Source of the DNA: Terriglobales bacterium
Lineage (GTDB): Bacteria > Acidobacteriota > Terriglobia > Terriglobales > Acidobacteriaceae
Reading direction: 5' to 3'
NCBI GenBank assembly: GCA_035651655.1
Contig: DASRFG010000023.1
Location: 124,001-188,000, forward strand
DNA length: 64,000 nt
The notes below the pieces were generated by a model. The model did not search any database and was not told the DNA's origin. It worked only from the letters and a program-made list of their open reading frames with translations. How positions within the stretch are numbered: position 1 is the stretch's first letter; every line of letters starts with the position of its first letter. The position numbers and the translations under genes were made by a program. This document shows, piece after piece, positions 1-64,000 of this stretch.

Positions 1-1426
1 TGGCAAATATTCCCAGAGCCATTCCGTGGGCAAACCATCCCGCGTGAGTGCTGGCCAGGAGAAGGCGCCGAAGGTGACGGAAATACTCCACCATAAGCCA
101 TAACCAGAGGCCCAGTGCCGGCAGCCCGCAATCAACAGCGAGCTCAATGTAAGTGGAATGAAAGTGTCCGGATTTCAACGGGAACACTTTGTATGCGGAA
201 ATATTAAAGCGATTGCCTGCCAGTCGAACGCTATCCAGTCCGATTCCGAGGAACGGGTGCTGCCGGATGAGCCGGGGGCTGTTCGCCCACATCATCATCC
301 GGTACTCCGTTCCTGGTTCCGCGCTGCTGAACCAGGAGACGTGGCGTCGGGATTGGATCCAGAATGAGCCGCCCGCGACAAGGATAATGGTGGCCATGGC
401 CGCAATCACTCGCACCTTCCATCGCGCAGTAATCCACAGCACGGTCAGGCATCCCACGAGCACTGCAAGCAGATAGGCGCGCGTCACTGTTGCCCACAGG
501 CTCGCAGCGAGCCCTCCAAAGACCAGCGCCAATAGCGCGCGCTTGCCCAGCTTGGCGCATCTGCTGGCCAGCAGCAGGCCCCAGCACAGGGCAACAACTT
601 GAGTGAGCATTCCAGCATAAGGAATAGCATGGTAAAAGTGCCCCTGCGCGCGAGGTGGATAACCTACGACCACAAGTTGACCCGGCCCGCGCAGCCACTC
701 TTCCAGAGCTGCCCGGGGAACGACCACATAAACCTGCTCGAGGCCGCCGGGAAACGGTCGCGCGACGTGCATGCGCAACACCGAATCGTGTTCAGTCAGT
801 CGCAGCGCGCGTTGCCATAACCATATCCGCCGCACGGAGTGGCCGTTTATCTCGCGTACGATGTCACCTGCCTGCAGCCCAGCTTGCCTCGTAGGACCGG
901 TGACAGTCAGCAACTCGGTGCCGATGCCTGCAGTAAATTGCCAGCCCGTCTCCAGAGCGCTGACAGAAGTTGCAATCAGCAGCGCCACTACGAGCCACTT
1001 CAGCTCTGCGATGCTCTTCACGTTTTCTGTGACCAGGAAACAAATAAGCGCTACGCTGTACCAGGCCATGCGGCTCCAACTCAGCAGCGGTGCATAGGAG
1101 AACACGGTCGAAATCCCAGTGGCGATAAAGAACAAAAGCAGCGGTATCGCCAGGGGTCCACGATGCACTTTGAAACCGGTCAGGGTCAGCTTAACAACCC
1201 ACAGAGCTAACGCTATGCGGAAAACAAAAAGTACCGTCGCGGTGGAGAAAGGCTCCGCAACGACTAGCACGAGCAAGGAGAGGTAAATTGCGTGTTCCAG
1301 CCAGAGAATCCAGAATTGCTTATCGTGAAGCGCCCGCGCTCCGGAAACGTGGACTGTGGCATCCGAACCCACGCTATGGAAATCAGCGGAAGGCGCGGAA
1401 GAAGACTGCGGGGCAGAAATGCTCAA
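1..1426 (-). CDS. O-antigen ligase-like polytopic membrane protein with embedded PDZ-like domain (partial)
   Basis: The reading frame is open on the minus strand from a stop at 1457-1459 to the left edge, so the C-terminus is missing. Start candidates are TTG at 1424-1426 and GTG at 1370-1372. The translation has many hydrophobic segments. Near the window edge it reads HPFLGIGLDSVR and then GHFHSTYIELAVDCGLPAL, a pattern typical of the large periplasmic loop and following helix of the Wzy/WaaL O-antigen ligase family, which joins lipid-linked glycan to an acceptor. At about residues 170-240 (plus-strand 905-715) there is a soluble segment with GLQAGDIVREINGHSV, the carboxylate-loop/βB hallmark of PDZ domains. 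A ligase-like segment (RAQGHFYHAIPYAGM) follows it. The family call is firm; the PDZ call is good but based on motif only. Confidence 0.8.
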   Translation of the reverse strand, partial: MSISAPQSSSAPSADFHSVGSDATVHVSGARALHDKQFWILWLEHAIYLSLLVLVVAEPFSTATVLFVFRIALALWVVKLTLTGFKVHRGPLAIPLLLFFIATGISTVFSYAPLLSWSRMAWYSVALICFLVTENVKSIAELKWLVVALLIATSVSALETGWQFTAGIGTELLTVTGPTRQAGLQAGDIVREINGHSVRRIWLWQRALRLTEHDSVLRMHVARPFPGGLEQVYVVVPRAALEEWLRGPGQLVVVGYPPRAQGHFYHAIPYAGMLTQVVALCWGLLLASRCAKLGKRALLALVFGGLAASLWATVTRAYLLAVLVGCLTVLWITARWKVRVIAAMATIILVAGGSFWIQSRRHVSWFSSAEPGTEYRMMMWANSPRLIRQHPFLGIGLDSVRLAGNRFNISAYKVFPLKSGHFHSTYIELAVDCGLPALGLWLWLMVEYFRHLRRLLLASTHAGWFAHGMALGIFA

Positions 1427-1607
1427 TGGAATGTCCGGAGCGCGTGAGTTGCGAGATTATACTATGCGCTCAATTGGCCAAGGCGCCGCGTGTCCTACAG
1501 CCCACAAATCCTGCGTGGTATGCTTTCGAACTACGCATTCATAATTTCGTTTACCGTTGTTGAACAAGCACACGCCAATCCTCAATGCTCGAACCCTGGA
1601 TTCTTTT

Positions 1608-3509
1608 GTGAGTACGCCGCAGCTTCCCCACAAAATCACCAAAGACGAGACTACCCGGAAAGATTTAGTCGTTGTCGCCGTGTGGTTCGGGATGGTGACC
1701 GGATTGGTGGAGGGTCAGCTGGTCTTCCATGTTCGACACCTTCGCATTCTTGACCTCGTCTGGGTGCCAATTCCGGTGGATTTGGCGCTGGCCCTGATTG
1801 TGGCGCTACCCATTCTGGGCTTGCGCAATTTTCTTAGCGGCCGCCCTTCCCTGTTTCTGCGTACCACTTGCCTGTTTGGCTGGCTGATGTTTTTCGATTG
1901 GTTGCGGGTAATTTCTCCGGCGGCCAAAGCCCCGCTGCCCTCTGCATGGTCGGGCGCTATTGATTCCCGGCCGCTGATGGAGAGCCTCGGAGTGATGGCG
2001 ATTGCGTTCGCGCTGGCGTTGGGAGTGACGTTACTGCTGGCGCGACCAAGGGTGCGCGTTCTGCAGCGCCGCAGCTTGCCTTGGGTGGGTGTCGTAGCCG
2101 CAGGCTGCGTAATTGGCGTCCCAGTGTTTTATCGAGTGCACGAGGCGCGGCAGGTTTCCCATTTACCGATGGCCGCTCCGGGGTCGCCCAACGTACTGGT
2201 GATTGTGGTGGATACTCTGCGTGCCGATCATCTTTCAACGTATGGGTATGCTCGGGCCACCAGCCCCAATTTGAGCCGCATTGCCATGGAAGGCGTGCTC
2301 TTCGCAAACGCGATGGCGCCGTCCTCGTGGACCTTGCCCTCGCACGCCTCCATGCTCACCGGACTCTATCCCCATCAGCACGGCGCCTGTTGTATTGACT
2401 CCACTCTGGGCCGCGAATACCCGACCCTGGGCGAAGCCTTTCAGCGCCTGGGCTACCGTACGGCCGGCTTCTCAGCCAGCACTTATTTCTTTTCCCGCCG
2501 GACGCGGCTGGGGCGCGGTTTCATTCACTTCGAAGATGATTTTGAGTCGCCAGAGAGCGCCTTTCCGCAAACCTATTTTGGTGAGCGCGTGGAAAATCTT
2601 CTATATCGGCTGCACCTGGCCAAGGACCGCATCGGGCGACGCAGCGCTCGCCAGATCAACCAACACGCCCTGCGGTGGATTGAGAGCGATCGGCGCCGGC
2701 CGTTTTTTGCTTTCCTCAATTATTACGACGTTCACGAGCCGTATTTGCCACCGGAGCCGTATCTCCATAGCTTCACGGACTTGCCACATCCCGCCAGTCC
2801 GGTTCCCCTGGCATGGGACTGGTTCGCATCACTCACTCCTCAACAGCGGCAGGGGGAAATGGATGCTTACGATGGAGCGATCCAGTATCTGGATACCGAA
2901 CTCGGTGAATTTCTCCGGCAATTGCAGCAGCGCGGCCTGGACAAAAACACAGTCGTAGTTATTACGTCCGATCACGGCGAGGAATTTAATGAACACGGAT
3001 TTATGGACCATCTGAATGCGCTTTATCGTGAGCTTCTCCACGTCCCTCTGATTGTGTGGGAGCCTGGCAAGCTGCCGGCGGGACTGCGCGTTTCAACGCC
3101 AGTCTCCACGGTGAGCCTGCCCGCCACTTTGCTGGATCTTGTGCCCAATGGCGCCAGCCAAGTAATGCCGGGAACTTCTGTGGCGAAATTGTGGACAGAG
3201 CCCGGCAAGGATTTAAGCGTGATGCCAGTAATTTCCGAACTGGCGCATTTGAGATTGACGCCGTTGTTTCCGAATTATTACGGTGCGTTGACCTCCATTA
3301 CGACGTCGCAATGGCATTACATTTCTGGCGGCAAGGCGGGCGAGGAGTTGTTCCGTTGCTGTGCCGACCAATGGGAACTGCAGAACCTGGCTAGCACGGC
3401 CGAAGGAAAGCGTGTTTGTGAGCGACTCAAGAAAGATCTTGAGTTCACGGCGGAGAATCCGCAAGCTCTCAGCAATCGGTCTAAGTCGACCACGGCTGTC
3501 GCACGCTGA
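1608..3509 (+). CDS. membrane-anchored alkaline-phosphatase/sulfatase-superfamily protein with Thr at the nucleophile position
   Basis: The protein has an N-terminal membrane region with about four hydrophobic helices, then a periplasmic sulfatase-fold domain. Residue numbers here count from an upstream TTG at 1557; I prefer GTG 1608 (MSTPQLPH) as start, but neither has a clear Shine-Dalgarno. Metal-site motifs are NVLVIVVDTLRADH (Asp219) and ITSDHGEEFNEHG (Asp472/His473). The segment aligned to the sulfatase CxPSR signature reads WTLPSHASMLTG, so the formylglycine Cys/Ser is replaced by Thr259. This is the nucleophile type used by phosphoethanolamine- and phosphoglycerol-transferase relatives, so hydrolysis or transfer of phospho groups is more likely than sulfatase activity. 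It is divergent from the ligase-like gene, which suggests modification of surface glycan or lipid. Confidence 0.85.
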   Translation: MSTPQLPHKITKDETTRKDLVVVAVWFGMVTGLVEGQLVFHVRHLRILDLVWVPIPVDLALALIVALPILGLRNFLSGRPSLFLRTTCLFGWLMFFDWLRVISPAAKAPLPSAWSGAIDSRPLMESLGVMAIAFALALGVTLLLARPRVRVLQRRSLPWVGVVAAGCVIGVPVFYRVHEARQVSHLPMAAPGSPNVLVIVVDTLRADHLSTYGYARATSPNLSRIAMEGVLFANAMAPSSWTLPSHASMLTGLYPHQHGACCIDSTLGREYPTLGEAFQRLGYRTAGFSASTYFFSRRTRLGRGFIHFEDDFESPESAFPQTYFGERVENLLYRLHLAKDRIGRRSARQINQHALRWIESDRRRPFFAFLNYYDVHEPYLPPEPYLHSFTDLPHPASPVPLAWDWFASLTPQQRQGEMDAYDGAIQYLDTELGEFLRQLQQRGLDKNTVVVITSDHGEEFNEHGFMDHLNALYRELLHVPLIVWEPGKLPAGLRVSTPVSTVSLPATLLDLVPNGASQVMPGTSVAKLWTEPGKDLSVMPVISELAHLRLTPLFPNYYGALTSITTSQWHYISGGKAGEELFRCCADQWELQNLASTAEGKRVCERLKKDLEFTAENPQALSNRSKSTTAVAR

Positions 3510-3513
3510 AAGT

Positions 3514-4242
3514 TCACCCTGACGAGACTTCATCCCGTTCCGCAATCACTATGGCCATGCTGGCGATGGCGGCTGTTTCAGCTCGCAGAATCGTAGAACC
3601 AAGTGATGCAAGTATCCACCCGGCGCTGGCGAACAGGTGCAACTCGTCTTGGGTCCAGCCGCCCTCGGGGCCGACCGCCAGCACTGTGACTGACGCTTGA
3701 GGCTTTTGTCGCAGAGCTTCTTTGAGCATAGTTACCTGCTCTGTTTCCGCTAGAACGATCCGAAGATCGCCTGCTGCAGACAGCGCGTTCTTCAGCTTCA
3801 TTGGCGGCGCAATTTCAGGAGGGGCGAGGCGGCGTGACTGCTCGGCAGCCTCGCGTGCAATACGCCGCCACCGCTCGAGTCTTTTGGCGGCAGCGACGCT
3901 CAGATGCCGATCGGTGCGCTGGGCGATGACGGGGACGATACGCGCCACACCTAGTTCAGTACACTTTTCAATGGCCCACTCCATGCGATCAAATTTGAAG
4001 ATTGCGAGCAGGAGCGTGACTTCGGGTAAGCTCAATGCGGGAACCACCTCCCCTAGAACGAACTCCACGCGCTTGTCAGTGATGGAAGTGATGCGCCCTG
4101 AACGGACTTCCGCGCCGCTGCCAATATCAAACTCCTGTCCAACCTGTGCGCGAAGTACGCGAACGAGATGCACAGCGTGCGCGCCGGTCAAGGCGGCGCG
4201 GTCGCCTGAGACTTCGTCGGCAATCCAACGGCGTCGCGTCAT
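3514..4242 (-). CDS. rsmE: 16S rRNA m3U1498 methyltransferase
   Basis: This 242-residue protein is the usual length for RsmE, a SPOUT-class methyltransferase that methylates N3 of U1498 in 16S rRNA. The C-terminal knot motifs are visible: VGPEGGWTQDE followed by SLGSTILRAETAAIA, which form the SAM-binding trefoil knot. An N-terminal PUA-like region contains HAVHLVRVLRAQVGQEF. It is the last gene of a minus-strand run that includes hrcA, grpE and dnaJ. The association of rsmE with dnaJ is common in bacteria. It ends 4 bases from the convergent gene at 3509. Confidence 0.95.
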   Translation of the reverse strand: MTRRRWIADEVSGDRAALTGAHAVHLVRVLRAQVGQEFDIGSGAEVRSGRITSITDKRVEFVLGEVVPALSLPEVTLLLAIFKFDRMEWAIEKCTELGVARIVPVIAQRTDRHLSVAAAKRLERWRRIAREAAEQSRRLAPPEIAPPMKLKNALSAAGDLRIVLAETEQVTMLKEALRQKPQASVTVLAVGPEGGWTQDELHLFASAGWILASLGSTILRAETAAIASMAIVIAERDEVSSG

Positions 4243-4265
4243 TTCAGCAGGTCTTTCTGGGTGGA

Positions 4266-4643
4266 TTATCGCAGCAATAGGAAGTACGTGGCGATGGCAG
4301 CAGCAGCGTAGAGCACACCAAAAAGTATGTTTTGCCGGGTAAGGGAGGCGGGCACAGGATCACTGGTGTTACCCATCATCTCCGCTCCGCTGAGCAGGCC
4401 GACCACAGCGGCGAGGCCCAACCACACCTGGTGCCTCCAGAAAATGAAGTAAGCAATGGCGGCTCCAATGGAGAGCACGACGGAGGCGATACCTATCCAG
4501 CGATAACGGGCACGCGCCTTAGGATTGGCCATGCGCTCGCTGGTTAGTACGGCAACCCGGCCGGGAACCATGAGGCGCAGGAGGGCAGGGACGGCGGTCA
4601 CAAACAAAAGAAAGTAAGCGTAGTAGCGGGCAAACTTATCCAA
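4266..4643 (-). CDS. small four-helix membrane protein
   Basis: A 125-residue hydrophobic protein with about four predicted membrane segments, near residues 8-25, 48-68, 73-88 and 105-124, joined by short loops. I do not recognise a named family. It overlaps the 3' end of dnaJ by 8 bases and precedes rsmE by 23 bases, so it is very likely co-transcribed and translationally coupled with them. The basic stretch NPKARARYRW lies between helices 1 and 2, consistent with a cytoplasmic loop. Function is unknown; a link to the stress operon is suggested by position only. Confidence 0.75.
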   Translation of the reverse strand: MDKFARYYAYFLLFVTAVPALLRLMVPGRVAVLTSERMANPKARARYRWIGIASVVLSIGAAIAYFIFWRHQVWLGLAAVVGLLSGAEMMGNTSDPVPASLTRQNILFGVLYAAAAIATYFLLLR

Positions 4644-5769
4644 AGATGTCTTTCACTTTGCCGAGCAGGGTTTTGGGCTGAGGCTTGTTGTCCACGTGTG
4701 ACAAATCACCCAGTTCCTGCAACAGCTCACGCTGGCGCTTGTTGAGCTTGCTGGGGGTTTGCACCTTTACCCGAGCATAGAGATCCCCTTTCCCGTGGCC
4801 ATTGAGCACCGGGACTCCCTTATTGCGGACCCGAAAAACCGTGCCTGATTGCGTGCCCTCCGGCACCTTCAAGGTGTGCTGGCCTTCCAGGGTGGGAATC
4901 ATGATCTCGGTCCCGAGGGCCGCTTGGGAAATGGAAATGGGAATCAAACAATGCAGATCGTTGCCATCGCGCTCGAAAAACGTATGCTCCTTTACGTGTA
5001 GGACAACGTAAAGATCACCTGCGGGCCCGCCTTGCGAGCCGGCTTCGCCCTGATTGGCGTAGCGGATGCGGGTGCCATCTTCGACTCCCGCGGGAACCGT
5101 GATTTCCATAGTGCGTTCCCGGACCACGCGGCCCTGTCCTTTGCACTTCACACAAGGGTCACTAATCATCGATCCAGCGCCCTGGCAATTAGGACAGGTA
5201 CGCGCAATGCTGAAAAATCCTTGCTGGTAGCGAACCTGACCGCGACCGCCGCAGGCGCTGCAAGTGGTCGGTGACTTCCCCGCGGCGGCGCCGGTGCCGC
5301 GACAATCCTCGCAGCTCTCGTGGCGGCGAATTTTGACCTCGGTGCTGGTGCCGAAGACGGCCTCATCAAATTCTAAAGTCAGGTCTTCGCGCAAATCGCC
5401 GCCGCGCTGTGAGCGGCTGCGCCGGCGCGTGCTTCCGGAGCCGAACAAGTCGCCAAAACCGAAAAAGTCGCCGAAAATATCGCTGAAATCCTGGAAGATG
5501 GTGGCGTCAAAGCCGGCCGCGCCAGCCGCGCTGCCAGCTACGCCGGCGTATCCGAAACGGTCGTACATGGCGCGTTTTTCACTGTCCGCCAGAATGGTAT
5601 AAGCCTCGGTGGCTTCCTTAAATTTCTCTTCCGCTTCGGGATTACCGGGATTTCGATCGGGATGATGCTGCATCGCCAACTTGCGGTATGCGCTTTTGAT
5701 CTCCTGGTCGCTGGCGGTGCGAAGCACGCCGAGTACCTCGTAACAGTCGCGTTTGCCGTTGCTAGTCAG
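4636..5769 (-). CDS. dnaJ: chaperone DnaJ (Hsp40), apparently with a non-standard start codon
   Basis: DnaJ stimulates DnaK ATPase and delivers clients. The J domain has HPD (in MQHHPDRNPGN). It is followed by a Gly/Phe region rich in FGFGDLFG-type repeats, four CxxCxGxG zinc motifs (CEDCRGTG, CSACGGRG, CPNCQGAG, CVKCKGQG) and the C-terminal substrate domains. The first standard start in frame is GTG at 5725-5727, but that drops helix I. The frame continues upstream as KRDCYEVLGV, the conserved J-domain beginning. Between there and grpE there is no ATG, GTG or TTG; only CTG (5767-5769) and ATT (5770-5772) lie behind an AAAGGA Shine-Dalgarno. I therefore start at CTG, with ATT equally possible. 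dnaK is not adjacent. Confidence 0.93.
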   Translation of the reverse strand: MTSNGKRDCYEVLGVLRTASDQEIKSAYRKLAMQHHPDRNPGNPEAEEKFKEATEAYTILADSEKRAMYDRFGYAGVAGSAAGAAGFDATIFQDFSDIFGDFFGFGDLFGSGSTRRRSRSQRGGDLREDLTLEFDEAVFGTSTEVKIRRHESCEDCRGTGAAAGKSPTTCSACGGRGQVRYQQGFFSIARTCPNCQGAGSMISDPCVKCKGQGRVVRERTMEITVPAGVEDGTRIRYANQGEAGSQGGPAGDLYVVLHVKEHTFFERDGNDLHCLIPISISQAALGTEIMIPTLEGQHTLKVPEGTQSGTVFRVRNKGVPVLNGHGKGDLYARVKVQTPSKLNKRQRELLQELGDLSHVDNKPQPKTLLGKVKDIFG

Positions 5770-5798
5770 AATATTGGGTTCCTTTGTTTGGTTCGGAA

Positions 5799-6365
5799 TT
5801 AATGTTTGGGATTCCGTGCCACCCGCACCATGGCAGGACGCAGCAAGCGGTCTTTCAGTTTGTAGCCGCGCTGCAGCTCTTCGACCACGTGATTATCTTT
5901 TTCGGCATCAGTGTCCACCATCTCCACTGCTTGATGGAGATACGGATCGAAGGGCTCGCCCTTGGCGGGAATGGGGCGCACTCCGAGCTTGGTCATGGCG
6001 TCATGAAGTTGTTTGTTGATAAGCTCCACACCGGAACGGAATTCGGTTCCATTCTTGGCGGAGGCTTGCAGCGCACGGTCGAAACTATCGAGAATCGGCA
6101 GCAACATCTTGAGAGTATCCGCCAGGGCGAATTCCTTGAAGTCCTGCTGTTCTTTGGCGGCGCGTTTGCGCGCGTTCTCGAACTCCGCCTGGAGGCGGGC
6201 CATACGTTCCACCAGCGTGTCACGCTCCGCCTTCAGCCGTTCCAGTTCGGTGCGGGCAGCAGAGAGCTCCGGCGTAGAAGACTCTCTCTCCTCGCCAGTC
6301 TCGAGTTCGTGTGAAGCGTCCAATTGATCCGGATGAATCTCGGTCTTACCGTTTCCTCTTGCCAT
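5799..6365 (-). CDS. grpE: nucleotide exchange factor GrpE
   Basis: GrpE releases ADP from DnaK. The 188-residue protein has an acidic/polar N-terminus, a long coiled-coil (about residues 36-85, rich in ERLKAERDTLVERMARLQ) and the β-domain signature KGEPFDPYLHQAVEMV. It ends in GYKLKDRLLRPAMVRVA, which is diagnostic. It sits between hrcA (53 bases upstream) and dnaJ (about 30 bases downstream), consistent with one heat-shock operon. No internal promoter or CIRCE-like repeat was seen in the gaps. Confidence 0.96.
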   Translation of the reverse strand: MARGNGKTEIHPDQLDASHELETGEERESSTPELSAARTELERLKAERDTLVERMARLQAEFENARKRAAKEQQDFKEFALADTLKMLLPILDSFDRALQASAKNGTEFRSGVELINKQLHDAMTKLGVRPIPAKGEPFDPYLHQAVEMVDTDAEKDNHVVEELQRGYKLKDRLLRPAMVRVARNPKH

Positions 6366-6418
6366 TACTAAATTGTCCCCTACTTTATTTAGTTCAAACT
6401 GCGTGATCCAACGTCCGC

Positions 6419-7465
6419 TTATTCTGATTCGTTCAGGATCTTGTCGAATAAGCGCGCAATGTACGAAACCGCCGTAATGGTGTGCTCGTAATCAATGCGA
6501 GTCGGGCCGATCACGGCCAACGAGCCCATGACTTCGCCTCCCACGCGAGCGGGCGCGCCAATGAGCACCAGGTTGCGCATGTGGGGTAAGTTCTCATCCA
6601 AGCCGATGATCACCCGCACAGCTTCTTGTCGAGTATCCAAATATGCGCTTAGCAGGTCGGCGATCTTTTCCTTCTCTTCGAGGGTCTTCAGCAGCTCGCG
6701 CAGGCGCTGCCTATCTTCCCCGCTGCCTACGAGGTTGGAAGTGCCCTCCACATAAACGGTTTGCTCAGGTTGCTCGCTGCCCAAGGCACCCTGTTTGTAG
6801 AGTTGCTCAAGAGACTGCATGAGGCGGTCGTACTCACTTCGCTCCTGTTCGATGCGGCGTCCGAGCTCGGCCCGCAGTGAGTCCAAGGTCCAGCCCCGGA
6901 AATTTTCGTTGATGTACTTGCTTGCCAGATCGAGGTCAGGTTGGCTAAGTTCGCGGCTGGTGCGCAAGACGCGATCGCGCACTACTCCTGAGCGTGTGAC
7001 CACCACCGCCAGTATTTTTTGCTCGGCAAGTTTGGAAAAGTAAACGTGCTCCAGGGCGTTGCGGGGTCCGCCGCTGGTCACAGTAACGCCCACGCCATGC
7101 GAGATCAGTGAGAGAACATGCGAAGTGCGCTCCATGAACTCGTTTACGTCGCTGATGCCTTGTAAGGAATCTTTGATCATGCCCGCATCAGTCGGCGATA
7201 TACGCGCATTTCCGGTCAATTGTTCTACGTAATACCGATAGGCGGCGCTGGTTGGAACGCGGCCGGCAGAGGTATGGGGCTGTTCGAGATAGCCTGCATC
7301 CGCCAGATCGGCCATGACGTTGCGGATGGTTGCGGCGCTCAACCCCTCGCGGCTTCCGCGCGCAAGAGTGCGCGATCCGACGGGCTCACCGGTGGCAATA
7401 AAGGTTTCCACCACGGCGGTCAGGATCTCGCGTTCACGATCTCCGATTTGTCCAGGTTGCGGCAT
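6419..7465 (-). CDS. hrcA: heat-inducible transcription repressor HrcA
   Basis: HrcA represses class I heat-shock genes by binding CIRCE elements. The 348-residue protein is family length. A winged-helix region at about residues 44-70 reads LSAATIRNVMADLADAGYL and then QPHTSAGRVPT, both hallmark HrcA segments. The GAF-like middle and the C-terminal dimerisation part (VIGPTRIDYEHTITAVSYIA) are intact. It is the first gene of the minus-strand heat-shock block, so it may autoregulate. I could not find the TTAGCACTC-N9-GAGTGCTAA operator in the 200 bases upstream, so its target sites are unclear from this window. Confidence 0.95.
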   Translation of the reverse strand: MPQPGQIGDREREILTAVVETFIATGEPVGSRTLARGSREGLSAATIRNVMADLADAGYLEQPHTSAGRVPTSAAYRYYVEQLTGNARISPTDAGMIKDSLQGISDVNEFMERTSHVLSLISHGVGVTVTSGGPRNALEHVYFSKLAEQKILAVVVTRSGVVRDRVLRTSRELSQPDLDLASKYINENFRGWTLDSLRAELGRRIEQERSEYDRLMQSLEQLYKQGALGSEQPEQTVYVEGTSNLVGSGEDRQRLRELLKTLEEKEKIADLLSAYLDTRQEAVRVIIGLDENLPHMRNLVLIGAPARVGGEVMGSLAVIGPTRIDYEHTITAVSYIARLFDKILNESE

Positions 7466-7670
7466 ACTCCTGTCGGGCCCTAAGGCGCGGGTCGTACCCC
7501 TCAGCTTGAAATTCCCCTAAGTACCTTTGATGCAAACGGTTAGACGAAGACTCATCGCCGCCGCGAGGAGATTCTGGCATCCAGCTCTAGGGGTGTCAAG
7601 CAAACCTCTGGTCCCTTGGACAGCAAAGGCTTGACCTCCTCCTAAGCTCAAGGATAGCGTAAATCTCCTC

Positions 7671-8939
7671 GTGTCAACACTGCTAAAAGTCTCGCGACGC
7701 TGGTTCGTTAGGACATGCGCCGCCACTCTCGGAGGGATGAGCGCGTTCTCCGGCTCCTCTGTGCTCGACAATATGGCCACTCAAACAAAGTCAAAAACCA
7801 CCCAATCGAAAGGTGGTACTCACGTTGCGGTGATCGGGGCGGGAGCATTCGGCGGGTGGACTGCTTTACTCCTGCGACGCCGGGGCGCGCGCGTTACGTT
7901 GCTGGATTCTTGGGGAGCGGGCAATTCTCGCGCCAGCTCCGGAGGAGAGACCCGCATCATCCGCGGCACTTATGGGCCTCAGCAACCGTACACCCGTATG
8001 GTGGCGCGCGCTCTCGAACTCTGGCGCGACAATCAGAAACGCTGGAACCGCCAGCTTTACCATCAGACCGGAGTGTTGTGGATGGTGACGCAAGATGACG
8101 AGCAGTACGAACGGGGTTCCCTTCCTATGCTGCGTGATGCCAGACTGCCGTTTGAGGAGCTTACTCGCGCAGAAATCGGCAAGCGCTATCCGCAGGTGAG
8201 CCTCGAGGGTGTGAAGTGGGCCATTTTTGAACCGCAAGCTGGATTTCTCCTGGCGCGCCAGGGCTGCCAGTCGGTGCTGGAGGGCTTTCAGGCAGAAGGC
8301 GGCCAGTATCGGCAGCTCGCGGTTGAAGCGCCCAGCCTCGGTGGTGGAGAACTGAAGAGCATTGCCCTTAGCGATGGATCGAAGCTGGTGGCAGACCACT
8401 ACGTGTTCGCGTGTGGGCCGTGGCTGGGAAAAGTATTTCCCGATCTGGTCGGAGATCGCATACGGCCCACGCGACAGGAAGTATTTTTCTTCGGGACCCC
8501 GCCCGGCGATGCGCGTTTTACCGACGAAAAGATGCCGGTCTGGGTTGACCATGGCGAGCGGTTCTTCTATGGCATTCCGGGAAATGAACGGCGTGGTTTC
8601 AAGATGGCAGACGACACCCGCGGGCCACTCTTTGATCCCACAAACGAGGAGCGCATAGTCAGTTCAGAGGGTCTGGCCAATGCGCGCAAGCATCTGGCGT
8701 TACGCTTTCCCGAGTTGGCGAACGCCCCGGTGGTGGAGACGCGGGTTTGCCAGTATGAGAATTCGCCCGATCAGAACTTCATCATGGACCGCCACCCCCG
8801 CGCCGCAAATGTGTGGTTGGTGGGCGGCGGCTCGGGCCATGGCTACAAACACGGCCCAGCAGTCGGTGAAATGCTGGCGGAAATGGTGATGACGGGAAAA
8901 GCGGCCAACCCGGTGTTCGCGATCGCGCGGTTTAAATGA
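7671..8939 (+). CDS. Tat-exported FAD-dependent oxidoreductase (DAO / sarcosine oxidase-like)
   Basis: A 422-residue flavoprotein. The N-terminus has a twin-arginine motif (SRRWFVR, residues 8-14) before a short hydrophobic stretch, suggesting export of a folded, cofactor-loaded enzyme. The dinucleotide-binding motif VIGAGAFGGW starts near residue 55, followed by an acidic βαβ end and RASSGGETRIIRG, as in the monomeric sarcosine oxidase/N-methyltryptophan oxidase branch of the DAO family. The C-terminal GGGSGHGYKHGPAVGEML is also typical of that group. The start is GTG; a start downstream at MSAFSG would remove the Tat signal. The substrate, probably an N-methyl amine or amino acid, cannot be told. 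It stands alone between opposite-strand genes. Confidence 0.85.
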   Translation: MSTLLKVSRRWFVRTCAATLGGMSAFSGSSVLDNMATQTKSKTTQSKGGTHVAVIGAGAFGGWTALLLRRRGARVTLLDSWGAGNSRASSGGETRIIRGTYGPQQPYTRMVARALELWRDNQKRWNRQLYHQTGVLWMVTQDDEQYERGSLPMLRDARLPFEELTRAEIGKRYPQVSLEGVKWAIFEPQAGFLLARQGCQSVLEGFQAEGGQYRQLAVEAPSLGGGELKSIALSDGSKLVADHYVFACGPWLGKVFPDLVGDRIRPTRQEVFFFGTPPGDARFTDEKMPVWVDHGERFFYGIPGNERRGFKMADDTRGPLFDPTNEERIVSSEGLANARKHLALRFPELANAPVVETRVCQYENSPDQNFIMDRHPRAANVWLVGGGSGHGYKHGPAVGEMLAEMVMTGKAANPVFAIARFK

Positions 8940-8960
8940 AACGTGCACAGCTCGACTCGC

Positions 8961-9035
8961 GCAGGGGCAGCCGCCTCGGCTGCCCGGGGCGAGCTTTGCT
9001 CGCCAGCACAGGCGAGGCGCGTGTGCCCACGCGAG
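8961..9035. repeat. cluster of three short GC-rich hairpins (REP-like)
   Basis: Between two convergent genes lie three adjacent inverted repeats. They are GGGCAGCC/GGCTGCCC (8965-8985, loop 5), GGCGAGC/GCTCGCC (8988-9004, loop 3) and an imperfect GCACA...TGTGC element that ends in CCCACGC. The last one closely matches, in reverse, an element at 36701-36727. No T-run follows, so this is not a classic intrinsic terminator, although it could slow polymerase between the converging genes. Confidence 0.6.
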
Positions 9036-9043
9036 TACGGACT

Positions 9044-9895
9044 CTACTGAATCTGAATCACGCCCTCACCGGCAGCGGCCTTGATCTCATCCACTCGCGC
9101 CACTACCTTGCGAGCAAAGTCGTAAAGTGATTTGGAATTGGGGGCATTCTCGCCAGCCAGAACAACTGGCTGGCCGGTGTCGCCGGCTTTGCGGATGTCA
9201 GGATCGAGTTCTATGCGCCCGAGAAAGCTAAGGCCGAAGTCTTTCGCTGTACGCTCGCCGCCACCTTTCGAAAAAATGTCAATCTCGTGACGGCAATGCG
9301 GGCAAACAAAATGGCTCATGTTCTCAACCATGCCGACTATATCTACCTTGACCTGGCGGAACATCTCGATAGCTTTGCGTGCGTCCTGCAATGAGACGTC
9401 CGAAGGCGTAGAGACTACGATGGCGCCGGTCAGTGGCACCGTCTGAATGAGCGAAAGCGCGACATCACCGGTCCCCGGAGGCAGATCCACCACCAGGTAA
9501 TCCAGCTCTCCCCACTCCACCTGTCCCAGAAACTGCTTGATGATGGAGTGCAGCATGGGGCCGCGCCAGATGAGCGGCTTATCGCCAGGGTTGAGAAATC
9601 CAATTGAAATCACCTTCAGCCCGAAACGCTCCAGCGGCTCAATGCGATTTTCGCCGACCACCCGAGGCGTGGCATTCATGCCCAGCATCAGCGGGACATT
9701 CGGGCCGTAAACATCGGCGTCGAGTAAGCCGACTTTATGACCCATTTTGGCGAGGGCCACCGCCAGATTTACTGCCAGCGTGGTCTTCCCTACTCCGCCT
9801 TTGCCTGAACCGACGGCGATGATGCTCCCCACTCCGGGCAGTGGTTGCGGGCCGGGGGGAGCTTGTCCGGGACGTGGCGGCATGTGCGAACTCAA
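9044..9895 (-). CDS. mrp: Mrp/NBP35-type P-loop ATPase, iron-sulfur carrier
   Basis: This 283-residue MinD-superfamily protein has the deviant Walker A GSGKGGVGKT (residues 29-38), switch motif DADVYGPNVP and VVDLPPGTGD. A CPHC motif (Cys198 and Cys201) is the pair that bridges a 4Fe-4S cluster across the dimer in Mrp/Nbp35 proteins. It probably carries and delivers Fe-S clusters in the cytoplasm. The usual N-terminal MIP18/DUF59 domain is missing; instead there is a short Pro/Gly-rich leader (MPPRPGQAPPGPQPLPG). No other Fe-S assembly genes are adjacent. Confidence 0.93.
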   Translation of the reverse strand: MSSHMPPRPGQAPPGPQPLPGVGSIIAVGSGKGGVGKTTLAVNLAVALAKMGHKVGLLDADVYGPNVPLMLGMNATPRVVGENRIEPLERFGLKVISIGFLNPGDKPLIWRGPMLHSIIKQFLGQVEWGELDYLVVDLPPGTGDVALSLIQTVPLTGAIVVSTPSDVSLQDARKAIEMFRQVKVDIVGMVENMSHFVCPHCRHEIDIFSKGGGERTAKDFGLSFLGRIELDPDIRKAGDTGQPVVLAGENAPNSKSLYDFARKVVARVDEIKAAAGEGVIQIQ

Positions 9896-9986
9896 AGTAA
9901 CACCTTCACAGTTGTTGGAATGTTAGAGCTAAACATTAAATTATACGCTGCTGAAAATCAGATACTCGCGGTCTTCCCAATCACCG

Positions 9987-10739
9987 CTAGATGGCAGTAA
10001 ATCCACCATCCACCGGGAAAGCGGCGCCAGTCACCCAGGAAGATTCGTCGCTGGCGAGGTAAACGGCCAAACCCGCAATGTCGTTAGGGACGCCTAAGCG
10101 CCCGATGGGATGCTTTGAGATCCGTTCCTCGCGGGCAGCGGCAGGATCTGGAGCTTTGCGGATGTAATCGGCGGTGAGGTCGGTTTCCACATACGAGGGG
10201 CAGATGCAGTTCACGCGAATGTGATCGGGCGCGTGATCGAGCGCCATGCACTTGGTGAGCAGAGTGACCGCGCCCTTTGAAGCGGCATAGACGGCACGAT
10301 TGCGGGCGCCGACTAGTCCCAAAACCGAAGAGATATTAATGATTGATCCGCCGCCAGCGTTGCGCATCTGTGGCAGCACTGCTCGCGACAGCAACCACAG
10401 GCTACGAGCGTTGACGTTGAAGGTGCGGTCCCAATCTTCTTCGGTGGAGGTTTCAGCGGTACCGGGGATCAGAATGCCGGCATTGTTGAGCAGCACATTC
10501 ACCGAGCCGAAAGCTGCGACAGTTTTGGCCAGCACATTTTCAAGGTCGCGCGGGTTACATACGTCCGCGGAAACCACGAGTGCGCTGTCGCCGATCTCAC
10601 TGGCGACTTGTTCCAAGTGCTGCTTGCGGCGCCCGACCAACGCGACCCGTGCGCCTTCCCTGCCGAAGGCGAGGGCGCAGGCGCGTCCCATGCCCGTACC
10701 ACCACCGGTAATGATGGCTATCTTGTCGCGCAGGCGCAA
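9987..10739 (-). CDS. short-chain dehydrogenase/reductase, FabG-like
   Basis: A classical SDR of 250 residues. It has the cofactor motif TGGGTGMG (residues 11-18), NNAG at 85-88, catalytic Ser in NISSVLG and Tyr151/Lys155 in YAASK. The C-terminus ends VTGAAFPVDGGFTAI, the usual FabG/BDH-like terminus. An Arg after the glycine motif strand (VALVGRR) suggests NADP(H) preference. It lies 3 bases downstream of cydB on the same strand and could be co-transcribed. The substrate is unknown; FabG-like length and motifs do not by themselves prove a role in fatty acid synthesis. Confidence 0.88.
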   Translation of the reverse strand: MRLRDKIAIITGGGTGMGRACALAFGREGARVALVGRRKQHLEQVASEIGDSALVVSADVCNPRDLENVLAKTVAAFGSVNVLLNNAGILIPGTAETSTEEDWDRTFNVNARSLWLLSRAVLPQMRNAGGGSIINISSVLGLVGARNRAVYAASKGAVTLLTKCMALDHAPDHIRVNCICPSYVETDLTADYIRKAPDPAAAREERISKHPIGRLGVPNDIAGLAVYLASDESSWVTGAAFPVDGGFTAI

Positions 10740-10742
10740 AGG

Positions 10743-11789
10743 TCAGTAGCCCTGGTCTTCGGCTTCCAGTCTAACCTTGCCGCGAAACTGGCGGTACACA
10801 AAGAAGAAGTAGCCCAGGGCCAACACGATACCAAAACTCCACCAGACTAAGCCGATACGCAGTCCGTAATCTGCAGCGGCGGTATTCTGAATGGTAAGGC
10901 TGTAGGAAGGATCGGTGCTCGCCGGCAGCACCTTGGGATACAGAGCAAATGCTGCCCCAACGAGCATGGTCGTGAGATAGAGGCTGGAGGCGGCGAATGC
11001 CAGGCCTTCTCTGTTTCTTCGAATTCCATACAACATGCCAGCGAGGCTGACTGCGACGATGAACGGAATCAGCAAACCCGCATGGTGGGACTGGTAATTA
11101 TTGAGCACTTGCGGACAGACTCGAACCGTGGCCAGGAGACTAACCAGAGTCAGGAGAAGCAATGCCGGCCAAGTCCGCAGCGCGATCTGACGTGCACGCG
11201 AACTCACCAGCGAATCAGTTTTGAGTGCGACGTACAGAGCACCATGCATGGTGAGCGCGACGAGCGCGACCACGCCAGTCAGAACGGTGTACCAGTCGAG
11301 AATTCCCGGATTCGGCCCCACTCTCCAGTTCGTCCATAAAGCTTCGAAAAAGTAGCCATCTGGGCCGAGGGGAACTCCACGAACCACATTGCCCAGCGCC
11401 GCCCCGAAAAAGATGGCCAGCAAGATGCTCGATAGCGCAAATACGCCGTCAAAAAACGACTGCCACACTGGACTATCGAGATGAATGCGGAATTCAATGC
11501 CAATCGCACGCAGGATCAGCAGCCAGAGCACCATCATCAATGGTAGATAAAATCCGCTGAAACTCGAGGCATAGAGCAAGGGGAAGGCGAAGTACAAAGT
11601 ACCTCCGGCGGCGAGCAGCCACACCTCGTTGCCGTCCCACACTGGCCCGATGGTACGCAGAACCGTTCTTCGCTCGGCGCCGCTCTTGGCCACCAGGAGA
11701 TGAATGATCCCGGCGCCAATGTCAAAACCATCGAGCACCACGTAAGCCGTGAGCATAAGGGCAACGATAATGAACCAGAGCGTTTGCAT
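10743..11789 (-). CDS. cydB: cytochrome bd-type quinol oxidase subunit II
   Basis: The 348-residue integral membrane protein starts MQTLWFIIVALMLTAYVVLDGFDIGAG. The VLDGFDIG pattern is characteristic of CydB. It contains GPVWDGNEVWLLAAGG, also strongly conserved in the family, and eight to nine hydrophobic segments. It pairs with CydA in the membrane to oxidise quinol and reduce oxygen to water without proton pumping, with high oxygen affinity or cyanide resistance. It follows cydA by 13 bases on the same strand. Confidence 0.97.
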   Translation of the reverse strand: MQTLWFIIVALMLTAYVVLDGFDIGAGIIHLLVAKSGAERRTVLRTIGPVWDGNEVWLLAAGGTLYFAFPLLYASSFSGFYLPLMMVLWLLILRAIGIEFRIHLDSPVWQSFFDGVFALSSILLAIFFGAALGNVVRGVPLGPDGYFFEALWTNWRVGPNPGILDWYTVLTGVVALVALTMHGALYVALKTDSLVSSRARQIALRTWPALLLLTLVSLLATVRVCPQVLNNYQSHHAGLLIPFIVAVSLAGMLYGIRRNREGLAFAASSLYLTTMLVGAAFALYPKVLPASTDPSYSLTIQNTAAADYGLRIGLVWWSFGIVLALGYFFFVYRQFRGKVRLEAEDQGY

Positions 11790-11802
11790 CGGTACTTTCT
11801 GT

Positions 11803-13167
11803 TTAGTCCGCCCCTATAGGTCGCGGCAGACTTGCTGCAGAGGCGGCCATATGGTCCGGGCCATGATCAATCTCGCGCCACACCAAGAAGAGGAACAAGA
11901 TGCCAAGCACCGTGTACATTCCCATAAAGCCGAGTAGCGTAAACCACGCATTACCGGCGGAAACCAGCTTGGAGTAGCCGTCTCGCGTCCACATCAGCCC
12001 ATATACCAGCCAAGGCTGGCGCCCGACTTCGGCGGTAATCCATCCTGCCGTGTTGGCGATGTAGGGGAACGGGAGGCTCAGCAGCAAGACCCACATCATC
12101 GCTCGCGAATCATACAAAGTGCCACGCCACAGAAAGAAGACGGAGAGCAGCATGATCGCGATGAAGATGGTACCCAGCCCGACCATGATGTGGTAGCTGT
12201 AATAGAGCAAGGGGATGTTCTGAGGCCACAATTCCTGGGGAAAACCGTTGAGACCAGGAACGTGGGCTTTCCAGCGGCGATAAGTTAGAAAACTCAACGC
12301 GTTTGGAATAACGATCGGATTGTCTATTTTTCGCGCAGCAACATCCGGCTGACCGATCAGGACCAGCGGCGCTCCGGGCTGCCCTTCGAACAACGCCTCC
12401 ATGCCGGCGAGGGTGACGGGCTGATGAACGGCCACGAGTCTTCCCTGCTGATCACCGGTAGGAAAGAGTTGCAGGAGGCTGAAGATACAGCCGACAATTA
12501 CACTTACACGTAAGAACATTCGGCCGTATTCGACATTCTTTCCGTTTAGCAGGTAGAACGCCCCCACAGAAGCCATGGCGAACGAGCCGGTAATTACCGC
12601 ACCGCTCATATTGTGCGCGTATTGCCAGAGCGCCCACTGATTCAAGAGCAGTTGCCAGAAGCTTGCCAGTTGGAATGAGCCATCTGCCAATCGTGTGTAG
12701 CCGACGGGATGTTGCATCCAAGCGTCGGTGGCGATAATGAAGTAGCCAGACAGCCAAGAACCAAGAAAAACGGCAAAAGCCGCAAACCAGTGCCCCACGC
12801 GTCCCAGGCGCTTTTCTCCAAACAGGAAAAGTCCCAGGAATGCTGATTCCAGGAAGAAGGCAAAAACGCCTTCCATAGCCAACGTCTGGCCGATCACACC
12901 GCCCGCAAAGCGCGAGAAATGCGACCAGTTGGTGCCGAACTGAAATTCCATGGGAATTCCGGTTACCACGCCGAGCACAAAGTTAATGCCGAAGATCTTC
13001 GCCCAGAAGCGCGCAGCGGTGTCGTACGCCGGATTGTTCTTCCATAGCGAAAGCGACTTGAGCACCACAATGAGCGGCGCTAGTCCCATGGTCAGCTGTG
13101 GAAAAAGATAGTGGAAGGTAACGGTAAACGCGAAATGCAGCCGGTGGACGAGGAGAGCACTCTCCAT
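11803..13167 (-). CDS. cydA: cytochrome bd-type quinol oxidase subunit I, short Q-loop (CIO) type
   Basis: CydA carries hemes b558, b595 and d and the quinol site. I start at ATG 13165-13167 (MESALLVHR), which matches the family N-terminus and has GGGAG six bases upstream; the frame is open 24 codons further. Visible landmarks are FHYLFP near the N-terminus, GRQPWLVYG, and YHIMVGLG carrying the heme b558 Met. The region after the GDQQGRLVA motif is short, so this is the short Q-loop class that includes cyanide-insensitive oxidases. It forms an operon with cydB and perhaps the SDR gene. No cydDC or cydX is seen nearby. Confidence 0.96.
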   Translation of the reverse strand: MESALLVHRLHFAFTVTFHYLFPQLTMGLAPLIVVLKSLSLWKNNPAYDTAARFWAKIFGINFVLGVVTGIPMEFQFGTNWSHFSRFAGGVIGQTLAMEGVFAFFLESAFLGLFLFGEKRLGRVGHWFAAFAVFLGSWLSGYFIIATDAWMQHPVGYTRLADGSFQLASFWQLLLNQWALWQYAHNMSGAVITGSFAMASVGAFYLLNGKNVEYGRMFLRVSVIVGCIFSLLQLFPTGDQQGRLVAVHQPVTLAGMEALFEGQPGAPLVLIGQPDVAARKIDNPIVIPNALSFLTYRRWKAHVPGLNGFPQELWPQNIPLLYYSYHIMVGLGTIFIAIMLLSVFFLWRGTLYDSRAMMWVLLLSLPFPYIANTAGWITAEVGRQPWLVYGLMWTRDGYSKLVSAGNAWFTLLGFMGMYTVLGILFLFLVWREIDHGPDHMAASAASLPRPIGAD

Positions 13168-13251
13168 ACGGGCTCCCATAGTAATTGAAACTGGAGAAGC
13201 CGATGTGATCTGCGTCACAGCGCTAGCGGCAAAGTGCATTTGGGACCGCCA

Positions 13252-13761
13252 CTACGCGGATGCATTGCCACCACGGCGTGAGCGCTCAGCCTGACGGATC
13301 TTACGTCGGCGTCCGGCATCTTCGAACCGGCGCTTCTCTTCTTCGGTCTCGGGTATGACTTGTGGGACCGGAAGGTGGCGGCCGTCGCGGTCAATTGCCA
13401 CAAACGTGAGATATGCCGAGCTCACATGCTGACGATTCGCAGCGATGTAATTCTCCACCCAAACTTTTACGCCTACCTCCATAGAGGTGTGAAAGGCGCG
13501 GTTCACGGACGAGCGTAGGATCACCAGGTCTCCCACGCGCACGGGCACTAAGAAATCCAGGTGATCGATAGAGGCCGTCACCACGTAATTCCGGGAATGA
13601 CGATGGGCGGCCAGGGCTCCCGCCAAATCCATCCAATGCATGAGGCGGCCACCGAGTAATGCATTGAGAGGGTTGGCATCGTTGGGGAGCACGATTTCAG
13701 CCATTTCAGACTGCGAATCACGCACCGGTCGCGGAACTAGGGTGAGCTCCTTGTCGCTCAT
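13252..13761 (-). CDS. hotdog-fold acyl-CoA thioesterase
   Basis: An acyl-CoA hydrolase of the YciA/BACH type, 169 residues from ATG 13759-13761 (MSDKELTL). Upstream codons in this frame overlap the next gene and look non-coding. The key hotdog segment reads NPLNALLGGRLMHWMDLAGALAAHRHS, where N, GG and D are the catalytic-region residues, followed by DHLDFLVPVRVGD. A basic C-terminal tail (RRRKIRQAERSRRGG) is unusual. Its ATG overlaps the stop of the upstream gene as ATGA, indicating translational coupling. It should release free fatty acids from CoA esters in the cytoplasm. Confidence 0.9.
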   Translation of the reverse strand: MSDKELTLVPRPVRDSQSEMAEIVLPNDANPLNALLGGRLMHWMDLAGALAAHRHSRNYVVTASIDHLDFLVPVRVGDLVILRSSVNRAFHTSMEVGVKVWVENYIAANRQHVSSAYLTFVAIDRDGRHLPVPQVIPETEEEKRRFEDAGRRRKIRQAERSRRGGNASA

Positions 13762-14258
13762 GCAGGATTGTTGCCCGGAATTTCTGGAAGTGGTGATAGG
13801 GGTGTGCTTTCCAGGATGGGGCGGTGGCGCCGCTGCAAATAAACTTCCAGATAACACTCAGCCATGCGCTGGATGCGAGCATCGCGATGTTGGGAGCGCC
13901 AACTTCGGGATGCGCAGTCATATTCGACTGTGCCGTGTTCACCGGGACGATGGTCAGCCTCACAAATGTAGAAGAGCAGCACGGAACCCTCGCGGTCACG
14001 GGCCACAGAAAAGCGGATGGCATCAGCAGCGCGATCTTGGGGCAGATGCGGGCAGCATTTGGCGTATCCCAGATTACAAAAGTCTGTCAGTTCACGATCG
14101 TCGGGAACTGAGTTCTCGTGACCAGGCGCAGTACAGAGCCCCTTCCAGCCATCACCAAGCGGCAGTCGCGCGCGATGGGGCAAAGGGATGGCTTCAAATC
14201 TCTCTCCGGGCATAAAAAATGGACAGGCCACGATTCCTCCGCTGGAGTAGACCGACAT
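13758..14258 (-). CDS. Cys-rich protein of unknown function
   Basis: A 166-residue protein with eight cysteines. Four sit in the N-terminal half in the order Cys12, Cys42, Cys61, Cys68 (with Cys69 next), spaced like an iron-sulfur or zinc site. Others are at 99, 115 and 135. Conserved-looking blocks are CPFFMPGERFE and LCTAPGHENSVPDD. I do not recognise a named family. The 4-base overlap with the thioesterase gene argues that it is a real gene and part of that operon. A metal-binding role is inference from Cys spacing only. Confidence 0.65.
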   Translation of the reverse strand: MSVYSSGGIVACPFFMPGERFEAIPLPHRARLPLGDGWKGLCTAPGHENSVPDDRELTDFCNLGYAKCCPHLPQDRAADAIRFSVARDREGSVLLFYICEADHRPGEHGTVEYDCASRSWRSQHRDARIQRMAECYLEVYLQRRHRPILESTPLSPLPEIPGNNPA

Positions 14259-14366
14259 TGTACAGAATCAGTGGGCAGTGAGCAGTAGGAGTTTGCCACT
14301 CTCAGAGCTGCGGGCGCAAACTGGCATTGACTCACGACATCTGAAACTAGAAACTGGGACACATTC

Positions 14367-14678
14367 ATGGATCGTATGGCAATGCTGAAGCAGGCGGTCG
14401 AACAGAACCCAAACGACGCCTTCGCGCGTTATGGTCTGGCGATGGAATATTCCCGCAGCGGCCAGGTGGAGAATGCGCTCGCAGAGTTTGCCAAGTTGCT
14501 GGAGGCGCATCCGGACTACACGGCGGGCTACTTCATGGCAGCGCAGGCGCTGGCCCGCGCGGATCGCATTGCTGAAGCACGCAAGATGCTGCAAGACGGC
14601 ATTGCGTCCGCCGAGCGTACGCGAAATGCGCACGCAAGGTCGGAGATGGAGGCGATGCTGCAGGAACTGGGAGATTGA
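14367..14678 (+). CDS. small TPR-repeat protein
   Basis: A 103-residue protein consisting of about two to three tetratricopeptide repeats. NPNDAFARYGLAMEYSRSG fits the TPR consensus (A at 8, G/Y at 8-11, A at 20), followed by a second unit around HPDYTAGYFMAAQALARA. There is no signal peptide. Such small TPR proteins act as protein-interaction adaptors, but no partner is evident. It ends 9 bases before the convergent VWA gene. Confidence 0.8.
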   Translation: MDRMAMLKQAVEQNPNDAFARYGLAMEYSRSGQVENALAEFAKLLEAHPDYTAGYFMAAQALARADRIAEARKMLQDGIASAERTRNAHARSEMEAMLQELGD

Positions 14679-14687
14679 GTCGGTTAG

Positions 14688-15929
14688 CTAGTGGATGGTC
14701 TTGGTTTTACGTGACATGTAATCCATCAGCAGGTATTGACCAAGGGTGTAAGGCGTAGTGAAGTAGGCTTTACCGCGGCACATCTCAGTTACTTTCTGTA
14801 CGAACTGAACCAAGCCGTAGTCAGACGCCAACATAAACGTGTTGATGAGCACACCGGCGCGCTTGCATTTGGCAACTTCTTCCAAGGTTTGAGTCACCAC
14901 CAGAGGATCGAGCCCAAAAGCATTTTTGTAGATACGGCCGTCTTCCAGGGTGAGAGCCGAAGGCTTGCCGTCAGTAATCATAATGATCTGCTTCATGTCT
15001 TTACGCTGGCGTTGCAGGATGCGCTGCGCCAGGCGTAAACCCTCACGCGTATTGGTGTAATAGGGGCCGACCTTAACTCGTGCTAACTGCGAGAGTGGCA
15101 CCTCCTCAGCGGAATCATGAAACAAGATCAGGGAAAGTGAGTCTCCCGGGTACTGGGTGCGAATCAGGTGCGACAACGCCATGGCTACTTTCTTGGCGGG
15201 CGTGAAGCGGTCTTCACCGTAGAGGATCATGGAATGCGAACAATCGAGCATGAGCACTGTGGCACACGACGACTGGTACTCGCATTGGTGCACCTGTAGG
15301 TCGGAGTATTCGAGATTGAGCGGCAGCTTGAGTCCTTCGCGTTGAATGGCGCTGGAAAGGGTGGCGGTAATGTCCAGATTCAGAGTGTCCCCAAATTCGT
15401 AGCGCTTGGAGGCTCCGCTGGCCTCGATACCGGTGGCCAGATCGCGAGTGTCGTGCCGCCCAAAGCTTGATTTCCCCAACGAACCCAGAAGATCGCGCAA
15501 GGTGCGGAAACCGAGAAAGTCCAGGCTCTTGTCGGTAATTTCGAAACGCGCTTGCGACTGGTTCTGCCCGATCTGCCCGCCGACGCTCGACTGTTGCGAA
15601 GGATCGTGGGGCTGATCAATGCTGATGTAGTCTTCCTGCTCCATCCGCTCCATGAGCTTTTCGATCAACTCATCGAGCTTGCCTTCCATTTGCAACTGCT
15701 GCAGCCGCTCGCGCATTGAGTCTTCCAGCATGTCGCCTTCGAGCAAGGCCTGCTCAATGGCGCGGCGCAGTTCTTCCAGGGTCTGTTCCTGGTCCTGGAA
15801 GTCGTAGAACATGTACTGATCTTGAAACCCGCTCTGAAGGAGATAGTCGGACAGGGCGCCCAGCAGGTCCTCCATGCTCATCTCGGAGGCCGGATCGGGA
15901 ACATACTTTTTGTAACGGATGTACTTCAT
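14688..15929 (-). CDS. VWA-domain protein (MoxR-associated)
   Basis: A 413-residue protein. The N-terminal 130 residues are acidic and helix-rich with coiled-coil character. A von Willebrand A domain begins near residue 222 with the MIDAS motif DCSHSM (Asp229-x-Ser-x-Ser), later IIMITDGKP, so metal-dependent protein binding is expected. There is no signal peptide or membrane segment. It follows the AAA ATPase gene by 23 bases on the same strand. MoxR ATPase plus VWA pairs act together as chaperone-like systems for metal insertion or complex assembly; the client is unknown here. Confidence 0.9.
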
Positions 15930-15952
15930 CGCATTAGCCGAAAGCCGAGTTC

Positions 15953-17443
15953 TCAGTTATAGGGCCTTCTGCTGCGTGGCGGCAGAGGTTCTTCGCGCTC
16001 GAAGGGCTTCTCCTGCCGCCGTGGCTGCTTCTCCCCGGCAGTGAAGACGCGCTCCTCGCTACGGCCGATGCGCTTATGAGCGTAAAGGCCTTCCAACACG
16101 AACTCCGCGCCGGAGACTTGCAGCTCCTGCGGTTCTTTGTTCTTGATGCTCAGAGCGGCGAGTTTGTCGAGGAGGCCCTGAATATTTTTGAGCTCATCGA
16201 ACATTTTTTCGGTGGGAGCGTTATCGGTCATGCGAATTTCGCCACCAAGATCGAACCACTGCACCACTTGCTGCATATTGACACCGCTGAAGTATTCGTC
16301 GAAGGTCTTAGCGATGGCGCTACGAATGAGCTCGCGAGCAACATTGTCAGCTCCGCGCATCTCGCCTTCGTACTCAAGTTCCAGCTTGCCGGTAATGGCC
16401 GGCATGGCGGCATAGATATCGCCGACACGTGGCACCACGACTTTTTCCTGGTTGCGAATCGCGCGGCGCTCAGCATTGGAGATGACATTCTCCATGCAGG
16501 AAATTGGCAATCGCTGACTGATGCCGGAGCGTTTATCAATTTTCTTGTCCTCGCGGGCCGCGAACGCGATACGCTCGATGACCTCGCGCACGTACTTGGG
16601 GACGTGCAGCTGATAGCCGTCGCGCTGCGTCCAGGCTTCCTGGCTGGTGATCGCGATTCCCTCTTCCACGGTGGCCGGATAGTGGGTCCGAATCTCAGAG
16701 CCAATCCGGTCTTTGAGAGGGGTGATGATCTTGCCCCGAGCGGTATAGTCTTCCGGGTTGGCAGTGAACACAAGCGCCACATCCAACGGCAGGCGGATGG
16801 GATAACCCTTAATCTGCACATCACCTTCCTGCATGATGTTGAATAATCCCACCTGGATTTTGCCGGCAAGGTCCGGCAGCTCGTTGATGGCGAAGATTCC
16901 GCGATTAGCGCGGGGCAACAAGCCGTAATGGACGGTGAGCTCGCTGCTCAGCTGATGCCCGCCCCTGGCCGCTTTGATGGGATCAATGTCGCCGATCAGA
17001 TCAGCAATGGTCACGTCCGGGGTAGCCAGCTTCTCCACGTAGCGGTGTTCCGCAGTCAAGTACGCAATGGGTACCGCGTCGCCGAGTTTGGCGATTTCAT
17101 CCTGGCAATGGCGGCAAATCGGAGCGTAAGGATTGTCGTGGATCTCGCAACCCTCGATGTAGGGCGTCTGCTCGTCCAGCAAGGTGGCAAGCGCGCGCAA
17201 AATCCGGCTCTTGGCCTGGCCGCGAAGTCCCAACAAAATGAAATTATGACGGGAAAGAATGGCATTAACGATCTGTGGGATGACAGTATCTTCGTAACCG
17301 ACGATGCCAGGAAATAGTGGGCCGCCCTGGCGCAGCCTGGCCACCAGGTTTTCGCGCATTTCGTCCTTTACGCGGCGGGAGCGCAGCCGATTTTCAGAAA
17401 ACGAGCTGCGCCGCAATTCGCCCAGAGTGCGCGGCAGATTCAT
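15953..17443 (-). CDS. MoxR/Mg-chelatase-like AAA+ ATPase
   Basis: A 496-residue AAA+ protein related to the magnesium chelatase I subunit. Walker A is GLRGQAKS (residues 72-79). At the expected Walker B position the sequence is FAINELPDL, with Asn rather than Asp before the catalytic Glu. The sensor region reads [15 protein letters not shown] and is followed by [10 protein letters not shown]. An unusual insert at residues 99-113 has Cys99, Cys110 and Cys113 ([15 protein letters not shown]), suggesting a metal site. The C-terminal tail is rich in Arg and Pro. It heads a two-gene unit with the VWA protein. Confidence 0.9.
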
Positions 17444-17491
17444 AACAGGTAAAAACCCCCGGAAAAGAACAAAGTTGACCCGATTATACGC

Positions 17492-18100
17492 TCAACCCGC
17501 GTGGCCATTTCCGCCGGCCTTTTCGCGTGCTTTGACCGCACGGCGCAGATTTGGCAGTACCGCTTCGTAGTACTCGATCAGTCCCAAAATTCTTTCGGAC
17601 TCGGAGCGCAGGCCCAGCAGGGTTTGTTTGAAATCGAGGTCCAAGGGCAGTGTTCCTGCCAAAACGAAGGAGAGTTGCGGTTCATTTGCGTCGGGAGGGG
17701 CGGACTCGCCACCCATCAGTTGAGCAATTTCGGCATAGAGCTCCAGCGCTCGCTTGGCATCGCTCGGTTTCACGGCGCTCGCCTCATCTTCAAAGTATTC
17801 GATTTCCCCCTGAAGAAACGGCCTATCGTGTTTGACCTGCTGAATACGAAAGCGGCGGCGGCCTTCAGTGACAATGTCCAGGCGGCCATCGTCATACTTC
17901 TTGGCGACGGTGAGGATCTCCGCGGTGCAGCCGATTTCCGCGAGGCTGCTCTCCTTGGCGCGCACCACGCCAAACACTTTCTTTTCCTCAAGGCACTCGC
18001 CGATCATCTCTCGATAGCGCGGCTCGAAGATGTGGAGGGGGAGGGGCGTGTCCGGAAACAGCACTACTTCCAGGGGGAACAAGGGCACCACCACGCTCAA
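17492..18100 (-). CDS. Lon N-terminal (LON substrate-binding) domain protein
   Basis: A 202-residue stand-alone LON/PUA-like domain. The opening VVPLFPLEVVLFPDTPLPLHIFEPRYR is characteristic of the Lon N-terminal domain, followed by VVRAKE...IGCTAEI and EGRRRFRI. No AAA or protease domain follows, so it is not the Lon protease. Stand-alone versions are common in bacteria and their role is not established. It precedes the MoxR gene by 48 bases on the same strand. Confidence 0.92.
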   Translation of the reverse strand: MSVVVPLFPLEVVLFPDTPLPLHIFEPRYREMIGECLEEKKVFGVVRAKESSLAEIGCTAEILTVAKKYDDGRLDIVTEGRRRFRIQQVKHDRPFLQGEIEYFEDEASAVKPSDAKRALELYAEIAQLMGGESAPPDANEPQLSFVLAGTLPLDLDFKQTLLGLRSESERILGLIEYYEAVLPNLRRAVKAREKAGGNGHAG

Positions 18101-18120
18101 AGCAGTTCTCCTCCGCGGTT

Positions 18121-18137
18121 CCCCGCCTGAAGCGGGG
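18121..18137. repeat. GC-rich hairpin between divergent genes
   Basis: CCCCGC, a five-base loop CTGAA, then GCGGGG form a perfect 6-bp stem. It lies in the divergent spacer between the Lon-N gene and an SDR gene. Without a T-run on either side it is unlikely to be a terminator. It could be a REP-type element. Confidence 0.5.
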
Positions 18138-18196
18138 TTCCCAAGATTCTACGCCAGCGACTTGACTTGAAGTTTAGGCAGGAATACAAGCAGCGC

Positions 18197-19018
18197 ATGG
18201 AGATTTCACTCTCGGGCCAGGCAGTTGTTATCACCGGTGCGTCCATGGGGATTGGTGAGGCGCTGGCCAAGATTTTTGCTGAGCACCGGGCGCGCATCGT
18301 ACTGTCTTCGCGCGACATGGCACGCGCGGAGGCAGCCCGGCAGCGAATCGGATACACCGAACAGACCATCGCGCTGGCCTGCGATGTTCGGAATCGGGAA
18401 GAGATTGATCGCCTGGTCGGGCTCACCATCCATCACTTCGGGCGCATTGATGTGTGGATCAACAACGCCGGGCACGGACTGGCCGACTCTGTGGCTGAGA
18501 TGGACATGGCTGCATGTCGGGATATGTTCGATACGAATTTTTTTGGAACTGTTCAGGCAATGCAGGCTGTGATTCCCATAATGAAACGCCAGGGTTCGGG
18601 CGCCATAATTAATATTTCCAGCGTGGCCGGACATATCCCATTGCCGTACTCTGCCGCCTACAGCGCTACCAAATTTGCTATGAACGCGATCGGCAAGGCG
18701 GCGCGGGCAGAATTAGCTAAAACCGGCGTTCATGTGATGACAGTCTGCCCTGGATATGTGCGCACTAACTTCTCCGTAAATCGTGTCCAGGGTGTAGACC
18801 GCAAAGAACTCCGGCCGCCTTCCCAAACTGGTATCCGTCCGGAACGGGTGGCGCGAGCAGTGTTAAACGGATACGTGAAGCGTAAACGCGAAGTGGTTGT
18901 GCCCTGGCGGGATAAGATTTTCATAAAGCTCTACCAGTTGCTTCCCGGCCTGGTGGAGGGCTCAATGGCGCGGATGGTGCGGCCTGCCGCGGAAGAGAGC
19001 AGTGCTGCCTCCAAGTGA
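18197..19018 (+). CDS. short-chain dehydrogenase/reductase with C-terminal extension
   Basis: An SDR of about 273 residues from ATG 18197 (MEISLSGQAV); the frame is open 10 codons further upstream. It has VITGASMGIGEA for the cofactor, NNAGHG, NISSVAGH and YSAAYSATKFA with the catalytic Tyr and Lys. The extended C-terminus (RDKIFIKLYQLLPGLVEGSM) is hydrophobic and resembles the membrane-associating tail of DltE/retinol-dehydrogenase-like SDRs. Arg in SSRDMARAE suggests NADP(H). The substrate is unknown. Confidence 0.88.
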   Translation: MEISLSGQAVVITGASMGIGEALAKIFAEHRARIVLSSRDMARAEAARQRIGYTEQTIALACDVRNREEIDRLVGLTIHHFGRIDVWINNAGHGLADSVAEMDMAACRDMFDTNFFGTVQAMQAVIPIMKRQGSGAIINISSVAGHIPLPYSAAYSATKFAMNAIGKAARAELAKTGVHVMTVCPGYVRTNFSVNRVQGVDRKELRPPSQTGIRPERVARAVLNGYVKRKREVVVPWRDKIFIKLYQLLPGLVEGSMARMVRPAAEESSAASK

Positions 19019-19028
19019 CTTCCCCAGA

Positions 19029-19298
19029 TCAAATTTTTGTGCCGATGGGACTCTGACCGTCGTCCGCCTTCTTGACTGCCGCTTCAGCCGCCTGAAAACC
19101 AATTTTCGTGTGGTTGCCGTCGCAAAAAGGTTTCGTTACCGATCCGCCGCAACGGCACAACGAGAACGCCAGCTTGCCGTCTTTCAACTTGGTGCTGAGG
19201 TCGTACGCATTCCCATCGGCATCCACTAGTTCAATGGAACCAAGTGGCGCCTCTACGCGGTACGGGCCATTTTTACGGACAACGATTTTTACCTCTGG
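19029..19298 (-). CDS. CDGSH iron-sulfur domain protein
   Basis: An 89-residue protein started at ATG 19296-19298, which has GGAGGG four bases upstream; 22 earlier in-frame codons are discarded for that reason. The motif CRCGGSVTKPFCDGNH is the CDGSH signature (C-x-C-x2-S-x3-P-x-C-D-G-x-H), which binds a 2Fe-2S cluster with three Cys and one His. An N-terminal β-strand region (KIVVRKNGPYRV) is common in bacterial members. It probably acts as a soluble redox or cluster-transfer protein. It follows the debranching enzyme gene on the same strand's downstream side. Confidence 0.92.
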   Translation of the reverse strand, partial: PEVKIVVRKNGPYRVEAPLGSIELVDADGNAYDLSTKLKDGKLAFSLCRCGGSVTKPFCDGNHTKIGFQAAEAAVKKADDGQSPIGTKI

Positions 19299-19364
19299 CA
19301 TTTTCCCTCCGGGATGATAACGGAGATAGTGTAGTTGAATCGGTAGCCAGCGCAAACTCCGCAA

Positions 19365-21578
19365 CTACTTTTTGAAGGCAACGTTCACCAACAGCTTCTC
19401 ACCGGTGATCCCCACAACGTTGCAGAAAGTGCGGTCGTGACTGCGAGTAAAGTCCAAGCTGACCCTGCTCTTTCCCACACGCAGGTGACGAATGTGGAGC
19501 TGGCCGAGCCACTCCGGAAGCTCGGGGTTGATGATGTTCAATTCCCTTCGCTGAGCACTGGGCCGAATGCCCAGAACAGAACTTAAAATCAGAAACATTG
19601 CCCCCGACGCCCACGCCTGCGGCGAACAGGAAACCGGGTAATGGACAGGCTGGTCATTTTCCCCGCGCTGCACACCGCAAAAGAGTTCGGGCAGACGATA
19701 GTCCCGGAAATATAAGGCAGCCTCGAACAATGACGTCAAAGCACGGAGCGCAGGCCCGCGATATTCATTGAGTGCCATGCCATGGGCAATTAGAGAATTG
19801 TCGTGCGGCCAGACCGATCCGCGATGATAGCTGAGGGGATTAAAGACGCGCTCCGCGCGGGACAAGGTCCGCCAGCCCCACCCGGTGAACATGTCGTCAC
19901 ACATCAGCCGCTCTACCACCACTCGCATCCGTTCGCGGGAGAGAGCGCGAGTAAAAAGCAGGTGGCCGACGTTGGAGGAGACCACGTCAACCTGCTTTTT
20001 TTGAGAATCCAGTGCCATCGCATAATAGTTCTGCCCAGACATCCAGAAGGCTTTATCCAATCGCTTGGACATCTCAGTCGCTTCGCGTTTCAGGCGGTCG
20101 GCCCGCGAGGTGTCCCCGAAACTGCGCAGCAAAGATGCCATGCGGTACTTCGCGTCATAAACATAGCCTTGGACTTCAACCAGTGCGATGGGCGGTTTGG
20201 CAATGGACCCGTCCGCTCGCATGTTAGCGTCCCAGGAATCTTTCCATCCCTGGTTGAACAAGCCTTTGGGTGAGCGACGCTGATACTCGATAAGACCGTC
20301 GCCATCGAGATCGCCGTAACGATCAATCCAGTCGAGAGCACGATAGGCTGCCGGGAGCAACTCACGCACCAGCTCGTCGTCAGCAGTCCAGTTGTAGGTT
20401 TCGCTTAATAGGATGAGAAACAGCGGGGTGGCATCCACCGAGCCGTAATACGGACCGAAAGGCATCTCGCCGGAACGGGTCAGCTCTCCGTTGCGAAACT
20501 CGTGCAAAATTTTGCCGGGTTCCTCGTCGCGCCAGTCGTTGTACTCTGTGCCCTGATAGCGTGCCAAGACCCGCAACGTATCGGTTGCAAGTTGAGGATT
20601 TAAGGAAAGTGCCTGATAGGAAGAAATGATCGAGTCGCGTCCGAAGATGGTGGCAAACCAGGGTATGCCGGCGGCTATGGTGCGCTGGTCGCGATCGGGA
20701 ACCTGCAGCGCGTGAAAATCCCCGATGGCCGTGTTGAGCATTGCATCGAACACGCCCTGGCTGCTTTCAAAGTGGGTTGAGTCGTTTCGCCACTCGGTGT
20801 ATTTCTGCCGCCGCAAACGGAGCTTGGCGGCGTGATCGTAGCCGGTGGCACGACTCTCTCGGCCCTCTACAAACGGAGTTACAGTCACTTCCAAACTGAA
20901 TTTCTTCAAGGGCGGGAGTTTCAGCTCCCAACGCGCGATGTGCTCGTCCAGGTCATCCGGGGCGGGACTCATCTCCACGACCGAATAACGAAGAATCCCG
21001 TCTCGCCCGCGATAATAAAACGACAACCGGTTTCCATGAATGATAGGTTGAAAGTACTGACCTTCGGCCTCGCGTGCCACACCTCGCACCTGGAAGACAT
21101 CCACAAAGTCAGCGTCGTAGGTCAGTTCAACCAGCAGATCAACCGAGGAAAGATTAAAGTTCTCAAACGTAAGGCGATCAAAAAAGACTTCGTTGGCTAA
21201 CAACTGCTCACGGCGAACGTGGATAGTGTTTTCCGGGAGGTCGAATGAATTGCGCAGAGTAATGTTGGCCGTGGTCAATTCGATTTGTGAGTTGTAATTG
21301 TTTTCTGTACCGGACGAGAGCATCAGCGCACGATGGCCGCCGATCCTTAACTCAAGGTGACTGAGGAAGCGCGTGTCATCATGAAAGAAGCCGACGTCGG
21401 GCGCGCCCGAGGGCGCAATATCACCGGCAACGGTAGTGGAAAGAAAAGTTTTCCCATCAATCAGGGTGAGGTTATTGACTTTCCGCGGCTCAAAACTTTG
21501 GAACGCACGCCGCCGTGCCAGGTGCGGAGATGGAATCTCGACCAGCGCATCCTCGGGAATGGAGAGCCGCGTGCTCAT
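19365..21578 (-). CDS. glycogen debranching enzyme-like glycosidase (GDE N-terminal domain plus (α/α)6 catalytic domain)
   Basis: A 737-residue protein. Residues about 38-240 form the N-terminal β-sandwich typical of bacterial amylo-α-1,6-glucosidase-like proteins (NLTLIDGKTFLSTTVAGD, FFHDDTRFLSHLEL). The rest is an (α/α)6 barrel with GIPWFATIFGRDSIIS, DLDGDGLIEYQ, NQGWKDSWD and HRGSVWPHDNSLI, where the acidic residues match the family's active site. There is no signal peptide, so it is cytoplasmic. It overlaps the upstream GT4 gene by ATGA. This pairing suggests it trims or rearranges a glucan or glycoside made by the neighbouring transferases, rather than storage glycogen alone. Confidence 0.9.
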   Translation of the reverse strand: MSTRLSIPEDALVEIPSPHLARRRAFQSFEPRKVNNLTLIDGKTFLSTTVAGDIAPSGAPDVGFFHDDTRFLSHLELRIGGHRALMLSSGTENNYNSQIELTTANITLRNSFDLPENTIHVRREQLLANEVFFDRLTFENFNLSSVDLLVELTYDADFVDVFQVRGVAREAEGQYFQPIIHGNRLSFYYRGRDGILRYSVVEMSPAPDDLDEHIARWELKLPPLKKFSLEVTVTPFVEGRESRATGYDHAAKLRLRRQKYTEWRNDSTHFESSQGVFDAMLNTAIGDFHALQVPDRDQRTIAAGIPWFATIFGRDSIISSYQALSLNPQLATDTLRVLARYQGTEYNDWRDEEPGKILHEFRNGELTRSGEMPFGPYYGSVDATPLFLILLSETYNWTADDELVRELLPAAYRALDWIDRYGDLDGDGLIEYQRRSPKGLFNQGWKDSWDANMRADGSIAKPPIALVEVQGYVYDAKYRMASLLRSFGDTSRADRLKREATEMSKRLDKAFWMSGQNYYAMALDSQKKQVDVVSSNVGHLLFTRALSRERMRVVVERLMCDDMFTGWGWRTLSRAERVFNPLSYHRGSVWPHDNSLIAHGMALNEYRGPALRALTSLFEAALYFRDYRLPELFCGVQRGENDQPVHYPVSCSPQAWASGAMFLILSSVLGIRPSAQRRELNIINPELPEWLGQLHIRHLRVGKSRVSLDFTRSHDRTFCNVVGITGEKLLVNVAFKK

Positions 21579-22657
21579 GCTATGGCGCGGTTTTTAACAG
21601 GTATTTCGGTGACCTCGGCGGCAGCGGGAGCTTTCGTCCCCGCAAGGATCTGATCATACAGCTTGGCGTATTGCGAGACCATGCGCTCCAGCGAAAACCG
21701 CTCGCTTACATATTGCCTGATAGTAGCCGGCGGGATGGTACCTTCGATATTCCTTGCCCGCTCTGTCATTTCCTGCACAGAATGGCAAATGTAGCCACTG
21801 ATTCCATCCAGGACTACTTCTTCCACCGCACCTCCGGGCAGCGCCAGAACCGGCGTTCCGCAGGCCATCGCTTCGAGCATCACTAAGCCAAATGGTTCAT
21901 CCCATTGGATCGGAAACAGCATCGCCAGGGAGTTCCCTAACAGTTCGTTCTTGGTCGCGATGTCGGCTGAGCCAATGAATTCAACCGATTTACCGTCAAT
22001 ATGCGGCTTTATCTCCTGCTCGAAATAGTCACGGAACAGGGGCTGGACCTCGCCCGCGATTTTCAACGGTATACCGGCCTGCTTTGCTGCCTGAATCGCC
22101 AAATGAGTTCCCTTGATGGGGGCGATGCGTCCGAGAAAGCTCAAATACGGTTGCTTCTTGCGACGCAGTTCATAGAGGGACATATCAATTCCGTGATGGA
22201 TGGTCTGCATGTGCGGCATCTTTTCCATTCGCCGCTGGAAATCACTGATGGTCACGAAATTCACTTCAGGGAAGTATTGATAGAACGCACTCAACCCTTC
22301 AAGGTGAGGATGGTGAATCGTGTAGACAAAACGGGGATCTACAAAACGGGAGCATGCCAGCCCCGGTACATTGTTGATGTGAATTAGGTCGCAGCTTTGC
22401 GCGGCGTCGCGCACTGCCCAGGAGGTATGGTTTACGTCTTTCAAATTGTCGTAAATCTCACCCTTAATCGGCCACTCCCCTTTGGGGTACAACGCCCGGA
22501 CCTCCACATCCAGAGTTGATTCGCCATTGGCATACACCACTACATCCATTCCTAATTCTTTGAGGCCGGCAGCTAATTCGGCGACGAACAATTCTGTTCC
22601 CCCATACACCTTTGGCGGAACACTGATGAACGGCGGCGCGATGATGGCTATTCTCAC
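21575..22657 (-). CDS. glycosyltransferase family 4 protein
   Basis: A 360-residue GT-B glycosyltransferase. The N-terminus MRIAIIAPPFISVPPKVYGG and GGTELFVAELAAGL match GT4 enzymes. The donor-site region contains FLGRIAPIKGTHLAIQA and DEPFGLVMLEAMACGTPVLA with the EPFG-x7-E pattern (here EPFGLVMLE). It is cytoplasmic, possibly membrane-associated. It is translationally coupled to the debranching-type enzyme by a 4-base overlap. The 168-base gap to the preceding gene could hold a separate promoter. Donor and acceptor are unknown. Confidence 0.93.
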   Translation of the reverse strand: MRIAIIAPPFISVPPKVYGGTELFVAELAAGLKELGMDVVVYANGESTLDVEVRALYPKGEWPIKGEIYDNLKDVNHTSWAVRDAAQSCDLIHINNVPGLACSRFVDPRFVYTIHHPHLEGLSAFYQYFPEVNFVTISDFQRRMEKMPHMQTIHHGIDMSLYELRRKKQPYLSFLGRIAPIKGTHLAIQAAKQAGIPLKIAGEVQPLFRDYFEQEIKPHIDGKSVEFIGSADIATKNELLGNSLAMLFPIQWDEPFGLVMLEAMACGTPVLALPGGAVEEVVLDGISGYICHSVQEMTERARNIEGTIPPATIRQYVSERFSLERMVSQYAKLYDQILAGTKAPAAAEVTEIPVKNRAIA

Positions 22658-22825
22658 TGGACACTCCTGTGTTGTTTAATTAACTTACGCTGCGGAAGAA
22701 GGCAAGGGAGAGCTTTCGCCCCTACTAGTAGAGATGCTTAGCAGAAGAAAGGAGTTTCCATGGGCAGCCAGGAATATCCTACTAGTTCACACCTTATAAT
22801 TCTGTAGCTCCTGAACAAGAGCAAC

Positions 22826-23941
22826 TCACGCAACCAACGCGTCTTCACGAACTCTGGCCTGAGCTACTGCGGGAGTGGCCTTCACCGCAGAAATAAACTG
22901 CTCAAACTGTTGCGCTCGTTTTTCTGAGGTGTGCTCGGCAAGCACGCGTTCTTGTCCAGCTCTACCGATCGCACGCAGTTCGTCTTCCGGCGCGGAAAGG
23001 AAGCGCACCACGTCCTCACCACCTGTGGGCAGAAGAATTTCTCTTCCTGGAGCGAAGAAGGTATCAAGTCCTGGCCAATTGTCGGAGACAATCGTGGCGC
23101 CGCAGGCGGCTGCTTCGAACAGGCGGACCGATGGTGAATAGCCCGCCTGCACCATGGCGCGCCGTGTGACGTTGAGGGTGAGCCGAGATGAACTATAGAA
23201 ACGCGGATGCCAGCGCGGATTCAAGTGATTAATTCTTCGCGCGTTTGATGGCCAGCGCAAGTTACGTGGATACTGTGGACCTGCAATAAGAAATCTCGAG
23301 TTTGGCGACCTGCGGGCCGGATCACAGAAAAACTGCTCGATTTTAGGCTGTCGGTCGGGGGCATATGTACCCATGTAGCTCATGTCGCACTCGTATCGCT
23401 TATGCACCGGCCATGAGTGATACTGTTGCGGATCCACGGAACAGTACAGCGGAACGGCTCGTGAAGCGCCGAACCTGTGCTGCAGTTCCCGCAACATAGG
23501 GCCGCCTGTAAAACTGAAGTAAAGATCAAGACCGGGTATCTGCTCTTTCAGCAAGTAATCGGTATGGCCGGAGGCGCGCAGCTGGTCGAGAGTTACGGGC
23601 GTGTCAATGTCATAGAAAGTCTTGACCGGCGCTGCTGAATCCAGCATCTCGTCAACGGCATTGATGCCCTCGGGAAAATACGACCCCACCATGGCAACGT
23701 CACAATCGCGCAGCTGCCCGCGGACTTCGGGGACGATACTGCCCCAATCGTCGAAAATTCGGACCGAGCAGAACTCTGGCTCCGGCAGGTCGCGGTTGGA
23801 GGCGTACCACTCCAGGTCTTTCTCGAAAAATACGACGCGGTGGCCGCGAGCGTGCAATGCCTTCGCCAGAGCGCGAAAGGTTGTGGCGTGACCATTCCCC
23901 CATGCCGAGGTTATTGATAAGCCGAAGATTACGATTTTCAT
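22826..23941 (-). CDS. CgeB-like glycosyltransferase (copy 3 in transcription order)
   Basis: A 371-residue GT-B fold protein resembling the CgeB/YkvP group. It starts MKIVIFGLSITSAWGNGHAT, has CDMSYMGTYAPDRQ at the start of the second domain, and ends with the donor-site pattern SVRLFEAAACGATIVSDNWPGL. The first of three neighbouring genes with this plan, they share the N-terminal FGxSxTS and the xxxFEAAxCG motifs, pointing to tandem duplication and divergence. It follows the next copy by 17 bases. In Bacillus, CgeB is linked to spore surface glycosylation; that role cannot be transferred here directly. Confidence 0.88.
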   Translation of the reverse strand: MKIVIFGLSITSAWGNGHATTFRALAKALHARGHRVVFFEKDLEWYASNRDLPEPEFCSVRIFDDWGSIVPEVRGQLRDCDVAMVGSYFPEGINAVDEMLDSAAPVKTFYDIDTPVTLDQLRASGHTDYLLKEQIPGLDLYFSFTGGPMLRELQHRFGASRAVPLYCSVDPQQYHSWPVHKRYECDMSYMGTYAPDRQPKIEQFFCDPARRSPNSRFLIAGPQYPRNLRWPSNARRINHLNPRWHPRFYSSSRLTLNVTRRAMVQAGYSPSVRLFEAAACGATIVSDNWPGLDTFFAPGREILLPTGGEDVVRFLSAPEDELRAIGRAGQERVLAEHTSEKRAQQFEQFISAVKATPAVAQARVREDALVA

Positions 23942-23958
23942 CTTCTTGCCTTCCCTGC

Positions 23959-25059
23959 TCAGGCCACCAGAGCTTGTGATTTATCTTCAGTTGTGGCGTA
24001 GTTCCTGGCCAAGAGCGAGTCCACCTCTCGCGCACGCAGCGAGTAGGTGTGATCGCGCAAGGCATGGGCGCGCATAGCTTTGCCTATGGCTTTCGCCTTT
24101 TTCTCATCCACACTGCGCAGCCAGTTGACGATCTCTGAGGCAGAGGCAGCGGGCAATATCTCGCACCCTGGCTCGAAAAACTGTTCGATTCCCGACCACG
24201 CGTCAGTGATAAGACATGCGCCGGCCCCGGCGGCCTCGAATACGCGGGTTGGGGGAGAGAATCCGACGTTGGCCATGGAATCTCGGTTGATGTTAAGCAC
24301 CATTCGGGCAGAGCAATTCACCCGGTTGTGATCGCCCGTGCCCACGTGGCCAATCCAGCGCACGTTCGAAGGCATGCGCTTTCCAGCCCAGCCTTCTCCG
24401 CCGAGCACGAATTGCATCTCCGGAGCCAGCTCGGCGGCCCGCAAAAAGAACTCTTCCATCCGCCGCTCGCGATCGGGCAGGCGATTGCCTACAAAAACCA
24501 GATCACAGCCCAAATCCGGATCGGGCGGCACAGGATGGTGGGTTTCAGGGTCGAGCGCGTTGTAGATGGGGTGACAGTTTCGCGCCCCGAATCTCAAATA
24601 GTGCTGCACGACCGGCTGTCCGCCGCCATAAGTAAAAATAAAGTCATACTGCGGTATGAGCTCTCGAAAGGGATCTTCGTGGTGAGTCTCGATTCGCGCC
24701 AATGTGGCGGGTGCATCCACGTCCCAAAAGACAACCCGGGTAGCGGCGGAGCGCAATCGAAGCACCTCGCGTTCCAGAAATTCGTCATCCGCACCGACCC
24801 CGCTGTGCTTGATTACCAGGTCGGAACCTGCGGCCTGAGCCAACATTCGGTCGAGGTCACCTGGCGTCTTGTAAATGATGACCTCGGCATAATTGATCTC
24901 GCCAGCATCGCGGTTCTTCTGGCGATCGTAGATATCCGGTTCAGCGAAAGTGATTTCGTGCCCGAGGGCGTTCAGGTTCTTGTAAATGCCGCGATAGTAC
25001 GTTGCGGCTCCGTTCCAGTAGCACGAAGTCAGGCTGGACCCGAAAACAAAGATCTTCAT
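23959..25059 (-). CDS. CgeB-like glycosyltransferase (copy 2)
   Basis: About 366 residues from ATG 25057-25059 (MKIFVFGSSLTS); this start overlaps the previous gene's stop as ATGA, which decides it over the GTG six codons upstream. It has the CgeB-like layout: an N-terminal Rossmann domain with YWNGAATYYRGIYKNL, then CDLVFVGNRLPDRERRMEEF, GEGWAGKRMPSNVRWIGHV and PTRVFEAAGAGACLITDAW in the donor site. It is closely similar in architecture to the genes on either side. It probably adds a different sugar in the same pathway. Confidence 0.88.
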   Translation of the reverse strand: MKIFVFGSSLTSCYWNGAATYYRGIYKNLNALGHEITFAEPDIYDRQKNRDAGEINYAEVIIYKTPGDLDRMLAQAAGSDLVIKHSGVGADDEFLEREVLRLRSAATRVVFWDVDAPATLARIETHHEDPFRELIPQYDFIFTYGGGQPVVQHYLRFGARNCHPIYNALDPETHHPVPPDPDLGCDLVFVGNRLPDRERRMEEFFLRAAELAPEMQFVLGGEGWAGKRMPSNVRWIGHVGTGDHNRVNCSARMVLNINRDSMANVGFSPPTRVFEAAGAGACLITDAWSGIEQFFEPGCEILPAASASEIVNWLRSVDEKKAKAIGKAMRAHALRDHTYSLRAREVDSLLARNYATTEDKSQALVA

Positions 25060-26174
25060 CGTCCGAGTTCCTCGCAAATATCCATCAGCTGGCTGGCGCG
25101 GTGTGCACAGGTGTGGCGCTGGCGAATTGTTTCCAAGCCATTCGCGGCTAGTTGCTGCCGCGCAGCATCGTCACGAAGCAGGCGGCCAAGCTCAGCCTGC
25201 ATTGCTTTCCCGTCGGTAGCGTAAATGTAGTCCTCACCCGGCCGGAAAAGGCGCTCGGTATCGGTCCATGGAGAGCACAGCAACGGGATACCGCACGCCA
25301 TGGCTTCGAACACACGAATGGTCGGGATACCACTCAGGCCGTTCGCATATTGGCGCCGGGGAACGTGCAACGTGATGCGACTCCGCCCGTAAACCTGCGG
25401 AGCGCACAGATTGGGGCAGTATCCACGAAATTCAATTCCGGCGGCTGCCAGCTTTGCACGCGCCTCCTGCGGATAACGGACGCCGTGGACCACAAACTTA
25501 CGGTCAGGCAGTGCCGCCGCCGGCCCGATCAGGAATTCCTGCAGTTCGCGGGTACGCTCTTCGTCACCCCAGTTCCCAATCCAGATTACATCCGCGTCTT
25601 TTTGGCCGACGATGGGTTGGAAATTGCTGATATCCGCGGCCTCGTGAAAGGTCCAGGTCCGCGCGACCCCGAATGCTTCGGAGTAGATGCGGCGTATGGC
25701 CTCGCCAAATGCCAGCACTCCATCGAAGAGGTGTATGCGAAAGCGAAGCATCTCTGCGGGGTTGCTGTAGGCGCGGTGGTGCGTGTCGTGCAGCAGGACG
25801 CGAAATCCAAGACGTTCCTTCATTGACAAAATCGTGTTAACCACTTCAGGTGGATTCCATTCATGTACCACGACAACATCCGAGCCTCGTAGCTCTTGGG
25901 TGGCAAATTCGCGGAAAGTTTCATTGTTCCGATAGAAGCGGATGTCGAGCTCGGGGAAAGTCTTCCAAAACTGTTGCAGCGCCGCGCCCGACTGCTCGCC
26001 TTCCTGCTGCATGAGATTTCCAACCGACCAGGAGCCGCTCTGTTCGTAGCAGCGCACGTTGTGCCCGGACCGCATCAACTGCCGCACCAGACCACGCAGA
26101 AAATGAGCGTTCCCATGGTTCCAGTCGGAAATCCAGGAGTGCGCAAAAAAACGCAATTCGAGGCGGGTACTCAC
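25056..26174 (-). CDS. CgeB-like glycosyltransferase (copy 1)
   Basis: A 372-residue GT-B protein of the same group, with LRFFAHSWISDWNHGNAHFL at the start and DVIWIGNWGDEERTRELQEF opening the second domain. The donor-site segment is TIRVFEAMACGIPLLCSPW. The motif GNAHF corresponds to GNGHA and NGAAT in the two following copies. It overlaps both neighbours by 4 bases, so the three copies and the upstream GT4 gene are translated as one chain. The N-terminus diverges most from the other two copies. Confidence 0.88.
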   Translation of the reverse strand: MSTRLELRFFAHSWISDWNHGNAHFLRGLVRQLMRSGHNVRCYEQSGSWSVGNLMQQEGEQSGAALQQFWKTFPELDIRFYRNNETFREFATQELRGSDVVVVHEWNPPEVVNTILSMKERLGFRVLLHDTHHRAYSNPAEMLRFRIHLFDGVLAFGEAIRRIYSEAFGVARTWTFHEAADISNFQPIVGQKDADVIWIGNWGDEERTRELQEFLIGPAAALPDRKFVVHGVRYPQEARAKLAAAGIEFRGYCPNLCAPQVYGRSRITLHVPRRQYANGLSGIPTIRVFEAMACGIPLLCSPWTDTERLFRPGEDYIYATDGKAMQAELGRLLRDDAARQQLAANGLETIRQRHTCAHRASQLMDICEELGR

Positions 26175-27280
26175 GCTGCGGCGACCTGCGCGCCTACGAG
26201 GTTTTCATACAGACCGAGATACTGATCCACCATGCGAGTTGCGGTATAGCGCTCGCGCGCTCTCTGATACGCCTTGCGTCCATACGATTTGCACAACTCA
26301 GGGTCGGAGGCGAGTTGGCGAATAGCCTGCGAAAGAGCATCGGCATCATTACTCTGGAAGAACAGAGCGGCGTCATCCCAAAGCTCTCTAAATGTGGGGA
26401 TGTCATTCGCGATAAGAGCACAGCCCGAAAGCGCAGCTTCCAGCGGTGCGAGTCCGAAAGGCTCGTAACGTGAGGTCGCAGCATAAATGGACGAACGGGC
26501 GTACAGCAATCGCAACTCTCTTTCGGATTGCTGCCCTTTGATCTCCAGACCCGGCCTGGCCCTTAGCCCGACATTGCCTCTGAATACTTCATCCGGATGC
26601 TCTTCCGAGCCGACAATACAGACTTGCGCCGGGTGCACGCGTTGGGTGAGTAATGCGGTATTTTTAGCGCTGTCCCACAGGCGACCGACCGACAGAAGGG
26701 AGGATGGTTTTTTGTCCATGTAGGACGCGAATAACTTTGGATCGCGGCCGTTGTAAATCACCATCGACCGCCGTGGCAGCGGGAAATTCTTGGCCAGTGA
26801 ATCCAACATCCAGCGTGATGGCGCTACAACCGCGGTGGCATCCTGCAACCCGCGGCTCACGGTAGCTCGATACCAGCGAACCCAGGCCGAATCCGGGGGA
26901 GGCGCTCCATCAACCGCGATCCACCAACTGAGAACATCACTGTGCGCGACGACCACTCGCGGGACTTCCACTTTCAAACTTCCATAGTAGTACTGGCCCA
27001 GGTGGAGCAGGTCAGGCTTGACCTCTTTGATTATGTCGGTCAGGTAGTCCGCAGAATCCTCGAGGTCGCGTTCCGCGTCGTGCATCCATTCCAAGCGGAA
27101 GCCGGTGGGGCGATAGTCGAGCGCCGGAAAAGCGCTCATCCAGGCGGATTGCTCCTCACTGGGTATTTGACCGAAGCTGACCAGAGTTACCTGGATGCCA
27201 CGACCCAACAGGCCCCTGACCAATTCGCGAGTGTAAGTCCAGACGCCGCCCAAAGTGTCGGCGGTGACTAAGACGCGCAT
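26171..27280 (-). CDS. glycosyltransferase family 4 protein
   Basis: A 369-residue GT4 enzyme starting MRVLVTADTLGGVWTYTREL, with LSVGRLWDSAKNTALL and SRYEPFGLAPLEAALSGCAL containing the EPFG-x4-E donor motif. The N-terminal GGVWTYTRELVRGL is typical of GT4 acceptor domains. It overlaps the radical SAM gene by 13 bases and the following CgeB-like gene by 4, so it belongs to the same translationally coupled chain. It is soluble or peripheral at the cytoplasmic membrane. Sugar specificity cannot be read. Confidence 0.93.
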   Translation of the reverse strand: MRVLVTADTLGGVWTYTRELVRGLLGRGIQVTLVSFGQIPSEEQSAWMSAFPALDYRPTGFRLEWMHDAERDLEDSADYLTDIIKEVKPDLLHLGQYYYGSLKVEVPRVVVAHSDVLSWWIAVDGAPPPDSAWVRWYRATVSRGLQDATAVVAPSRWMLDSLAKNFPLPRRSMVIYNGRDPKLFASYMDKKPSSLLSVGRLWDSAKNTALLTQRVHPAQVCIVGSEEHPDEVFRGNVGLRARPGLEIKGQQSERELRLLYARSSIYAATSRYEPFGLAPLEAALSGCALIANDIPTFRELWDDAALFFQSNDADALSQAIRQLASDPELCKSYGRKAYQRARERYTATRMVDQYLGLYENLVGAQVAAA

Positions 27281-28554
27281 TCCAGTTCCTCGAGCGGAGC
27301 CGGCTTCTGCTCCTGTATATCGCTGTAACCTTTATCGCGGAATGCCGTGGTGTAGTACTGGTGGGCGCGCTCCCATGCCTTGTCATCCGGCAGGCCAAAC
27401 ATCTGCTGGTACAAGGGGGTGCCTGGGAAGGGATACATCGGCACCGGCTCGCTCACCCAAACATCATGGGCCTTGAGGTGCTCCTGAAATTTACGAAGAT
27501 CTGCGCGCTCATCGTGCTCGGTGAGGATCAGGTTGGCTTGCACCCAGGGAATTCGCTTGCGCGCATAAATCAGCAGCTCGGAAAGACGTTCGGTCGAAAG
27601 CCGGCAATTCTTGTTCAACTGGTCGCGACCAGCATCGGTGATGGACTCGATGCCGCATTCCATTGAGATGCAGTGCGCCCTCCCCAACAAGTCGAGGGTT
27701 TCTTCGTTCCAAAGATCAATGCGCGTCTGCAAGCCTATGCTGACGTTTCGTTCGGCAATTCCCTCCAGCAGCTTACAAACGTTCTTGCCAACTCCGAAAA
27801 TCTCATCAATAAAATAGATGTAGTCCACACCGCGCGTAATAACGCGATCTACCTCCGCCAGCACGGCTTCAACATCGCGCTCGCGAAACTTATTGCGGAA
27901 CAGAGTCTTATTGCAGAAAGTGCAAGCCCAGGGACAGCCGCGCGCGAATTCGAGCTCAGCCCCGTGGCCTGAGCCGTGAAACACATGATGGCGATGCCGG
28001 TGGGACTCCACCTTGTAGTTATGGAACTCAAGTGCGCCCAGGCCTTTCATGTCCGCCACGCCCAAGGTTGCGCTTACGTGTTCTCCGGCGTGGTCGCGCC
28101 AGCAGCAGCCCTCGATCTGGGACCACGGTTTGGAAGCCAATTCGGCGATGGTGTAATCGGGCTCTCCCCGCAGAGCAACATCACACTGCAATTTGCGCAG
28201 AGCGGCGCTGGGAGTGGCGGAGGTGTGAGGACCAATGGCCACCTTCACCGATCTTTCGCCGAGAGCCGCGAACCAGGCCTTGGGAACACGCACTTCGGGC
28301 GGTGGGCAGCGCCAGAACAGATAGGAAGGAGCAGTGGGTATGACTAAAAAGTCTGGGTCAAAACTGTCTACTCTCCGTTTAGCTTCTTCCACACTGAAGT
28401 TCTCCAGCTGCGCATCAATCAGCAAGGCCTCGTGGCCGGCCTCGCGCACTTTGTCATAGCTGAAAAGCAACTCAAGAGGATAGTGGGGCTCCTGGCATCC
28501 GAAATAGATCGAACCGGTGAAGCTCCAGTTGGGATTCACAAGCGCGAATTTCAC
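27268..28554 (-). CDS. B12-binding domain radical SAM protein
   Basis: A 428-residue protein with an N-terminal cobalamin-binding-type Rossmann domain (residues 1-140: MKFALVNPNWSF, EALLIDAQLENFS, VIPTAPSYLFW) and then a radical SAM domain. The cluster motif is Cys207-x3-Cys211-x2-Cys214 in RGCPWACTFCNKTLFR, followed by YFIDEIFGVGK. It probably uses SAM and cobalamin for a methylation or carbon-skeleton reaction on a sugar or a glycolipid. From memory, not checked, a family of B12 radical SAM proteins occurs in a conserved multi-gene glycan cluster of Rhizobiales ('rhizo-twelve'), and the present neighbours resemble it. It overlaps both adjacent genes. Confidence 0.92.
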   Translation of the reverse strand: MKFALVNPNWSFTGSIYFGCQEPHYPLELLFSYDKVREAGHEALLIDAQLENFSVEEAKRRVDSFDPDFLVIPTAPSYLFWRCPPPEVRVPKAWFAALGERSVKVAIGPHTSATPSAALRKLQCDVALRGEPDYTIAELASKPWSQIEGCCWRDHAGEHVSATLGVADMKGLGALEFHNYKVESHRHRHHVFHGSGHGAELEFARGCPWACTFCNKTLFRNKFRERDVEAVLAEVDRVITRGVDYIYFIDEIFGVGKNVCKLLEGIAERNVSIGLQTRIDLWNEETLDLLGRAHCISMECGIESITDAGRDQLNKNCRLSTERLSELLIYARKRIPWVQANLILTEHDERADLRKFQEHLKAHDVWVSEPVPMYPFPGTPLYQQMFGLPDDKAWERAHQYYTTAFRDKGYSDIQEQKPAPLEELECAS

Positions 28555-29657
28555 GCCGCCACCTCGGGGACGTGCTCCAGCGAGGTTCCCGGCAGACGCT
28601 CGGCCACCGCCGCAGGGGTGAAGAGCTCACGATTTCGCCTCCACCACTCGTACATCGCTTCCAGTGTTTCAGGAAGACTGATCTGCGGTTTCCACCCCGT
28701 ATCGCGACGCAACTTGCTGAAGTCGGTTACATACACCAGTTGATCGCCTGGCCGCATGGGAGAAAGCTGATACTGGAGAGTACGTCCCGTCAGTCGCCTG
28801 ATTTCGGTGATCAACTCCAAGAGGGACGCGGTGTTTCCCTGTCCACCGCCGACGTTGTACACCTGACCTGCTGTGTTCGCCCGGTGCTCACGTGCTGCTT
28901 CAAACGCACGCAGCAAATCGTCAACGCAAAGAATGTCGCGTACCTGCCGACCGTCGCCGTAGATGTAGACCGGGCTGCCGCTCAGCGCGGAATAGAGGAA
29001 ATGTGCCACCCAGCCCTGGTCTTCATTGCCAAACTGGTGCGGACCGGCGATGCAAGACATGCGGAATACAACAGTGGGAATTTTAAAAATCCGCGCATAG
29101 TCGTGCACGTACTGGTCAGCCGCTCCTTTCGAGCAGCCGTAAGGGGAGTGGAAATCGAGGGGCTGTGATTCGGGTACGCCCCAAACGTCCGCATACCCAT
29201 AACGGGTGGCGCTGGCGATCAAGCGGTAAGAGTTGAGTTCGCCATAAACTTTGTTGGTGGAAGTGAACAACAGGAAGGGACGGCGATCACTCTTGCGAAT
29301 CGCCTCCAAGATATTGAAAGTACCTCCCATATTCACTTCGAAATCGGTACGAGGGTCGCTCACTGAGGTGGTGACCGCCACCTGTGCCGCAAAATGGTAG
29401 ATCTCTGTGGCGGAGCGAACCGCACGCTCTACCATGGCAGAGTTGCGCACATCGCCAATTGTGATCTGCAGCCGGCCCGACCGCCCGGCAATGCTCTGCA
29501 GCTCTGCAAGGTTATGCCGCACCCCCTGCCGAGAAAGATTGTCATAGATGTGGACTTTTGCGTCAGTATTTGCGAGCAGACACCGCGCCCAATTAGAACC
29601 TATGAAGCCAGCCCCACCGAATATCAGCACCGACCGGAATGATTCTGTTTTTTTCAT
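28551..29657 (-). CDS. NAD-dependent sugar epimerase (CDP-paratose 2-epimerase-like)
   Basis: An extended SDR of about 368 residues, from ATG 29655-29657 (MKKTESFRS); the frame is open 7 codons further to a GTG-like start. It has LIFGGAGFIGSNWARCL for NAD, TSTNKVYGEL, and SPYGCSKGAADQYVHDYA with catalytic Tyr and Lys. The segment CIAGPHQFGNEDQGWVAHF is characteristic of CDP-paratose/tyvelose 2-epimerases. It should act on a nucleotide-activated sugar in the cytoplasm. It overlaps the radical SAM gene by ATGA, suggesting supply of its substrate or of a donor for the CgeB-like transferases. The exact sugar is inference. Confidence 0.9.
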   Translation of the reverse strand: MKKTESFRSVLIFGGAGFIGSNWARCLLANTDAKVHIYDNLSRQGVRHNLAELQSIAGRSGRLQITIGDVRNSAMVERAVRSATEIYHFAAQVAVTTSVSDPRTDFEVNMGGTFNILEAIRKSDRRPFLLFTSTNKVYGELNSYRLIASATRYGYADVWGVPESQPLDFHSPYGCSKGAADQYVHDYARIFKIPTVVFRMSCIAGPHQFGNEDQGWVAHFLYSALSGSPVYIYGDGRQVRDILCVDDLLRAFEAAREHRANTAGQVYNVGGGQGNTASLLELITEIRRLTGRTLQYQLSPMRPGDQLVYVTDFSKLRRDTGWKPQISLPETLEAMYEWWRRNRELFTPAAVAERLPGTSLEHVPEVAA

Positions 29658-29717
29658 TTCGTTACTCGATAAATGCATTCGCCAATAAAGCGTGCTTGAG
29701 ATTTTCTATTGAAGAAT

Positions 29718-30839
29718 TCAGGCCGCCAGACCATATTGCGTAAGTTTTTCAACCGCCTCTGCCGCTCGATCCTCCGCGGTTTGCGAGCCCAACCAGCGCA
29801 CCAATTCTTGAATACCATCCGCAAAACGCACCTGCGGCTCATATCCGAGCAGCTTTCGAGCCGCAGAAATGTCCGCAAAGCAGTGACGAATATCTCCGCC
29901 ACGGTACTTTCCAGTAATCTCCGGACTCAAGTCGCTGCCCAACGCCCGAGCCAATTCGCAAGCTACGTCGCGGACTGTGATTGCCTCGCCCGAACCCACG
30001 TTCAGGGCTCTTCCGTTCGCATTTGCAAGTTCCATCGCCAGCAAGTTGGCCTGTACTACGTCGTAGACGCTTACGAAATCCCGCATTTGCAACCCATCTT
30101 CAAACACCAGCGGAGGATTTCCGTTCATCAGCCGCGAGGCGAAGATTGCAGCGACCCCGGTATATGGATTGGAGAGGGCCTGGCGGGAACCATAGATGTT
30201 GAAGTAGCGGAGGGCCACGACGGGCAGCTCATAGGTCCGCCCGAAAAGCAGTGCCATCTCCTCCTGATCTTTCTTCGAAAGCGCGTAGATGGAGGTAGCC
30301 TGCAGGGGCTTTGATTCGTCGGTGCCCACGGGCTTCAAAACGGAGCCACAGCGGGGGCAAAGGGCCTCCCAGGATTTTTGTTTGAGCTGAGCTGTTGGTC
30401 TAGGTGGAGGGGCCACCTCCCCGCAAGTGGAGCAAAGGTATTTACCTTCACCATAAATTGACATTGAAGATGCGACGATCAGTTTCTCTATTCGGCAGCG
30501 GGTATCAAGCAGCGCCTGAAGCAGATTGGCGGTGCCTTGCGTATTTGCGCCCATGTAATGGGCGATCTCGTACATGGACTGACCCACTCCGACGGCGGCG
30601 GCCAGGTGAAATATCACATCTACATTGCGGACTGCCTCGCGAACCTGGTCGGGGTCACGCATGTCGCCGTTAACAAATTCGATTTCAGAAGCCAAATATC
30701 CGGGACGCCCATCGGCATGAACCTGTGGCGTCAAATTGTCATAAACGCGGACCGTGTGCCCACGTTTTAACAAGGCATCAATGAGGTGCGATCCTAAAAA
30801 TCCGGCTCCACCGGTGACCAACACTCTCTTGTTATTCAT
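29718..30839 (-). CDS. NAD-dependent epimerase with zinc-ribbon insert (dTDP-L-rhamnose 4-epimerase-like)
   Basis: A 373-residue extended SDR with VLVTGGAGFLGSHLID and active-site Tyr185/Lys189 in YALSKKDQEEM. Between the catalytic Ser strand (SSMSIYGEG) and the Tyr lies an insert with two Cys pairs, CSTC (136-139) and CPRC (161-164), a zinc-ribbon-like module. The same insert position and the PVGTDESKPL sequence after it are, as I recall, known from dTDP-L-rhamnose 4-epimerases such as WbiB. A 4-epimerase making dTDP-6-deoxy-talose is therefore the best guess. It is followed by the other epimerase after 60 bases. Confidence 0.88.
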   Translation of the reverse strand: MNNKRVLVTGGAGFLGSHLIDALLKRGHTVRVYDNLTPQVHADGRPGYLASEIEFVNGDMRDPDQVREAVRNVDVIFHLAAAVGVGQSMYEIAHYMGANTQGTANLLQALLDTRCRIEKLIVASSMSIYGEGKYLCSTCGEVAPPPRPTAQLKQKSWEALCPRCGSVLKPVGTDESKPLQATSIYALSKKDQEEMALLFGRTYELPVVALRYFNIYGSRQALSNPYTGVAAIFASRLMNGNPPLVFEDGLQMRDFVSVYDVVQANLLAMELANANGRALNVGSGEAITVRDVACELARALGSDLSPEITGKYRGGDIRHCFADISAARKLLGYEPQVRFADGIQELVRWLGSQTAEDRAAEAVEKLTQYGLAA

Positions 30840-30931
30840 GTCCGCTTCAGATAAATGCGGAGAAAGATCTGGAGGCCCCTTTTGCCACCATGCTCCGCCG
30901 CATCAAGAGGTTGGATGGATAAGTACTTACC

Positions 30932-30949
30932 TGAGATGCCATCCGGAGG
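30932..30949. repeat. intergenic 18-nt direct repeat, copy 1
   Basis: TGAGATGCCATCCGGAGG lies in the 190-base gap between the GH-like gene and the epimerase gene. It differs in three of 18 positions from a copy at 32921-32938. Both sit in spacers of the same gene cluster and in the same orientation, so they could be a shared regulatory or REP-like element. Confidence 0.4.
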
Positions 30950-31029
30950 GCGACAGAGTCAGCCCTTCAAAGACGCTCAATGACGGCTCCTGGCCAGCGC
31001 TGACAACACTGTCTGGAACGTTTTGCGAG

Positions 31030-31971
31030 CTAGCGGGCAGCACTGAAATCTTTTGCAATAGGAAAGCCTAGCTCGCGGTGGTTATTTGCAGTTGTGGGAG
31101 CATAGCGGTCCACCGCCCACGCTGCAAAATCAGCAAAGTCTTGCGATTGCTTCGGCGGACTCGTGTAGTGAGGAACCATGCCCAAGTGTTCTGGTGTGAA
31201 ACAAAGAGTGAGAGTAGTCTCGAACTCATCCAATGCGTGCATCTGACGGTCGAACCAGATTTGCGCGTCAGGACGAAAAGAATCTGCCCAGCTGATCCCG
31301 GTTCTCAGATAACGAACCCCGAGCCGACGGAGCCATTGCACGCCCGTTTCCAAACGGTGATCCTGATAATGAAACCACTGGCAGATGCCCAGTCCTTGTG
31401 GAAAGTCGGACGCCGATATCTTGGGAGTACCGTCTTCCCGCAACAGTCCCATGTAATAGTGCCGATAATAGGAACTGCCTTCCGATTCTTTGTGGCGAGT
31501 GGTAGCGGTCCAGGTTGCGGGCAAATCAAAGAGGCTGTACCAATGAATCCGTTCGACCAAAGGAAGCAGGAGTTCGGCAGTTTTGTGCAGTCCAAATAGC
31601 TGCACTTCCTCAGCTCCGAAGGACGATGCGCCGGCTTCGGAAACCCACACCGGCTTGTCGGTCACCTGTCGAATTTCGTCAATCTTCTCCGGCCAGCTAT
31701 GAATGTCCCAGTGGTTCCAGTCGAGTGGAAAACCGTGGACCGCGACAATATCAACTTCCTTGAGCACGCCGTGCGAGGCCATCAGTTGCATGAAATTGGG
31801 ATCTATAGGAGAAATGCCACCCAACACGACCTTCAGGCTGGGATTAACGCCGCGAATCGCGCGGGCTGCAGTGATTGCCATTTCCGCAAACAATTTCCAG
31901 TCGGGATCTACTTTGAAGTCCCAATGGGAAAGATTGTTGGGTTCATTCCACAGCATCACGGCTTCAACCAT
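31030..31971 (-). CDS. clan-A glycosidase, apparently circularly permuted
   Basis: A 313-residue protein related to GH39/GH5-type TIM-barrel glycosidases. It begins at the acid/base motif WNEPN (Glu10), which in ordinary members lies in the middle of the barrel. It continues through LGGISPIDP, VDIVAVHGFPLDW and KPVWVSEAGASSFG (candidate nucleophile Glu112). After residue 190 comes ICQWFHYQDHRLETGVQWLR, then RYLRTGISWADSFRPD and DFADFAAWAVDRYAP. Those last strands normally form β1-β3 and precede NEP. A TGA lies six codons upstream of the ATG, so no N-terminal extension exists. GGAG precedes the ATG by 6 bases. It is probably a cytoplasmic hydrolase or transglycosidase acting on the cluster's glycan. 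Confidence 0.85.
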   Translation of the reverse strand: MVEAVMLWNEPNNLSHWDFKVDPDWKLFAEMAITAARAIRGVNPSLKVVLGGISPIDPNFMQLMASHGVLKEVDIVAVHGFPLDWNHWDIHSWPEKIDEIRQVTDKPVWVSEAGASSFGAEEVQLFGLHKTAELLLPLVERIHWYSLFDLPATWTATTRHKESEGSSYYRHYYMGLLREDGTPKISASDFPQGLGICQWFHYQDHRLETGVQWLRRLGVRYLRTGISWADSFRPDAQIWFDRQMHALDEFETTLTLCFTPEHLGMVPHYTSPPKQSQDFADFAAWAVDRYAPTTANNHRELGFPIAKDFSAAR

Positions 31972-32006
31972 TTCAAGCTCCGTCTTTCATTGTTGGCTGC
32001 GGGCGT

Positions 32007-32831
32007 CTACAGTGTGCCCGCTAGTTCAAGATCGAGAATGTATTGTCCATCTCGGACAGCGTTTCGCGGTGTGCAAAGCCATGTCTCTGCCTCAGGATGA
32101 GCCATGATTTGCAAGCCAGAACTGCGCAGCATTGCTTCAGCGGCCGGACGATTCGGCAGCCACCAGTTGGTAGGATCGTCGGCGTAGCTGTGCTCGATAA
32201 AATACATGCAGGGAAAATCCGGGCTCTCGAATATCTGCTTATTCCAGAAGTGGTAGTTCTTGTCCCACTGCTTTGCTGCTTCCGATCCTCTGATCATGGT
32301 CTGGAAGAGCAAGCTTCCGCGGACCTTCTTAATGACTTTATCCAGCGCGAAGAGTGGGTACCGCAGGTGATAAAACACACCCATGAACAACACGTAATCG
32401 AACTGACCGGAAATCTGGTCAACCTCATAGACCGAACGCTTCTCAAATTGAATGTCCAAACCCAGGGTTTGTGCGGCAAAACGAGCCTGGTTAAGGTAGC
32501 GATCGTCCACGTCAATTCCCAGCACCCGGTCGGCTCCTCGACGCTTCATCTCGATGGAGTAGAAGCCGCCATTACAGCCGATATCCAGTACCTCCGCGCC
32601 CCTGAGGTCATCAGGAATTGCGGACGCAATGTGTTTCCACTTGACCTGGGGGAAGTCTCCTAAAAAATGGTTGGGAGCGGTCGGAATGCCGTAAAGATCA
32701 AGGTTGTGGAACCATTCACCCAATTCATCAATCCGGTGGGCCAGCGCCTCTCGATTCAGGGAAGTAATCGCCGGTGCGGCTGGCATTCCAGGTTTGTGAT
32801 TTGTGGTCCCGGGCAGATTTGAGGTTGACAT
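32007..32831 (-). CDS. SAM-dependent methyltransferase, CmoB-like fold
   Basis: About 274 residues from ATG 32829-32831, with a GTG four codons upstream as alternative. The class I SAM motif reads VLDIGCNGGFYSIEM (near residues 81-95 of the longer form) followed by VLGIDVDDRYLNQA. Later segments FDYVLFMGVFYHLRYP, QTMIRGSE and FIEHSYADDPTNWWLPN match CmoB-type tRNA carboxymethyl/methyltransferases, but the rest of the CmoB N-terminus is absent. From memory, such 'Rta_06860-type' methyltransferases are found next to B12 radical SAM and epimerase genes. Methylation of a sugar in the cluster product is therefore likely. It is the first gene of the minus-strand cluster. Confidence 0.88.
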   Translation of the reverse strand: MSTSNLPGTTNHKPGMPAAPAITSLNREALAHRIDELGEWFHNLDLYGIPTAPNHFLGDFPQVKWKHIASAIPDDLRGAEVLDIGCNGGFYSIEMKRRGADRVLGIDVDDRYLNQARFAAQTLGLDIQFEKRSVYEVDQISGQFDYVLFMGVFYHLRYPLFALDKVIKKVRGSLLFQTMIRGSEAAKQWDKNYHFWNKQIFESPDFPCMYFIEHSYADDPTNWWLPNRPAAEAMLRSSGLQIMAHPEAETWLCTPRNAVRDGQYILDLELAGTL

Positions 32832-32920
32832 TGTGCGTGGCACTTGAGCCTAACAAGGCGGGAACACAGCGCAAAGCAGGTGTTCCGTCTCTGGGCGAGA
32901 TTAGATGCCGGACCCATAGC

Positions 32921-32938
32921 TGAGATGCCCTCCGGGGC
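32921..32938. repeat. intergenic 18-nt direct repeat, copy 2
   Basis: TGAGATGCCCTCCGGGGC lies upstream of the methyltransferase gene that heads the glycan cluster, in the spacer after the two-component genes. It matches the copy at 30932-30949 in 15 of 18 positions and has the same orientation. Confidence 0.4.
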
Positions 32939-32970
32939 CCTGGACACCAAGTCCGAATGATGGCAGGGCC

Positions 32971-33471
32971 TTAGCTGGGAACCTCAGCTGTGATGCCCAA
33001 TCGTGAGCAGAGATCAGTGGTTCGCTCCTGAATGGATCGGATTTTCGACTGCGCTACTGGAGGCAGGCCCGGCACGCCCAATACCAGATCGCAGGAGAGC
33101 AGAATGGCGGTAACTGAGTCACGTAGTTCATTGCGCAAATTGCGCTCTGCCTGGTCATGCGCCTGTTGGGTCTCGCGCCGGTGGCGTTCCAAAGCGTGCC
33201 GCAAATCCCGCGCGACCCGTTCGGCACTGCTGATGCCCAGATTTACAAAGAGAGTGACGCCGGCGCCGGTATGCCGCAGCAAGACTTCGGCCCCATCGGG
33301 GTCGGCTTCGGCGAGAGATTCATCTATGATAACTGCGGAATACTCAGCCGAGCGCAACATTCTGCTGGCCTGTCGAAAACTCTCCGCCGATTCGGTGCTT
33401 TCCTGGGTTCCTGTCTGCAATGCGGCGGCGCATTCTTTAGCGCATGCTGAAGGCGTGATTAGAAGAATCAT
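32971..33471 (-). CDS. degenerate receiver plus DHp-like regulatory protein
   Basis: A 166-residue protein. Residues 1-100 resemble a response-regulator receiver (SAEYSAVIIDESLAEADPDGA) but lack the invariant acidic triad in standard form. The C-terminal helices (LRNELRDSVTAILLSCDLVL) mimic the histidine-kinase DHp region LRNELRTPLTAILL with Arg/Asp where His would be, and no ATPase domain follows. It probably modulates the adjacent NtrC-type system as a docking or scaffold protein. It is the last gene of that minus-strand group, 112 bases after the regulator gene. Confidence 0.7.
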   Translation of the reverse strand: MILLITPSACAKECAAALQTGTQESTESAESFRQASRMLRSAEYSAVIIDESLAEADPDGAEVLLRHTGAGVTLFVNLGISSAERVARDLRHALERHRRETQQAHDQAERNLRNELRDSVTAILLSCDLVLGVPGLPPVAQSKIRSIQERTTDLCSRLGITAEVPS

Positions 33472-33582
33472 GCCCCCGCGAGTTGCACGTCCGGGGCCGA
33501 AGTGTCGCGCTTGAAAACAACCGGGTTAGCATCTGTGGTTACGAGCGCTTTCCCCGACTGGTACGGGCCTTTGGGAAAGCGG

Positions 33583-34986
33583 TCAGTTTTGGGAAGTGTA
33601 CTCTTTGAGTTTTCGGTACAGGGTAGTCTTACCGATGCCCAGGAGCTTGGCCGCCAGCAGCTTGTCGCCATTAAGCTGCTCGATGGCACTCAAGATGGTT
33701 TGCCTCTCCAACTCAGCAATGGGCAGAATCTTGCCATCGCCGGAGTCCCCCAGCTGTACGGGAGATTGGGCATTCTGCAGTGCGGTTGGCATATCTGCTA
33801 TGTGAAGCACAGGGCCTGAACTCATGGCGACTGCGCGCTCCAGGCAGTTCTCCAGCTCTCGAACATTGCCCGGCCAATCATACGAGAGCATGACCTTGAG
33901 GGCGTCATCGGAAAGAGTGCGCTGCACTCCCGTGCTGCGTGCCAGGCGATCCAAAAAATGGCTTGCCATTAAAGGAATGTCTTGCCGCCGCTCGCGCAGG
34001 GGAGGAATGCGCAGCGTGAGCACGTTCAGGCGAAAGTAGAGGTCACGCCGAAAGGTTCCCTGGGCGACGCCCTGCTCCAGGTCGCGGTTAGTAGCTGCAA
34101 GAATGCGAACATTGATAGGCATGCTTTTGGTGCTGCCCACCGCTCGAATTTCCTTTTCCTGGATCGCGCGCAGCAGTTTGGCCTGCAAGTCCACTGAAAG
34201 TTCGGCGATCTCGTCTAGAAACACTGTCCCGCTGTCGGCGATTGCCAGCAGCCCATCCTTGGAGCGGGCAGCGCCGGTAAATGCGCCGCGTACATATCCG
34301 AAGAGTTCGCTCTCGATCAGGGTGGGAACTAAAGAGCCACAGTCCACTGCAATGAAGGGACGGTCACGATAGGGTCCAGAAAAATGGATAGAGCGTGCCA
34401 CCAGCTCTTTCCCCGTGCCACTTTCTCCCAAGATGAGCACGGGATGGGTGCTGTGTGCCGCCTTGGAGATGATGCGAAACAACTTTTCCATCTCTGGCGA
34501 GCGGCCCACGATGTTGCCGAACCCCTGTTTGGACTTTGCTTTTTCCCGCAACATTCGGTTTTCCGTCTTAAGTTTTAGACTCCCGGTGATGCGCTCCAAC
34601 AGCAGCTGGAGTTCCTCCACACTGAAGGGCTTGGTTAGATAATCGTAAGCTCCATTCTTCATTGCTTGCACCGCCGATTGCACGGTGGCGTAGCCGGTGA
34701 TCATCACCGCAATAGCGTCGGGACGGTGTTCACGGGTGTACCGTAGCGCCTCAAGACCTCCGGCCCCGGGGAGCTTAAGGTCGAGGAACACCACATCAAC
34801 GGGTTGCGAATCCATCAGCCGATAAGCGTGTTCCGCGGAATCCGCGATCATCGTGTTGAATCCGAGTGACTGACCTACCTCTCGGCAAGCTTCACGAATG
34901 GAACGCTCGTCATCAACAATGAGCAGATTCAGAAAATTGGCCCCTTCCATCTGGGCGGTTGATCCCGCGGCTTCGGCTGTCAGCAT
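33583..34986 (-). CDS. NtrC-family sigma-54-dependent response regulator
   Basis: A 467-residue regulator. Receiver: LLIVDDERSIRE with phospho-acceptor Asp69 (VVFLDLKLPG) and Lys119. AAA+ domain: Walker A GESGTGKE (187-194), the sigma-54 contact loop GAFTGAA (234-240) and FLDEIAELSVDLQAKLL. The C-terminal Fis-type helix-turn-helix is AAKLLGIGKTTLYRKLKEY. It should activate sigma-54 promoters after phosphorylation by the kinase encoded just upstream, whose stop codon overlaps its start by 7 bases. No target promoter was located. Confidence 0.95.
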   Translation of the reverse strand: MLTAEAAGSTAQMEGANFLNLLIVDDERSIREACREVGQSLGFNTMIADSAEHAYRLMDSQPVDVVFLDLKLPGAGGLEALRYTREHRPDAIAVMITGYATVQSAVQAMKNGAYDYLTKPFSVEELQLLLERITGSLKLKTENRMLREKAKSKQGFGNIVGRSPEMEKLFRIISKAAHSTHPVLILGESGTGKELVARSIHFSGPYRDRPFIAVDCGSLVPTLIESELFGYVRGAFTGAARSKDGLLAIADSGTVFLDEIAELSVDLQAKLLRAIQEKEIRAVGSTKSMPINVRILAATNRDLEQGVAQGTFRRDLYFRLNVLTLRIPPLRERRQDIPLMASHFLDRLARSTGVQRTLSDDALKVMLSYDWPGNVRELENCLERAVAMSSGPVLHIADMPTALQNAQSPVQLGDSGDGKILPIAELERQTILSAIEQLNGDKLLAAKLLGIGKTTLYRKLKEYTSQN

Positions 34987-36236
34987 GTTTTCCTCCGATT
35001 ATGATTTTTGCTTGCAGTGGCGGCCGTCTGAGCATCTGGAAGTACAACAGCAGCCCCACCAATTCCCGGTTCCTCGGCGTCTAACAGTTCCCTTACCTTC
35101 CACGCCAATGGAATGGCGCTAAGCGGCTTTGGCAGTAGCGCCACTCCAATAGGGCCAACATTGATCTGCTTCCCATAACCGGAGATGCAGAGCACTCGCA
35201 TTTGCGGACGAGATTGTCGAATTCTTGTAACCAGCTCCAGACCGCTCATGCCCGGCATCACCACATCCACAAGTAAAAGATGAATGGGAGCGGGGCGCCT
35301 ACGAGAGACACGCAGTGCATCTTTGCCACTGCTGGCGGTGAGTACGTCGTAACCGCACTGGCGCAGCACACCGCTCACCGAGTCGCGTACGGCGCTATCG
35401 TCTTCCACCAGGAGCAACGTCTCTGAGCCACGCGGCGCCGCTTCCCTGCGGGCTCGAGGAAGCTCAATCGCCAGTTTTGCTTGCACACGCGGTAGTAGAA
35501 CGCGCACTCGCGTGCCTTTCCCGATATGACTATCCACCCAGATAGCACCTCCCAGGTGGGTCACAATTTCATTGGCAGTTGCCAAGCCGAGACCGTGGCC
35601 CCGGCCATTCGCTTTCGTAGTGAAGAACGGCTCGAATAAGTGAGAACGGGTTTTGGCATCCATGCCGCTGCCGCTGTCGGTGATTTCAATGGTCACATAG
35701 TGCCCGGGCCGCAATGGCGGACGGCGCCTGGCCTGTTTGGCATCAACATGCAATTCAATCGTGCGAATTACCAGGCTGCCGCCCTGCGGCATAGCATCCC
35801 GCGCATTGAGAGCCAGATTGACTGCCAATTGTTCGATCTGGAAGGGATCTGCTTTCACATTTCCCAGCTTCGGAGAGCAGCGCACGCTGAGATTGATGTG
35901 CTCACCGATCAGCCGGGTGAGCATGCTTTGGATTCCGGTGAGCACCGGATTAAGAGCAAGAACTTTGGGCTCGGCAACTTGCTTCCGCTCAAACGCGAGC
36001 AGTTGCTGGATCAGGGCCGCTCCGCGATCGCTGGCCAACCGAATCTCCTCGGCGTGCCGCCACAGTGCGTGATCGGGCCCTAGCCCTGCCAGCAGCAGGT
36101 CGCAATACAGGCGCACGGCGGTCAAGAGATTATTAAAATCGTGGGCGACGCCGCCGGCTAACCTTCCAAGCGCTTCCAGCTTGTGCGCTTCACGACGTGC
36201 GTCCGTAGCTGGTGCGTATCCGGGAGTTACGCTCAT
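34980..36236 (-). CDS. cytoplasmic hybrid histidine kinase
   Basis: About 418 residues from ATG 36234-36236, which has GGAAGA five bases upstream; a TTG 11 codons earlier is less likely. Order of domains: DHp with GGVAHDFNNLLT (His32), HATPase with NLALNARDAM and GRGHGLGLATANEI, then a receiver with phospho-acceptor Asp324 (LLLVDVVMPG). There is no membrane segment or PAS domain, so the signal is internal or partner-delivered. The attached receiver may act as a phosphate sink or intermediate for the partner NtrC-type regulator, to which it is translationally coupled. Confidence 0.95.
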   Translation of the reverse strand: MSVTPGYAPATDARREAHKLEALGRLAGGVAHDFNNLLTAVRLYCDLLLAGLGPDHALWRHAEEIRLASDRGAALIQQLLAFERKQVAEPKVLALNPVLTGIQSMLTRLIGEHINLSVRCSPKLGNVKADPFQIEQLAVNLALNARDAMPQGGSLVIRTIELHVDAKQARRRPPLRPGHYVTIEITDSGSGMDAKTRSHLFEPFFTTKANGRGHGLGLATANEIVTHLGGAIWVDSHIGKGTRVRVLLPRVQAKLAIELPRARREAAPRGSETLLLVEDDSAVRDSVSGVLRQCGYDVLTASSGKDALRVSRRRPAPIHLLLVDVVMPGMSGLELVTRIRQSRPQMRVLCISGYGKQINVGPIGVALLPKPLSAIPLAWKVRELLDAEEPGIGGAAVVLPDAQTAATASKNHNRRKTC

Positions 36237-36269
36237 CACAATCTTCCAATCCTGTTGAGAGACTGGCAA

Positions 36270-36930
36270 GCACTCTGTATTCCATTTTGAAAACTACAAC
36301 GCGAAGTAACTCTGAGCGTAGCCTTTAAGCCCAAAATGAAGGGTGTTCGGCCGAATTGTTTGACAGCCTTGATTCCCGAAATGAATATGTGGTTCCGGAA
36401 GGACAAGAACACGTTCCAGCTAAGAGCCGGTATGTCAACGCAGTGCGTCGTCGGAGTCTGAGGCTGCTCTCGCCATTTCGGGAATGCGAACCTATGATTC
36501 GCCCGTAACGAAACTGATTCCCGATAGTCTCCGTCGAATTCCACAGCTTGAGTGAACTGCATAGTCCTATTTGTCTCATGTTGTCCCATTCCGGTAAGTG
36601 ACTGAGGACACCGCAAACTGTGACTCAGGGTGGACTAACTCTCAGCTCAGCTGCTGCCTACGGCAGAGCCCCGCGTTCTGGCAGGGGAAGCCCTAAATCG
36701 CGTGGGCACAGGGGCCCTCGCCTGTGCGGCCGAGCGCCAGCTCGGCAAAACTGCAACACAACAATCTGCTATTCCTGGAAGGTCTCAACGAGAATGGTAC
36801 GATCGGCGCAATGGCCCAAAAGCGGCTGACGATTCAACTTCGCGCACCGTACCACTGATTCATGCTCGATTTTTAGGAGTCAGTCCGGCAAAGGGGGAGG
36901 CCGCCTGAAGGCGATTGGCGGACGAATCTA
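36270..36930. other. 661-base intergenic spacer with REP-like hairpins
   Basis: A divergent spacer between the two-component genes (minus) and a membrane protein gene (plus). Short frames here look non-coding by composition. It contains the tandem hairpins at 36706-36746. I see no convincing -35/-10 pair or sigma-54 element by eye, though promoters for both flanking genes must lie here. Confidence 0.5.
36706..36746. repeat. tandem GC-rich hairpins (REP-like)
   Basis: Two adjacent inverted repeats: GCACAGG/CCTGTGC with an eight-base loop (36706-36727) and GCCGAGC/GCTCGGC with loop GCCA (36729-36746). The first, with its flanking GCGTGG, matches in reverse the element near 9006-9032. Such paired palindromes dispersed in spacers are characteristic of REP elements. 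Confidence 0.6.
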
Positions 36931-37824
36931 ATGAGTAGCGTTAAGTGGCGGCTACGGGCAGGCGCTTCTCTTGCCATCGGCGCAGCGAGTACGGTCCTTT
37001 GTTGGGGACTGATGCACCACTTCAATCAGGGAGCGGCGGACTTCAGCTATGCGGTTCGCGAAGCTAATGAATTGCTGCACGGTCGCAATCCTTACGCACT
37101 CTTTCCTTATGAATCCTATCCCATAACGGCGGCTATTTTCGCAATACCATTCGTTTGGTTCAAGCCAGAAGTGGGTGGGGCTGTATTCTTCGGCATCAGC
37201 TCGGCGCTGTTGGCTTGGGGGTTAACGCGATACAGCTATACACGGTTGCTGGTTTTCCTCGCTTATCCCTATTGGGCGGCGATGCTGACTGTACAATGGG
37301 CACCCTTAGTGATGGCGAGCGCGCTTCTGCCTTGGTTGTTGCCAGTTACGACAGCAAAACCTCAGCTTGGAGCTCCGATCTTCCTGACGCGACTGAATAC
37401 GCGAGGGGCAATCGGCTGTGTTGTGGTCGTCCTCGCCAGCCTGGCGCTCATGCCTACATGGCCACTCGAGTGGTGGGCGAAGGTAGGCCACCACCCTCAC
37501 TATGTTCCTTTGCTTGCATTACCTGGACCAGTGTTGCTGCTGGCACTGTGGCGGCAGAATGAGGATTCGCAACTCCTCCTCTTGAGCGCGCTGACGCCGC
37601 AACACTGGTTTTACGACAGCTTCATCTTGTGGTTGATCCCAAAAACCCGTCAGGAAATTTTGGCTACGGTATGTCTAAGTTGGGGAGCTGGAATCTGGCG
37701 CTGGTTTCGCACCCCGACTTCGTGGCAAGAAGTCGGATCATGGGCCGTGCTCTGGATCTACATTCCCATGTTGAGTCTGCTGCTGTTGAGAAGAGCGGTG
37801 CACCCCAGTAGATTGGCTTCTTGA
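36931..37824 (+). CDS. polytopic membrane protein, possible GT87/DUF2029-like glycosyltransferase
   Basis: A 297-residue protein with about eight hydrophobic segments. The first loop reads ADFSYAVREANELLHGRNPY, with an aromatic/acidic pattern like the D-x5-A-x3-L-x2-G-x-NPY signature seen in polyprenyl-phosphate-dependent mannosyltransferases of the GT87/DUF2029 group. It is shorter than usual for that group. No partner gene is adjacent. A role in lipid-linked sugar transfer is inference. Confidence 0.75.
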   Translation: MSSVKWRLRAGASLAIGAASTVLCWGLMHHFNQGAADFSYAVREANELLHGRNPYALFPYESYPITAAIFAIPFVWFKPEVGGAVFFGISSALLAWGLTRYSYTRLLVFLAYPYWAAMLTVQWAPLVMASALLPWLLPVTTAKPQLGAPIFLTRLNTRGAIGCVVVVLASLALMPTWPLEWWAKVGHHPHYVPLLALPGPVLLLALWRQNEDSQLLLLSALTPQHWFYDSFILWLIPKTRQEILATVCLSWGAGIWRWFRTPTSWQEVGSWAVLWIYIPMLSLLLLRRAVHPSRLAS

Positions 37825-37886
37825 TTTTAGAATTGTAAAAGACGTTTGCGTTATTACGCTCACAACCCGGCAAGCTAAAACAAAAT

Positions 37887-37915
37887 GGCTGGTCAGAATT
37901 GAATTCCGACCAGCC
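37887..37915. terminator. bidirectional intrinsic terminator
   Basis: GGCTGGTC, a 13-base loop, then GACCAGCC form an 8-bp perfect stem between convergent genes ending at 37824 and 37950. Reading minus, the stem is followed by ATTTTGTTTT; reading plus, by TTT. It therefore probably serves mainly the minus-strand gene and weakly the plus-strand gene. Confidence 0.75.
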
Positions 37916-37949
37916 TTTGGAACGATCCCGCACCGCTAGACTAACGCCA

Positions 37950-38729
37950 TCACTGACTTTCCACGCGCAACACCATCTGCGTCCCGCTATCCAGTTTCAC
38001 ATTGTGACGGTCGGAGGTGAGGACTGAGCCCTGGGCGGTATTGGCCGTGGGCGCCAAAGTGACATCCTTCATACCGACTGCGCCGCGGGAATTCGCGTTG
38101 AGGCCACCGCCCGGGCCAGCGCCTGCTGGTGCGGCACCGGTGTCAGAACCCTGCACTGAGCCGCTTGTCCCAGCGGAGGTATTGCCTTGCATTCCCCCAC
38201 TTGAAGCTCTGCCTCCGGCGGGTGCTGCTGCGCCTGCAGGTTGCCCCGGAGCGCCACCGCCACCGGTGTCGCCTTCGGCGGGAAGCATGCTGGGAGCAGG
38301 CCCCAAGGCCTGAATAACAGCGTGCAAGGGGACCTCTTGGCCGTCTTTCAGCACGATCTTGTCGAACGCGATGCCCAGACGCGATCCCGAGTCACCGTTG
38401 CGTGGCTGCGCATCGGTGACGTGACCCATCACTTTAGAGCCGCGGGGAATTACGACCGTGCCGCCACTGCCTAGATCAGTGGGTATCTTGGCGGTTACAG
38501 GATCGCCCTGCTTGGCCTTTTTTGCATCAATGGATTTGCTCAGCTCTGCTGGTATAAGGGTACCTGGGTTGAAGACAATTCTCTTCTGACCAGACGCAGC
38601 CGATGGATTAGCTGCGGGCGGGTTACCTTGAGTAGATGCGTTTGGCGCCTGCGATCCTGCCGGATCCTGTGCTGCCGCCCCGAGTACCATCAGCAAGCAG
38701 ACCAACAGTGATATGGACACTGATTTCAT
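37950..38729 (-). CDS. secreted protein with TrbI/VirB10-like barrel domain
   Basis: A 259-residue protein with a signal peptide (MKSVSISLLVCLLMVLGAAA) and a Pro/Ala/Asn-rich linker. A central region begins FNPGTLIPAELSKSIDAKKA and continues GGTVVIPRGSKVMGHVTDA and LGIAFDKIVLKDG. This order resembles the VirB10/TrbI C-terminal β-barrel segment and the last domain of the protein at 57820-59223. The C-terminal third is Gly-rich low complexity. It is probably periplasmic or cell-surface. No type IV secretion genes accompany it, so the role is unknown. Confidence 0.75.
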   Translation of the reverse strand: MKSVSISLLVCLLMVLGAAAQDPAGSQAPNASTQGNPPAANPSAASGQKRIVFNPGTLIPAELSKSIDAKKAKQGDPVTAKIPTDLGSGGTVVIPRGSKVMGHVTDAQPRNGDSGSRLGIAFDKIVLKDGQEVPLHAVIQALGPAPSMLPAEGDTGGGGAPGQPAGAAAPAGGRASSGGMQGNTSAGTSGSVQGSDTGAAPAGAGPGGGLNANSRGAVGMKDVTLAPTANTAQGSVLTSDRHNVKLDSGTQMVLRVESQ

Positions 38730-38879
38730 GAACCTATCCTCCTTCTCACACCTGTTCGGAACTGAGATGCGGCCGAGGCTGAGATTTGTCGCCAGCCAGC
38801 AACCCCAAAAGTCCTACCGAATTCCTGGCCTGTCCTGGTTGCAGCAGCAGCCCGGAACCCTGAATAATGGGGACTGGGC

Positions 38880-40280
38880 ATGAGTCAAGAGAAGGTACTG
38901 ATCGTCGAGGATGAAGTGAACGAGCGGGGAGGGCTAGCCGAGCTGGTGTCGGCCTGGGGTTATCGCGCCGAAACCGCAGCCGATGGGGTCGAGGGCTGGG
39001 AAAAGGTGATTAGCTGGTCACCCAGCATTGTGCTTACCGACCTCAAAATGCCGCGCATGGACGGCATGGAGCTGCTGGAGAAGATTGCAGAGAACTCCCA
39101 AACTGTGGCGGTGGTCCTGCTGACCGCACAGGGAACGATTGACAGCGCCGTGCAAGCCATTCGCATGGGCGCTTATGACTACATTCAGAAGCCGATTGAC
39201 ACCAATCGTCTGAAGACCATCCTGCAGAATGTAGCGGCTCTACGCGGCACTAAAGTAGAGCTTGAAGTCACTCGGCGCAAACTGCGGGACACAGGCAGCT
39301 TGGGTTCCCTGGTGGGAAGCTCCAAGAAGATGCAGGAGATTTTCCGCCTGCTGGAGATGGTGGCTCCCAGCACAGCGTCAGTTTTAATTACAGGCGAGAG
39401 CGGCACGGGCAAAGAGCTGGTTGCGCGAACCATTCACGAGCTCAGCCCACGAAAACCGAAGCCGTTTGTGCCCATCAATTGCGCGGCAATTCCTGAAACG
39501 CTGATTGAAAGTGAGATTTTCGGTCACGAGAAAGGCGCGTTCACCGGAGCGCTGGAGCGGCGGACCGGCTGCTTTGAGCTGGCGGAAGGGGGGACGCTTC
39601 TACTGGACGAAATCGGCGAGATGCCGGTGGCCACCCAGGCGAAACTGCTGCGCGTCCTGGAAGACCGCAAACTGCGCCGTCTGGGCAGCAAAGTGGAAAC
39701 CACGGTTGACGTTCGTGTCCTCGCGGCAACCAACAAAGTACCAGAGGAAGCTGTGGCCAGCGGTCAGCTACGTAATGATCTCTATTACCGCTTGAACGTT
39801 TTTAACATTCACATGCCACCGTTGCGCGAGCACAAGGAGGATTTGGGCGAGCTGGTAAAGGCATTGCTGATTGACATGAATTCCAAACATGGCCGAAACG
39901 TGCAGATGGTGAGCGAAGCGGTCATGAATCTTTTCCAGGCATATTCCTGGCCGGGAAATGTTCGCGAAGTGCGCAACACGCTGGAACGGGCGGTAATCGT
40001 GTGCGAAGGTTCAGTGGTGGAAACCAAGCACTTGCCACCAGGCTTCGGACAGGCGACGGTCCGGCTCTCGGCCCACGATCCCAACGCGTTGCACTTGGGC
40101 ATAGGAACCACGGTGGGAGAAGCGGAGCGCCAGCTGATCATGAAAACGCTGGAGTCCACCAACAACAATAAGACCCGGGCTGCTGAAATCCTCGGCATCA
40201 GCCTGAAGACGCTGCATAATAAGCTGAAGGAGTATGGGAGTGGTGCCGCTGCCGGCAGCTCTGCCGAAGCAGGCACCTGA
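38880..40280 (+). CDS. NtrC-family sigma-54-dependent response regulator
   Basis: A 466-residue regulator. Receiver: [12 protein letters not shown] with Asp54 ([13 protein letters not shown]) and Lys104. AAA+ domain: GESGTGKE (172-179), GAFTGA (219-224), [20 protein letters not shown]. Fis-type DNA-binding end: [20 protein letters not shown]. It precedes the histidine kinase gene by 20 bases on the same strand, so the two form a sigma-54 two-component pair. Sequence divergence from the regulator at 33583-34986 shows it is not a recent duplicate. Confidence 0.95.
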
Positions 40281-40300
40281 TTCGCTAATCCAGCGCAAAG

Positions 40301-42169
40301 ATGCGCTTAAAGACCAAACTCGTACTCGCCATCACCGGCATGATCGTCGCCTTGGTGGTGACCTTCTCTTACATCTATGTTTCTCAGCTGCTGCGGCAGC
40401 ACATTATTGCGGCCTACGATACAGCCGCTCTCCTGAGCCGCGAGTTGCAGGACGCCACCACCGACGCGCAGCCTGATCTCAGCAGCACCCGCGTGGATAC
40501 CAGCAACCCTGATGCAGTTCGCGCCGCCATCATTGAGAGCGTCCAAACCGATGCCAACCTGAACACCTTCATGGACTCGATCGTCGCCAACTCGCCGATC
40601 ATCTATGACGCGGCCATCGCGGATTTTGGTAACAATGCCATTCTGCATACCGATCCTGACCTGATCGGCAAAATCCTTCCGCCACGTCCCGACCTGGCGC
40701 GGCTGCGCGACGCCAGCTTTCGCGAGCAATTGAGGTTGGTGTTCCGCGCACCGGGAGTTTACGAAGTCCGCATGCCGTTGACGTTGAATGAAGCTCCCTT
40801 TGGCAACACGCGTGTCGGGGTATCAACGGTTTTCCTGAAGAACGAGATCCAGCCACACCTTCGGCGAGCGGTGATCTTTTCCGCGATTTGCATCCTGATC
40901 TCGCTGGTGTTGGCAGCGGGGCTTTCCAATCTTGCTCTGGGTCCGTTGGCCAGAATCAGCCAACGACTCGATAGCGTTACCGCCGGCGAGATGGTCGCGT
41001 TGCCGGAAGAACCCGAACGCAAGGACGAATACGGTCTGGTGACCCTGAAGATTGCCCATTTGGGGCGGAAGATGCGCGATGTGAAAGAGGTCTTCTCTGC
41101 CCTCAAAGATAACCTCGACCAAATCATGGCTAACTTGCAGGATGGCCTGATGCTGTTCACGCGCGACAATCGCGTGGTACTGGTCAGCGCCTCGGCGGAA
41201 CGTTTTGTGGGCCGTCCCAGAAGTGAAATGCTGGGTCACAACGTGGATGAGGTTTTCTCCGATTCGAGCCGAGTGGGCCAGGTGGTCCTGGACTGTTTCC
41301 GGCAAAGGCGCCCCATTCCCCAAGGCGAGATCGAAGGCGAGAATGGACGCCGGGTACAGGTCTCTCTAGATTTCATTCAGGAAGGCGGGGAGCAGATCGG
41401 CGCGCTACTGGTGATGCGGGATGCCGAATCGGTACGACGCATAGAGGATGAGATCGAACTCTCGCGTCGCTTGTCTGCTATTGGCCGATTGACCTCAGGA
41501 GTCGCCCACGAGGTAAAGAATCCAATTAATGCGATCGTAGTGCACCTGGAGGTGCTGCGGCAGAAGTTGCAGTCAGTGGATCCAGATACTCGCCGCCACA
41601 TGGACGTGATTGGCAGTGAGATCCAGCGCCTCGATCGCGTAGTACAGACTCTGGTGGACTTCACCCGTCCTGTAGAGTTGCGCCTGGCGGAAACTGATCT
41701 ACGGCGTCTCATCGAGGATGTGGTGCTGCTCGCCGCCCCGGACGCAGAACGCCACGGCGTTGACATCCGCCGCGATCTGCCCAGCGAAGAACTGCCGGTC
41801 AACGTGGATGTGGACCTGATCAAGCAGGCACTGTTGAACGTGGTGATCAATGGCGTCCAGGCCATGCCTGGCGGTGGCACGCTGGCCATCTCTGCGGCGC
41901 GGCGGGATGGATCGGCAATGGTTGAAATTCGCGATCAGGGAAGCGGGATTCCTCCCGAAGTGCAGGACAAAATCTTCAACCTCTACTTCACCACGAAAAA
42001 GGCGGGGAGTGGCATCGGATTGCCGATGACCTACCGCATCGTTCAGCTGCATCATGGCGCGGTGGAGTTTTCTTCCGAGGAGAACGTAGGTACAACATTT
42101 CAGCTGATTCTTCCTTTGCTGGAGTCGCCTGTGACTCCGGTGAGGGAGATGGCAGCCAAGAGTCAATGA
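40301..42169 (+). CDS. membrane-bound sensor histidine kinase
   Basis: A 622-residue kinase. There is a first membrane helix at about 8-30, an extracytoplasmic sensor of about 160 residues, a second helix at about 190-210, a HAMP linker (LARISQRLDSVTAGEM), a PAS region (near 275-375, DGLMLFTRDNRVVLVSASAE), DHp with SGVAHEVKNPINAI (His403) and a HATPase with DQGSGIPPEVQDKIF and GSGIGLPMTYRIV. The periplasmic part contains DAAIADFGNNAILHTDPD, which resembles dCache-type sensor folds. It should phosphorylate the regulator encoded just upstream. The signal is unknown. Confidence 0.93.
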   Translation: MRLKTKLVLAITGMIVALVVTFSYIYVSQLLRQHIIAAYDTAALLSRELQDATTDAQPDLSSTRVDTSNPDAVRAAIIESVQTDANLNTFMDSIVANSPIIYDAAIADFGNNAILHTDPDLIGKILPPRPDLARLRDASFREQLRLVFRAPGVYEVRMPLTLNEAPFGNTRVGVSTVFLKNEIQPHLRRAVIFSAICILISLVLAAGLSNLALGPLARISQRLDSVTAGEMVALPEEPERKDEYGLVTLKIAHLGRKMRDVKEVFSALKDNLDQIMANLQDGLMLFTRDNRVVLVSASAERFVGRPRSEMLGHNVDEVFSDSSRVGQVVLDCFRQRRPIPQGEIEGENGRRVQVSLDFIQEGGEQIGALLVMRDAESVRRIEDEIELSRRLSAIGRLTSGVAHEVKNPINAIVVHLEVLRQKLQSVDPDTRRHMDVIGSEIQRLDRVVQTLVDFTRPVELRLAETDLRRLIEDVVLLAAPDAERHGVDIRRDLPSEELPVNVDVDLIKQALLNVVINGVQAMPGGGTLAISAARRDGSAMVEIRDQGSGIPPEVQDKIFNLYFTTKKAGSGIGLPMTYRIVQLHHGAVEFSSEENVGTTFQLILPLLESPVTPVREMAAKSQ

Positions 42170-42253
42170 TTGGTTCTGGCCGGCGCGAAACTTGCGCCTG
42201 AAAGCGCGGTTGAACTAGGTATCTCTTTAAGTTTTGGTAGAAGACACGCCGCT

Positions 42254-42937
42254 ATGTCTATGGATCAAAGGAAGCTAATTGCGGTGGCGCTGGTTGTTGG
42301 AGTGTTGCTCCAGCCGCTCCTGTTTGCCCGGAGGCAGCAGGACCAGACTCCGCCTTCCCAAACTCCCGCCGAGGAGAAGCGGGGTGAACCCGCGCCTCAG
42401 CAGATCACACCGCCGCAATCCACCCCGGCCCAGGAACCGTCACCGGGGCAGCTTCCCCCGCAACCAACTCCACCAGCACCTAAAGCGACAGACGCGGAGA
42501 AGCCCACGAGCACAAAACGGGCGCTACGAACCAAGAAGAGCCGTAAGAAGAGGAGCTCTAAGAAAATCTCTGCCCGGCTCAAGAAGTCTTCCAAGAAGAG
42601 TTCAAAACGACCAAAGCCAAAGCTTGATCCTGCAGCTCCGCGCAGAGTAGTAGTCCACAACGGCGGCACCGATCCTGGCGGCCAGCTGCAACCTGGCATG
42701 TCTACCGGGGATGCCCAAGAGCAGCGAGCCGGGACGCAACAGCTGCTGCAGCTTGCCGACGTCAACCTCAAGGTTGTCACCGGTCGCGCATTGACGCCCG
42801 ATCAGCAAGACATGGTGCGCCAGATCAATATGTACATGGAGCAGTCGCGCAGGGCCAGTGATGAGGGCGATCTGGTGCGTGCCCGCAATCTGGCGGTGAA
42901 GGCGCGATTGCTCTCCGATGCGCTGGTGCGACGGTGA
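42254..42937 (+). CDS. secreted, Pro- and Lys-rich low-complexity protein
   Basis: About 227 residues from ATG 42254 (MSMDQRKLIAVALVVGVLL); the frame is open earlier but that part has no coding character. A signal peptide is followed by a Pro/Gln-rich stretch and then a very basic block of about 40 residues with KKSRKKRSSKKISARLKKSS. The final 65 residues form a helical domain (QLLQLADVNLKVVTGRALTP, EQSRRASDEGDLVRARNLAV). That end is typical of small acidobacterial periplasmic proteins of unknown role. The basic block could bind polyanions; this is inference. Confidence 0.75.
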   Translation: MSMDQRKLIAVALVVGVLLQPLLFARRQQDQTPPSQTPAEEKRGEPAPQQITPPQSTPAQEPSPGQLPPQPTPPAPKATDAEKPTSTKRALRTKKSRKKRSSKKISARLKKSSKKSSKRPKPKLDPAAPRRVVVHNGGTDPGGQLQPGMSTGDAQEQRAGTQQLLQLADVNLKVVTGRALTPDQQDMVRQINMYMEQSRRASDEGDLVRARNLAVKARLLSDALVRR

Positions 42938-42943
42938 TCTCCG

Positions 42944-44074
42944 CTATCTGCTCTTTGCTCGGGCGCTATTCACCTTGGTAAGCAGTTCGCGCGACGGCCC
43001 CTGAAAAGGCCCCGGTATGTTGACGGCTTCATTCAGCACGGCGCGAGCTTCGGTGAGCTTATTGATCTTGGCGTATCCGTAGCCCAGCCGATAGAGCGCC
43101 GTGGAGTAGGCGTTCGGCTCCTCTTTCAGTAATTCTGTGGCTGACTTGAATTCCGCAATCGCGGCCAAAGTCTTGTCCTCACGCATGAGCGCATAGCCCA
43201 GCGCCGAGTGTGCCACCCCCGCAGAAAGCTTGCGCGAGCGGTCCGCGTCCTGAGCATCGGGTTTGGCCAATTCGATGGCCTTGCGCGCGTAGCTCATCGC
43301 CTTGGTGAGGTTTGTCCCCTTCGAATCCTCGGCATAAGCGTTGGCCAGTAAGATCAAGGTTGGAATGCTGTTGGGATTAGCTGCCAGTGCCTTTTCGCCA
43401 TACGCTAGCAGGCGCGCTGAGTCGTTCAGCTGCTGCAGTGTGTAGATTGCGTACTGCGAGACCTGCTCATCGAATTTGGATGCTGGGAAGGCAGGCGTAA
43501 AGCGCTCAATATAGGTCATGCGCAGCTTGGGGTCTTGCTCTGCAGTGATGGCATTGAATCCAGCCGCCTCTAAAAATTCGTACCCAGATTTGGCCGAGGC
43601 CTTCTCGGATTCAATCGCGTTCTGGAAATCGGCGTCCGACGCATCGGCGGGCTTCGTCTGCTTGCCCAGCGAGTTGTAAACCTCGCCACCACGGACTGCA
43701 TAGTCGGCCACTTTTCCCCATTCTTTCGCTTGCTGCGCCACGCCTGCCTGCGACACCAGAATGTCGAGATTGCGCGGTGAGGCGGCCAGGGCCTTGTCTC
43801 CATAGCTCAGCGCTTTAGCATTGTCTCCGGCGCTGGAGTACGCCTGCTCGAGCTGCCAGTTGCCATAGGCGACGGCTGCCGGATTGGCCGCAAATTTCTG
43901 CACAAAGTCGTCCAGCATAGCGATGCGCTTCTGGGGGTCAGCTTCATTGGTGATGGCGGTCAGTGCCTGGTCCTCCGGTGTGCCGGCGGGGATGACGATC
44001 TTGTCCAGTTGGCTGAACGCACCTGTCCCGAACAATAAGACAATCAGCAAAGCTGAAGCGTGAATGCGACGCAT
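42944..44074 (-). CDS. periplasmic TPR-repeat protein
   Basis: A 376-residue protein with a signal peptide (MRRIHASALLIVLLFGTGAFS) and several TPR-like helices (AYSSAGDNAKALSYGDKALA, ANAYAEDSKGTNLTKAMSYA, ALGYALMREDKTLAAIAEFK). No catalytic motif is seen. It is likely a periplasmic or outer-membrane-associated scaffold. It is convergent with the Lys-rich protein gene, 6 bases away, and no partner is obvious. Confidence 0.8.
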   Translation of the reverse strand: MRRIHASALLIVLLFGTGAFSQLDKIVIPAGTPEDQALTAITNEADPQKRIAMLDDFVQKFAANPAAVAYGNWQLEQAYSSAGDNAKALSYGDKALAASPRNLDILVSQAGVAQQAKEWGKVADYAVRGGEVYNSLGKQTKPADASDADFQNAIESEKASAKSGYEFLEAAGFNAITAEQDPKLRMTYIERFTPAFPASKFDEQVSQYAIYTLQQLNDSARLLAYGEKALAANPNSIPTLILLANAYAEDSKGTNLTKAMSYARKAIELAKPDAQDADRSRKLSAGVAHSALGYALMREDKTLAAIAEFKSATELLKEEPNAYSTALYRLGYGYAKINKLTEARAVLNEAVNIPGPFQGPSRELLTKVNSARAKSR

Positions 44075-44196
44075 TATGACCTCCGCCAGGCGGATTTCGG
44101 CCAGCTTTCTGATGGGATCTGCAGCCGCCCGGAGTCTCTGTCCGGCGCATCGTATCGCTGTTTTTTAGCGGGAGCAAGCGGCAACAAGAGGGAATT

Positions 44197-45060
44197 CTAA
44201 TCGGAACTCTTACCGGCCAGCACCTCATCCGAGCCGAAGACGCGATCGCTCAAGCGCCGCAACAATCCGTGCCTCGGTGCGAAAGGGGGCAAGACGATGC
44301 GGTTCTGTCGTAATTCCTCCAGGGCTGCTTCGGGCGGCATACTTCGCCAGCGTTCCAGCCGAGCTTCGATCACCTGCTGATACTCACGTTTTTGCGACCA
44401 GTAATGAAACAGGAAATCGTCGCAGGGATGCAGTGTCGCATTTTTCTGCAGGTAGTAGGAAACGGCGTACTGCTCTACAAGCTGCTTCTTATATTGCGGC
44501 GAGATGGCATCAATGAAGGCAAGAATCGTGGTCAGCAGGTGGAACTGTGATGGGTGGAGACCGATCGCGCCGGAGTTCCACATATCGCCACTTAGGTCAA
44601 TCGCGTTGCCGCGAAAGCGAAATTTTCCCATGCGCTCGCGAAAGCGTTGGAGTTGCCGGGTAGGATTCTGAGGAACGGAATACTCTTTGCGATGCAGAAC
44701 TGCATTGCGTCCATCAATGCGTTGGAACAGCGAAGAGAAACCGGCAAAGAAAAAAGTGTCAGAATCGGCGAATAAGATGCGTTGATCAGAGACCTCCGAT
44801 GCCATTTCAGCAAGGGCGGCAATCTTCAGCCGATAGGGATAATTCCCGGGGCCCCGCAAAATACGACCTTTTTCAGCTGTGAGCTCGTGAATTTGGAGCT
44901 GATCAGCCAGGGGCTGGAAAATTTGTGGCTGATCGGTGCAGATGTGCACTGCCAGGTCAAGAGGCCCTTTATACGCGAGCGCCGAGTAGGCCGCGTAAAG
45001 CGCCTGCACCGCCACATCCCGGGTATCGCATGCCAGATAAAGAAGGTGCACGGAAGCCAT
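44197..45060 (-). CDS. GT-A type glycosyltransferase-like protein
   Basis: A 287-residue protein. The region MASVHLLYLACDTRDVAVQALYAA resembles the first strands of GT-A transferases. The metal-binding DxD motif is probably DSD in QRILFADSDTFFFAGF. An acceptor-side region contains WNSGAIGLHPSQFHLL. There is no membrane segment. It is divergent from the GT39-like gene at 45171 with 110 bases between. Its sugar and acceptor are unknown; a role in surface polysaccharide is suggested by neighbours. Confidence 0.75.
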   Translation of the reverse strand: MASVHLLYLACDTRDVAVQALYAAYSALAYKGPLDLAVHICTDQPQIFQPLADQLQIHELTAEKGRILRGPGNYPYRLKIAALAEMASEVSDQRILFADSDTFFFAGFSSLFQRIDGRNAVLHRKEYSVPQNPTRQLQRFRERMGKFRFRGNAIDLSGDMWNSGAIGLHPSQFHLLTTILAFIDAISPQYKKQLVEQYAVSYYLQKNATLHPCDDFLFHYWSQKREYQQVIEARLERWRSMPPEAALEELRQNRIVLPPFAPRHGLLRRLSDRVFGSDEVLAGKSSD

Positions 45061-45170
45061 TTAGGGCCGATTCTATATTGTCGAGATGGAGGCCGCTATT
45101 TGCGCGCGCAACTGAGCGGAACCGGAGTTTCCGGCGTGCTAGACTAGCGCGAAATTGGAGCCATCCAGCT

Positions 45171-46523
45171 TTGTGGAACATTCCGGGAACGGTCGCAGAC
45201 AATGCAAGAAATACCACTCCCGGGAACGATTCTCATTGCCGTGAAGAGCTCATCCGGCAGAGTTTTTTCCGATCTCCCGTTTTTATTGTTTTGGTTGCGC
45301 TGCTGCTGCGTCTGGCAGTGATTGGTATAGGGCACACCTACAGGATCACGCCGCGGCGGGACCACTTTCAGTTTGGGTGGGAGATGGGCCGCATCGCGCG
45401 CTCGCTTGCGGCGGGGCAGGGATTCGCTTCACCCACGGATCTACCCACCGGGCCTTCAGCCTGGGAGGCGCCTCTTTATCCGTACCTGATGGCTGGCGTG
45501 TTCAAGCTCTTCGGAGCGTATAGCTCGGCCTCTGGGTTCGTGATTCTTGCCATCAACAGTGTTTTCTCCGCCCTCACCTGCCTGACGATTTATGGCATTG
45601 GCATGCGGCTGTTTGGTCCGATTCCCGCGAACTGGGCGGCGTGGACTTGGGCGCTCTTCCCCTACGCGATCTATTGGCCTGTGCGCGTGGTTTGGGAGAC
45701 CAGTCTCTCGGCGTTTCTTCTGAGCCTTGTTTTCCTGCTCTCCTTGCGACTAGTGAAAGAATCGCGACGAAGCGACTGGCTGACTCTCGGTGTGCTTTGG
45801 GGGCTGATTGCGCTTACGAATCCCACCATGCTGTCATTCCTTCCCTTCTCTCTAGGATGGATTTGGTGGAAACTTCGGGTGCTGGGGAAGAAACCAACGT
45901 TGAATGTCGCCTTAGTGCTGGTGCTCTGCGTGGCAGTGATGGCTCCATGGTTGGCGAGAAATTATCTGGTTTTCGGGCGCTTCATCTTTGTCCGCGACAA
46001 TTTCGGGATGGAACTGCACCTGGCTAACAATGAGGTTTCCGGTGGCAAGTGGACGCGGTCGGAACATCCCGGCAACGATCCGCAGCAGATGAAGAAATTT
46101 CAGGAAGTGGGCGAACTTCCCTATATGCAGGCGGAACAACGAGCGGCTTTCGATTTTATCCGCGCACATCCGGGGCAGTTTCTTCGCTACTGCTCGCAAC
46201 GCGCAGTGTACTTCTGGATCGGCAACCCGCAAGAGACGCTGGTTGGCAGTTGGAATTTGGGGTTGGCCCGGCACCTGGCGTTCTTCCTTTCTGCGGCCGC
46301 AGCTTTCGTCGGTTTGTGGCTATGCTTTCGAAACCAGGTCCCCTGTACTTTTCTGTTTGCCTGCCTGATGATTCTCTTTCCCATTCCGTACTACATCGCG
46401 CACCCCTCGCCTCGCTATCGGCACGCCATTGAACCAGAAATGGTGCTGTTGATTGTCTATGCCTTGTGGCAAGCCCGCGGCTGCCGAATAGAGATTCCCA
46501 ATCCTGGCCACAGGCGTACGTAA
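45171..46523 (+). CDS. GT39/PMT-2-like membrane glycosyltransferase
   Basis: About 450 residues from TTG 45171 (MWNIPGTVADNAR). The frame is open far upstream, but that stretch overlaps the opposite-strand gene and is not hydrophobic, so I use the first start after it. Ten or more membrane segments start at LVALLLRLAVIGIGH. The first periplasmic loop has FQFGWEMGRIARSLAAGQGF and APLYPYLMAG, which match the PMT-2/ArnT superfamily, enzymes that transfer a sugar from a polyprenyl-phosphate donor. Donor and acceptor are unknown. The start is uncertain by tens of codons. Confidence 0.82.
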   Translation: MWNIPGTVADNARNTTPGNDSHCREELIRQSFFRSPVFIVLVALLLRLAVIGIGHTYRITPRRDHFQFGWEMGRIARSLAAGQGFASPTDLPTGPSAWEAPLYPYLMAGVFKLFGAYSSASGFVILAINSVFSALTCLTIYGIGMRLFGPIPANWAAWTWALFPYAIYWPVRVVWETSLSAFLLSLVFLLSLRLVKESRRSDWLTLGVLWGLIALTNPTMLSFLPFSLGWIWWKLRVLGKKPTLNVALVLVLCVAVMAPWLARNYLVFGRFIFVRDNFGMELHLANNEVSGGKWTRSEHPGNDPQQMKKFQEVGELPYMQAEQRAAFDFIRAHPGQFLRYCSQRAVYFWIGNPQETLVGSWNLGLARHLAFFLSAAAAFVGLWLCFRNQVPCTFLFACLMILFPIPYYIAHPSPRYRHAIEPEMVLLIVYALWQARGCRIEIPNPGHRRT

Positions 46524-46666
46524 AGAGGGCGTTTGCCTTGAAGTCCCATTCGAAGGCAATTGTCTGGCCCAGAATTTCACGGTACAAATAAGTAACCGCG
46601 GTGCCAGAGATCGCCAATAAGCTCGCAGCATCTTCTCCGCGCCTGCATCACTAACTGAAATCGTTC

Positions 46667-47926
46667 ATGCGTACCATTTTGCAAAAGCGAGAGCTGCGCT
46701 TAGTGTTTGCCGCCAATGTGGTTTCCATGTTGGGCAGCGGAATGAACTCAGCCGCGGTTACCTGGTTCATTCTGCAAGCAACTCACTCTGAGGTGGCGCT
46801 AGGCACGCTGGTGGTTTTGCAAACAATTCCGGCAGTGCTGATGCTTCCCTTCACCGGCGTAATCATTGACCGGGAGGACCGTCGGCATCTGCTGATGTGG
46901 CTGGATGCAATTCGGGGAGTCATTATTCTCGCCATCGCGCTGCTTGCTTTTGCGGGACGCGTCCACTTATGGCAGCTTTACGCGATGGCCATGCTGGTGG
47001 CTGCGGGCTTCTGGATGTTCTGGCCTACCATCACGGCGCTCATCCAGGAGCTCACCCCGGAGGCGCAATTTGTTCACGCCAATACCTTCCTGCTGGCCGG
47101 CGTGCAGGGCGGCTGGCTGATTGCCGGATCAATCGTAGGCTTTGTCTACAACCACATCGGTCTGGGCGGAGTCTTGCTGATTGATTTCGCCACGTACGCG
47201 GTCTCGCTGGGATGTTACTTCGCCATTCGCAAGGGAAAGCATTTAGTGAAGCGTCCCGCCGGAGCACATCCGGCGGTGGAGGCTGCGGAGACCGCGTTCG
47301 CGCGATATTGGCACGAGCTGGGCGAGGGCATTCGTTACCTGCATGGACGACGCTACGTGGTGCTGCTCGGCATAAGCTGGGCACTCTTTATCGGCGCCAT
47401 GATGACGCAGGGTGTGGTCAGCGCTCCGCTGAGCGATCGTGTGCTGCACGCCGGCCCTGTGGGTTATGGCTGGCTGAATGCCGCATGGGGCAGCGGCGCC
47501 TTCCTGAGCGCTTTGTACGCGCCCTTGGTAATCGCCAAGCTGAAGGCTCGTCCTGCGGTTGCGGTGGCTATGGCCCTGCTTTCTGCCAGTATTTTCTGCG
47601 CGCCATTCTCACGCTTCTTGGCGATCGCGGTCGCGCTCTACCTCATTATGGGATCTGCCCGCGGGGTAGGCGGCATCGCCATTTCAAGCAGCATGATGGA
47701 ACACGTGCCGCCGCACTTTATGGGACGAGTGCAGAACACATTCTTTTTCATCGGGACCACACTGCAGCTTGCGCTCGGCCCGCTAGTCGGCGCGATCGCC
47801 CACCGACTAGGGCTCGCGTACGCGTTCTCCATCGTGGGTGGCCTATATGCGATCGCGTTTTTGACCGCAACCTGGCCAGCGGATGCGCGCCCGGTGGTCA
47901 TCTCAGAGGCGGCCGCCAGCAAGTAA
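46667..47926 (+). CDS. MFS transporter, exporter type
   Basis: A 419-residue polytopic protein with about 12 membrane segments. It fits the MFS_3/EntS-like group of drug or siderophore exporters: LRLVFAANVVSMLGSGMNSA, FTGVIIDREDRRHLLMWLD (the loop 2-3 motif A-like DREDRR) and a second half with YGWLNAAWGSGAFLSALYAP. No regulator or biosynthesis gene is adjacent, so the substrate cannot be predicted. It lies 125 bases before fabI. Confidence 0.88.
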   Translation: MRTILQKRELRLVFAANVVSMLGSGMNSAAVTWFILQATHSEVALGTLVVLQTIPAVLMLPFTGVIIDREDRRHLLMWLDAIRGVIILAIALLAFAGRVHLWQLYAMAMLVAAGFWMFWPTITALIQELTPEAQFVHANTFLLAGVQGGWLIAGSIVGFVYNHIGLGGVLLIDFATYAVSLGCYFAIRKGKHLVKRPAGAHPAVEAAETAFARYWHELGEGIRYLHGRRYVVLLGISWALFIGAMMTQGVVSAPLSDRVLHAGPVGYGWLNAAWGSGAFLSALYAPLVIAKLKARPAVAVAMALLSASIFCAPFSRFLAIAVALYLIMGSARGVGGIAISSSMMEHVPPHFMGRVQNTFFFIGTTLQLALGPLVGAIAHRLGLAYAFSIVGGLYAIAFLTATWPADARPVVISEAAASK

Positions 47927-48051
47927 TACTTACAGTCTCATCCGTACTCCGAACTCACAATGGGCAATCATGATCAGGGCATTGGCTGGCTGCTCGTTTA
48001 GAACCTCGGGTCTCTGCTATTCTGTCGAGTTTTAGAACAAGGAAGGGATCC

Positions 48052-48822
48052 ATGGGAAACAGCCTTGAGGGACGCACAGCCGTTGTATTTGGGGTGGCGA
48101 ATAAGCGCAGCATCGCTTGGGCCATAGCGCAAGGCCTGCATGCGGCAGGCGCGCAGCTCGCACTCACTTATCAGAATGAGCGTTTGGAGCAGGAGGCAAG
48201 CGATTTGGTCACCTCCCTCCCAGGCACGCAAGGATTCCGCTGCGACGTTTCCAGCGATGAAGAAGTCGAGCGCCTGTTCTCGGAACTGAAGTCACGCTAT
48301 GGAAAACTGCATACCATGGTGCACAGCATTGCGTATGCGCCGGCAGATGAGCTGAAGGGCGAATTTGTTCAGACCACGCGGGAAGGATTTCGGATCGCGC
48401 ACGAAGTGAGCGTCTATTCGCTCATCTCGCTGGCTCGGGCAGCAGTGCCGCTCATGGAGGATGGAGGGAGCATGATCACCATGACGTACTATGGCGCGGA
48501 GAAAGTAGTTCCCCATTACAACGTAATGGGCGTTGCCAAGGCGGCTTTGGAGGCTTCGGTGCGGTACCTGGCCTATGATCTGGGAAAGAAACGCATTCGT
48601 GTGAATGCCATATCTGCCGGTCCCATCAAAACTCTGGCTGCGCGGGGTATCTCCGGATTGAGCGCCATGATGAAAAGCCACGCCGAACGGTCTCCCCTGC
48701 AACGCAATGTGGAGGTCAGCGAAGTAGCAAATACGGCAGTTTTTCTTGCGTCAGACGCCAGCTCCGGTATCACCGGCGAAACCATTTACGTGGATTGCGG
48801 ATATAACATTATGGGATTTTAG
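48052..48822 (+). CDS. fabI: enoyl-[acyl-carrier-protein] reductase (NADH), FabI type
   Basis: FabI does the last reduction in each fatty-acid elongation cycle. The 256-residue protein has the atypical SDR glycine motif VFGVANKRSIAWAIA and the FabI active-site spacing Tyr146-x9-Tyr156-x6-Lys163 (YYGAEKVVPHYNVMGVAK). It ends DASSGITGETIYVDCGYNIMG, also typical of FabI. The start ATG is preceded by AAGGAAGGGA. It is a monocistronic gene by spacing; 337 bases follow before the next gene. This enzyme is the known target of triclosan in other bacteria. Confidence 0.96.
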   Translation: MGNSLEGRTAVVFGVANKRSIAWAIAQGLHAAGAQLALTYQNERLEQEASDLVTSLPGTQGFRCDVSSDEEVERLFSELKSRYGKLHTMVHSIAYAPADELKGEFVQTTREGFRIAHEVSVYSLISLARAAVPLMEDGGSMITMTYYGAEKVVPHYNVMGVAKAALEASVRYLAYDLGKKRIRVNAISAGPIKTLAARGISGLSAMMKSHAERSPLQRNVEVSEVANTAVFLASDASSGITGETIYVDCGYNIMGF

Positions 48823-48828
48823 AACGGT

Positions 48829-48862
48829 GGTTGGAAACCAAAGCCGATGCCGGTTTCCGACC
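48829..48862 (+). terminator. hairpin after fabI, possible terminator
   Basis: An 11-bp stem (one G-U type mismatch) with a 12-base loop starts 7 bases after the fabI stop. No T-run follows, so termination would be weak or factor-dependent. Confidence 0.4.
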
Positions 48863-48968
48863 GGCGTAACTCGGCGGTAACCACGTCACAGCTTCACCAT
48901 AAGTGCAAACTCTTGCACTAGGAGCTCGACTTCGCACCCCCGGCACACTACGTTCTTCGAAATTAGTT

Positions 48969-48984
48969 AGTACCTGCAGGTACT
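48969..48984. promoter_or_regulatory. 16-bp perfect palindrome, possible operator
   Basis: AGTACCTGCAGGTACT is a perfect dyad in the spacer 176 bases before the gene at 49160, and a related half-site AAGTACCT follows at 48993-49000. Such a dyad plus half-site is the kind of arrangement bound by dimeric regulators, but none is identified. Confidence 0.4.
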
Positions 48985-49159
48985 TACAACCTAAGTACCT
49001 CTTTCAGTCATCTGTGTAGGTCGGGTTGACGTCACCATCGATGCAATAGGTTCCTTTACATCCTTTACCTGCTAAACAGAGCACATTGCTTGTGACTGGC
49101 CGTTGAAACGGCGATTTCCTAGTTTGGAACATCAAATGCACTTTTTCATCTGGTAAGTC

Positions 49160-50803
49160 ATGCCCAAAGCACAGCAGATAAGGGTTGCGCTCCCGCCAGT
49201 AGCAGATCTGGCAACTATCGAACAGGTAGTTTCGACCCCCACAAGAGTTCTCGCCTGGCGTACATCGCAGGAACCGAGTCGACAACTTGGGCGAGCAACT
49301 GCATTGGTGCTGGGAGGCATAGTCCTCATCGGACTCTTGCAGCTGACGCAACCCTTTTTTCAAGACCAGGCATTTTTCACCATCGGCGCTGAGGCGATGA
49401 ATCGCGGCCGGGTCCTTTACCGCGATTTTTGGGACATAAAGCAGCCTGGCATTTTTGTTTTCTATCTCGTTGCAGGCAAGCTTTTTGGATTTCATGAAAT
49501 TGGTATTCACCTTTTTGAGCTGCTGTACATGACCGCTTTCTCCGTGGTCTTAATCAGGACATGCAGGCATTACTACAAGATTCCCGTATTGTCCGTGGTG
49601 GCTCCGCTCCTGACCGTGGGCGTGTATTACGCTGTGGCCGGAATCAGCCAGACCGGCCAGGTGGAAAGCCTGGTGGGTTTTCCGCTCTTTTTATGTCTGT
49701 GGTTTGCCTATCGTGCGACGCGCGATCACGAAAGCGGGACTCGAAACTTCTTCTGGTGTGGCTTCATGGGCGGGATGGTTCTTTTGCTGAAGCTCATGTT
49801 CCTACCCATTGTTCTTTGCTTCGCACTAAGCGCCCTAATGCACGTAAGGCGCAAATCATCGCCAGCAGTACTTGCGTTCCCAGTAAGACACGCGGGCGCG
49901 TTTGTGGCCGGGGTGCTGCTGCCCTTGTTGGCAATGACTGTGTACTTCGCGCTGACAGGCACCCTGGGAATGGCCTTTTATACGTTTTTGGTTTATCCCC
50001 TCCGCGCCATTACCAACCTTCCTTCCGCTGGCGCGAGCAGGCTGAATGACGGCATGCAGTGGTTTCTTTATCATTTTGGGCCCGAACTTAGCCTGGCATT
50101 TATCGGCGCGTGGTGGTCATGGAAAAGGTCCAAGGATTTCTTGTCCGTCAATCTTGTGCTTTGGCTGGGCGCAGGCGCCGTGGTAGTCCTGCTGCAGTGC
50201 CTTTCCTGGTGGCGTTACCATTACATGCTGTTTTTCGTGCCTTTGGGTCTTTTGGCAACGAAGGGCATTGACGAGATATGCCAACTATTTAAAAGCGTTC
50301 CAATCTCTACCTGGCGAGCCACAAGAATCTCGAGCATCCTGGCGATGGTGCTGCTGTTTTCGCCCATGCTGAGTTCATTAGGGCTCAAAACTCTGGCGCT
50401 TGCTCATCACGGTTTTGCGCTTACCAAAGAACGCAGGCTCGAGTATCAAGCGAGGTTTCCTGAGGGTCAGTATCAAAATGCGCTGGCCGAAGTGAGTTTC
50501 TTGTCTCGGCCGGAGAGCCTCGCCGGCGATATATATGTTGTCGGACACCCTCTGTACTATTTCCTCTCCGGTCGTCAACCAGCTATAGCAATGAACGGCA
50601 GCGGCATCGAAATATTTCTTCCCGAACAGTGGAGAAGCTTATCGAGCCAGCTCAGAAAAGCACGCCCAGCTTATATTTTCATCAGTGCGCTGGATCGCAA
50701 TCTGTTTCAGGCCGGCACTCCTGAGAGCGTGGATTTCATTGCACAGAACTACCGTGTGTTGCGAACCGATGATACCGGTACGTGGTATGTTCGTCTGCCC
50801 TGA
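49160..50803 (+). CDS. GT39-like membrane glycosyltransferase
   Basis: A 547-residue protein with about ten membrane helices. The first periplasmic loop reads GRVLYRDFWDIKQPGIFVFY, matching the D-x-W-D-x-KPP/QPG pattern of ArnT/PMT-2 superfamily enzymes that transfer a sugar from polyprenyl-phosphate. The first ~45 residues are hydrophilic and could be cytoplasmic, or the true start may be downstream. The PAP2 gene follows 22 bases later on the same strand. The two may jointly handle lipid-linked sugars and lipid-phosphate recycling, but that is inference. Confidence 0.82.
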   Translation: MPKAQQIRVALPPVADLATIEQVVSTPTRVLAWRTSQEPSRQLGRATALVLGGIVLIGLLQLTQPFFQDQAFFTIGAEAMNRGRVLYRDFWDIKQPGIFVFYLVAGKLFGFHEIGIHLFELLYMTAFSVVLIRTCRHYYKIPVLSVVAPLLTVGVYYAVAGISQTGQVESLVGFPLFLCLWFAYRATRDHESGTRNFFWCGFMGGMVLLLKLMFLPIVLCFALSALMHVRRKSSPAVLAFPVRHAGAFVAGVLLPLLAMTVYFALTGTLGMAFYTFLVYPLRAITNLPSAGASRLNDGMQWFLYHFGPELSLAFIGAWWSWKRSKDFLSVNLVLWLGAGAVVVLLQCLSWWRYHYMLFFVPLGLLATKGIDEICQLFKSVPISTWRATRISSILAMVLLFSPMLSSLGLKTLALAHHGFALTKERRLEYQARFPEGQYQNALAEVSFLSRPESLAGDIYVVGHPLYYFLSGRQPAIAMNGSGIEIFLPEQWRSLSSQLRKARPAYIFISALDRNLFQAGTPESVDFIAQNYRVLRTDDTGTWYVRLP

Positions 50804-50825
50804 GTGGTAGCACGATGTTGAACCC

Positions 50826-51554
50826 ATGATTTTCTGGCTACAATCCGCTCCTGCGGGCGCCTGGAGAGCGATTGATTCATCGATCCTCAGGTTTGTGTAC
50901 CACTTCACGCATCGCTCCGCGACCTTTGACCATGCAATCGTGCTGCTGAGCGGGAACACCTTTCTTAAAGGTGCAATCGTAGTCGCAGTTATTTGGTGGC
51001 TTTGGTTCCGAACGCAGAACGACATAGAGAAGCAAGAATCCGTGCTCGCCGCGATCATTGCCGGCTTTGCGGGACTGGCTCTGGCCAGGTTACTGGCGTT
51101 GATACTTCCGTTTCGACTTCGCCCGCTGGATGACCCGCAGCTCGCCCCTCAATTTCCCACGGCGATGGCAGGAAGCTTCGAACGCTGGAGTTCATTCCCC
51201 AGCGACCACGCGGTCCTGTTCTTCGCAATTGCTACCGGATTGTTCTTCGTTTCTCGCCGCGCGGCGCTGTTCATTTTTGCTTACATCACGCTGATAGTGT
51301 GTTTGCCGAGGCTTTATCTAGGAATCCATTATCCGACAGACATTTTTGCTGGCGTGGCACTGGGCGTTGGTCTGGGCTGGTTCTTCCATTTGTCGGCGGT
51401 CCGCCGAGCGGTTACCTGGTGGCCAATGAAGCTGCTGAATTACGATGCTGCATTCTTCTATGGCTGTTTCTTTATAGTCACCTACCAAATTGCCGAACTC
51501 TTCGAATCGGTGCGTGAAGTTGGTCGCTTTCTGATCCAACTCTATCGAGCGTGA
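50826..51554 (+). CDS. PAP2-family membrane phosphatase
   Basis: A 242-residue polytopic protein. The PAP2 motifs are present: FPSDHAVLF (PSxH-type motif 2 with Asp instead of Gly) and PRLYLGIHYPTDI, where His and Asp of motif 3 are kept. Motif 1 is weak (LPFRLRPLDD). It probably removes phosphate from a lipid such as undecaprenyl pyrophosphate or phosphatidic acid at the outer face of the cytoplasmic membrane. It follows the GT39-like gene by 22 bases. Its 3' end converges with the pyrophosphatase gene, separated by a hairpin. Confidence 0.85.
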   Translation: MIFWLQSAPAGAWRAIDSSILRFVYHFTHRSATFDHAIVLLSGNTFLKGAIVVAVIWWLWFRTQNDIEKQESVLAAIIAGFAGLALARLLALILPFRLRPLDDPQLAPQFPTAMAGSFERWSSFPSDHAVLFFAIATGLFFVSRRAALFIFAYITLIVCLPRLYLGIHYPTDIFAGVALGVGLGWFFHLSAVRRAVTWWPMKLLNYDAAFFYGCFFIVTYQIAELFESVREVGRFLIQLYRA

Positions 51555-51575
51555 GGGCAATCGGCAGGCTCACGC
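51549..51575. terminator. hairpin overlapping convergent stop codons
   Basis: GCGTGAG, a 13-base loop, then CTCACGC form a 7-bp perfect stem that spans the stop codons of the PAP2 gene and the pyrophosphatase gene. It may act as a shared, weak terminator; no T-run is present. Confidence 0.5.
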
Positions 51576-52115
51576 GGCTTTGGTCTGAGCCGATTCTTCC
51601 AGGATTCGCATCGCGCTTTGCGGTCCCTCATGCCCCAAGACCTTGGATTTCACCCCCCGCACCGCTTGGTAGTTAAAGAAAAAGGCCTCTATTTGTTTAA
51701 GTACAGTGGCATTCAGGTCGCGCAAGTGCTTCACGTCCGCGTAGGTAATTGACTCCGTTGCTACGGCAATCAACCGGTCGTTGCGGTGAGTCTTTCCTTT
51801 CTCCTCCTGCTCGGCTTTGACTACGCCAATGAGCCGGCACTCCACCAGACACCCGGGAAAAGTCGGCTCATCCATGAGCATGAGCACATCCAGCGGATCG
51901 CCGTCGGGGGCCTTGGTGGAAGGCACGAACCCGAAGTCGTATGGGAAGACCATGCCTTCCGGCAGGACTTTAGATAGTTTGAAAACATCTTTGTCGGGAT
52001 CAAACTTATACTTGTTCCTGCTCCCCTTAGGTGTCTCGACGATAATCTGGACAGAACTCGCTCCTGCTTTTTGTAGTGGCAGCTTAGAACGGTTCCCTTC
52101 TCCCATACTGATCAT
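51570..52115 (-). CDS. ppa: family I inorganic pyrophosphatase
   Basis: A 181-residue soluble enzyme that hydrolyses pyrophosphate to phosphate. The family I signature DGDPLDVLML carries the metal-binding Asp residues, and IVETPKGSRNKYKFD and LPEGMVFPYDFGFVP are conserved active-site segments. The N-terminal extension (MGEGNRSKLPLQKAGAS) is slightly longer than usual. It converges with the PAP2 gene and follows the CHAD gene on the same strand. Confidence 0.96.
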   Translation of the reverse strand: MISMGEGNRSKLPLQKAGASSVQIIVETPKGSRNKYKFDPDKDVFKLSKVLPEGMVFPYDFGFVPSTKAPDGDPLDVLMLMDEPTFPGCLVECRLIGVVKAEQEEKGKTHRNDRLIAVATESITYADVKHLRDLNATVLKQIEAFFFNYQAVRGVKSKVLGHEGPQSAMRILEESAQTKAA

Positions 52116-52144
52116 CCTTAGCCCTATGCCAGTGTGACAGTGCT

Positions 52145-53029
52145 TCAGGCGGCGGCCGACGCCGCGCCCAACACCGCTTCCGGCAGAGGTCTTTGTCTTG
52201 CTGCACCTTGCTTTTTGCGTCCCGAAGCCACAGGCAGATAACGAGCTCTCATCTCATTTGTGCCGGATAGAGCGTGCTCGAATTTCTTAGCGGCGGTCGC
52301 TCTCACTTCTGTTAACAACTTACAACCTACGCCGTGATCCACAACCTCCTCGACAACTGACAGCAGTTCAGCCCAATCGTGCCATTCTCCGATAGCGTCC
52401 TTTACTTGTTTCAACTTCTCAATAAAACTCTGTTGTTCGGGGGTGTGCTCTTCAACCATCTGAAGCACGTACTGCAACTGCTTCACTTCGAGGCGGTAGG
52501 GGTGCAGATTGCTTTTGTCCAAGCGACGCGGTTCTCGTAATTCGGCAGAAAGCCGCAGGGCCATAGCGATTACATCTATACGCGCTGTACTGTTGGACGC
52601 ATCGTCGTTGCGCACCAACTTTTTGACCTGCTTGGCACAACGTTGAAGCAGGCGTCGTAGTTCGGGACCATCTTTGCGTACGACTGCATGCATTTTCGCT
52701 GCCTTCTTAAAGCGTTGGTCCCCCAGGTATTCGAGGACCTGTATGAGACATTCTCTTTCTTCATCGACTTCGATTTGGGAGGCATAGCCTGTAAGCACAT
52801 CCATGTCGCGAACCTGACCGGCATGCTTCCTGACGCGTCCCATAATGCGCAAAAGCTCCTGCCATTTGGCCTTCGATTCGAGCCCCAAAACCGCAAGCAT
52901 CGCCTCGATTCGCCGGGACGAGGTGCGCATTTCGTGAACCAGTTCCGGACTGGGTTCCTTGGGAAATCCTTTGAGGTCCTTCCGCAGTTTTCGGAAGGGC
53001 TTGCGCAGGCGATCTACATCAAGGGGCAT
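52145..53029 (-). CDS. CHAD-domain protein
   Basis: A 294-residue α-helical protein with the conserved His/basic motifs of CHAD: VHEMRTSSRRIEAML and HPYRLEVKQLQYVLQM. CHAD domains bind polyphosphate and are often near polyphosphate-related enzymes. Here the pyrophosphatase gene follows 30 bases downstream, which fits. There is no CYTH domain attached. The C-terminal tail is basic (SGRKKQGAARQRP). The start ATG is at 53027-53029. Confidence 0.88.
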   Translation of the reverse strand: MPLDVDRLRKPFRKLRKDLKGFPKEPSPELVHEMRTSSRRIEAMLAVLGLESKAKWQELLRIMGRVRKHAGQVRDMDVLTGYASQIEVDEERECLIQVLEYLGDQRFKKAAKMHAVVRKDGPELRRLLQRCAKQVKKLVRNDDASNSTARIDVIAMALRLSAELREPRRLDKSNLHPYRLEVKQLQYVLQMVEEHTPEQQSFIEKLKQVKDAIGEWHDWAELLSVVEEVVDHGVGCKLLTEVRATAAKKFEHALSGTNEMRARYLPVASGRKKQGAARQRPLPEAVLGAASAAA

Positions 53030-53604
53030 GACGTTCCTGATTACCTCCCTGAAAATGATGTATTGTTCGATGTTGCCTCTGCACCGAACGGTAGTATGTG
53101 GGTCTGAGTAAAAACGGCCTATCTCGTTTGCAGCAAGCCTCTCTAATCAGAGATTTTCAGGAATCATTAGCGAGCAACCGCAGAACTTGCCAGCGCTGGG
53201 CCTCCGCAGGTCAGCATCACCAACCGAAAGCCATCCACCTTGCTGTCAAACGGGCTCACAAGTAGCCTGCAAATGAAGGTCGGTATCAGCCGGTTGAGAA
53301 TTCACGTTTTAGGAACCCGCCGGGCCCCGTCAGCGTAGAAATAAGGTAGGAAGGGCTGTGTCAAAACTGGGAAGCCTACGTCAAATAAGTTTTCGAATCC
53401 TTCTGTTGGTTCAGTAAATCGGATAAATGAACGTGAGAAGGCACGACTCCCTGGGGTTCGATAAGCGCCTGCAGCGGACGGTCTTGGCGCTGCTACTTGC
53501 CACCCCTCCCCGGGCGTTCCTAAGAGTACCGCACGTCGTAGGAATGCCTCGGTGCGAACATTACCTGACGCTCAACTGAGCGTCCACATTTGGAAGAGGA
53601 GCAT
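53030..53604. other. 575-base intergenic spacer, no gene seen
   Basis: A divergent spacer between the CHAD gene and the RND operon. No frame looks coding. A sequence resembling a sigma-54 promoter (TGGCGC...TTGC, 53485-53500) has one base too many between its conserved pairs. GAGGAG at 53595-53600 is the Shine-Dalgarno of the following gene. Confidence 0.5.
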
Positions 53605-54729
53605 ATGGTAAGACGGATGTTGCTGGTGCTGGCTGTGGCAGTGGTAGTGATCGGAGGCCTCGGCTACCTCAAGTCACGACAAATCCAGTCGGCGGTACAG
53701 GCGCACTCGTTCCAACCGCCGCCGGAAGCGATCACCACGGTTGTTGCCAAACAGGCAACTTGGCCGTCAACTCTGAGCGTGGTGGGGACCATGGCTGCCA
53801 TTCATGGAGTCACAGTGAGCGCCGATCTGCCCGGAACCATAAACAAAATCGAATTCGAGTCCGGGAGGTCAGTGCATGAGGGAGATGTATTGGTCGAGCT
53901 CGACACCCGGCAAGAACGCGCCCAGCTGGCTGCAATGGAAGCGCAGCGGGATTTGGCGAAGATCAACCATGCTCGCTGGCAGCAACTGGTGAACGAGGGG
54001 GTGGTCTCGCGGGTGGACTACGACAAAACACTGGCGGACCAGAAACAAACCGAAGCCAATGTGGGAGAGATTCGCGCGACCATCGACCGCAAGACGATCC
54101 GGGCGCCGTTCTCTGGGGTGCTGGGTATCCGCCAGGTCAACCTGGGTCAATACCTGTCCGCGGGTAGCGCGATCGTTCCTTTGCAATCGTTGAACCCCAT
54201 TTACGTGAACTTCAGCGTGCCGCAGCAGGTGCTTGCACAGGTTCGAGTTGGAAACAGGGTGCAAATCACAACCGACAACTTGCCGGGGATGCAATTCACG
54301 GGGCGGGTGAACGCGATTGACTCGATTGTGGATTCAGGAACTCGCAATGTTCAGGTACAGGCGACCATGGCCAATCCTCAAGGCAAGTTGCGTCCAGGCA
54401 TGTTTGTGGAGGTTCAAGTGGGGGTGGGCGCTGCGAGTTCCGTGATACCGCTGCCGGCATCGGCAATTAGTTTTGCCCCGTTCGGTGACTCGGTGTTTGT
54501 GGTAGGTGATATGAAAGGTCCGGATGGGAAAACCTATCGCGGCGTACACCAGCAGTTCGTCAAAATTCAGGGTGCACGCGGAGATCAGGTTGGCGTCGTT
54601 TCTGGTATTAAGCCGGGCGACGAGGTCGTGACCTCTGGGGTCTTCAAGCTGCGCAACGGCGCTGCCGTGGCGGTCAATAACAAGGTTCAGCCCGGAAACA
54701 ATCCGGCTCCCCATCCTGAGGACAATTAA
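53605..54729 (+). CDS. RND efflux periplasmic adaptor (HlyD/MFP family)
   Basis: About 374 residues from ATG 53605 (MVRRMLLV), which has GGAAGAGGAG just upstream; a TTG five codons earlier is in frame. An N-terminal membrane anchor is followed by a lipoyl-like domain half (GTINKIEFESGRSVHEGDVL), an α-helical hairpin (ARWQQLVNEGVVSRVDYDKT), the second lipoyl half (IRAPFSGVLGIRQVNLGQYL) and a β-barrel and membrane-proximal domain. It should link the inner-membrane pump to an outer-membrane channel. The RND gene follows immediately. No outer-membrane factor gene is present. Confidence 0.95.
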   Translation: MVRRMLLVLAVAVVVIGGLGYLKSRQIQSAVQAHSFQPPPEAITTVVAKQATWPSTLSVVGTMAAIHGVTVSADLPGTINKIEFESGRSVHEGDVLVELDTRQERAQLAAMEAQRDLAKINHARWQQLVNEGVVSRVDYDKTLADQKQTEANVGEIRATIDRKTIRAPFSGVLGIRQVNLGQYLSAGSAIVPLQSLNPIYVNFSVPQQVLAQVRVGNRVQITTDNLPGMQFTGRVNAIDSIVDSGTRNVQVQATMANPQGKLRPGMFVEVQVGVGAASSVIPLPASAISFAPFGDSVFVVGDMKGPDGKTYRGVHQQFVKIQGARGDQVGVVSGIKPGDEVVTSGVFKLRNGAAVAVNNKVQPGNNPAPHPEDN

Positions 54730-57700
54730 GTGAAGATCACGGATCTCTTCATTAAACGGCCGGTTCTCGCGATCTGCGTCAACCTCGTGATCCTGATCGC
54801 CGGTCTACAGGCTATTCGCTCGCTGAGCGTGCGGCAGTATCCGCGCAGCGACATTGCAGAGGTGCAGGTCAGCACCATTTACGTAGGCGCGAATGCCGAC
54901 TTAGTCCGAGGATTCATCACGACACCGCTGGAGCGAGTGATCGCCAGCGCCGACGGCATTGATTACCTCGAGTCCTCGAGCACCCAGGGACTTAGCACGA
55001 TCACGGTCCACTTAAAGCTCAACTATGACACTAACGCGGCACTCACGCAGATCCAGGCCAAGGTAGCGCAAGTACGTAATGACCTGCCACCTGAGGCCGA
55101 GGCCCCGGTTATCGAATTGCAAACGGCCGACACTCAATTTGCCGCAATGTACATCGGGTTTTCTTCGACCGATCTGGATCAGAACCAAATCACGGATTAC
55201 CTGACCCGGGTTGTGCAACCCAAGCTGAGCGCCGTCAGCGGTGTCCAGCGGGCCGATATTCTCGGCCAGCGAACCTTCGCTATGCGCGTCTGGCTCAAGC
55301 CGGAAAAGATGGCAGCCTTGGGCATTTCGCCGTCAGCTGTGCATGACGCGCTGGCCAACAATAACTATCTTTCCGCACTGGGGCAGACCAAGGGCTCGAT
55401 GGTGTCGGTGAACCTGGTTGCGAATACCGATCTACGGACGGCTGAAGAATTTCGCCAGCTGGTGGTGAAACAGGACAAAGGGACGGTAGTGCGACTGGGA
55501 GAGATCGCCGATGTTGTTCTAGGCGCTGAAAACTACGACTCGGATGTGCGCTTTAACGGCGAATCCGCAACCTTCATGGGCATCTGGGTGCTTCCTACCG
55601 CTAACTCCCTGGATGTAATTAAGAACGTTCGCGCGGCCATTCCTGGAATCCGGGCGCAGTTGCCAGCCGGCATGAAGGTTGGCATACCGTACGACTCCAC
55701 CGCTTACATTCAGGATGCGATTACAGAGGTTTTGAGTACTCTTACCGAGACGCTCCTTATCGTTATTGTTGTCATCTTTTTGTTCCTGGGTTCATGGCGA
55801 TCAATCTTGATCCCCATAGTCGCGATCCCTATTTCCCTGATCGGCGCCGTTTTCCTGATGCTGGTAGCTGGCTTCACCATCAACCTTCTCACGTTGCTGG
55901 CGATCGTGCTCTCCGTCGGTCTGGTGGTAGACGACGCCATTGTCATGGTTGAGAACGTTGAACGTCACCTTCAACTCGGCAAGACGCGGTTTCACGCAGC
56001 CATTGATGCCGCCCGCGAGTTGGTGGGTCCCATCATTGCCATGACCATCACGCTGGCCGCGGTTTACGCCCCGGTGGGCATCCAGGGCGGGTTGACTGGC
56101 GCTCTGTTCCGGGAATTCGCGTTTACGTTGGCGGGTGCCGTCATCATCTCCGGCATCGTCGCGCTGACGCTTTCGCCCATGATGGGTTCGAGATTGCTGC
56201 GAGAAGGAGATACCGAGCGCGGACTCGCAGGCTGGATCAATCGCCGCTTTGATACTGTGCGTAACGGCTACGTGCGAGTTCTGACTGGGACATTGCACTT
56301 CCGACCCGTCGTCCTCATGGTGTGGGCGATTGTGCTTCTGTTGATAGTGCCCTTCTACATGTTTTCCCAGAGAGAGCTGGCGCCGGCCGAGGACCAAGGT
56401 GTGGTGTTTGGAGTCATACAGGCTGCGCCGAACTCGACCATAGATCAGACCAACCTGTTCGCGTCACAGGTGTATGACGTTTACCGCTCATTTCCTGAGA
56501 GCGACAGCGTATTTCAGATCACCAGTCCGAATGGCGGCTTCGGTGGCATGGTGACCAAACCATGGAGTCAACGCAAGAAGACTGCGCAGCAACTCCTGAT
56601 TCAGTCAACTGGGCCATTGTCGAAGATCGCGGGCATCCGGGTTATCCCGCTGACGCCGCCGCCCTTGCCCGGAGGCGGGAATTTCCCGGTGGATTTCGTA
56701 ATCGCGTCGTCTGCGGAGCCGCAGCAATTACTCCAGTTTGCAAATCAACTCGTGGGGAAGGCTTTCGCTAGCGGCATGTTTATTTACGCTGACTCCGATC
56801 TGAAGTTCGACCAGCCCCAGGCCGAGGTCGTTTTTGACCGCGACAAGCTTCGCTCACAAGGGGTGGAGCTGAGCCAGGCTGGTAAGGATCTCTCAACTCT
56901 ACTCGGCGGAAATTACGTAAACCGCTTCAGCATTCAGGGACGAAGTTACAAGGTAATTCCGCAGGTCAAGCGCGTGGAACGTTTGACTCCGGAGCAGCTC
57001 TCGCAAATTTACGTCACCGGAGCGGGCAACAGATTGGTTCCGTTGTCAACGTTTGCCAGCTTAAAGACAACCACGCAGCCAAGGTCGCTCAACAAGTTCC
57101 AGCAGCTGAACGCGGTGAGGATTCAGGGCGTGATACCTCCCGGGGTCCCTCTGGACAACGCGCTACGGTTCCTCGAAGACCAGGCAAAGACCATTTTGCC
57201 GCAGGGATTCACGGTAGATTACGCTGGCGAATCGCGTCAGCTCCGGGTTGAGGGCAGCAAGTTTTTAGGGACGTTCTTACTTTCGGCGATCCTGATTTAC
57301 CTGGTGCTGGCGGCACAGTTCGAAAGCTTCCGCGATCCGTTCATCGTTCTCGCCGGCTCGGTGCCGCTCGCCATCGCAGGAGCACTCTTGTTCTCGTTTT
57401 TGGGACTGACGACACTGAACATCTATAGTCAGGTAGGACTGATTACTCTGGTCGGCTTGGTGTCGAAGAACGGCATATTGATTGTGCAATTCGCGAACCA
57501 CCTGCAGGAGACCGGAAAGGACAAACTGGCCGCGGTCATTGAGGCAGCCGGGACCCGGTTGCGCCCAATCCTGATGACCACGGCGGCGACTGTTGCCGGC
57601 CACTTTCCGCTGGTGCTTGCGAGAGGTCCTGGAGCCGGCGCGCGTAACAGCATTGGAATTATGCTGGTCAGCGGGATGATTATTGGGACCTTGTTTACCC

Positions 57701-57813
57701 TTCTCGTGGTGCCGTCAATTTACATGCTCATCGCGCGGAAGCACGAGGCGTCGTCCAAGGAAGAAGCCGATCCCGACGCGGAACTCCAGGAGCTCGCGGG
57801 CGCTCAAGTCTAG
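54730..57813 (+). CDS. RND multidrug efflux permease (HAE1 family)
   Basis: A 1027-residue proton-driven pump with 12 membrane helices and two large periplasmic loops. It starts with GTG directly after the previous stop (TAAGTG), so it is coupled to the adaptor. Hallmarks are FIKRPVLAICVNLVILIAG, the TM4 motif GLVVDDAIVMVENVERH with the two proton-relay Asp residues, and the terminal block RLRPILMTTAATVAGHFPLV. The C-terminal tail is acidic. Substrates are unknown; HAE1 pumps export drugs, detergents and dyes. Confidence 0.96.
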   Translation: MKITDLFIKRPVLAICVNLVILIAGLQAIRSLSVRQYPRSDIAEVQVSTIYVGANADLVRGFITTPLERVIASADGIDYLESSSTQGLSTITVHLKLNYDTNAALTQIQAKVAQVRNDLPPEAEAPVIELQTADTQFAAMYIGFSSTDLDQNQITDYLTRVVQPKLSAVSGVQRADILGQRTFAMRVWLKPEKMAALGISPSAVHDALANNNYLSALGQTKGSMVSVNLVANTDLRTAEEFRQLVVKQDKGTVVRLGEIADVVLGAENYDSDVRFNGESATFMGIWVLPTANSLDVIKNVRAAIPGIRAQLPAGMKVGIPYDSTAYIQDAITEVLSTLTETLLIVIVVIFLFLGSWRSILIPIVAIPISLIGAVFLMLVAGFTINLLTLLAIVLSVGLVVDDAIVMVENVERHLQLGKTRFHAAIDAARELVGPIIAMTITLAAVYAPVGIQGGLTGALFREFAFTLAGAVIISGIVALTLSPMMGSRLLREGDTERGLAGWINRRFDTVRNGYVRVLTGTLHFRPVVLMVWAIVLLLIVPFYMFSQRELAPAEDQGVVFGVIQAAPNSTIDQTNLFASQVYDVYRSFPESDSVFQITSPNGGFGGMVTKPWSQRKKTAQQLLIQSTGPLSKIAGIRVIPLTPPPLPGGGNFPVDFVIASSAEPQQLLQFANQLVGKAFASGMFIYADSDLKFDQPQAEVVFDRDKLRSQGVELSQAGKDLSTLLGGNYVNRFSIQGRSYKVIPQVKRVERLTPEQLSQIYVTGAGNRLVPLSTFASLKTTTQPRSLNKFQQLNAVRIQGVIPPGVPLDNALRFLEDQAKTILPQGFTVDYAGESRQLRVEGSKFLGTFLLSAILIYLVLAAQFESFRDPFIVLAGSVPLAIAGALLFSFLGLTTLNIYSQVGLITLVGLVSKNGILIVQFANHLQETGKDKLAAVIEAAGTRLRPILMTTAATVAGHFPLVLARGPGAGARNSIGIMLVSGMIIGTLFTLLVVPSIYMLIARKHEASSKEEADPDAELQELAGAQV

Positions 57814-57819
57814 CGAAGG

Positions 57820-59223
57820 TCAGCGGCTACTCGAGTTTTGCGAGACTTGATTTACCGCAGCGACGGGAACGGACAGCTCCTGATCGAGTTTCACCCGCAT
57901 CCCGGATTTTGCCGGTAATTCCACATCTTTGCCTTTGGTGGCAAGAACGTATCCCCCTCCGGCGATGGCGCCAATCACCAGACCTTTCCACGCACTGCCC
58001 AGGATTAGGCCGGCGATGGTGCCCGCGCCTGCTCCGATACCAACGTCTTTGGCGGCGGTCTTTCCGCTTGTCTTTGACTCCACTTCGCCTTCGCTATTCG
58101 GGTTTTGTCCGTGAATAGATGCCAGTGTGGCGGTAAGCGGAAACGAGGTATGACTGGGCAACGTAATATCGCGGAAGCGCAGGTTCAAGCGTCCGCGCCC
58201 GCGCACCATGGGTAGGGTCTTGCCCTGCTCGGCTTCAATAATTTCGCCGTTGATGGTTGACCCGGCAGGTATCGCAACTTGACCATTGTTGGCCTTTACC
58301 GGTTTGCTCACCACAGCGCTAAACTTGTCGCCCACTTTTGCGGTCTTGGTGGAAAGGGCCTCCTGGAGAGTGGCCTCAATTTCTGTCCCTGCAGGTACGA
58401 GCAGGTGCGGGGTGGCGGGAGCCGAAGCTTGTGCCGGTGCAGAACCTGGATTGGACACGGCTGCCTGAGTTGACTGATCCGGTTTCTGATCGAATACCGG
58501 CTGCGCTCCGCTGGCGACGGTACGGAAACTCTGCTGCTGGGCACGTGTTCCCTGCCCGGTATCCACCTGAAAGTAGTAGGTTGCGTTCGGCTGCAGGTTG
58601 GCGAGATGCGCTCGGTGGTAAGTGTTCATTCCCGGCGCCTCAGCGGTTTGCGTCAGCGCGTTGGAACTGGTGCCATAGTAAAGCTTGCTAGGCACAGGCT
58701 GTTTGGTTGACCACGTAATCACCGCAGATGTTTCGTCAGCGTACTGAATGGTCGGTCCGGAGGTGATGGTAACGCCTTGCTGCAATCGCTTGGCAGGCTG
58801 GGACTGCAGAGGCGCGGCGCCGCTGGGTACGGTTTGGAAGCTGGCCATGGCGGGAGCGGCAGCCTGGTTCGTCTCCACGCGGAAATAATAAGTGGTGGAA
58901 GGCTGCAAGTCTTTCAAGCCGACTCGATGACTCGTACCCGCGGAACCACCCTCCGCTGTGCGCTCCAGCTTATTGGGATCGGTGCCGAAATAGATCTTGC
59001 TGGCGCTGGCCACGTCAGTCGTCCAAGTGACGACCGCGAATTGATCATCCGCGTACTGGATGGTCGGCCCCTGCGTGACTTGGGCCACCGCGGCAGTGCG
59101 TCTCGAAAGCACCGGGGCCTGATCTGAGTCAGACGCGCCTGAGTTGCTGCTGCTCTGAGCTCCTGCTGCTAATGCAAAACCCACCACCAATACCAGCGTC
59201 TGGCCACACTTCCAGAGTGTCAT
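57820..59223 (-). CDS. secreted protein with two fibronectin-III-like repeats and a TrbI-like/glycine-zipper end
   Basis: A 467-residue protein with a signal peptide (LVLVVGFALAAGA). Two similar Fn3-like units start at about residues 52 and 155: TIQYADDQFAVVTWTTDV and TIQYADETSAVITWSTKQ. Both continue to YYFRVET or YYFQVDT, the pattern of purple-acid-phosphatase N-terminal/Fn3 domains. After a Pro/Ala linker comes a TrbI/VirB10-like segment (VPAGTEIEATLQEALSTKTA, QVAIPAGSTINGEI) and a Gly-zipper (GIGAGAGTIAGLILG). A GAGGTG precedes the ATG. It may be an envelope-associated adhesin or scaffold. The TrbI-like part is related to that of the 37950-38729 gene. Confidence 0.82.
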   Translation of the reverse strand: MTLWKCGQTLVLVVGFALAAGAQSSSNSGASDSDQAPVLSRRTAAVAQVTQGPTIQYADDQFAVVTWTTDVASASKIYFGTDPNKLERTAEGGSAGTSHRVGLKDLQPSTTYYFRVETNQAAAPAMASFQTVPSGAAPLQSQPAKRLQQGVTITSGPTIQYADETSAVITWSTKQPVPSKLYYGTSSNALTQTAEAPGMNTYHRAHLANLQPNATYYFQVDTGQGTRAQQQSFRTVASGAQPVFDQKPDQSTQAAVSNPGSAPAQASAPATPHLLVPAGTEIEATLQEALSTKTAKVGDKFSAVVSKPVKANNGQVAIPAGSTINGEIIEAEQGKTLPMVRGRGRLNLRFRDITLPSHTSFPLTATLASIHGQNPNSEGEVESKTSGKTAAKDVGIGAGAGTIAGLILGSAWKGLVIGAIAGGGYVLATKGKDVELPAKSGMRVKLDQELSVPVAAVNQVSQNSSSR

Positions 59224-59412
59224 AAAACACCTCGAGGCTTAAGGAGACTTGATGACCTTAGATGCAAAGTTGCTGCCCGGCGTAACCGGGGCGGGACAAA
59301 CTATTGCTTTGGGAAACCTTACTGCATAGGTAGACAGGCGATGTATTTACATGTCCTGCTCTAAGGACTAGGCTTTTCGGGAGCCCCAAAGCTGATTGAA
59401 AGGGGAAGGAAC

Positions 59413-60543
59413 GTGAGATCGCAGATCAGGTTGGTTCGATTATTCGGCGTTGAACTGGGCCTTCACTACAGCTGGATGGTCATTGCTGTGCTGATCGCTT
59501 TCTCGCTCGCCGCCCACTTTCGCCAGATGCACCCGGGCTGGAGTGATACCACCGTTTGGGGTTCAGCAATTCTCACAGCTCTCCTTTTCTTTATCTTCAT
59601 TTTTGCCCACGAACTCTCACACGCTCTGGTAGCCAAGGCTCGTGGTGTGCCGATACGCAGGATCACCCTATTTGCGCTGGGTGGGATGGCGCAGATTGAG
59701 AAAGAGCCCGCCCGAGCGAGCACAGAATTCTTGATGGGGGTCGTTGGCCCAGCCACCAGCCTGGTCATCGGCCTCGCCTTATTAGGAATCGCTCGTGCTC
59801 TCGGTTGGGACCCACGAACTATTCCGGAAACCCCAGCAGTCTCAGTGGTGGTATGGCTGGGACGAATCAATATTGCGCTCGCTGCCTTCAACATGATTCC
59901 AGGCTTTCCTCTGGACGGGGGACGGGTCCTGCGGGCGATTATTTGGGCGATCACCAAAAGTGCTGAACGATCCACTCGAATTGCCGCCCGCATCGGGCAA
60001 TTCGTCGGCCTTGCCTTCATCGTCCTCGGCATCTGGCAATTCTTTATGGGCACCGGCATTAATGGCCTTTGGTTGGCGTTCATTGGTTGGTTTTTGCTAA
60101 ATGCCGCAGGCGCCACCTATCTGCGGGTGCAAGCCGGTAGTGCTCTCCGCGAGATCCGCGTCGGGCAAGTAATGTCGCATGAGTGCGGCGAGGTAAATGG
60201 CAGTATTTCTCTGCAGGATTTTGTGGACCACTACCTGCTTCTCACTGGCAGACGCTGTTTTGTGGTCACCGACAATGGCCGAACCCTGGGCTTGATTACG
60301 CCTGCTGAACTGCGCCAGGTGGAACGCGAGCACTGGCCCCAGACCAGTGTCCGAGCCGCCATGAGACCCCTCGATCGCATCCATGCAGTGAACCCCGATA
60401 CTCCCCTCACCACCGCCATGGAGATCATGGCACGTGAAGATATAAATCAGCTTCCGGTGGTTTCGAACGGCCATGTCGAGGGCATCGTGTCCCGAGGGCA
60501 GGTTTTGCACCTGTTGCAAGCGCGGTCTGAACTGGCGGCCTGA
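59413..60543 (+). CDS. site-2 protease-like M50 metallopeptidase with C-terminal CBS region
   Basis: A 376-residue membrane protein with about six helices. Zinc-site motif HELSH at residues 66-70 and the second motif FNMIPGFPLDGGRVLRA with Asp168 define the M50B class of intramembrane proteases. The C-terminal 130 residues contain two CBS-like units (VGQVMSHECGEVNGSISLQD, MARE...INQLPVVSNGHVEGIV), suggesting regulation by adenosyl ligands. The start is GTG with GGGGAAGGAAC upstream. Substrate unknown; proteases of this type cut transmembrane anti-sigma factors or signal peptides. Confidence 0.93.
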   Translation: MRSQIRLVRLFGVELGLHYSWMVIAVLIAFSLAAHFRQMHPGWSDTTVWGSAILTALLFFIFIFAHELSHALVAKARGVPIRRITLFALGGMAQIEKEPARASTEFLMGVVGPATSLVIGLALLGIARALGWDPRTIPETPAVSVVVWLGRINIALAAFNMIPGFPLDGGRVLRAIIWAITKSAERSTRIAARIGQFVGLAFIVLGIWQFFMGTGINGLWLAFIGWFLLNAAGATYLRVQAGSALREIRVGQVMSHECGEVNGSISLQDFVDHYLLLTGRRCFVVTDNGRTLGLITPAELRQVEREHWPQTSVRAAMRPLDRIHAVNPDTPLTTAMEIMAREDINQLPVVSNGHVEGIVSRGQVLHLLQARSELAA

Positions 60544-60673
60544 GCAAGAGCTCTGCCCTTCTTGCTAACCAGCCGAGAGTTCGTATTTTAGAACAAGTTT
60601 CCGATTTTCCACCTACCATCGTTCCATTTCTGATATAAGAGTGCAGCTGGCCGAAGGCCGGCGGAGGTGAACT

Positions 60674-61456
60674 ATGTTACTCGCCTCTTCCCACCCGAAA
60701 GTGTTTCACAGGTTCGTGCTGACAACCTGGGTACTATTCGGACTTCTTCCTGCCGCTGCTCAGAACCTGACTCGTTCCCACCCTGCTACATCCATTCGAC
60801 GTACAGGACCGGTGGAGCTTGGCGCTGATGCCTGCTTCCATAAATTGGTCACCAACGCACAGGTTCGGGCTTTTGAGGTCGAGATTGCTCCCCACCAATC
60901 TACCGAGCTAAACCACCACGGCCACGATTACCTGATCATCGCTTTGGGCGACAACGACATTGCAGCTTCAGGTCCAGGAAATGAATTCAGTATGGGAATG
61001 CAATTCGGAGAAATGCAGGTCCTCAAAGGGGGTTGGCCCCACAGAATCGCGAACAAGGCGGATAGGCCGGCGCACTTCCTGGAATTAGAAATAATGCAGG
61101 ACATCGCACCAGAGCGCGCGATCTGCGGTTTGGGCGCTTCGACTTGCACGGATGGCAAATTCGGCAAGACTGATGAGGGCAGCTACTCCCGTAGTACCCT
61201 TTTCGATACCGAACGGGCAAAGCTTTCGCGAATTGATCTTGGCCCCGCCGGTTGGCTGCCGCAGCACGGTCACAAAGGTGGACAGGTGCTGATTGGCTTA
61301 TCGGAGCTGCAATTAGAAGATAGCGTGGTTGGAGGACGAACCGAGCAAGTGCAACTCAAGCCGGGAGCGGTGCAGTTCTACGAGGGAAATATTGTGCATG
61401 AGTTCAAAAACCTTGCCAAACAGCCGGCAAAATTCCTGGAGTTGGAGCTAAAGTAA
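60674..61456 (+). CDS. secreted two-domain cupin-like protein
   Basis: A 260-residue protein with a signal peptide (VLTTWVLFGLLPAAA) and two cupin-like repeats. The first has HQSTELNHHGHDYLIIALGD and the second GWLPQHGHKGGQVLIGLSEL, with His residues in metal-binding positions. The ATG is preceded by GGAGGTGA at good spacing. It is probably a periplasmic bicupin; whether it is an enzyme or a sensor is unknown. It follows the M50 protease gene by 130 bases. Confidence 0.78.
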   Translation: MLLASSHPKVFHRFVLTTWVLFGLLPAAAQNLTRSHPATSIRRTGPVELGADACFHKLVTNAQVRAFEVEIAPHQSTELNHHGHDYLIIALGDNDIAASGPGNEFSMGMQFGEMQVLKGGWPHRIANKADRPAHFLELEIMQDIAPERAICGLGASTCTDGKFGKTDEGSYSRSTLFDTERAKLSRIDLGPAGWLPQHGHKGGQVLIGLSELQLEDSVVGGRTEQVQLKPGAVQFYEGNIVHEFKNLAKQPAKFLELELK

Positions 61457-61469
61457 ACAGAGTCCCAGC

Positions 61470-62240
61470 CTACGGGGTGCAATAAAAAATTCGCGCGGGC
61501 AGAATATTCAGCAACTTGAAATCTTGTTCCACCTGCCCGAAAACGGGTCTGAGATAGGGCAGCACTGTATTGGTAAATTGATAGACCACGAGCGCTCCCT
61601 CGGGATGAAGTAAGCCGCGGGACTCACGCACAATCTGCGCCCGTACTTTGTCGGGCAACGTGCTGTAAGGAATACCTGAGATTATGTAGTCGGCGTGTGG
61701 CAGATTCAGGTCAGCAAGAATCTTACGAACATCTGTTGCCGAACCGTGCACCACGTGCAACCGAGGATCGTTGATCTCATCGCGCAGAAAACCGACAAAA
61801 TCCCGGTTTAACTCAATCGCCACCAACACGGCATCTGGTCGCATCCGCCGCAGGATTTCCCCGGTAAAGGTCCCTATGCCGGGGCCGTATTCCACAATGA
61901 TGCGGGCCCGTTGCCAATCAATCAATGACAGCAGATGATTCACTAGAAAAGGGGAGCTGGGGATGAGAGAACCGAGCAGCTTCGGATACTTAAAGAAATT
62001 GCGAGCGAACAGCAATACCTGCCGCGACAGTTTCGCCTGACGCCTTGGATTACCATTACTGCCGTTGGATTTGCGTTGTCCCGACTCGATGTCGTGGTTC
62101 CAACCACGACGGCTGCCGTCTGACATTAGCTGCTGCATCGTGATTTTCCCCACATCCAGTTCGCTTGCCGTGGCCAATCCACCTGCTATTAGAGGTGAGG
62201 AGCGACCGCGCGGTTGTGGACTTCCCTGGACGAATCTCAT
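61470..62240 (-). CDS. class I SAM-dependent methyltransferase, phospholipid N-methyltransferase/KsgA-like
   Basis: A 256-residue frame; the first ~70 residues (basic, low complexity) may not belong to the protein, and the real start may be at MQQLMSDGSRRGW or later. The core begins LFARNFFKYPKLLGSLIPSS, then VEYGPGIGTFTGEILRR for SAM and YIISGIPYSTLPDKVRAQIV. This combination matches bacterial PmtA-like phospholipid N-methyltransferases and the rRNA adenine dimethylase relatives. The substrate cannot be fixed. Confidence 0.8.
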   Translation of the reverse strand: MRFVQGSPQPRGRSSPLIAGGLATASELDVGKITMQQLMSDGSRRGWNHDIESGQRKSNGSNGNPRRQAKLSRQVLLFARNFFKYPKLLGSLIPSSPFLVNHLLSLIDWQRARIIVEYGPGIGTFTGEILRRMRPDAVLVAIELNRDFVGFLRDEINDPRLHVVHGSATDVRKILADLNLPHADYIISGIPYSTLPDKVRAQIVRESRGLLHPEGALVVYQFTNTVLPYLRPVFGQVEQDFKLLNILPARIFYCTP

Positions 62241-62422
62241 ATAGCTTATTTGGTTTCGTCAATTAGCGCAAAAGAACGCATGTAACTGGCGCACGTATTC
62301 GCGGCATGTGCAGGACGAATCGGCGTTTGCGGTTACCAGAGTGGCTCCTTGGGTTGGAACGAGTGCACCTCAACACCTCCATCGTCTAGAATCACTTTCG
62401 CAGGCGCAGAATTGCATCCCGT

Positions 62423-62821
62423 ATGTCTGAGATTAACGATTTCGTGAAGCCGCCTTCCCTGCACCAGTGGCGCGAAATCCGTGACCAGGAGGAAACCCGC
62501 ATCCTTAATGGGCTGCCGGATGTCGCTGACCGGCAATTCACGCTGCTCTGGGAACTCGAAGCCAAGGACGACGGCGATCCGGAGGAGCGGTTCTGGGTGA
62601 TCAAACACGGTACCCAAGAAATCTACCGCGAAAAGGCTGGCCACGAAGACTATCACCGCTTCGAGTTGCTGGCCCGCTTGCTCAAGCAGAAATATGGCTC
62701 GCGCATCAAGGACCTCATTCCCGCAGAAACTGGAGACACAGGTTTCTATTTGTACGGGGACTACCTGGGGGCGGTGCGGCGAGTAGAAGCGGCGCGCAAG
62801 CGCAGCTTCGGGGTCGGTTGA
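62423..62821 (+). CDS. small conserved-looking protein of unknown function
   Basis: A 132-residue acidic protein. Blocks such as HQWREIRDQEETRILNGLPD and GDPEERFWVIKHGTQEIYREK look conserved, and the final YGDYLGAVRRVEAARKRSFG is basic. No signal peptide, membrane segment or known motif is seen. It has a coding-like composition and is the only plausible gene in this interval. I do not recognise the family. Confidence 0.6.
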   Translation: MSEINDFVKPPSLHQWREIRDQEETRILNGLPDVADRQFTLLWELEAKDDGDPEERFWVIKHGTQEIYREKAGHEDYHRFELLARLLKQKYGSRIKDLIPAETGDTGFYLYGDYLGAVRRVEAARKRSFGVG

Positions 62822-62860
62822 CGATGGGCCGCTGCTCGATTCAGTGGAGCAATGCAAACC

Positions 62861-63718
62861 TCATTTAAGTGTAATCAGCGGCATGGCCAGAAGAGCCGCC
62901 GCCATTCCGGTTAGCCTCAATGTTGTGAAGCGCTCTTTCAGGAAGATTCCCGCCAGTAAGACTGTCACCATCGGATACAAGGAACACAGCACCACGGAGA
63001 CGTCCAGTCGCCCGGTTTGGCTGGCACACACATAAAAGACGGTGCCCATAACGTCAAGGACTCCAGCGAGCACAGCTATCCCGGTTCGGCCGCGTTGCAG
63101 ACGTCCGCTCATCGCCTTTACTGCCACAATAATGCCCACCAAAGTCAGTGACGCGATCTTAGAGATGGACGCCACCCACACGGCGGAACTATTACCGGTC
63201 TGTCTCATGAACAAGAAAAATCCAGCGAATCCAAATCCCGCGAGGATAGCGAGCCCCATACCTTCGGGCGGACCGGTGAGGTGGTCGGGTTTACAGATAA
63301 ACCAGATCCCCAGGCCTGCAAGCAGGAATCCAGCAATCTGCAAAGCGTGCGGCAGGCCCTCGAGCGCAAAGCCTACTGCTACCGGAATGGAGGCGCCCAA
63401 CACTGCCGCTACCGGAGCGTTCAATCCCATTTGCCCGGATGACAGCGCCCGATAAAAAACGGCCAGCGAAATGCCGCCTGAAAGCCCTCCGGCAAGCGCC
63501 CATAGGACGCTGACATGGTTAGGAAAGGGAGCATGCTGCAGGAGCGCAACCGCGGTCACAAAAACCAGGCCGCTGCCGTGGGCGAGAGCCGTGACCAGGA
63601 AAGCGTCAGCGCGTTGCGCGGCATAACCGCCGAGGAAATCGGCGCTTCCCCAAGTTACGATAGACGCTAGACTGAAACCAGTGGATACGAGATTTGGCGG
63701 CAAGTTAAAGATGGTCAA
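62861..63718 (-). CDS. DMT-superfamily transporter (EamA)
   Basis: A 285-residue membrane protein with ten hydrophobic segments in two similar halves, as in EamA permeases: FSLASIVTWGSADFLGGYAA in the first half and AGVLDVMGTVFYVCASQTGR in the second. The C-terminal SLYPMVTVLLAGIFLKERFT is a family hallmark. It probably exports or imports a small metabolite. No neighbouring gene suggests which. Confidence 0.9.
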   Translation of the reverse strand: MTIFNLPPNLVSTGFSLASIVTWGSADFLGGYAAQRADAFLVTALAHGSGLVFVTAVALLQHAPFPNHVSVLWALAGGLSGGISLAVFYRALSSGQMGLNAPVAAVLGASIPVAVGFALEGLPHALQIAGFLLAGLGIWFICKPDHLTGPPEGMGLAILAGFGFAGFFLFMRQTGNSSAVWVASISKIASLTLVGIIVAVKAMSGRLQRGRTGIAVLAGVLDVMGTVFYVCASQTGRLDVSVVLCSLYPMVTVLLAGIFLKERFTTLRLTGMAAALLAMPLITLK

Positions 63719-63789
63719 AATGTTTTTACGCCGTTGCAGTACTAAATCACAAATATACGTGTCTGCCGGATAATGTTAAATTCGGGAAG

Positions 63790-63973
63790 CATAACTTTAA
63801 AAAAACTTATAGAGAAACTGGTGTTTCGAGGCAAACGGGTGCAAGATGATGCCAACCTGGGCATCTGGTCAAAGCCTTTGGTTATCTGGTTGAGGGTTCG
63901 TACAGGCCCGTAAGCTCGGCTTGCGTCGCTGAGGTGGTGCAGCGTCGCCCAGCAAGAAACGGCGAGGAGAATT
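63790..63973 (+). ncRNA. possible structured 5' leader of the gene at 63974
   Basis: The leader contains several potential stems: GATGCC/GGCATC with a six-base loop, CGTAAGC/GCTTGCG with loop TCG, and GTCGCTG/CAGCGTC (one mismatch). AGGCAAACGGG at the start and GTCAAAGCC between them recall parts of a c-di-GMP-I riboswitch, but the rest of that consensus is absent. The limits are approximate. Confidence 0.3.
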
Positions 63974-64000
63974 ATGAAAAACATCAGCGAAGTTATCCGG
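63974..64000 (+). CDS. start of a gene cut by the window edge
   Basis: ATG at 63974 has GGAGAA eight bases before it and opens a plus-strand frame reading MKNISEVIR to the edge. Nine codons are not enough to name it. The long leader upstream and the good Shine-Dalgarno support a real start. Confidence 0.55.

Follow-up and report, generated by a model that had tools for sequence, protein, structure and literature searches.

A circularly permuted relative of clan GH-A glycosidases, predicted to be active, in a conserved but sporadically distributed glycan cluster

Few carbohydrate enzymes are known to be natural circular permutants. In the literature retrieved, part of it as excerpts, the GH70 glucansucrases, MalS (GH13_19), the deacetylase domain of PgaB (CE4) and the jellyroll 1,3-1,4-beta-glucanase of Fibrobacter are described as such and, like the protein reported here (GHcp), have unpermuted relatives. 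None of these is, to our knowledge, a clan GH-A enzyme, and no earlier description of a clan GH-A circular permutant was found in these excerpts. The best-scoring solved relative of rotated GHcp is PslG of Pseudomonas aeruginosa, a retaining endo-beta-glucosidase of family GH39, which is likewise encoded inside a glycan synthesis cluster, as stated in the excerpt of PMC11912335. A second point of comparison is the mycobacterial methylmannose polysaccharide (MMP) cluster, which, in the excerpted description, encodes a glycosyltransferase, a methyltransferase and a single endo-hydrolase for the regeneration of primers (PMC9883506). The likeness is one of function, and we claim no shared family membership: the hydrolase there, MmpH, acts as an alpha-endomannosidase, and nothing in that excerpt corresponds to the epimerases and the radical SAM protein of the cluster described below (PMC9883506).

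We analyzed a 64,000-nucleotide stretch of DNA from a Terriglobales soil bacterium (the window), in which twelve genes, all on the minus strand, occupy positions 19029 to 32831. Two of their products score above the NCBIfam cut-offs of TIGR04290 and TIGR04295, whose gene neighborhood would correspond to the "rhizo-twelve" named in an earlier first-pass annotation of this DNA. Literature searches returned nothing under that name, nothing for the two family numbers and nothing for cgeB with radical SAM and glycosyltransferase. The features are as follows.

32007 to 32831, minus strand: class I SAM methyltransferase (MT), TIGR04290 family (366 bits, cut-off 300); start ATG at 32831, with an in-frame GTG also at 32843
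31030 to 31971, minus strand: GHcp, predicted circular permutant related to clan GH-A (PslG/GH39-like) glycosidases, with its strands in the order 4-5-6-7-8-1-2-3
31402 to 31971, minus strand: GHcp residues 1 to 190, corresponding to ordinary strands 4 to 8
31942 to 31944, minus strand: putative acid/base E10 of GHcp, within residues 1 to 190
31636 to 31638, minus strand: putative nucleophile E112 of GHcp, within residues 1 to 190
31090 to 31401, minus strand: GHcp residues 191 to 294 (C-terminus), corresponding to ordinary strands 1 to 3
29718 to 30839, minus strand: EPI1, SDR NDP-sugar epimerase/dehydratase
30348 to 30434, minus strand: C-x2-C ... C-x2-C insert of EPI1 (C136, C139, C161, C164), read from the sequence
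28551 to 29678, minus strand: EPI2, CDP-tyvelose 2-epimerase-like SDR
27268 to 28554, minus strand: B12-binding/radical SAM protein (rSAM), TIGR04295 (640 bits, cut-off 400)
27913 to 27936, minus strand: Cx3Cx2C motif of rSAM (C207, C211, C214), invariant in five of five rows
26171 to 27280, minus strand: GT4a, GT4-type glycosyltransferase (Pfam)
25056 to 26174, minus strand: CgeB1, Glyco_trans_1_2 glycosyltransferase (132 bits)
23959 to 25059, minus strand: CgeB2, Glyco_trans_1_2 glycosyltransferase (126 bits); start ATG 25059, with TTG 25077 also possible
22826 to 23941, minus strand: CgeB3, Glyco_trans_1_2 glycosyltransferase (140 bits)
21575 to 22657, minus strand: GT4b, GT4-type glycosyltransferase, local accessory (6/38 loci)
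19365 to 21578, minus strand: GDE, debranching-like glycosidase (GDE_N_bis, MGH1-like, GDE_C), local accessory (6/38 loci)
19029 to 19364, minus strand: CDGSH iron-sulfur protein, local accessory (3/38 loci)

The first-pass annotation had read the whole interval as one system whose genes are joined by 4- to 13-base overlaps. Neither part of that reading held in full. Overlaps were found at 5 of 11 junctions (4, 13, 4, 4 and 4 bases with ATG 25059 as the start of CgeB2; with TTG 25077, its overlap is 22 bases), including the 4 bases shared by EPI2 and rSAM, and the other junctions are gaps of 0 to 190 bases. Furthermore, GT4b, GDE and the CDGSH protein at the 3' end are local only and lie outside the conserved set; a twelve-gene unit was therefore rejected, and the conserved core is the nine minus-strand genes at 22826 to 32831. 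Most family assignments of the annotation stood; MT, which it had called CmoB-like, scored 67.5 and 65.8 bits against two CmoB models, far below their cut-offs of 209 and 275. Its count of two glycosidases is right for the interval but not for the conserved set, which holds only GHcp, and it missed the circular permutation of that protein.

The best Pfam match of GHcp begins mid-profile (residues 2 to 124 on positions 66 to 186 of 237). In native order, a PDB search matched PslG only over residues 3 to 184 (E = 0.0024), and a second, nonsignificant piece (residues 197 to 229) was positioned earlier in PslG. After rotation, one continuous match to PslG was obtained (8 to 288 on 26 to 319; E = 6.3e-6). 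Scoring of all rotations against the homologue that is fused to EPI2 in other genomes gave a maximum of 463 at residues 186 to 193 versus 331 for the native order, with a mean of 38 and a maximum of 55 in 200 shuffles; an unpermuted control scored best unrotated. The AF2 model of GHcp (pLDDT, 86.8; pTM, 0.86) has eight strands, so that the barrel of clan GH-A is present in the predicted structure, and 40 of 40 permuted rows share E10 and E112, which after rotation stand at the strands corresponding to 4 and 7, where clan GH-A has its acid/base (strand 4 end) and nucleophile (strand 7) glutamates. GHcp and PslG share the N-E-P acid/base motif and the strand-7 glutamate; GHcp departs from PslG in its rotated strand order (4-8,1-3), in having a strand at its very start, and in its length of 313 residues, against 416 for the PslG chain. 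Taken together, sequence and model indicate that GHcp derives from a PslG-like retaining beta-glycosidase by circular permutation, and they predict that it is active.

With the order 4-8,1-3, the canonical clan GH-A order 1 to 8 is absent, and GHcp is therefore filed as a permuted relative of the clan, not as a regular member. Likewise, it is called GH39-like only, since the GH39 model (PF01229) gave a partial match of 15.5 bits, below the cut-off of 26. The single Pfam model above its cut-off was Glyco_hydro_cc (22.1 versus 21 bits), and no NCBIfam family matched at an E value of 0.001. In native order, the best whole-length structural matches of the permuted model were generic barrels (Z = 13.8), which fits a permutation but does not by itself show a glycosidase. 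PslG was not among the best 50 rows obtained with this model in Foldseek and VIA; because these aligners depend on strand order, its absence is expected and is not evidence. Two artifacts were considered and rejected. Half a barrel is at odds with the eight strands of the model. A truncated or frameshifted gene is at odds with the start codon, which all 45 of 45 complete copies have in an identical position, seven residues ahead of WNEPNN (44 distinct sequences; the copy in locus L041 is cut by a contig end and is not among them), and with the upstream open frame, which is 30 codons or fewer, too short for three strands, in 30 of the 45; in the other 15 it spans 32 to 285 codons, and the start chosen there was the start codon nearest the expected place.

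In other genomes, the N terminus of EPI2 carries an ordinary-order homologue of GHcp. This fused domain, whose best-scoring solved relative is also PslG, aligns with it over nearly its full length (Z = 25.3; rmsd, 3.1 over 289 residues). All 10 scored genomes that lack GHcp have this domain catalytically intact, whereas in all 6 that have GHcp it has lost both glutamates. The scoring covered the best first-look candidates of each genome; the 16 genomes are not independent (G310, G789 and G916 are nearly identical), and for G298 and G301 the catalytic positions come from weak alignments, with identities of 39% and 35%. Outside the count stand locus L099 (genome G303), with half of its fused domain missing, and a second GH match in G1029 that is not adjacent to EPI2. 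In two loci (L088 and L093) the fused domain was dead although the locus showed no permutant, and a permutant was then found elsewhere in both genomes; one genome (G313, locus L108) has an rSAM cluster, yet neither form was seen. The complementary pattern suggests that the pathway needs one active glycosidase. An alternative would be that GHcp is a sugar-binding or scaffolding barrel and its permutation neutral drift. The fused homologue is indeed still encoded in the six genomes where it has lost its catalytic residues, and noncatalytic roles may exist in the family; but the two glutamates of GHcp do not vary among the 40 permuted rows, and every dead fused copy found was in a genome that has GHcp, so that we regard this alternative as very improbable.

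In the tree, one branch (support 99/92) separates all permuted rows from the others, which is compatible with a single origin of the permutant. It may have arisen once, by tandem duplication and truncation of a GH domain that has been kept fused to EPI2 elsewhere, and the fused domain would then decay or disappear where the permutant is present. Only two independent events of catalytic-residue loss are required by the starred branches of the tree, and these branches carry long-branch warnings.

The claim of the first-pass annotation that this is a conserved glycan-building cluster known from Rhizobiales is supported. The block rSAM-GT4-CgeB1-2-3 has the same order in 36 of 38 well-flanked loci. 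These were left from 80 loci after removal of 33 without 7 kb on both sides (leaving 47) and of the 9 of 47 that hold the EPI2-rSAM pair without GT4a or CgeB; the 80 were themselves kept from at least 379 relatives, are not a survey of all clusters and include two pairs on shared contigs (L035 with L061, L032 with L096). Matches of rSAM above the curated cut-off were found in 5 of 297 genomes of the window's phylum (at an E value of 0.001, 293 of 297 had a match, and the curated cut-off was used instead) and in 11 of 249 genomes of the order of Methylobacterium, each frequency including a center genome already known to carry the gene. In the latter order, a permuted GH was present in 10 of 11 rSAM-bearing genomes versus 9 of 238 others (Fisher, 4.7e-12, treating genomes as independent). 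Gene order is thus not unique to this genome, nor is co-occurrence at chance level. The cluster is sporadic in distribution, with matches on plasmids of Sinorhizobium, Bradyrhizobium, Azospirillum and Roseomonas, and from this pattern the nine-gene core has probably spread between phyla by horizontal transfer. Phage cargo was rejected, as rSAM had no match in 50,697 phage records. Gene content varies: five clusters (L190, L193, L194, L195 and L196) have no rSAM, and the same is true of the GHcp cluster read in Sinorhizobium meliloti Rm41, whose permuted gene is 99.6% identical to that of S. meliloti 1021 (pSymB 257009 to 257905). Among fused-GH clusters, MT was not seen in locus L091 and is present in L173, L196 and L218 to L222.

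The remaining core enzymes allow a pathway to be drafted. The match of rSAM to TIGR04295 covers positions 1 to 422 of 422; its B12-binding domain, at 18.6 bits, is under the Pfam cut-off of 32.1. Its best PDB match is AprD4, whose family is named diol-dehydratase, not methylase, by NCBIfam, and the second is TsrM, a methyltransferase. C-methylation by rSAM is suggested by family membership; a literature search on C-methylation found nothing relevant. Among solved relatives, EPI2 is by a wide margin of the CDP-tyvelose 2-epimerase (TyvE) kind (E = 7.6e-80 and 1.2e-76, next family 2.5e-36), as judged by sequence comparison. At the positions of the CDP-binding residues Trp207, Trp210 and Phe211 of TyvE (PMC7851689), it has W, H and F, and one of the three differs. 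The three CgeB proteins all exceed the PF13524 cut-off of 25 bits. In our model, EPI1 and EPI2 would shape a sugar nucleotide, rSAM would C-methylate the EPI2 sugar, GT4 and the three CgeB-type transferases would assemble a short chain, and the TIGR04290 methyltransferase would O-methylate it; the rSAM step would be dispensable, because some clusters have no rSAM. GHcp would make a required cut inside the cell, for trimming or for recycling of primers as in the MMP pathway. We see an even chance that the nine-gene core is such a cytosolic pathway for a methylated hetero-oligosaccharide, in which the permuted glycosidase makes the required cut; the short methylated oligosaccharide envisaged by the first-pass annotation remains a proposed product.

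Alternatively, the cluster could make the saccharide portion of an envelope polymer or glycolipid (lipopolysaccharide, exopolysaccharide, or a spore or cyst coat), with flippase and polymerase encoded elsewhere and the glycosidase clearing mislocalized product, as PslG-type hydrolases may do. PslG itself is encoded in an exopolysaccharide cluster (PMC11912335, excerpt), the cluster adjoins a pyruvyl transferase and an FrhB-type gene in Sinorhizobium and Paracoccus, and the EPI2-rSAM pair of L055 and L057 has mraZ-rsmH-ftsL-like genes as neighbors (names from reading of the sequences). However, GHcp is predicted to begin directly at a barrel strand, which leaves no room for a signal peptide, and it would therefore meet cytosolic product only. 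As the first-pass annotation had observed, none of the twelve proteins was named flippase or polymerase in profile searches, and none of the recurring extra gene clusters whose sequences were read (c24 to c31 not among them) resembles a flippase, polymerase or exporter. We consider an envelope product a reasonable but somewhat unlikely alternative. Of the extra genes, cluster c21 reads as a respiratory oxidase subunit, and five compared with NCBIfam gave names below cut-off or none.

The chain could also be built on myo-inositol: Ino1 would form inositol phosphate, a phosphatase would free inositol, GT4a would act like MshA of mycothiol synthesis, and CgeB and methyltransferases would extend and cap the chain. 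Consistent with this, of the 18 alphaproteobacterial loci with GHcp, 17 also contain Ino1 (inositol-3-phosphate synthase of the mycothiol type; 550 bits, below the TIGR03450 cut-off of 638) and 16 a histidine phosphatase, and in Sinorhizobium and Paracoccus the neighbors include dehydrogenases with weak likeness to IolG and IolM (below cut-off). Against this, GT4a is no closer to MshA than to other GT4 enzymes, and Ino1 was seen in none of the 80 other loci examined (including L223, which is alphaproteobacterial but lacks the cluster, and L227, which is another piece of the window's genome) and in none of the 9 alphaproteobacterial loci where the fused GH is seen, among them L088, whose genome does have Ino1 at its GHcp locus (L199). 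In the window's phylum, 25 of 297 genomes have Ino1, but none of the 6 that bear the cluster, the window's genome and 5 others. Inositol as the general acceptor was therefore rejected; the route is not general and, by this enzyme, does not apply to the window. As an account of the chain, it is distinctly unlikely. The most far-reaching version of our own model is unlikely too, if slightly less so: that the permutant replaced its epimerase-fused ancestor, which then died at least twice, in a previously unrecognized intracellular pathway for a C- and O-methylated oligosaccharide, inositol-linked in Alphaproteobacteria and self-renewing through the permuted glycosidase.

In sum, GHcp, a predicted circular permutant, has an unpermuted counterpart within its own pathway, and a takeover of function can be seen between the two. 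If active as predicted, it would show how a catalyst is swapped within a pathway and would serve as a natural experiment on the points at which a barrel tolerates a cut. With the permuted gene in S. meliloti 1021 and the cluster in Rm41, the product of the TIGR04290/TIGR04295 clusters is testable in a genetically easy host.

The interval 19029-32831, on contig 23 of a genome of 39 contigs, holds twelve genes, all on the minus strand. Their proteins, as classified by NCBIfam and Pfam, are a TIGR04290 methyltransferase (MT), a TIGR04295 B12-radical SAM protein (rSAM), two SDR sugar-nucleotide enzymes (EPI1 and EPI2), two GT4 (GT4a and GT4b) and three CgeB-type transferases (CgeB1-3), a weak glycosidase match (GHcp), a debranching-like protein (GDE) and a CDGSH protein. 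At five of the eleven junctions the neighboring genes overlap; at the other six they lie 0 to 190 bases apart. The genes treated most closely here are as follows:

31030-31971, minus strand, glycosidase GHcp
29718-30839, minus strand, EPI1
28551-29678, minus strand, EPI2
27268-28554, minus strand, rSAM

An NtrC-type response regulator and a histidine kinase lie upstream of the cluster (33583-36269); similar regulators immediately precede MT in three of the loci compared (L048, L050, and L058), and in a fourth (L036) one gene intervenes.

MT, GHcp, EPI1, EPI2, rSAM, GT4a, and CgeB1-3 are all present in three of four relatives from the window's phylum, with some genes on other strands or apart; the fourth (L032) ends at a contig boundary, and a different contig of its genome carries MT and GHcp. 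GT4b, GDE, and CDGSH were found in none of the four. The closest named relatives of the rSAM by sequence belong to Terriglobia/Acidobacteriales. When named genomes were scanned with the rSAM alignment, 80 loci were taken from at least 379 relatives; by record title they are mostly Acidobacteriota, together with Alphaproteobacteria, Deltaproteobacteria/Myxococcota, and Cyanobacteria, and one record each of Rhodanobacteraceae and Verrucomicrobia. Gene order was counted in the 47 of these 80 loci that have 7 kb on both sides, 38 of which hold GT4a or CgeB. The order rSAM-GT4a-CgeB1-2-3 is kept in 36 of these 38 loci, which contain EPI1 (38/38), EPI2 (36/38), MT (30/38), and GHcp (29/38), and GT4b (6/38), GDE (6/38), and CDGSH (3/38). 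The core is sporadic in distribution: rSAM matches above the cut-off occur in 5 of the 297 genomes from the window's phylum, in 11 of 249 from the order of Methylobacterium tarhaniae, and in 2 of 194 from the phylum of L091 (titled as a cyanobacterium), each count including the positive genome on which it was centered. GHcp follows rSAM, being present in 5/5 genomes with rSAM versus 1/292 without it in the window's phylum (Fisher 3.2e-10) and in 10/11 versus 9/238 in the M. tarhaniae order (Fisher 4.7e-12), with related genomes taken as independent in both tests.

The nearest family of EPI2 is that of the CDP-tyvelose 2-epimerases (7.6e-80 versus 2.5e-36 for the next family). It retains the TNKVYG and YxxxK motifs and, by alignment, two of the three residues that PMC7851689 identifies as CDP-binding. 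In the window, the rSAM and EPI2 genes share an overlap of 4 bases. Of the 47 loci, nine minimal ones contain neither GT4a nor CgeB; all nine have EPI2 next to rSAM, and five contain MT. This overlap and the pairing without transferases suggest that EPI2 and rSAM act on one sugar. Since otherwise similar clusters lack rSAM (L190 and L193-L196), its reaction looks like a decoration step. EPI2 and rSAM form a pair of their own in L055 and L057 (at roughly 8.9-17.5 kb), next to genes that we read as mraZ-rsmH-ftsL-ftsI-murE-like, a division/cell wall cluster. Matches of EPI1 to known epimerases are split by a four-cysteine zinc-ribbon-like insert (30348-30434), whose CxxC pairs the cyanobacterial L099 lacks.

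Sequence and model alike indicate that GHcp is circularly permuted. Its N-terminus is the strand bearing the acid/base glutamate (WNEPNN), its C-terminus is what should be the first three strands, and the best Pfam model was entered mid-profile. In a phmmer search of the PDB, native residues 3-184 matched PslG 132-319 (E 0.0024), with a second, separate, and non-significant piece (197-229 on PslG 25-57); the rotated protein aligned as one piece (8-288 on 26-319), and the E value fell from 0.0024 to 6.3e-6. When all rotations were scored against a fused homologue (an ordinary-order glycosidase domain at the N-terminus of EPI2), the top score was 463 at 186-193, compared to 331 for the native order and at most 55 for shuffles; an unpermuted control scored best unrotated. 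The AlphaFold2 model is a confident barrel (strands 2-8, 47-53, 75-80, 108-113, 142-145, 195-197, 221-227, and 251-257), for which the top Foldseek rows were glycosidases aligned over either ~160-200 columns (rmsd 3-6) or ~280-340 columns (rmsd 16-17), and VIA returned generic barrels across the whole length (Z up to 13.8). The start codon falls at the same residue in all 45 complete copies among L033-L115 (44 distinct sequences), and the acid/base E10 and nucleophile E112 are invariant in 40/40 aligned rows; start and catalytic residues are the same in Sinorhizobium meliloti Rm41.

In 10 loci, the EPI2 frame extends upstream into the ordinary-order domain or its remnant, which is 28-39% identical to GHcp over the BLAST-aligned parts and whose predicted model can be aligned with PslG across 289 residues at Z 25.3 and rmsd 3.1. 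A proposed takeover by GHcp was assessed from the two catalytic positions of the fused domains identified and from genome-wide searches for GHcp; G303, with an incomplete fused domain, was left out of the scoring. Both glutamates are kept in all ten genomes without GHcp (G300, G306, G310, G380, G445, G771, G789, G849, G913, and G916) and lost in all six with it (G297, G298, G299, G301, G302, and G309; Fisher 1.2e-4). The domain tree, built from fused domains and rotated permuted ones, requires at least two separate catalytic losses among the former and carries long-branch warnings there; the 16 genomes thus represent few independent events. In it, all 40 permuted rows fall to the same side of a branch with support 99/92. 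In two of the six, L088 (Skermanella) and L093 (Mangrovicella), the locus has a dead fused domain without GHcp, which the genome-wide search located elsewhere in each genome. The exception is G313 (L108), an rSAM cluster for which neither form was found in the genome search. In L099 (about 7626-8488), EPI1 is followed without a break by the latter half of the fused domain, owing to a deletion or an assembly error. On plasmids, 147 of 72,556 records match the glycosidase, 97 at 60-80% identity and the rest, among the matches listed, mostly the fused form; Sinorhizobium, Rhizobium, Roseomonas, Azospirillum, and Paracoccus are foremost, and the copies are annotated as beta-xylosidase, glycosyl hydrolase, or hypothetical protein.

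A second module in other genomes combines a fourth CgeB and a nucleotidyltransferase with MT and GHcp. The window's genome has this pair as well, the CgeB and the sugar nucleotidyltransferase lying apart from the cluster on contig 13 (L227:8472-10471; 57% identity, E 2.8e-84). A mycothiol-type inositol-3-phosphate synthase (Ino1) accompanies GHcp in 17 of 18 alphaproteobacterial loci. It was found in none of the nine alphaproteobacterial loci in which the fused form is in view, one of which (L088) belongs to a genome whose GHcp locus (L199) does have Ino1. It was found in none of 80 other loci examined, including the alphaproteobacterial L223 without the cluster and L227, and in none of six cluster-bearing genomes of the window's phylum. 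A 582-residue protein adjoining Ino1 (L228:10365-12113) has no match in NCBIfam (E 1e-15) or Pfam (E 1e-5); matches to it occur in 21 of 120 loci.

The gene neighborhood is not new, since TIGR04290 and TIGR04295 proteins are already catalogued in NCBIfam. Neither a permuted clan GH-A enzyme nor its takeover from a fused form was found in the accessible portions of the literature searched, where circular permutation concerns other enzymes, namely, GH70, MalS, PgaB, and a jellyroll glucanase. In the mycobacterial MMP pathway, a hydrolase can regenerate primers (PMC9883506), and a GH39 enzyme, PslG, can be part of a synthesis cluster (PMC11912335); both are analogies to the core cluster only, and neither implies membership. 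What the comparisons establish is the gene content, the gene order, the permutation (from sequence and a predicted model), the conserved catalytic residues, and the complementarity of the two glycosidase forms. In the pathway that we propose, GT4a and CgeB1-3 would assemble a cytosolic chain of sugars that would be C2-epimerized, O-methylated, and, where rSAM is present, C-methylated, and a retaining beta-glycosidase would be required for the maturation or recycling of this chain.
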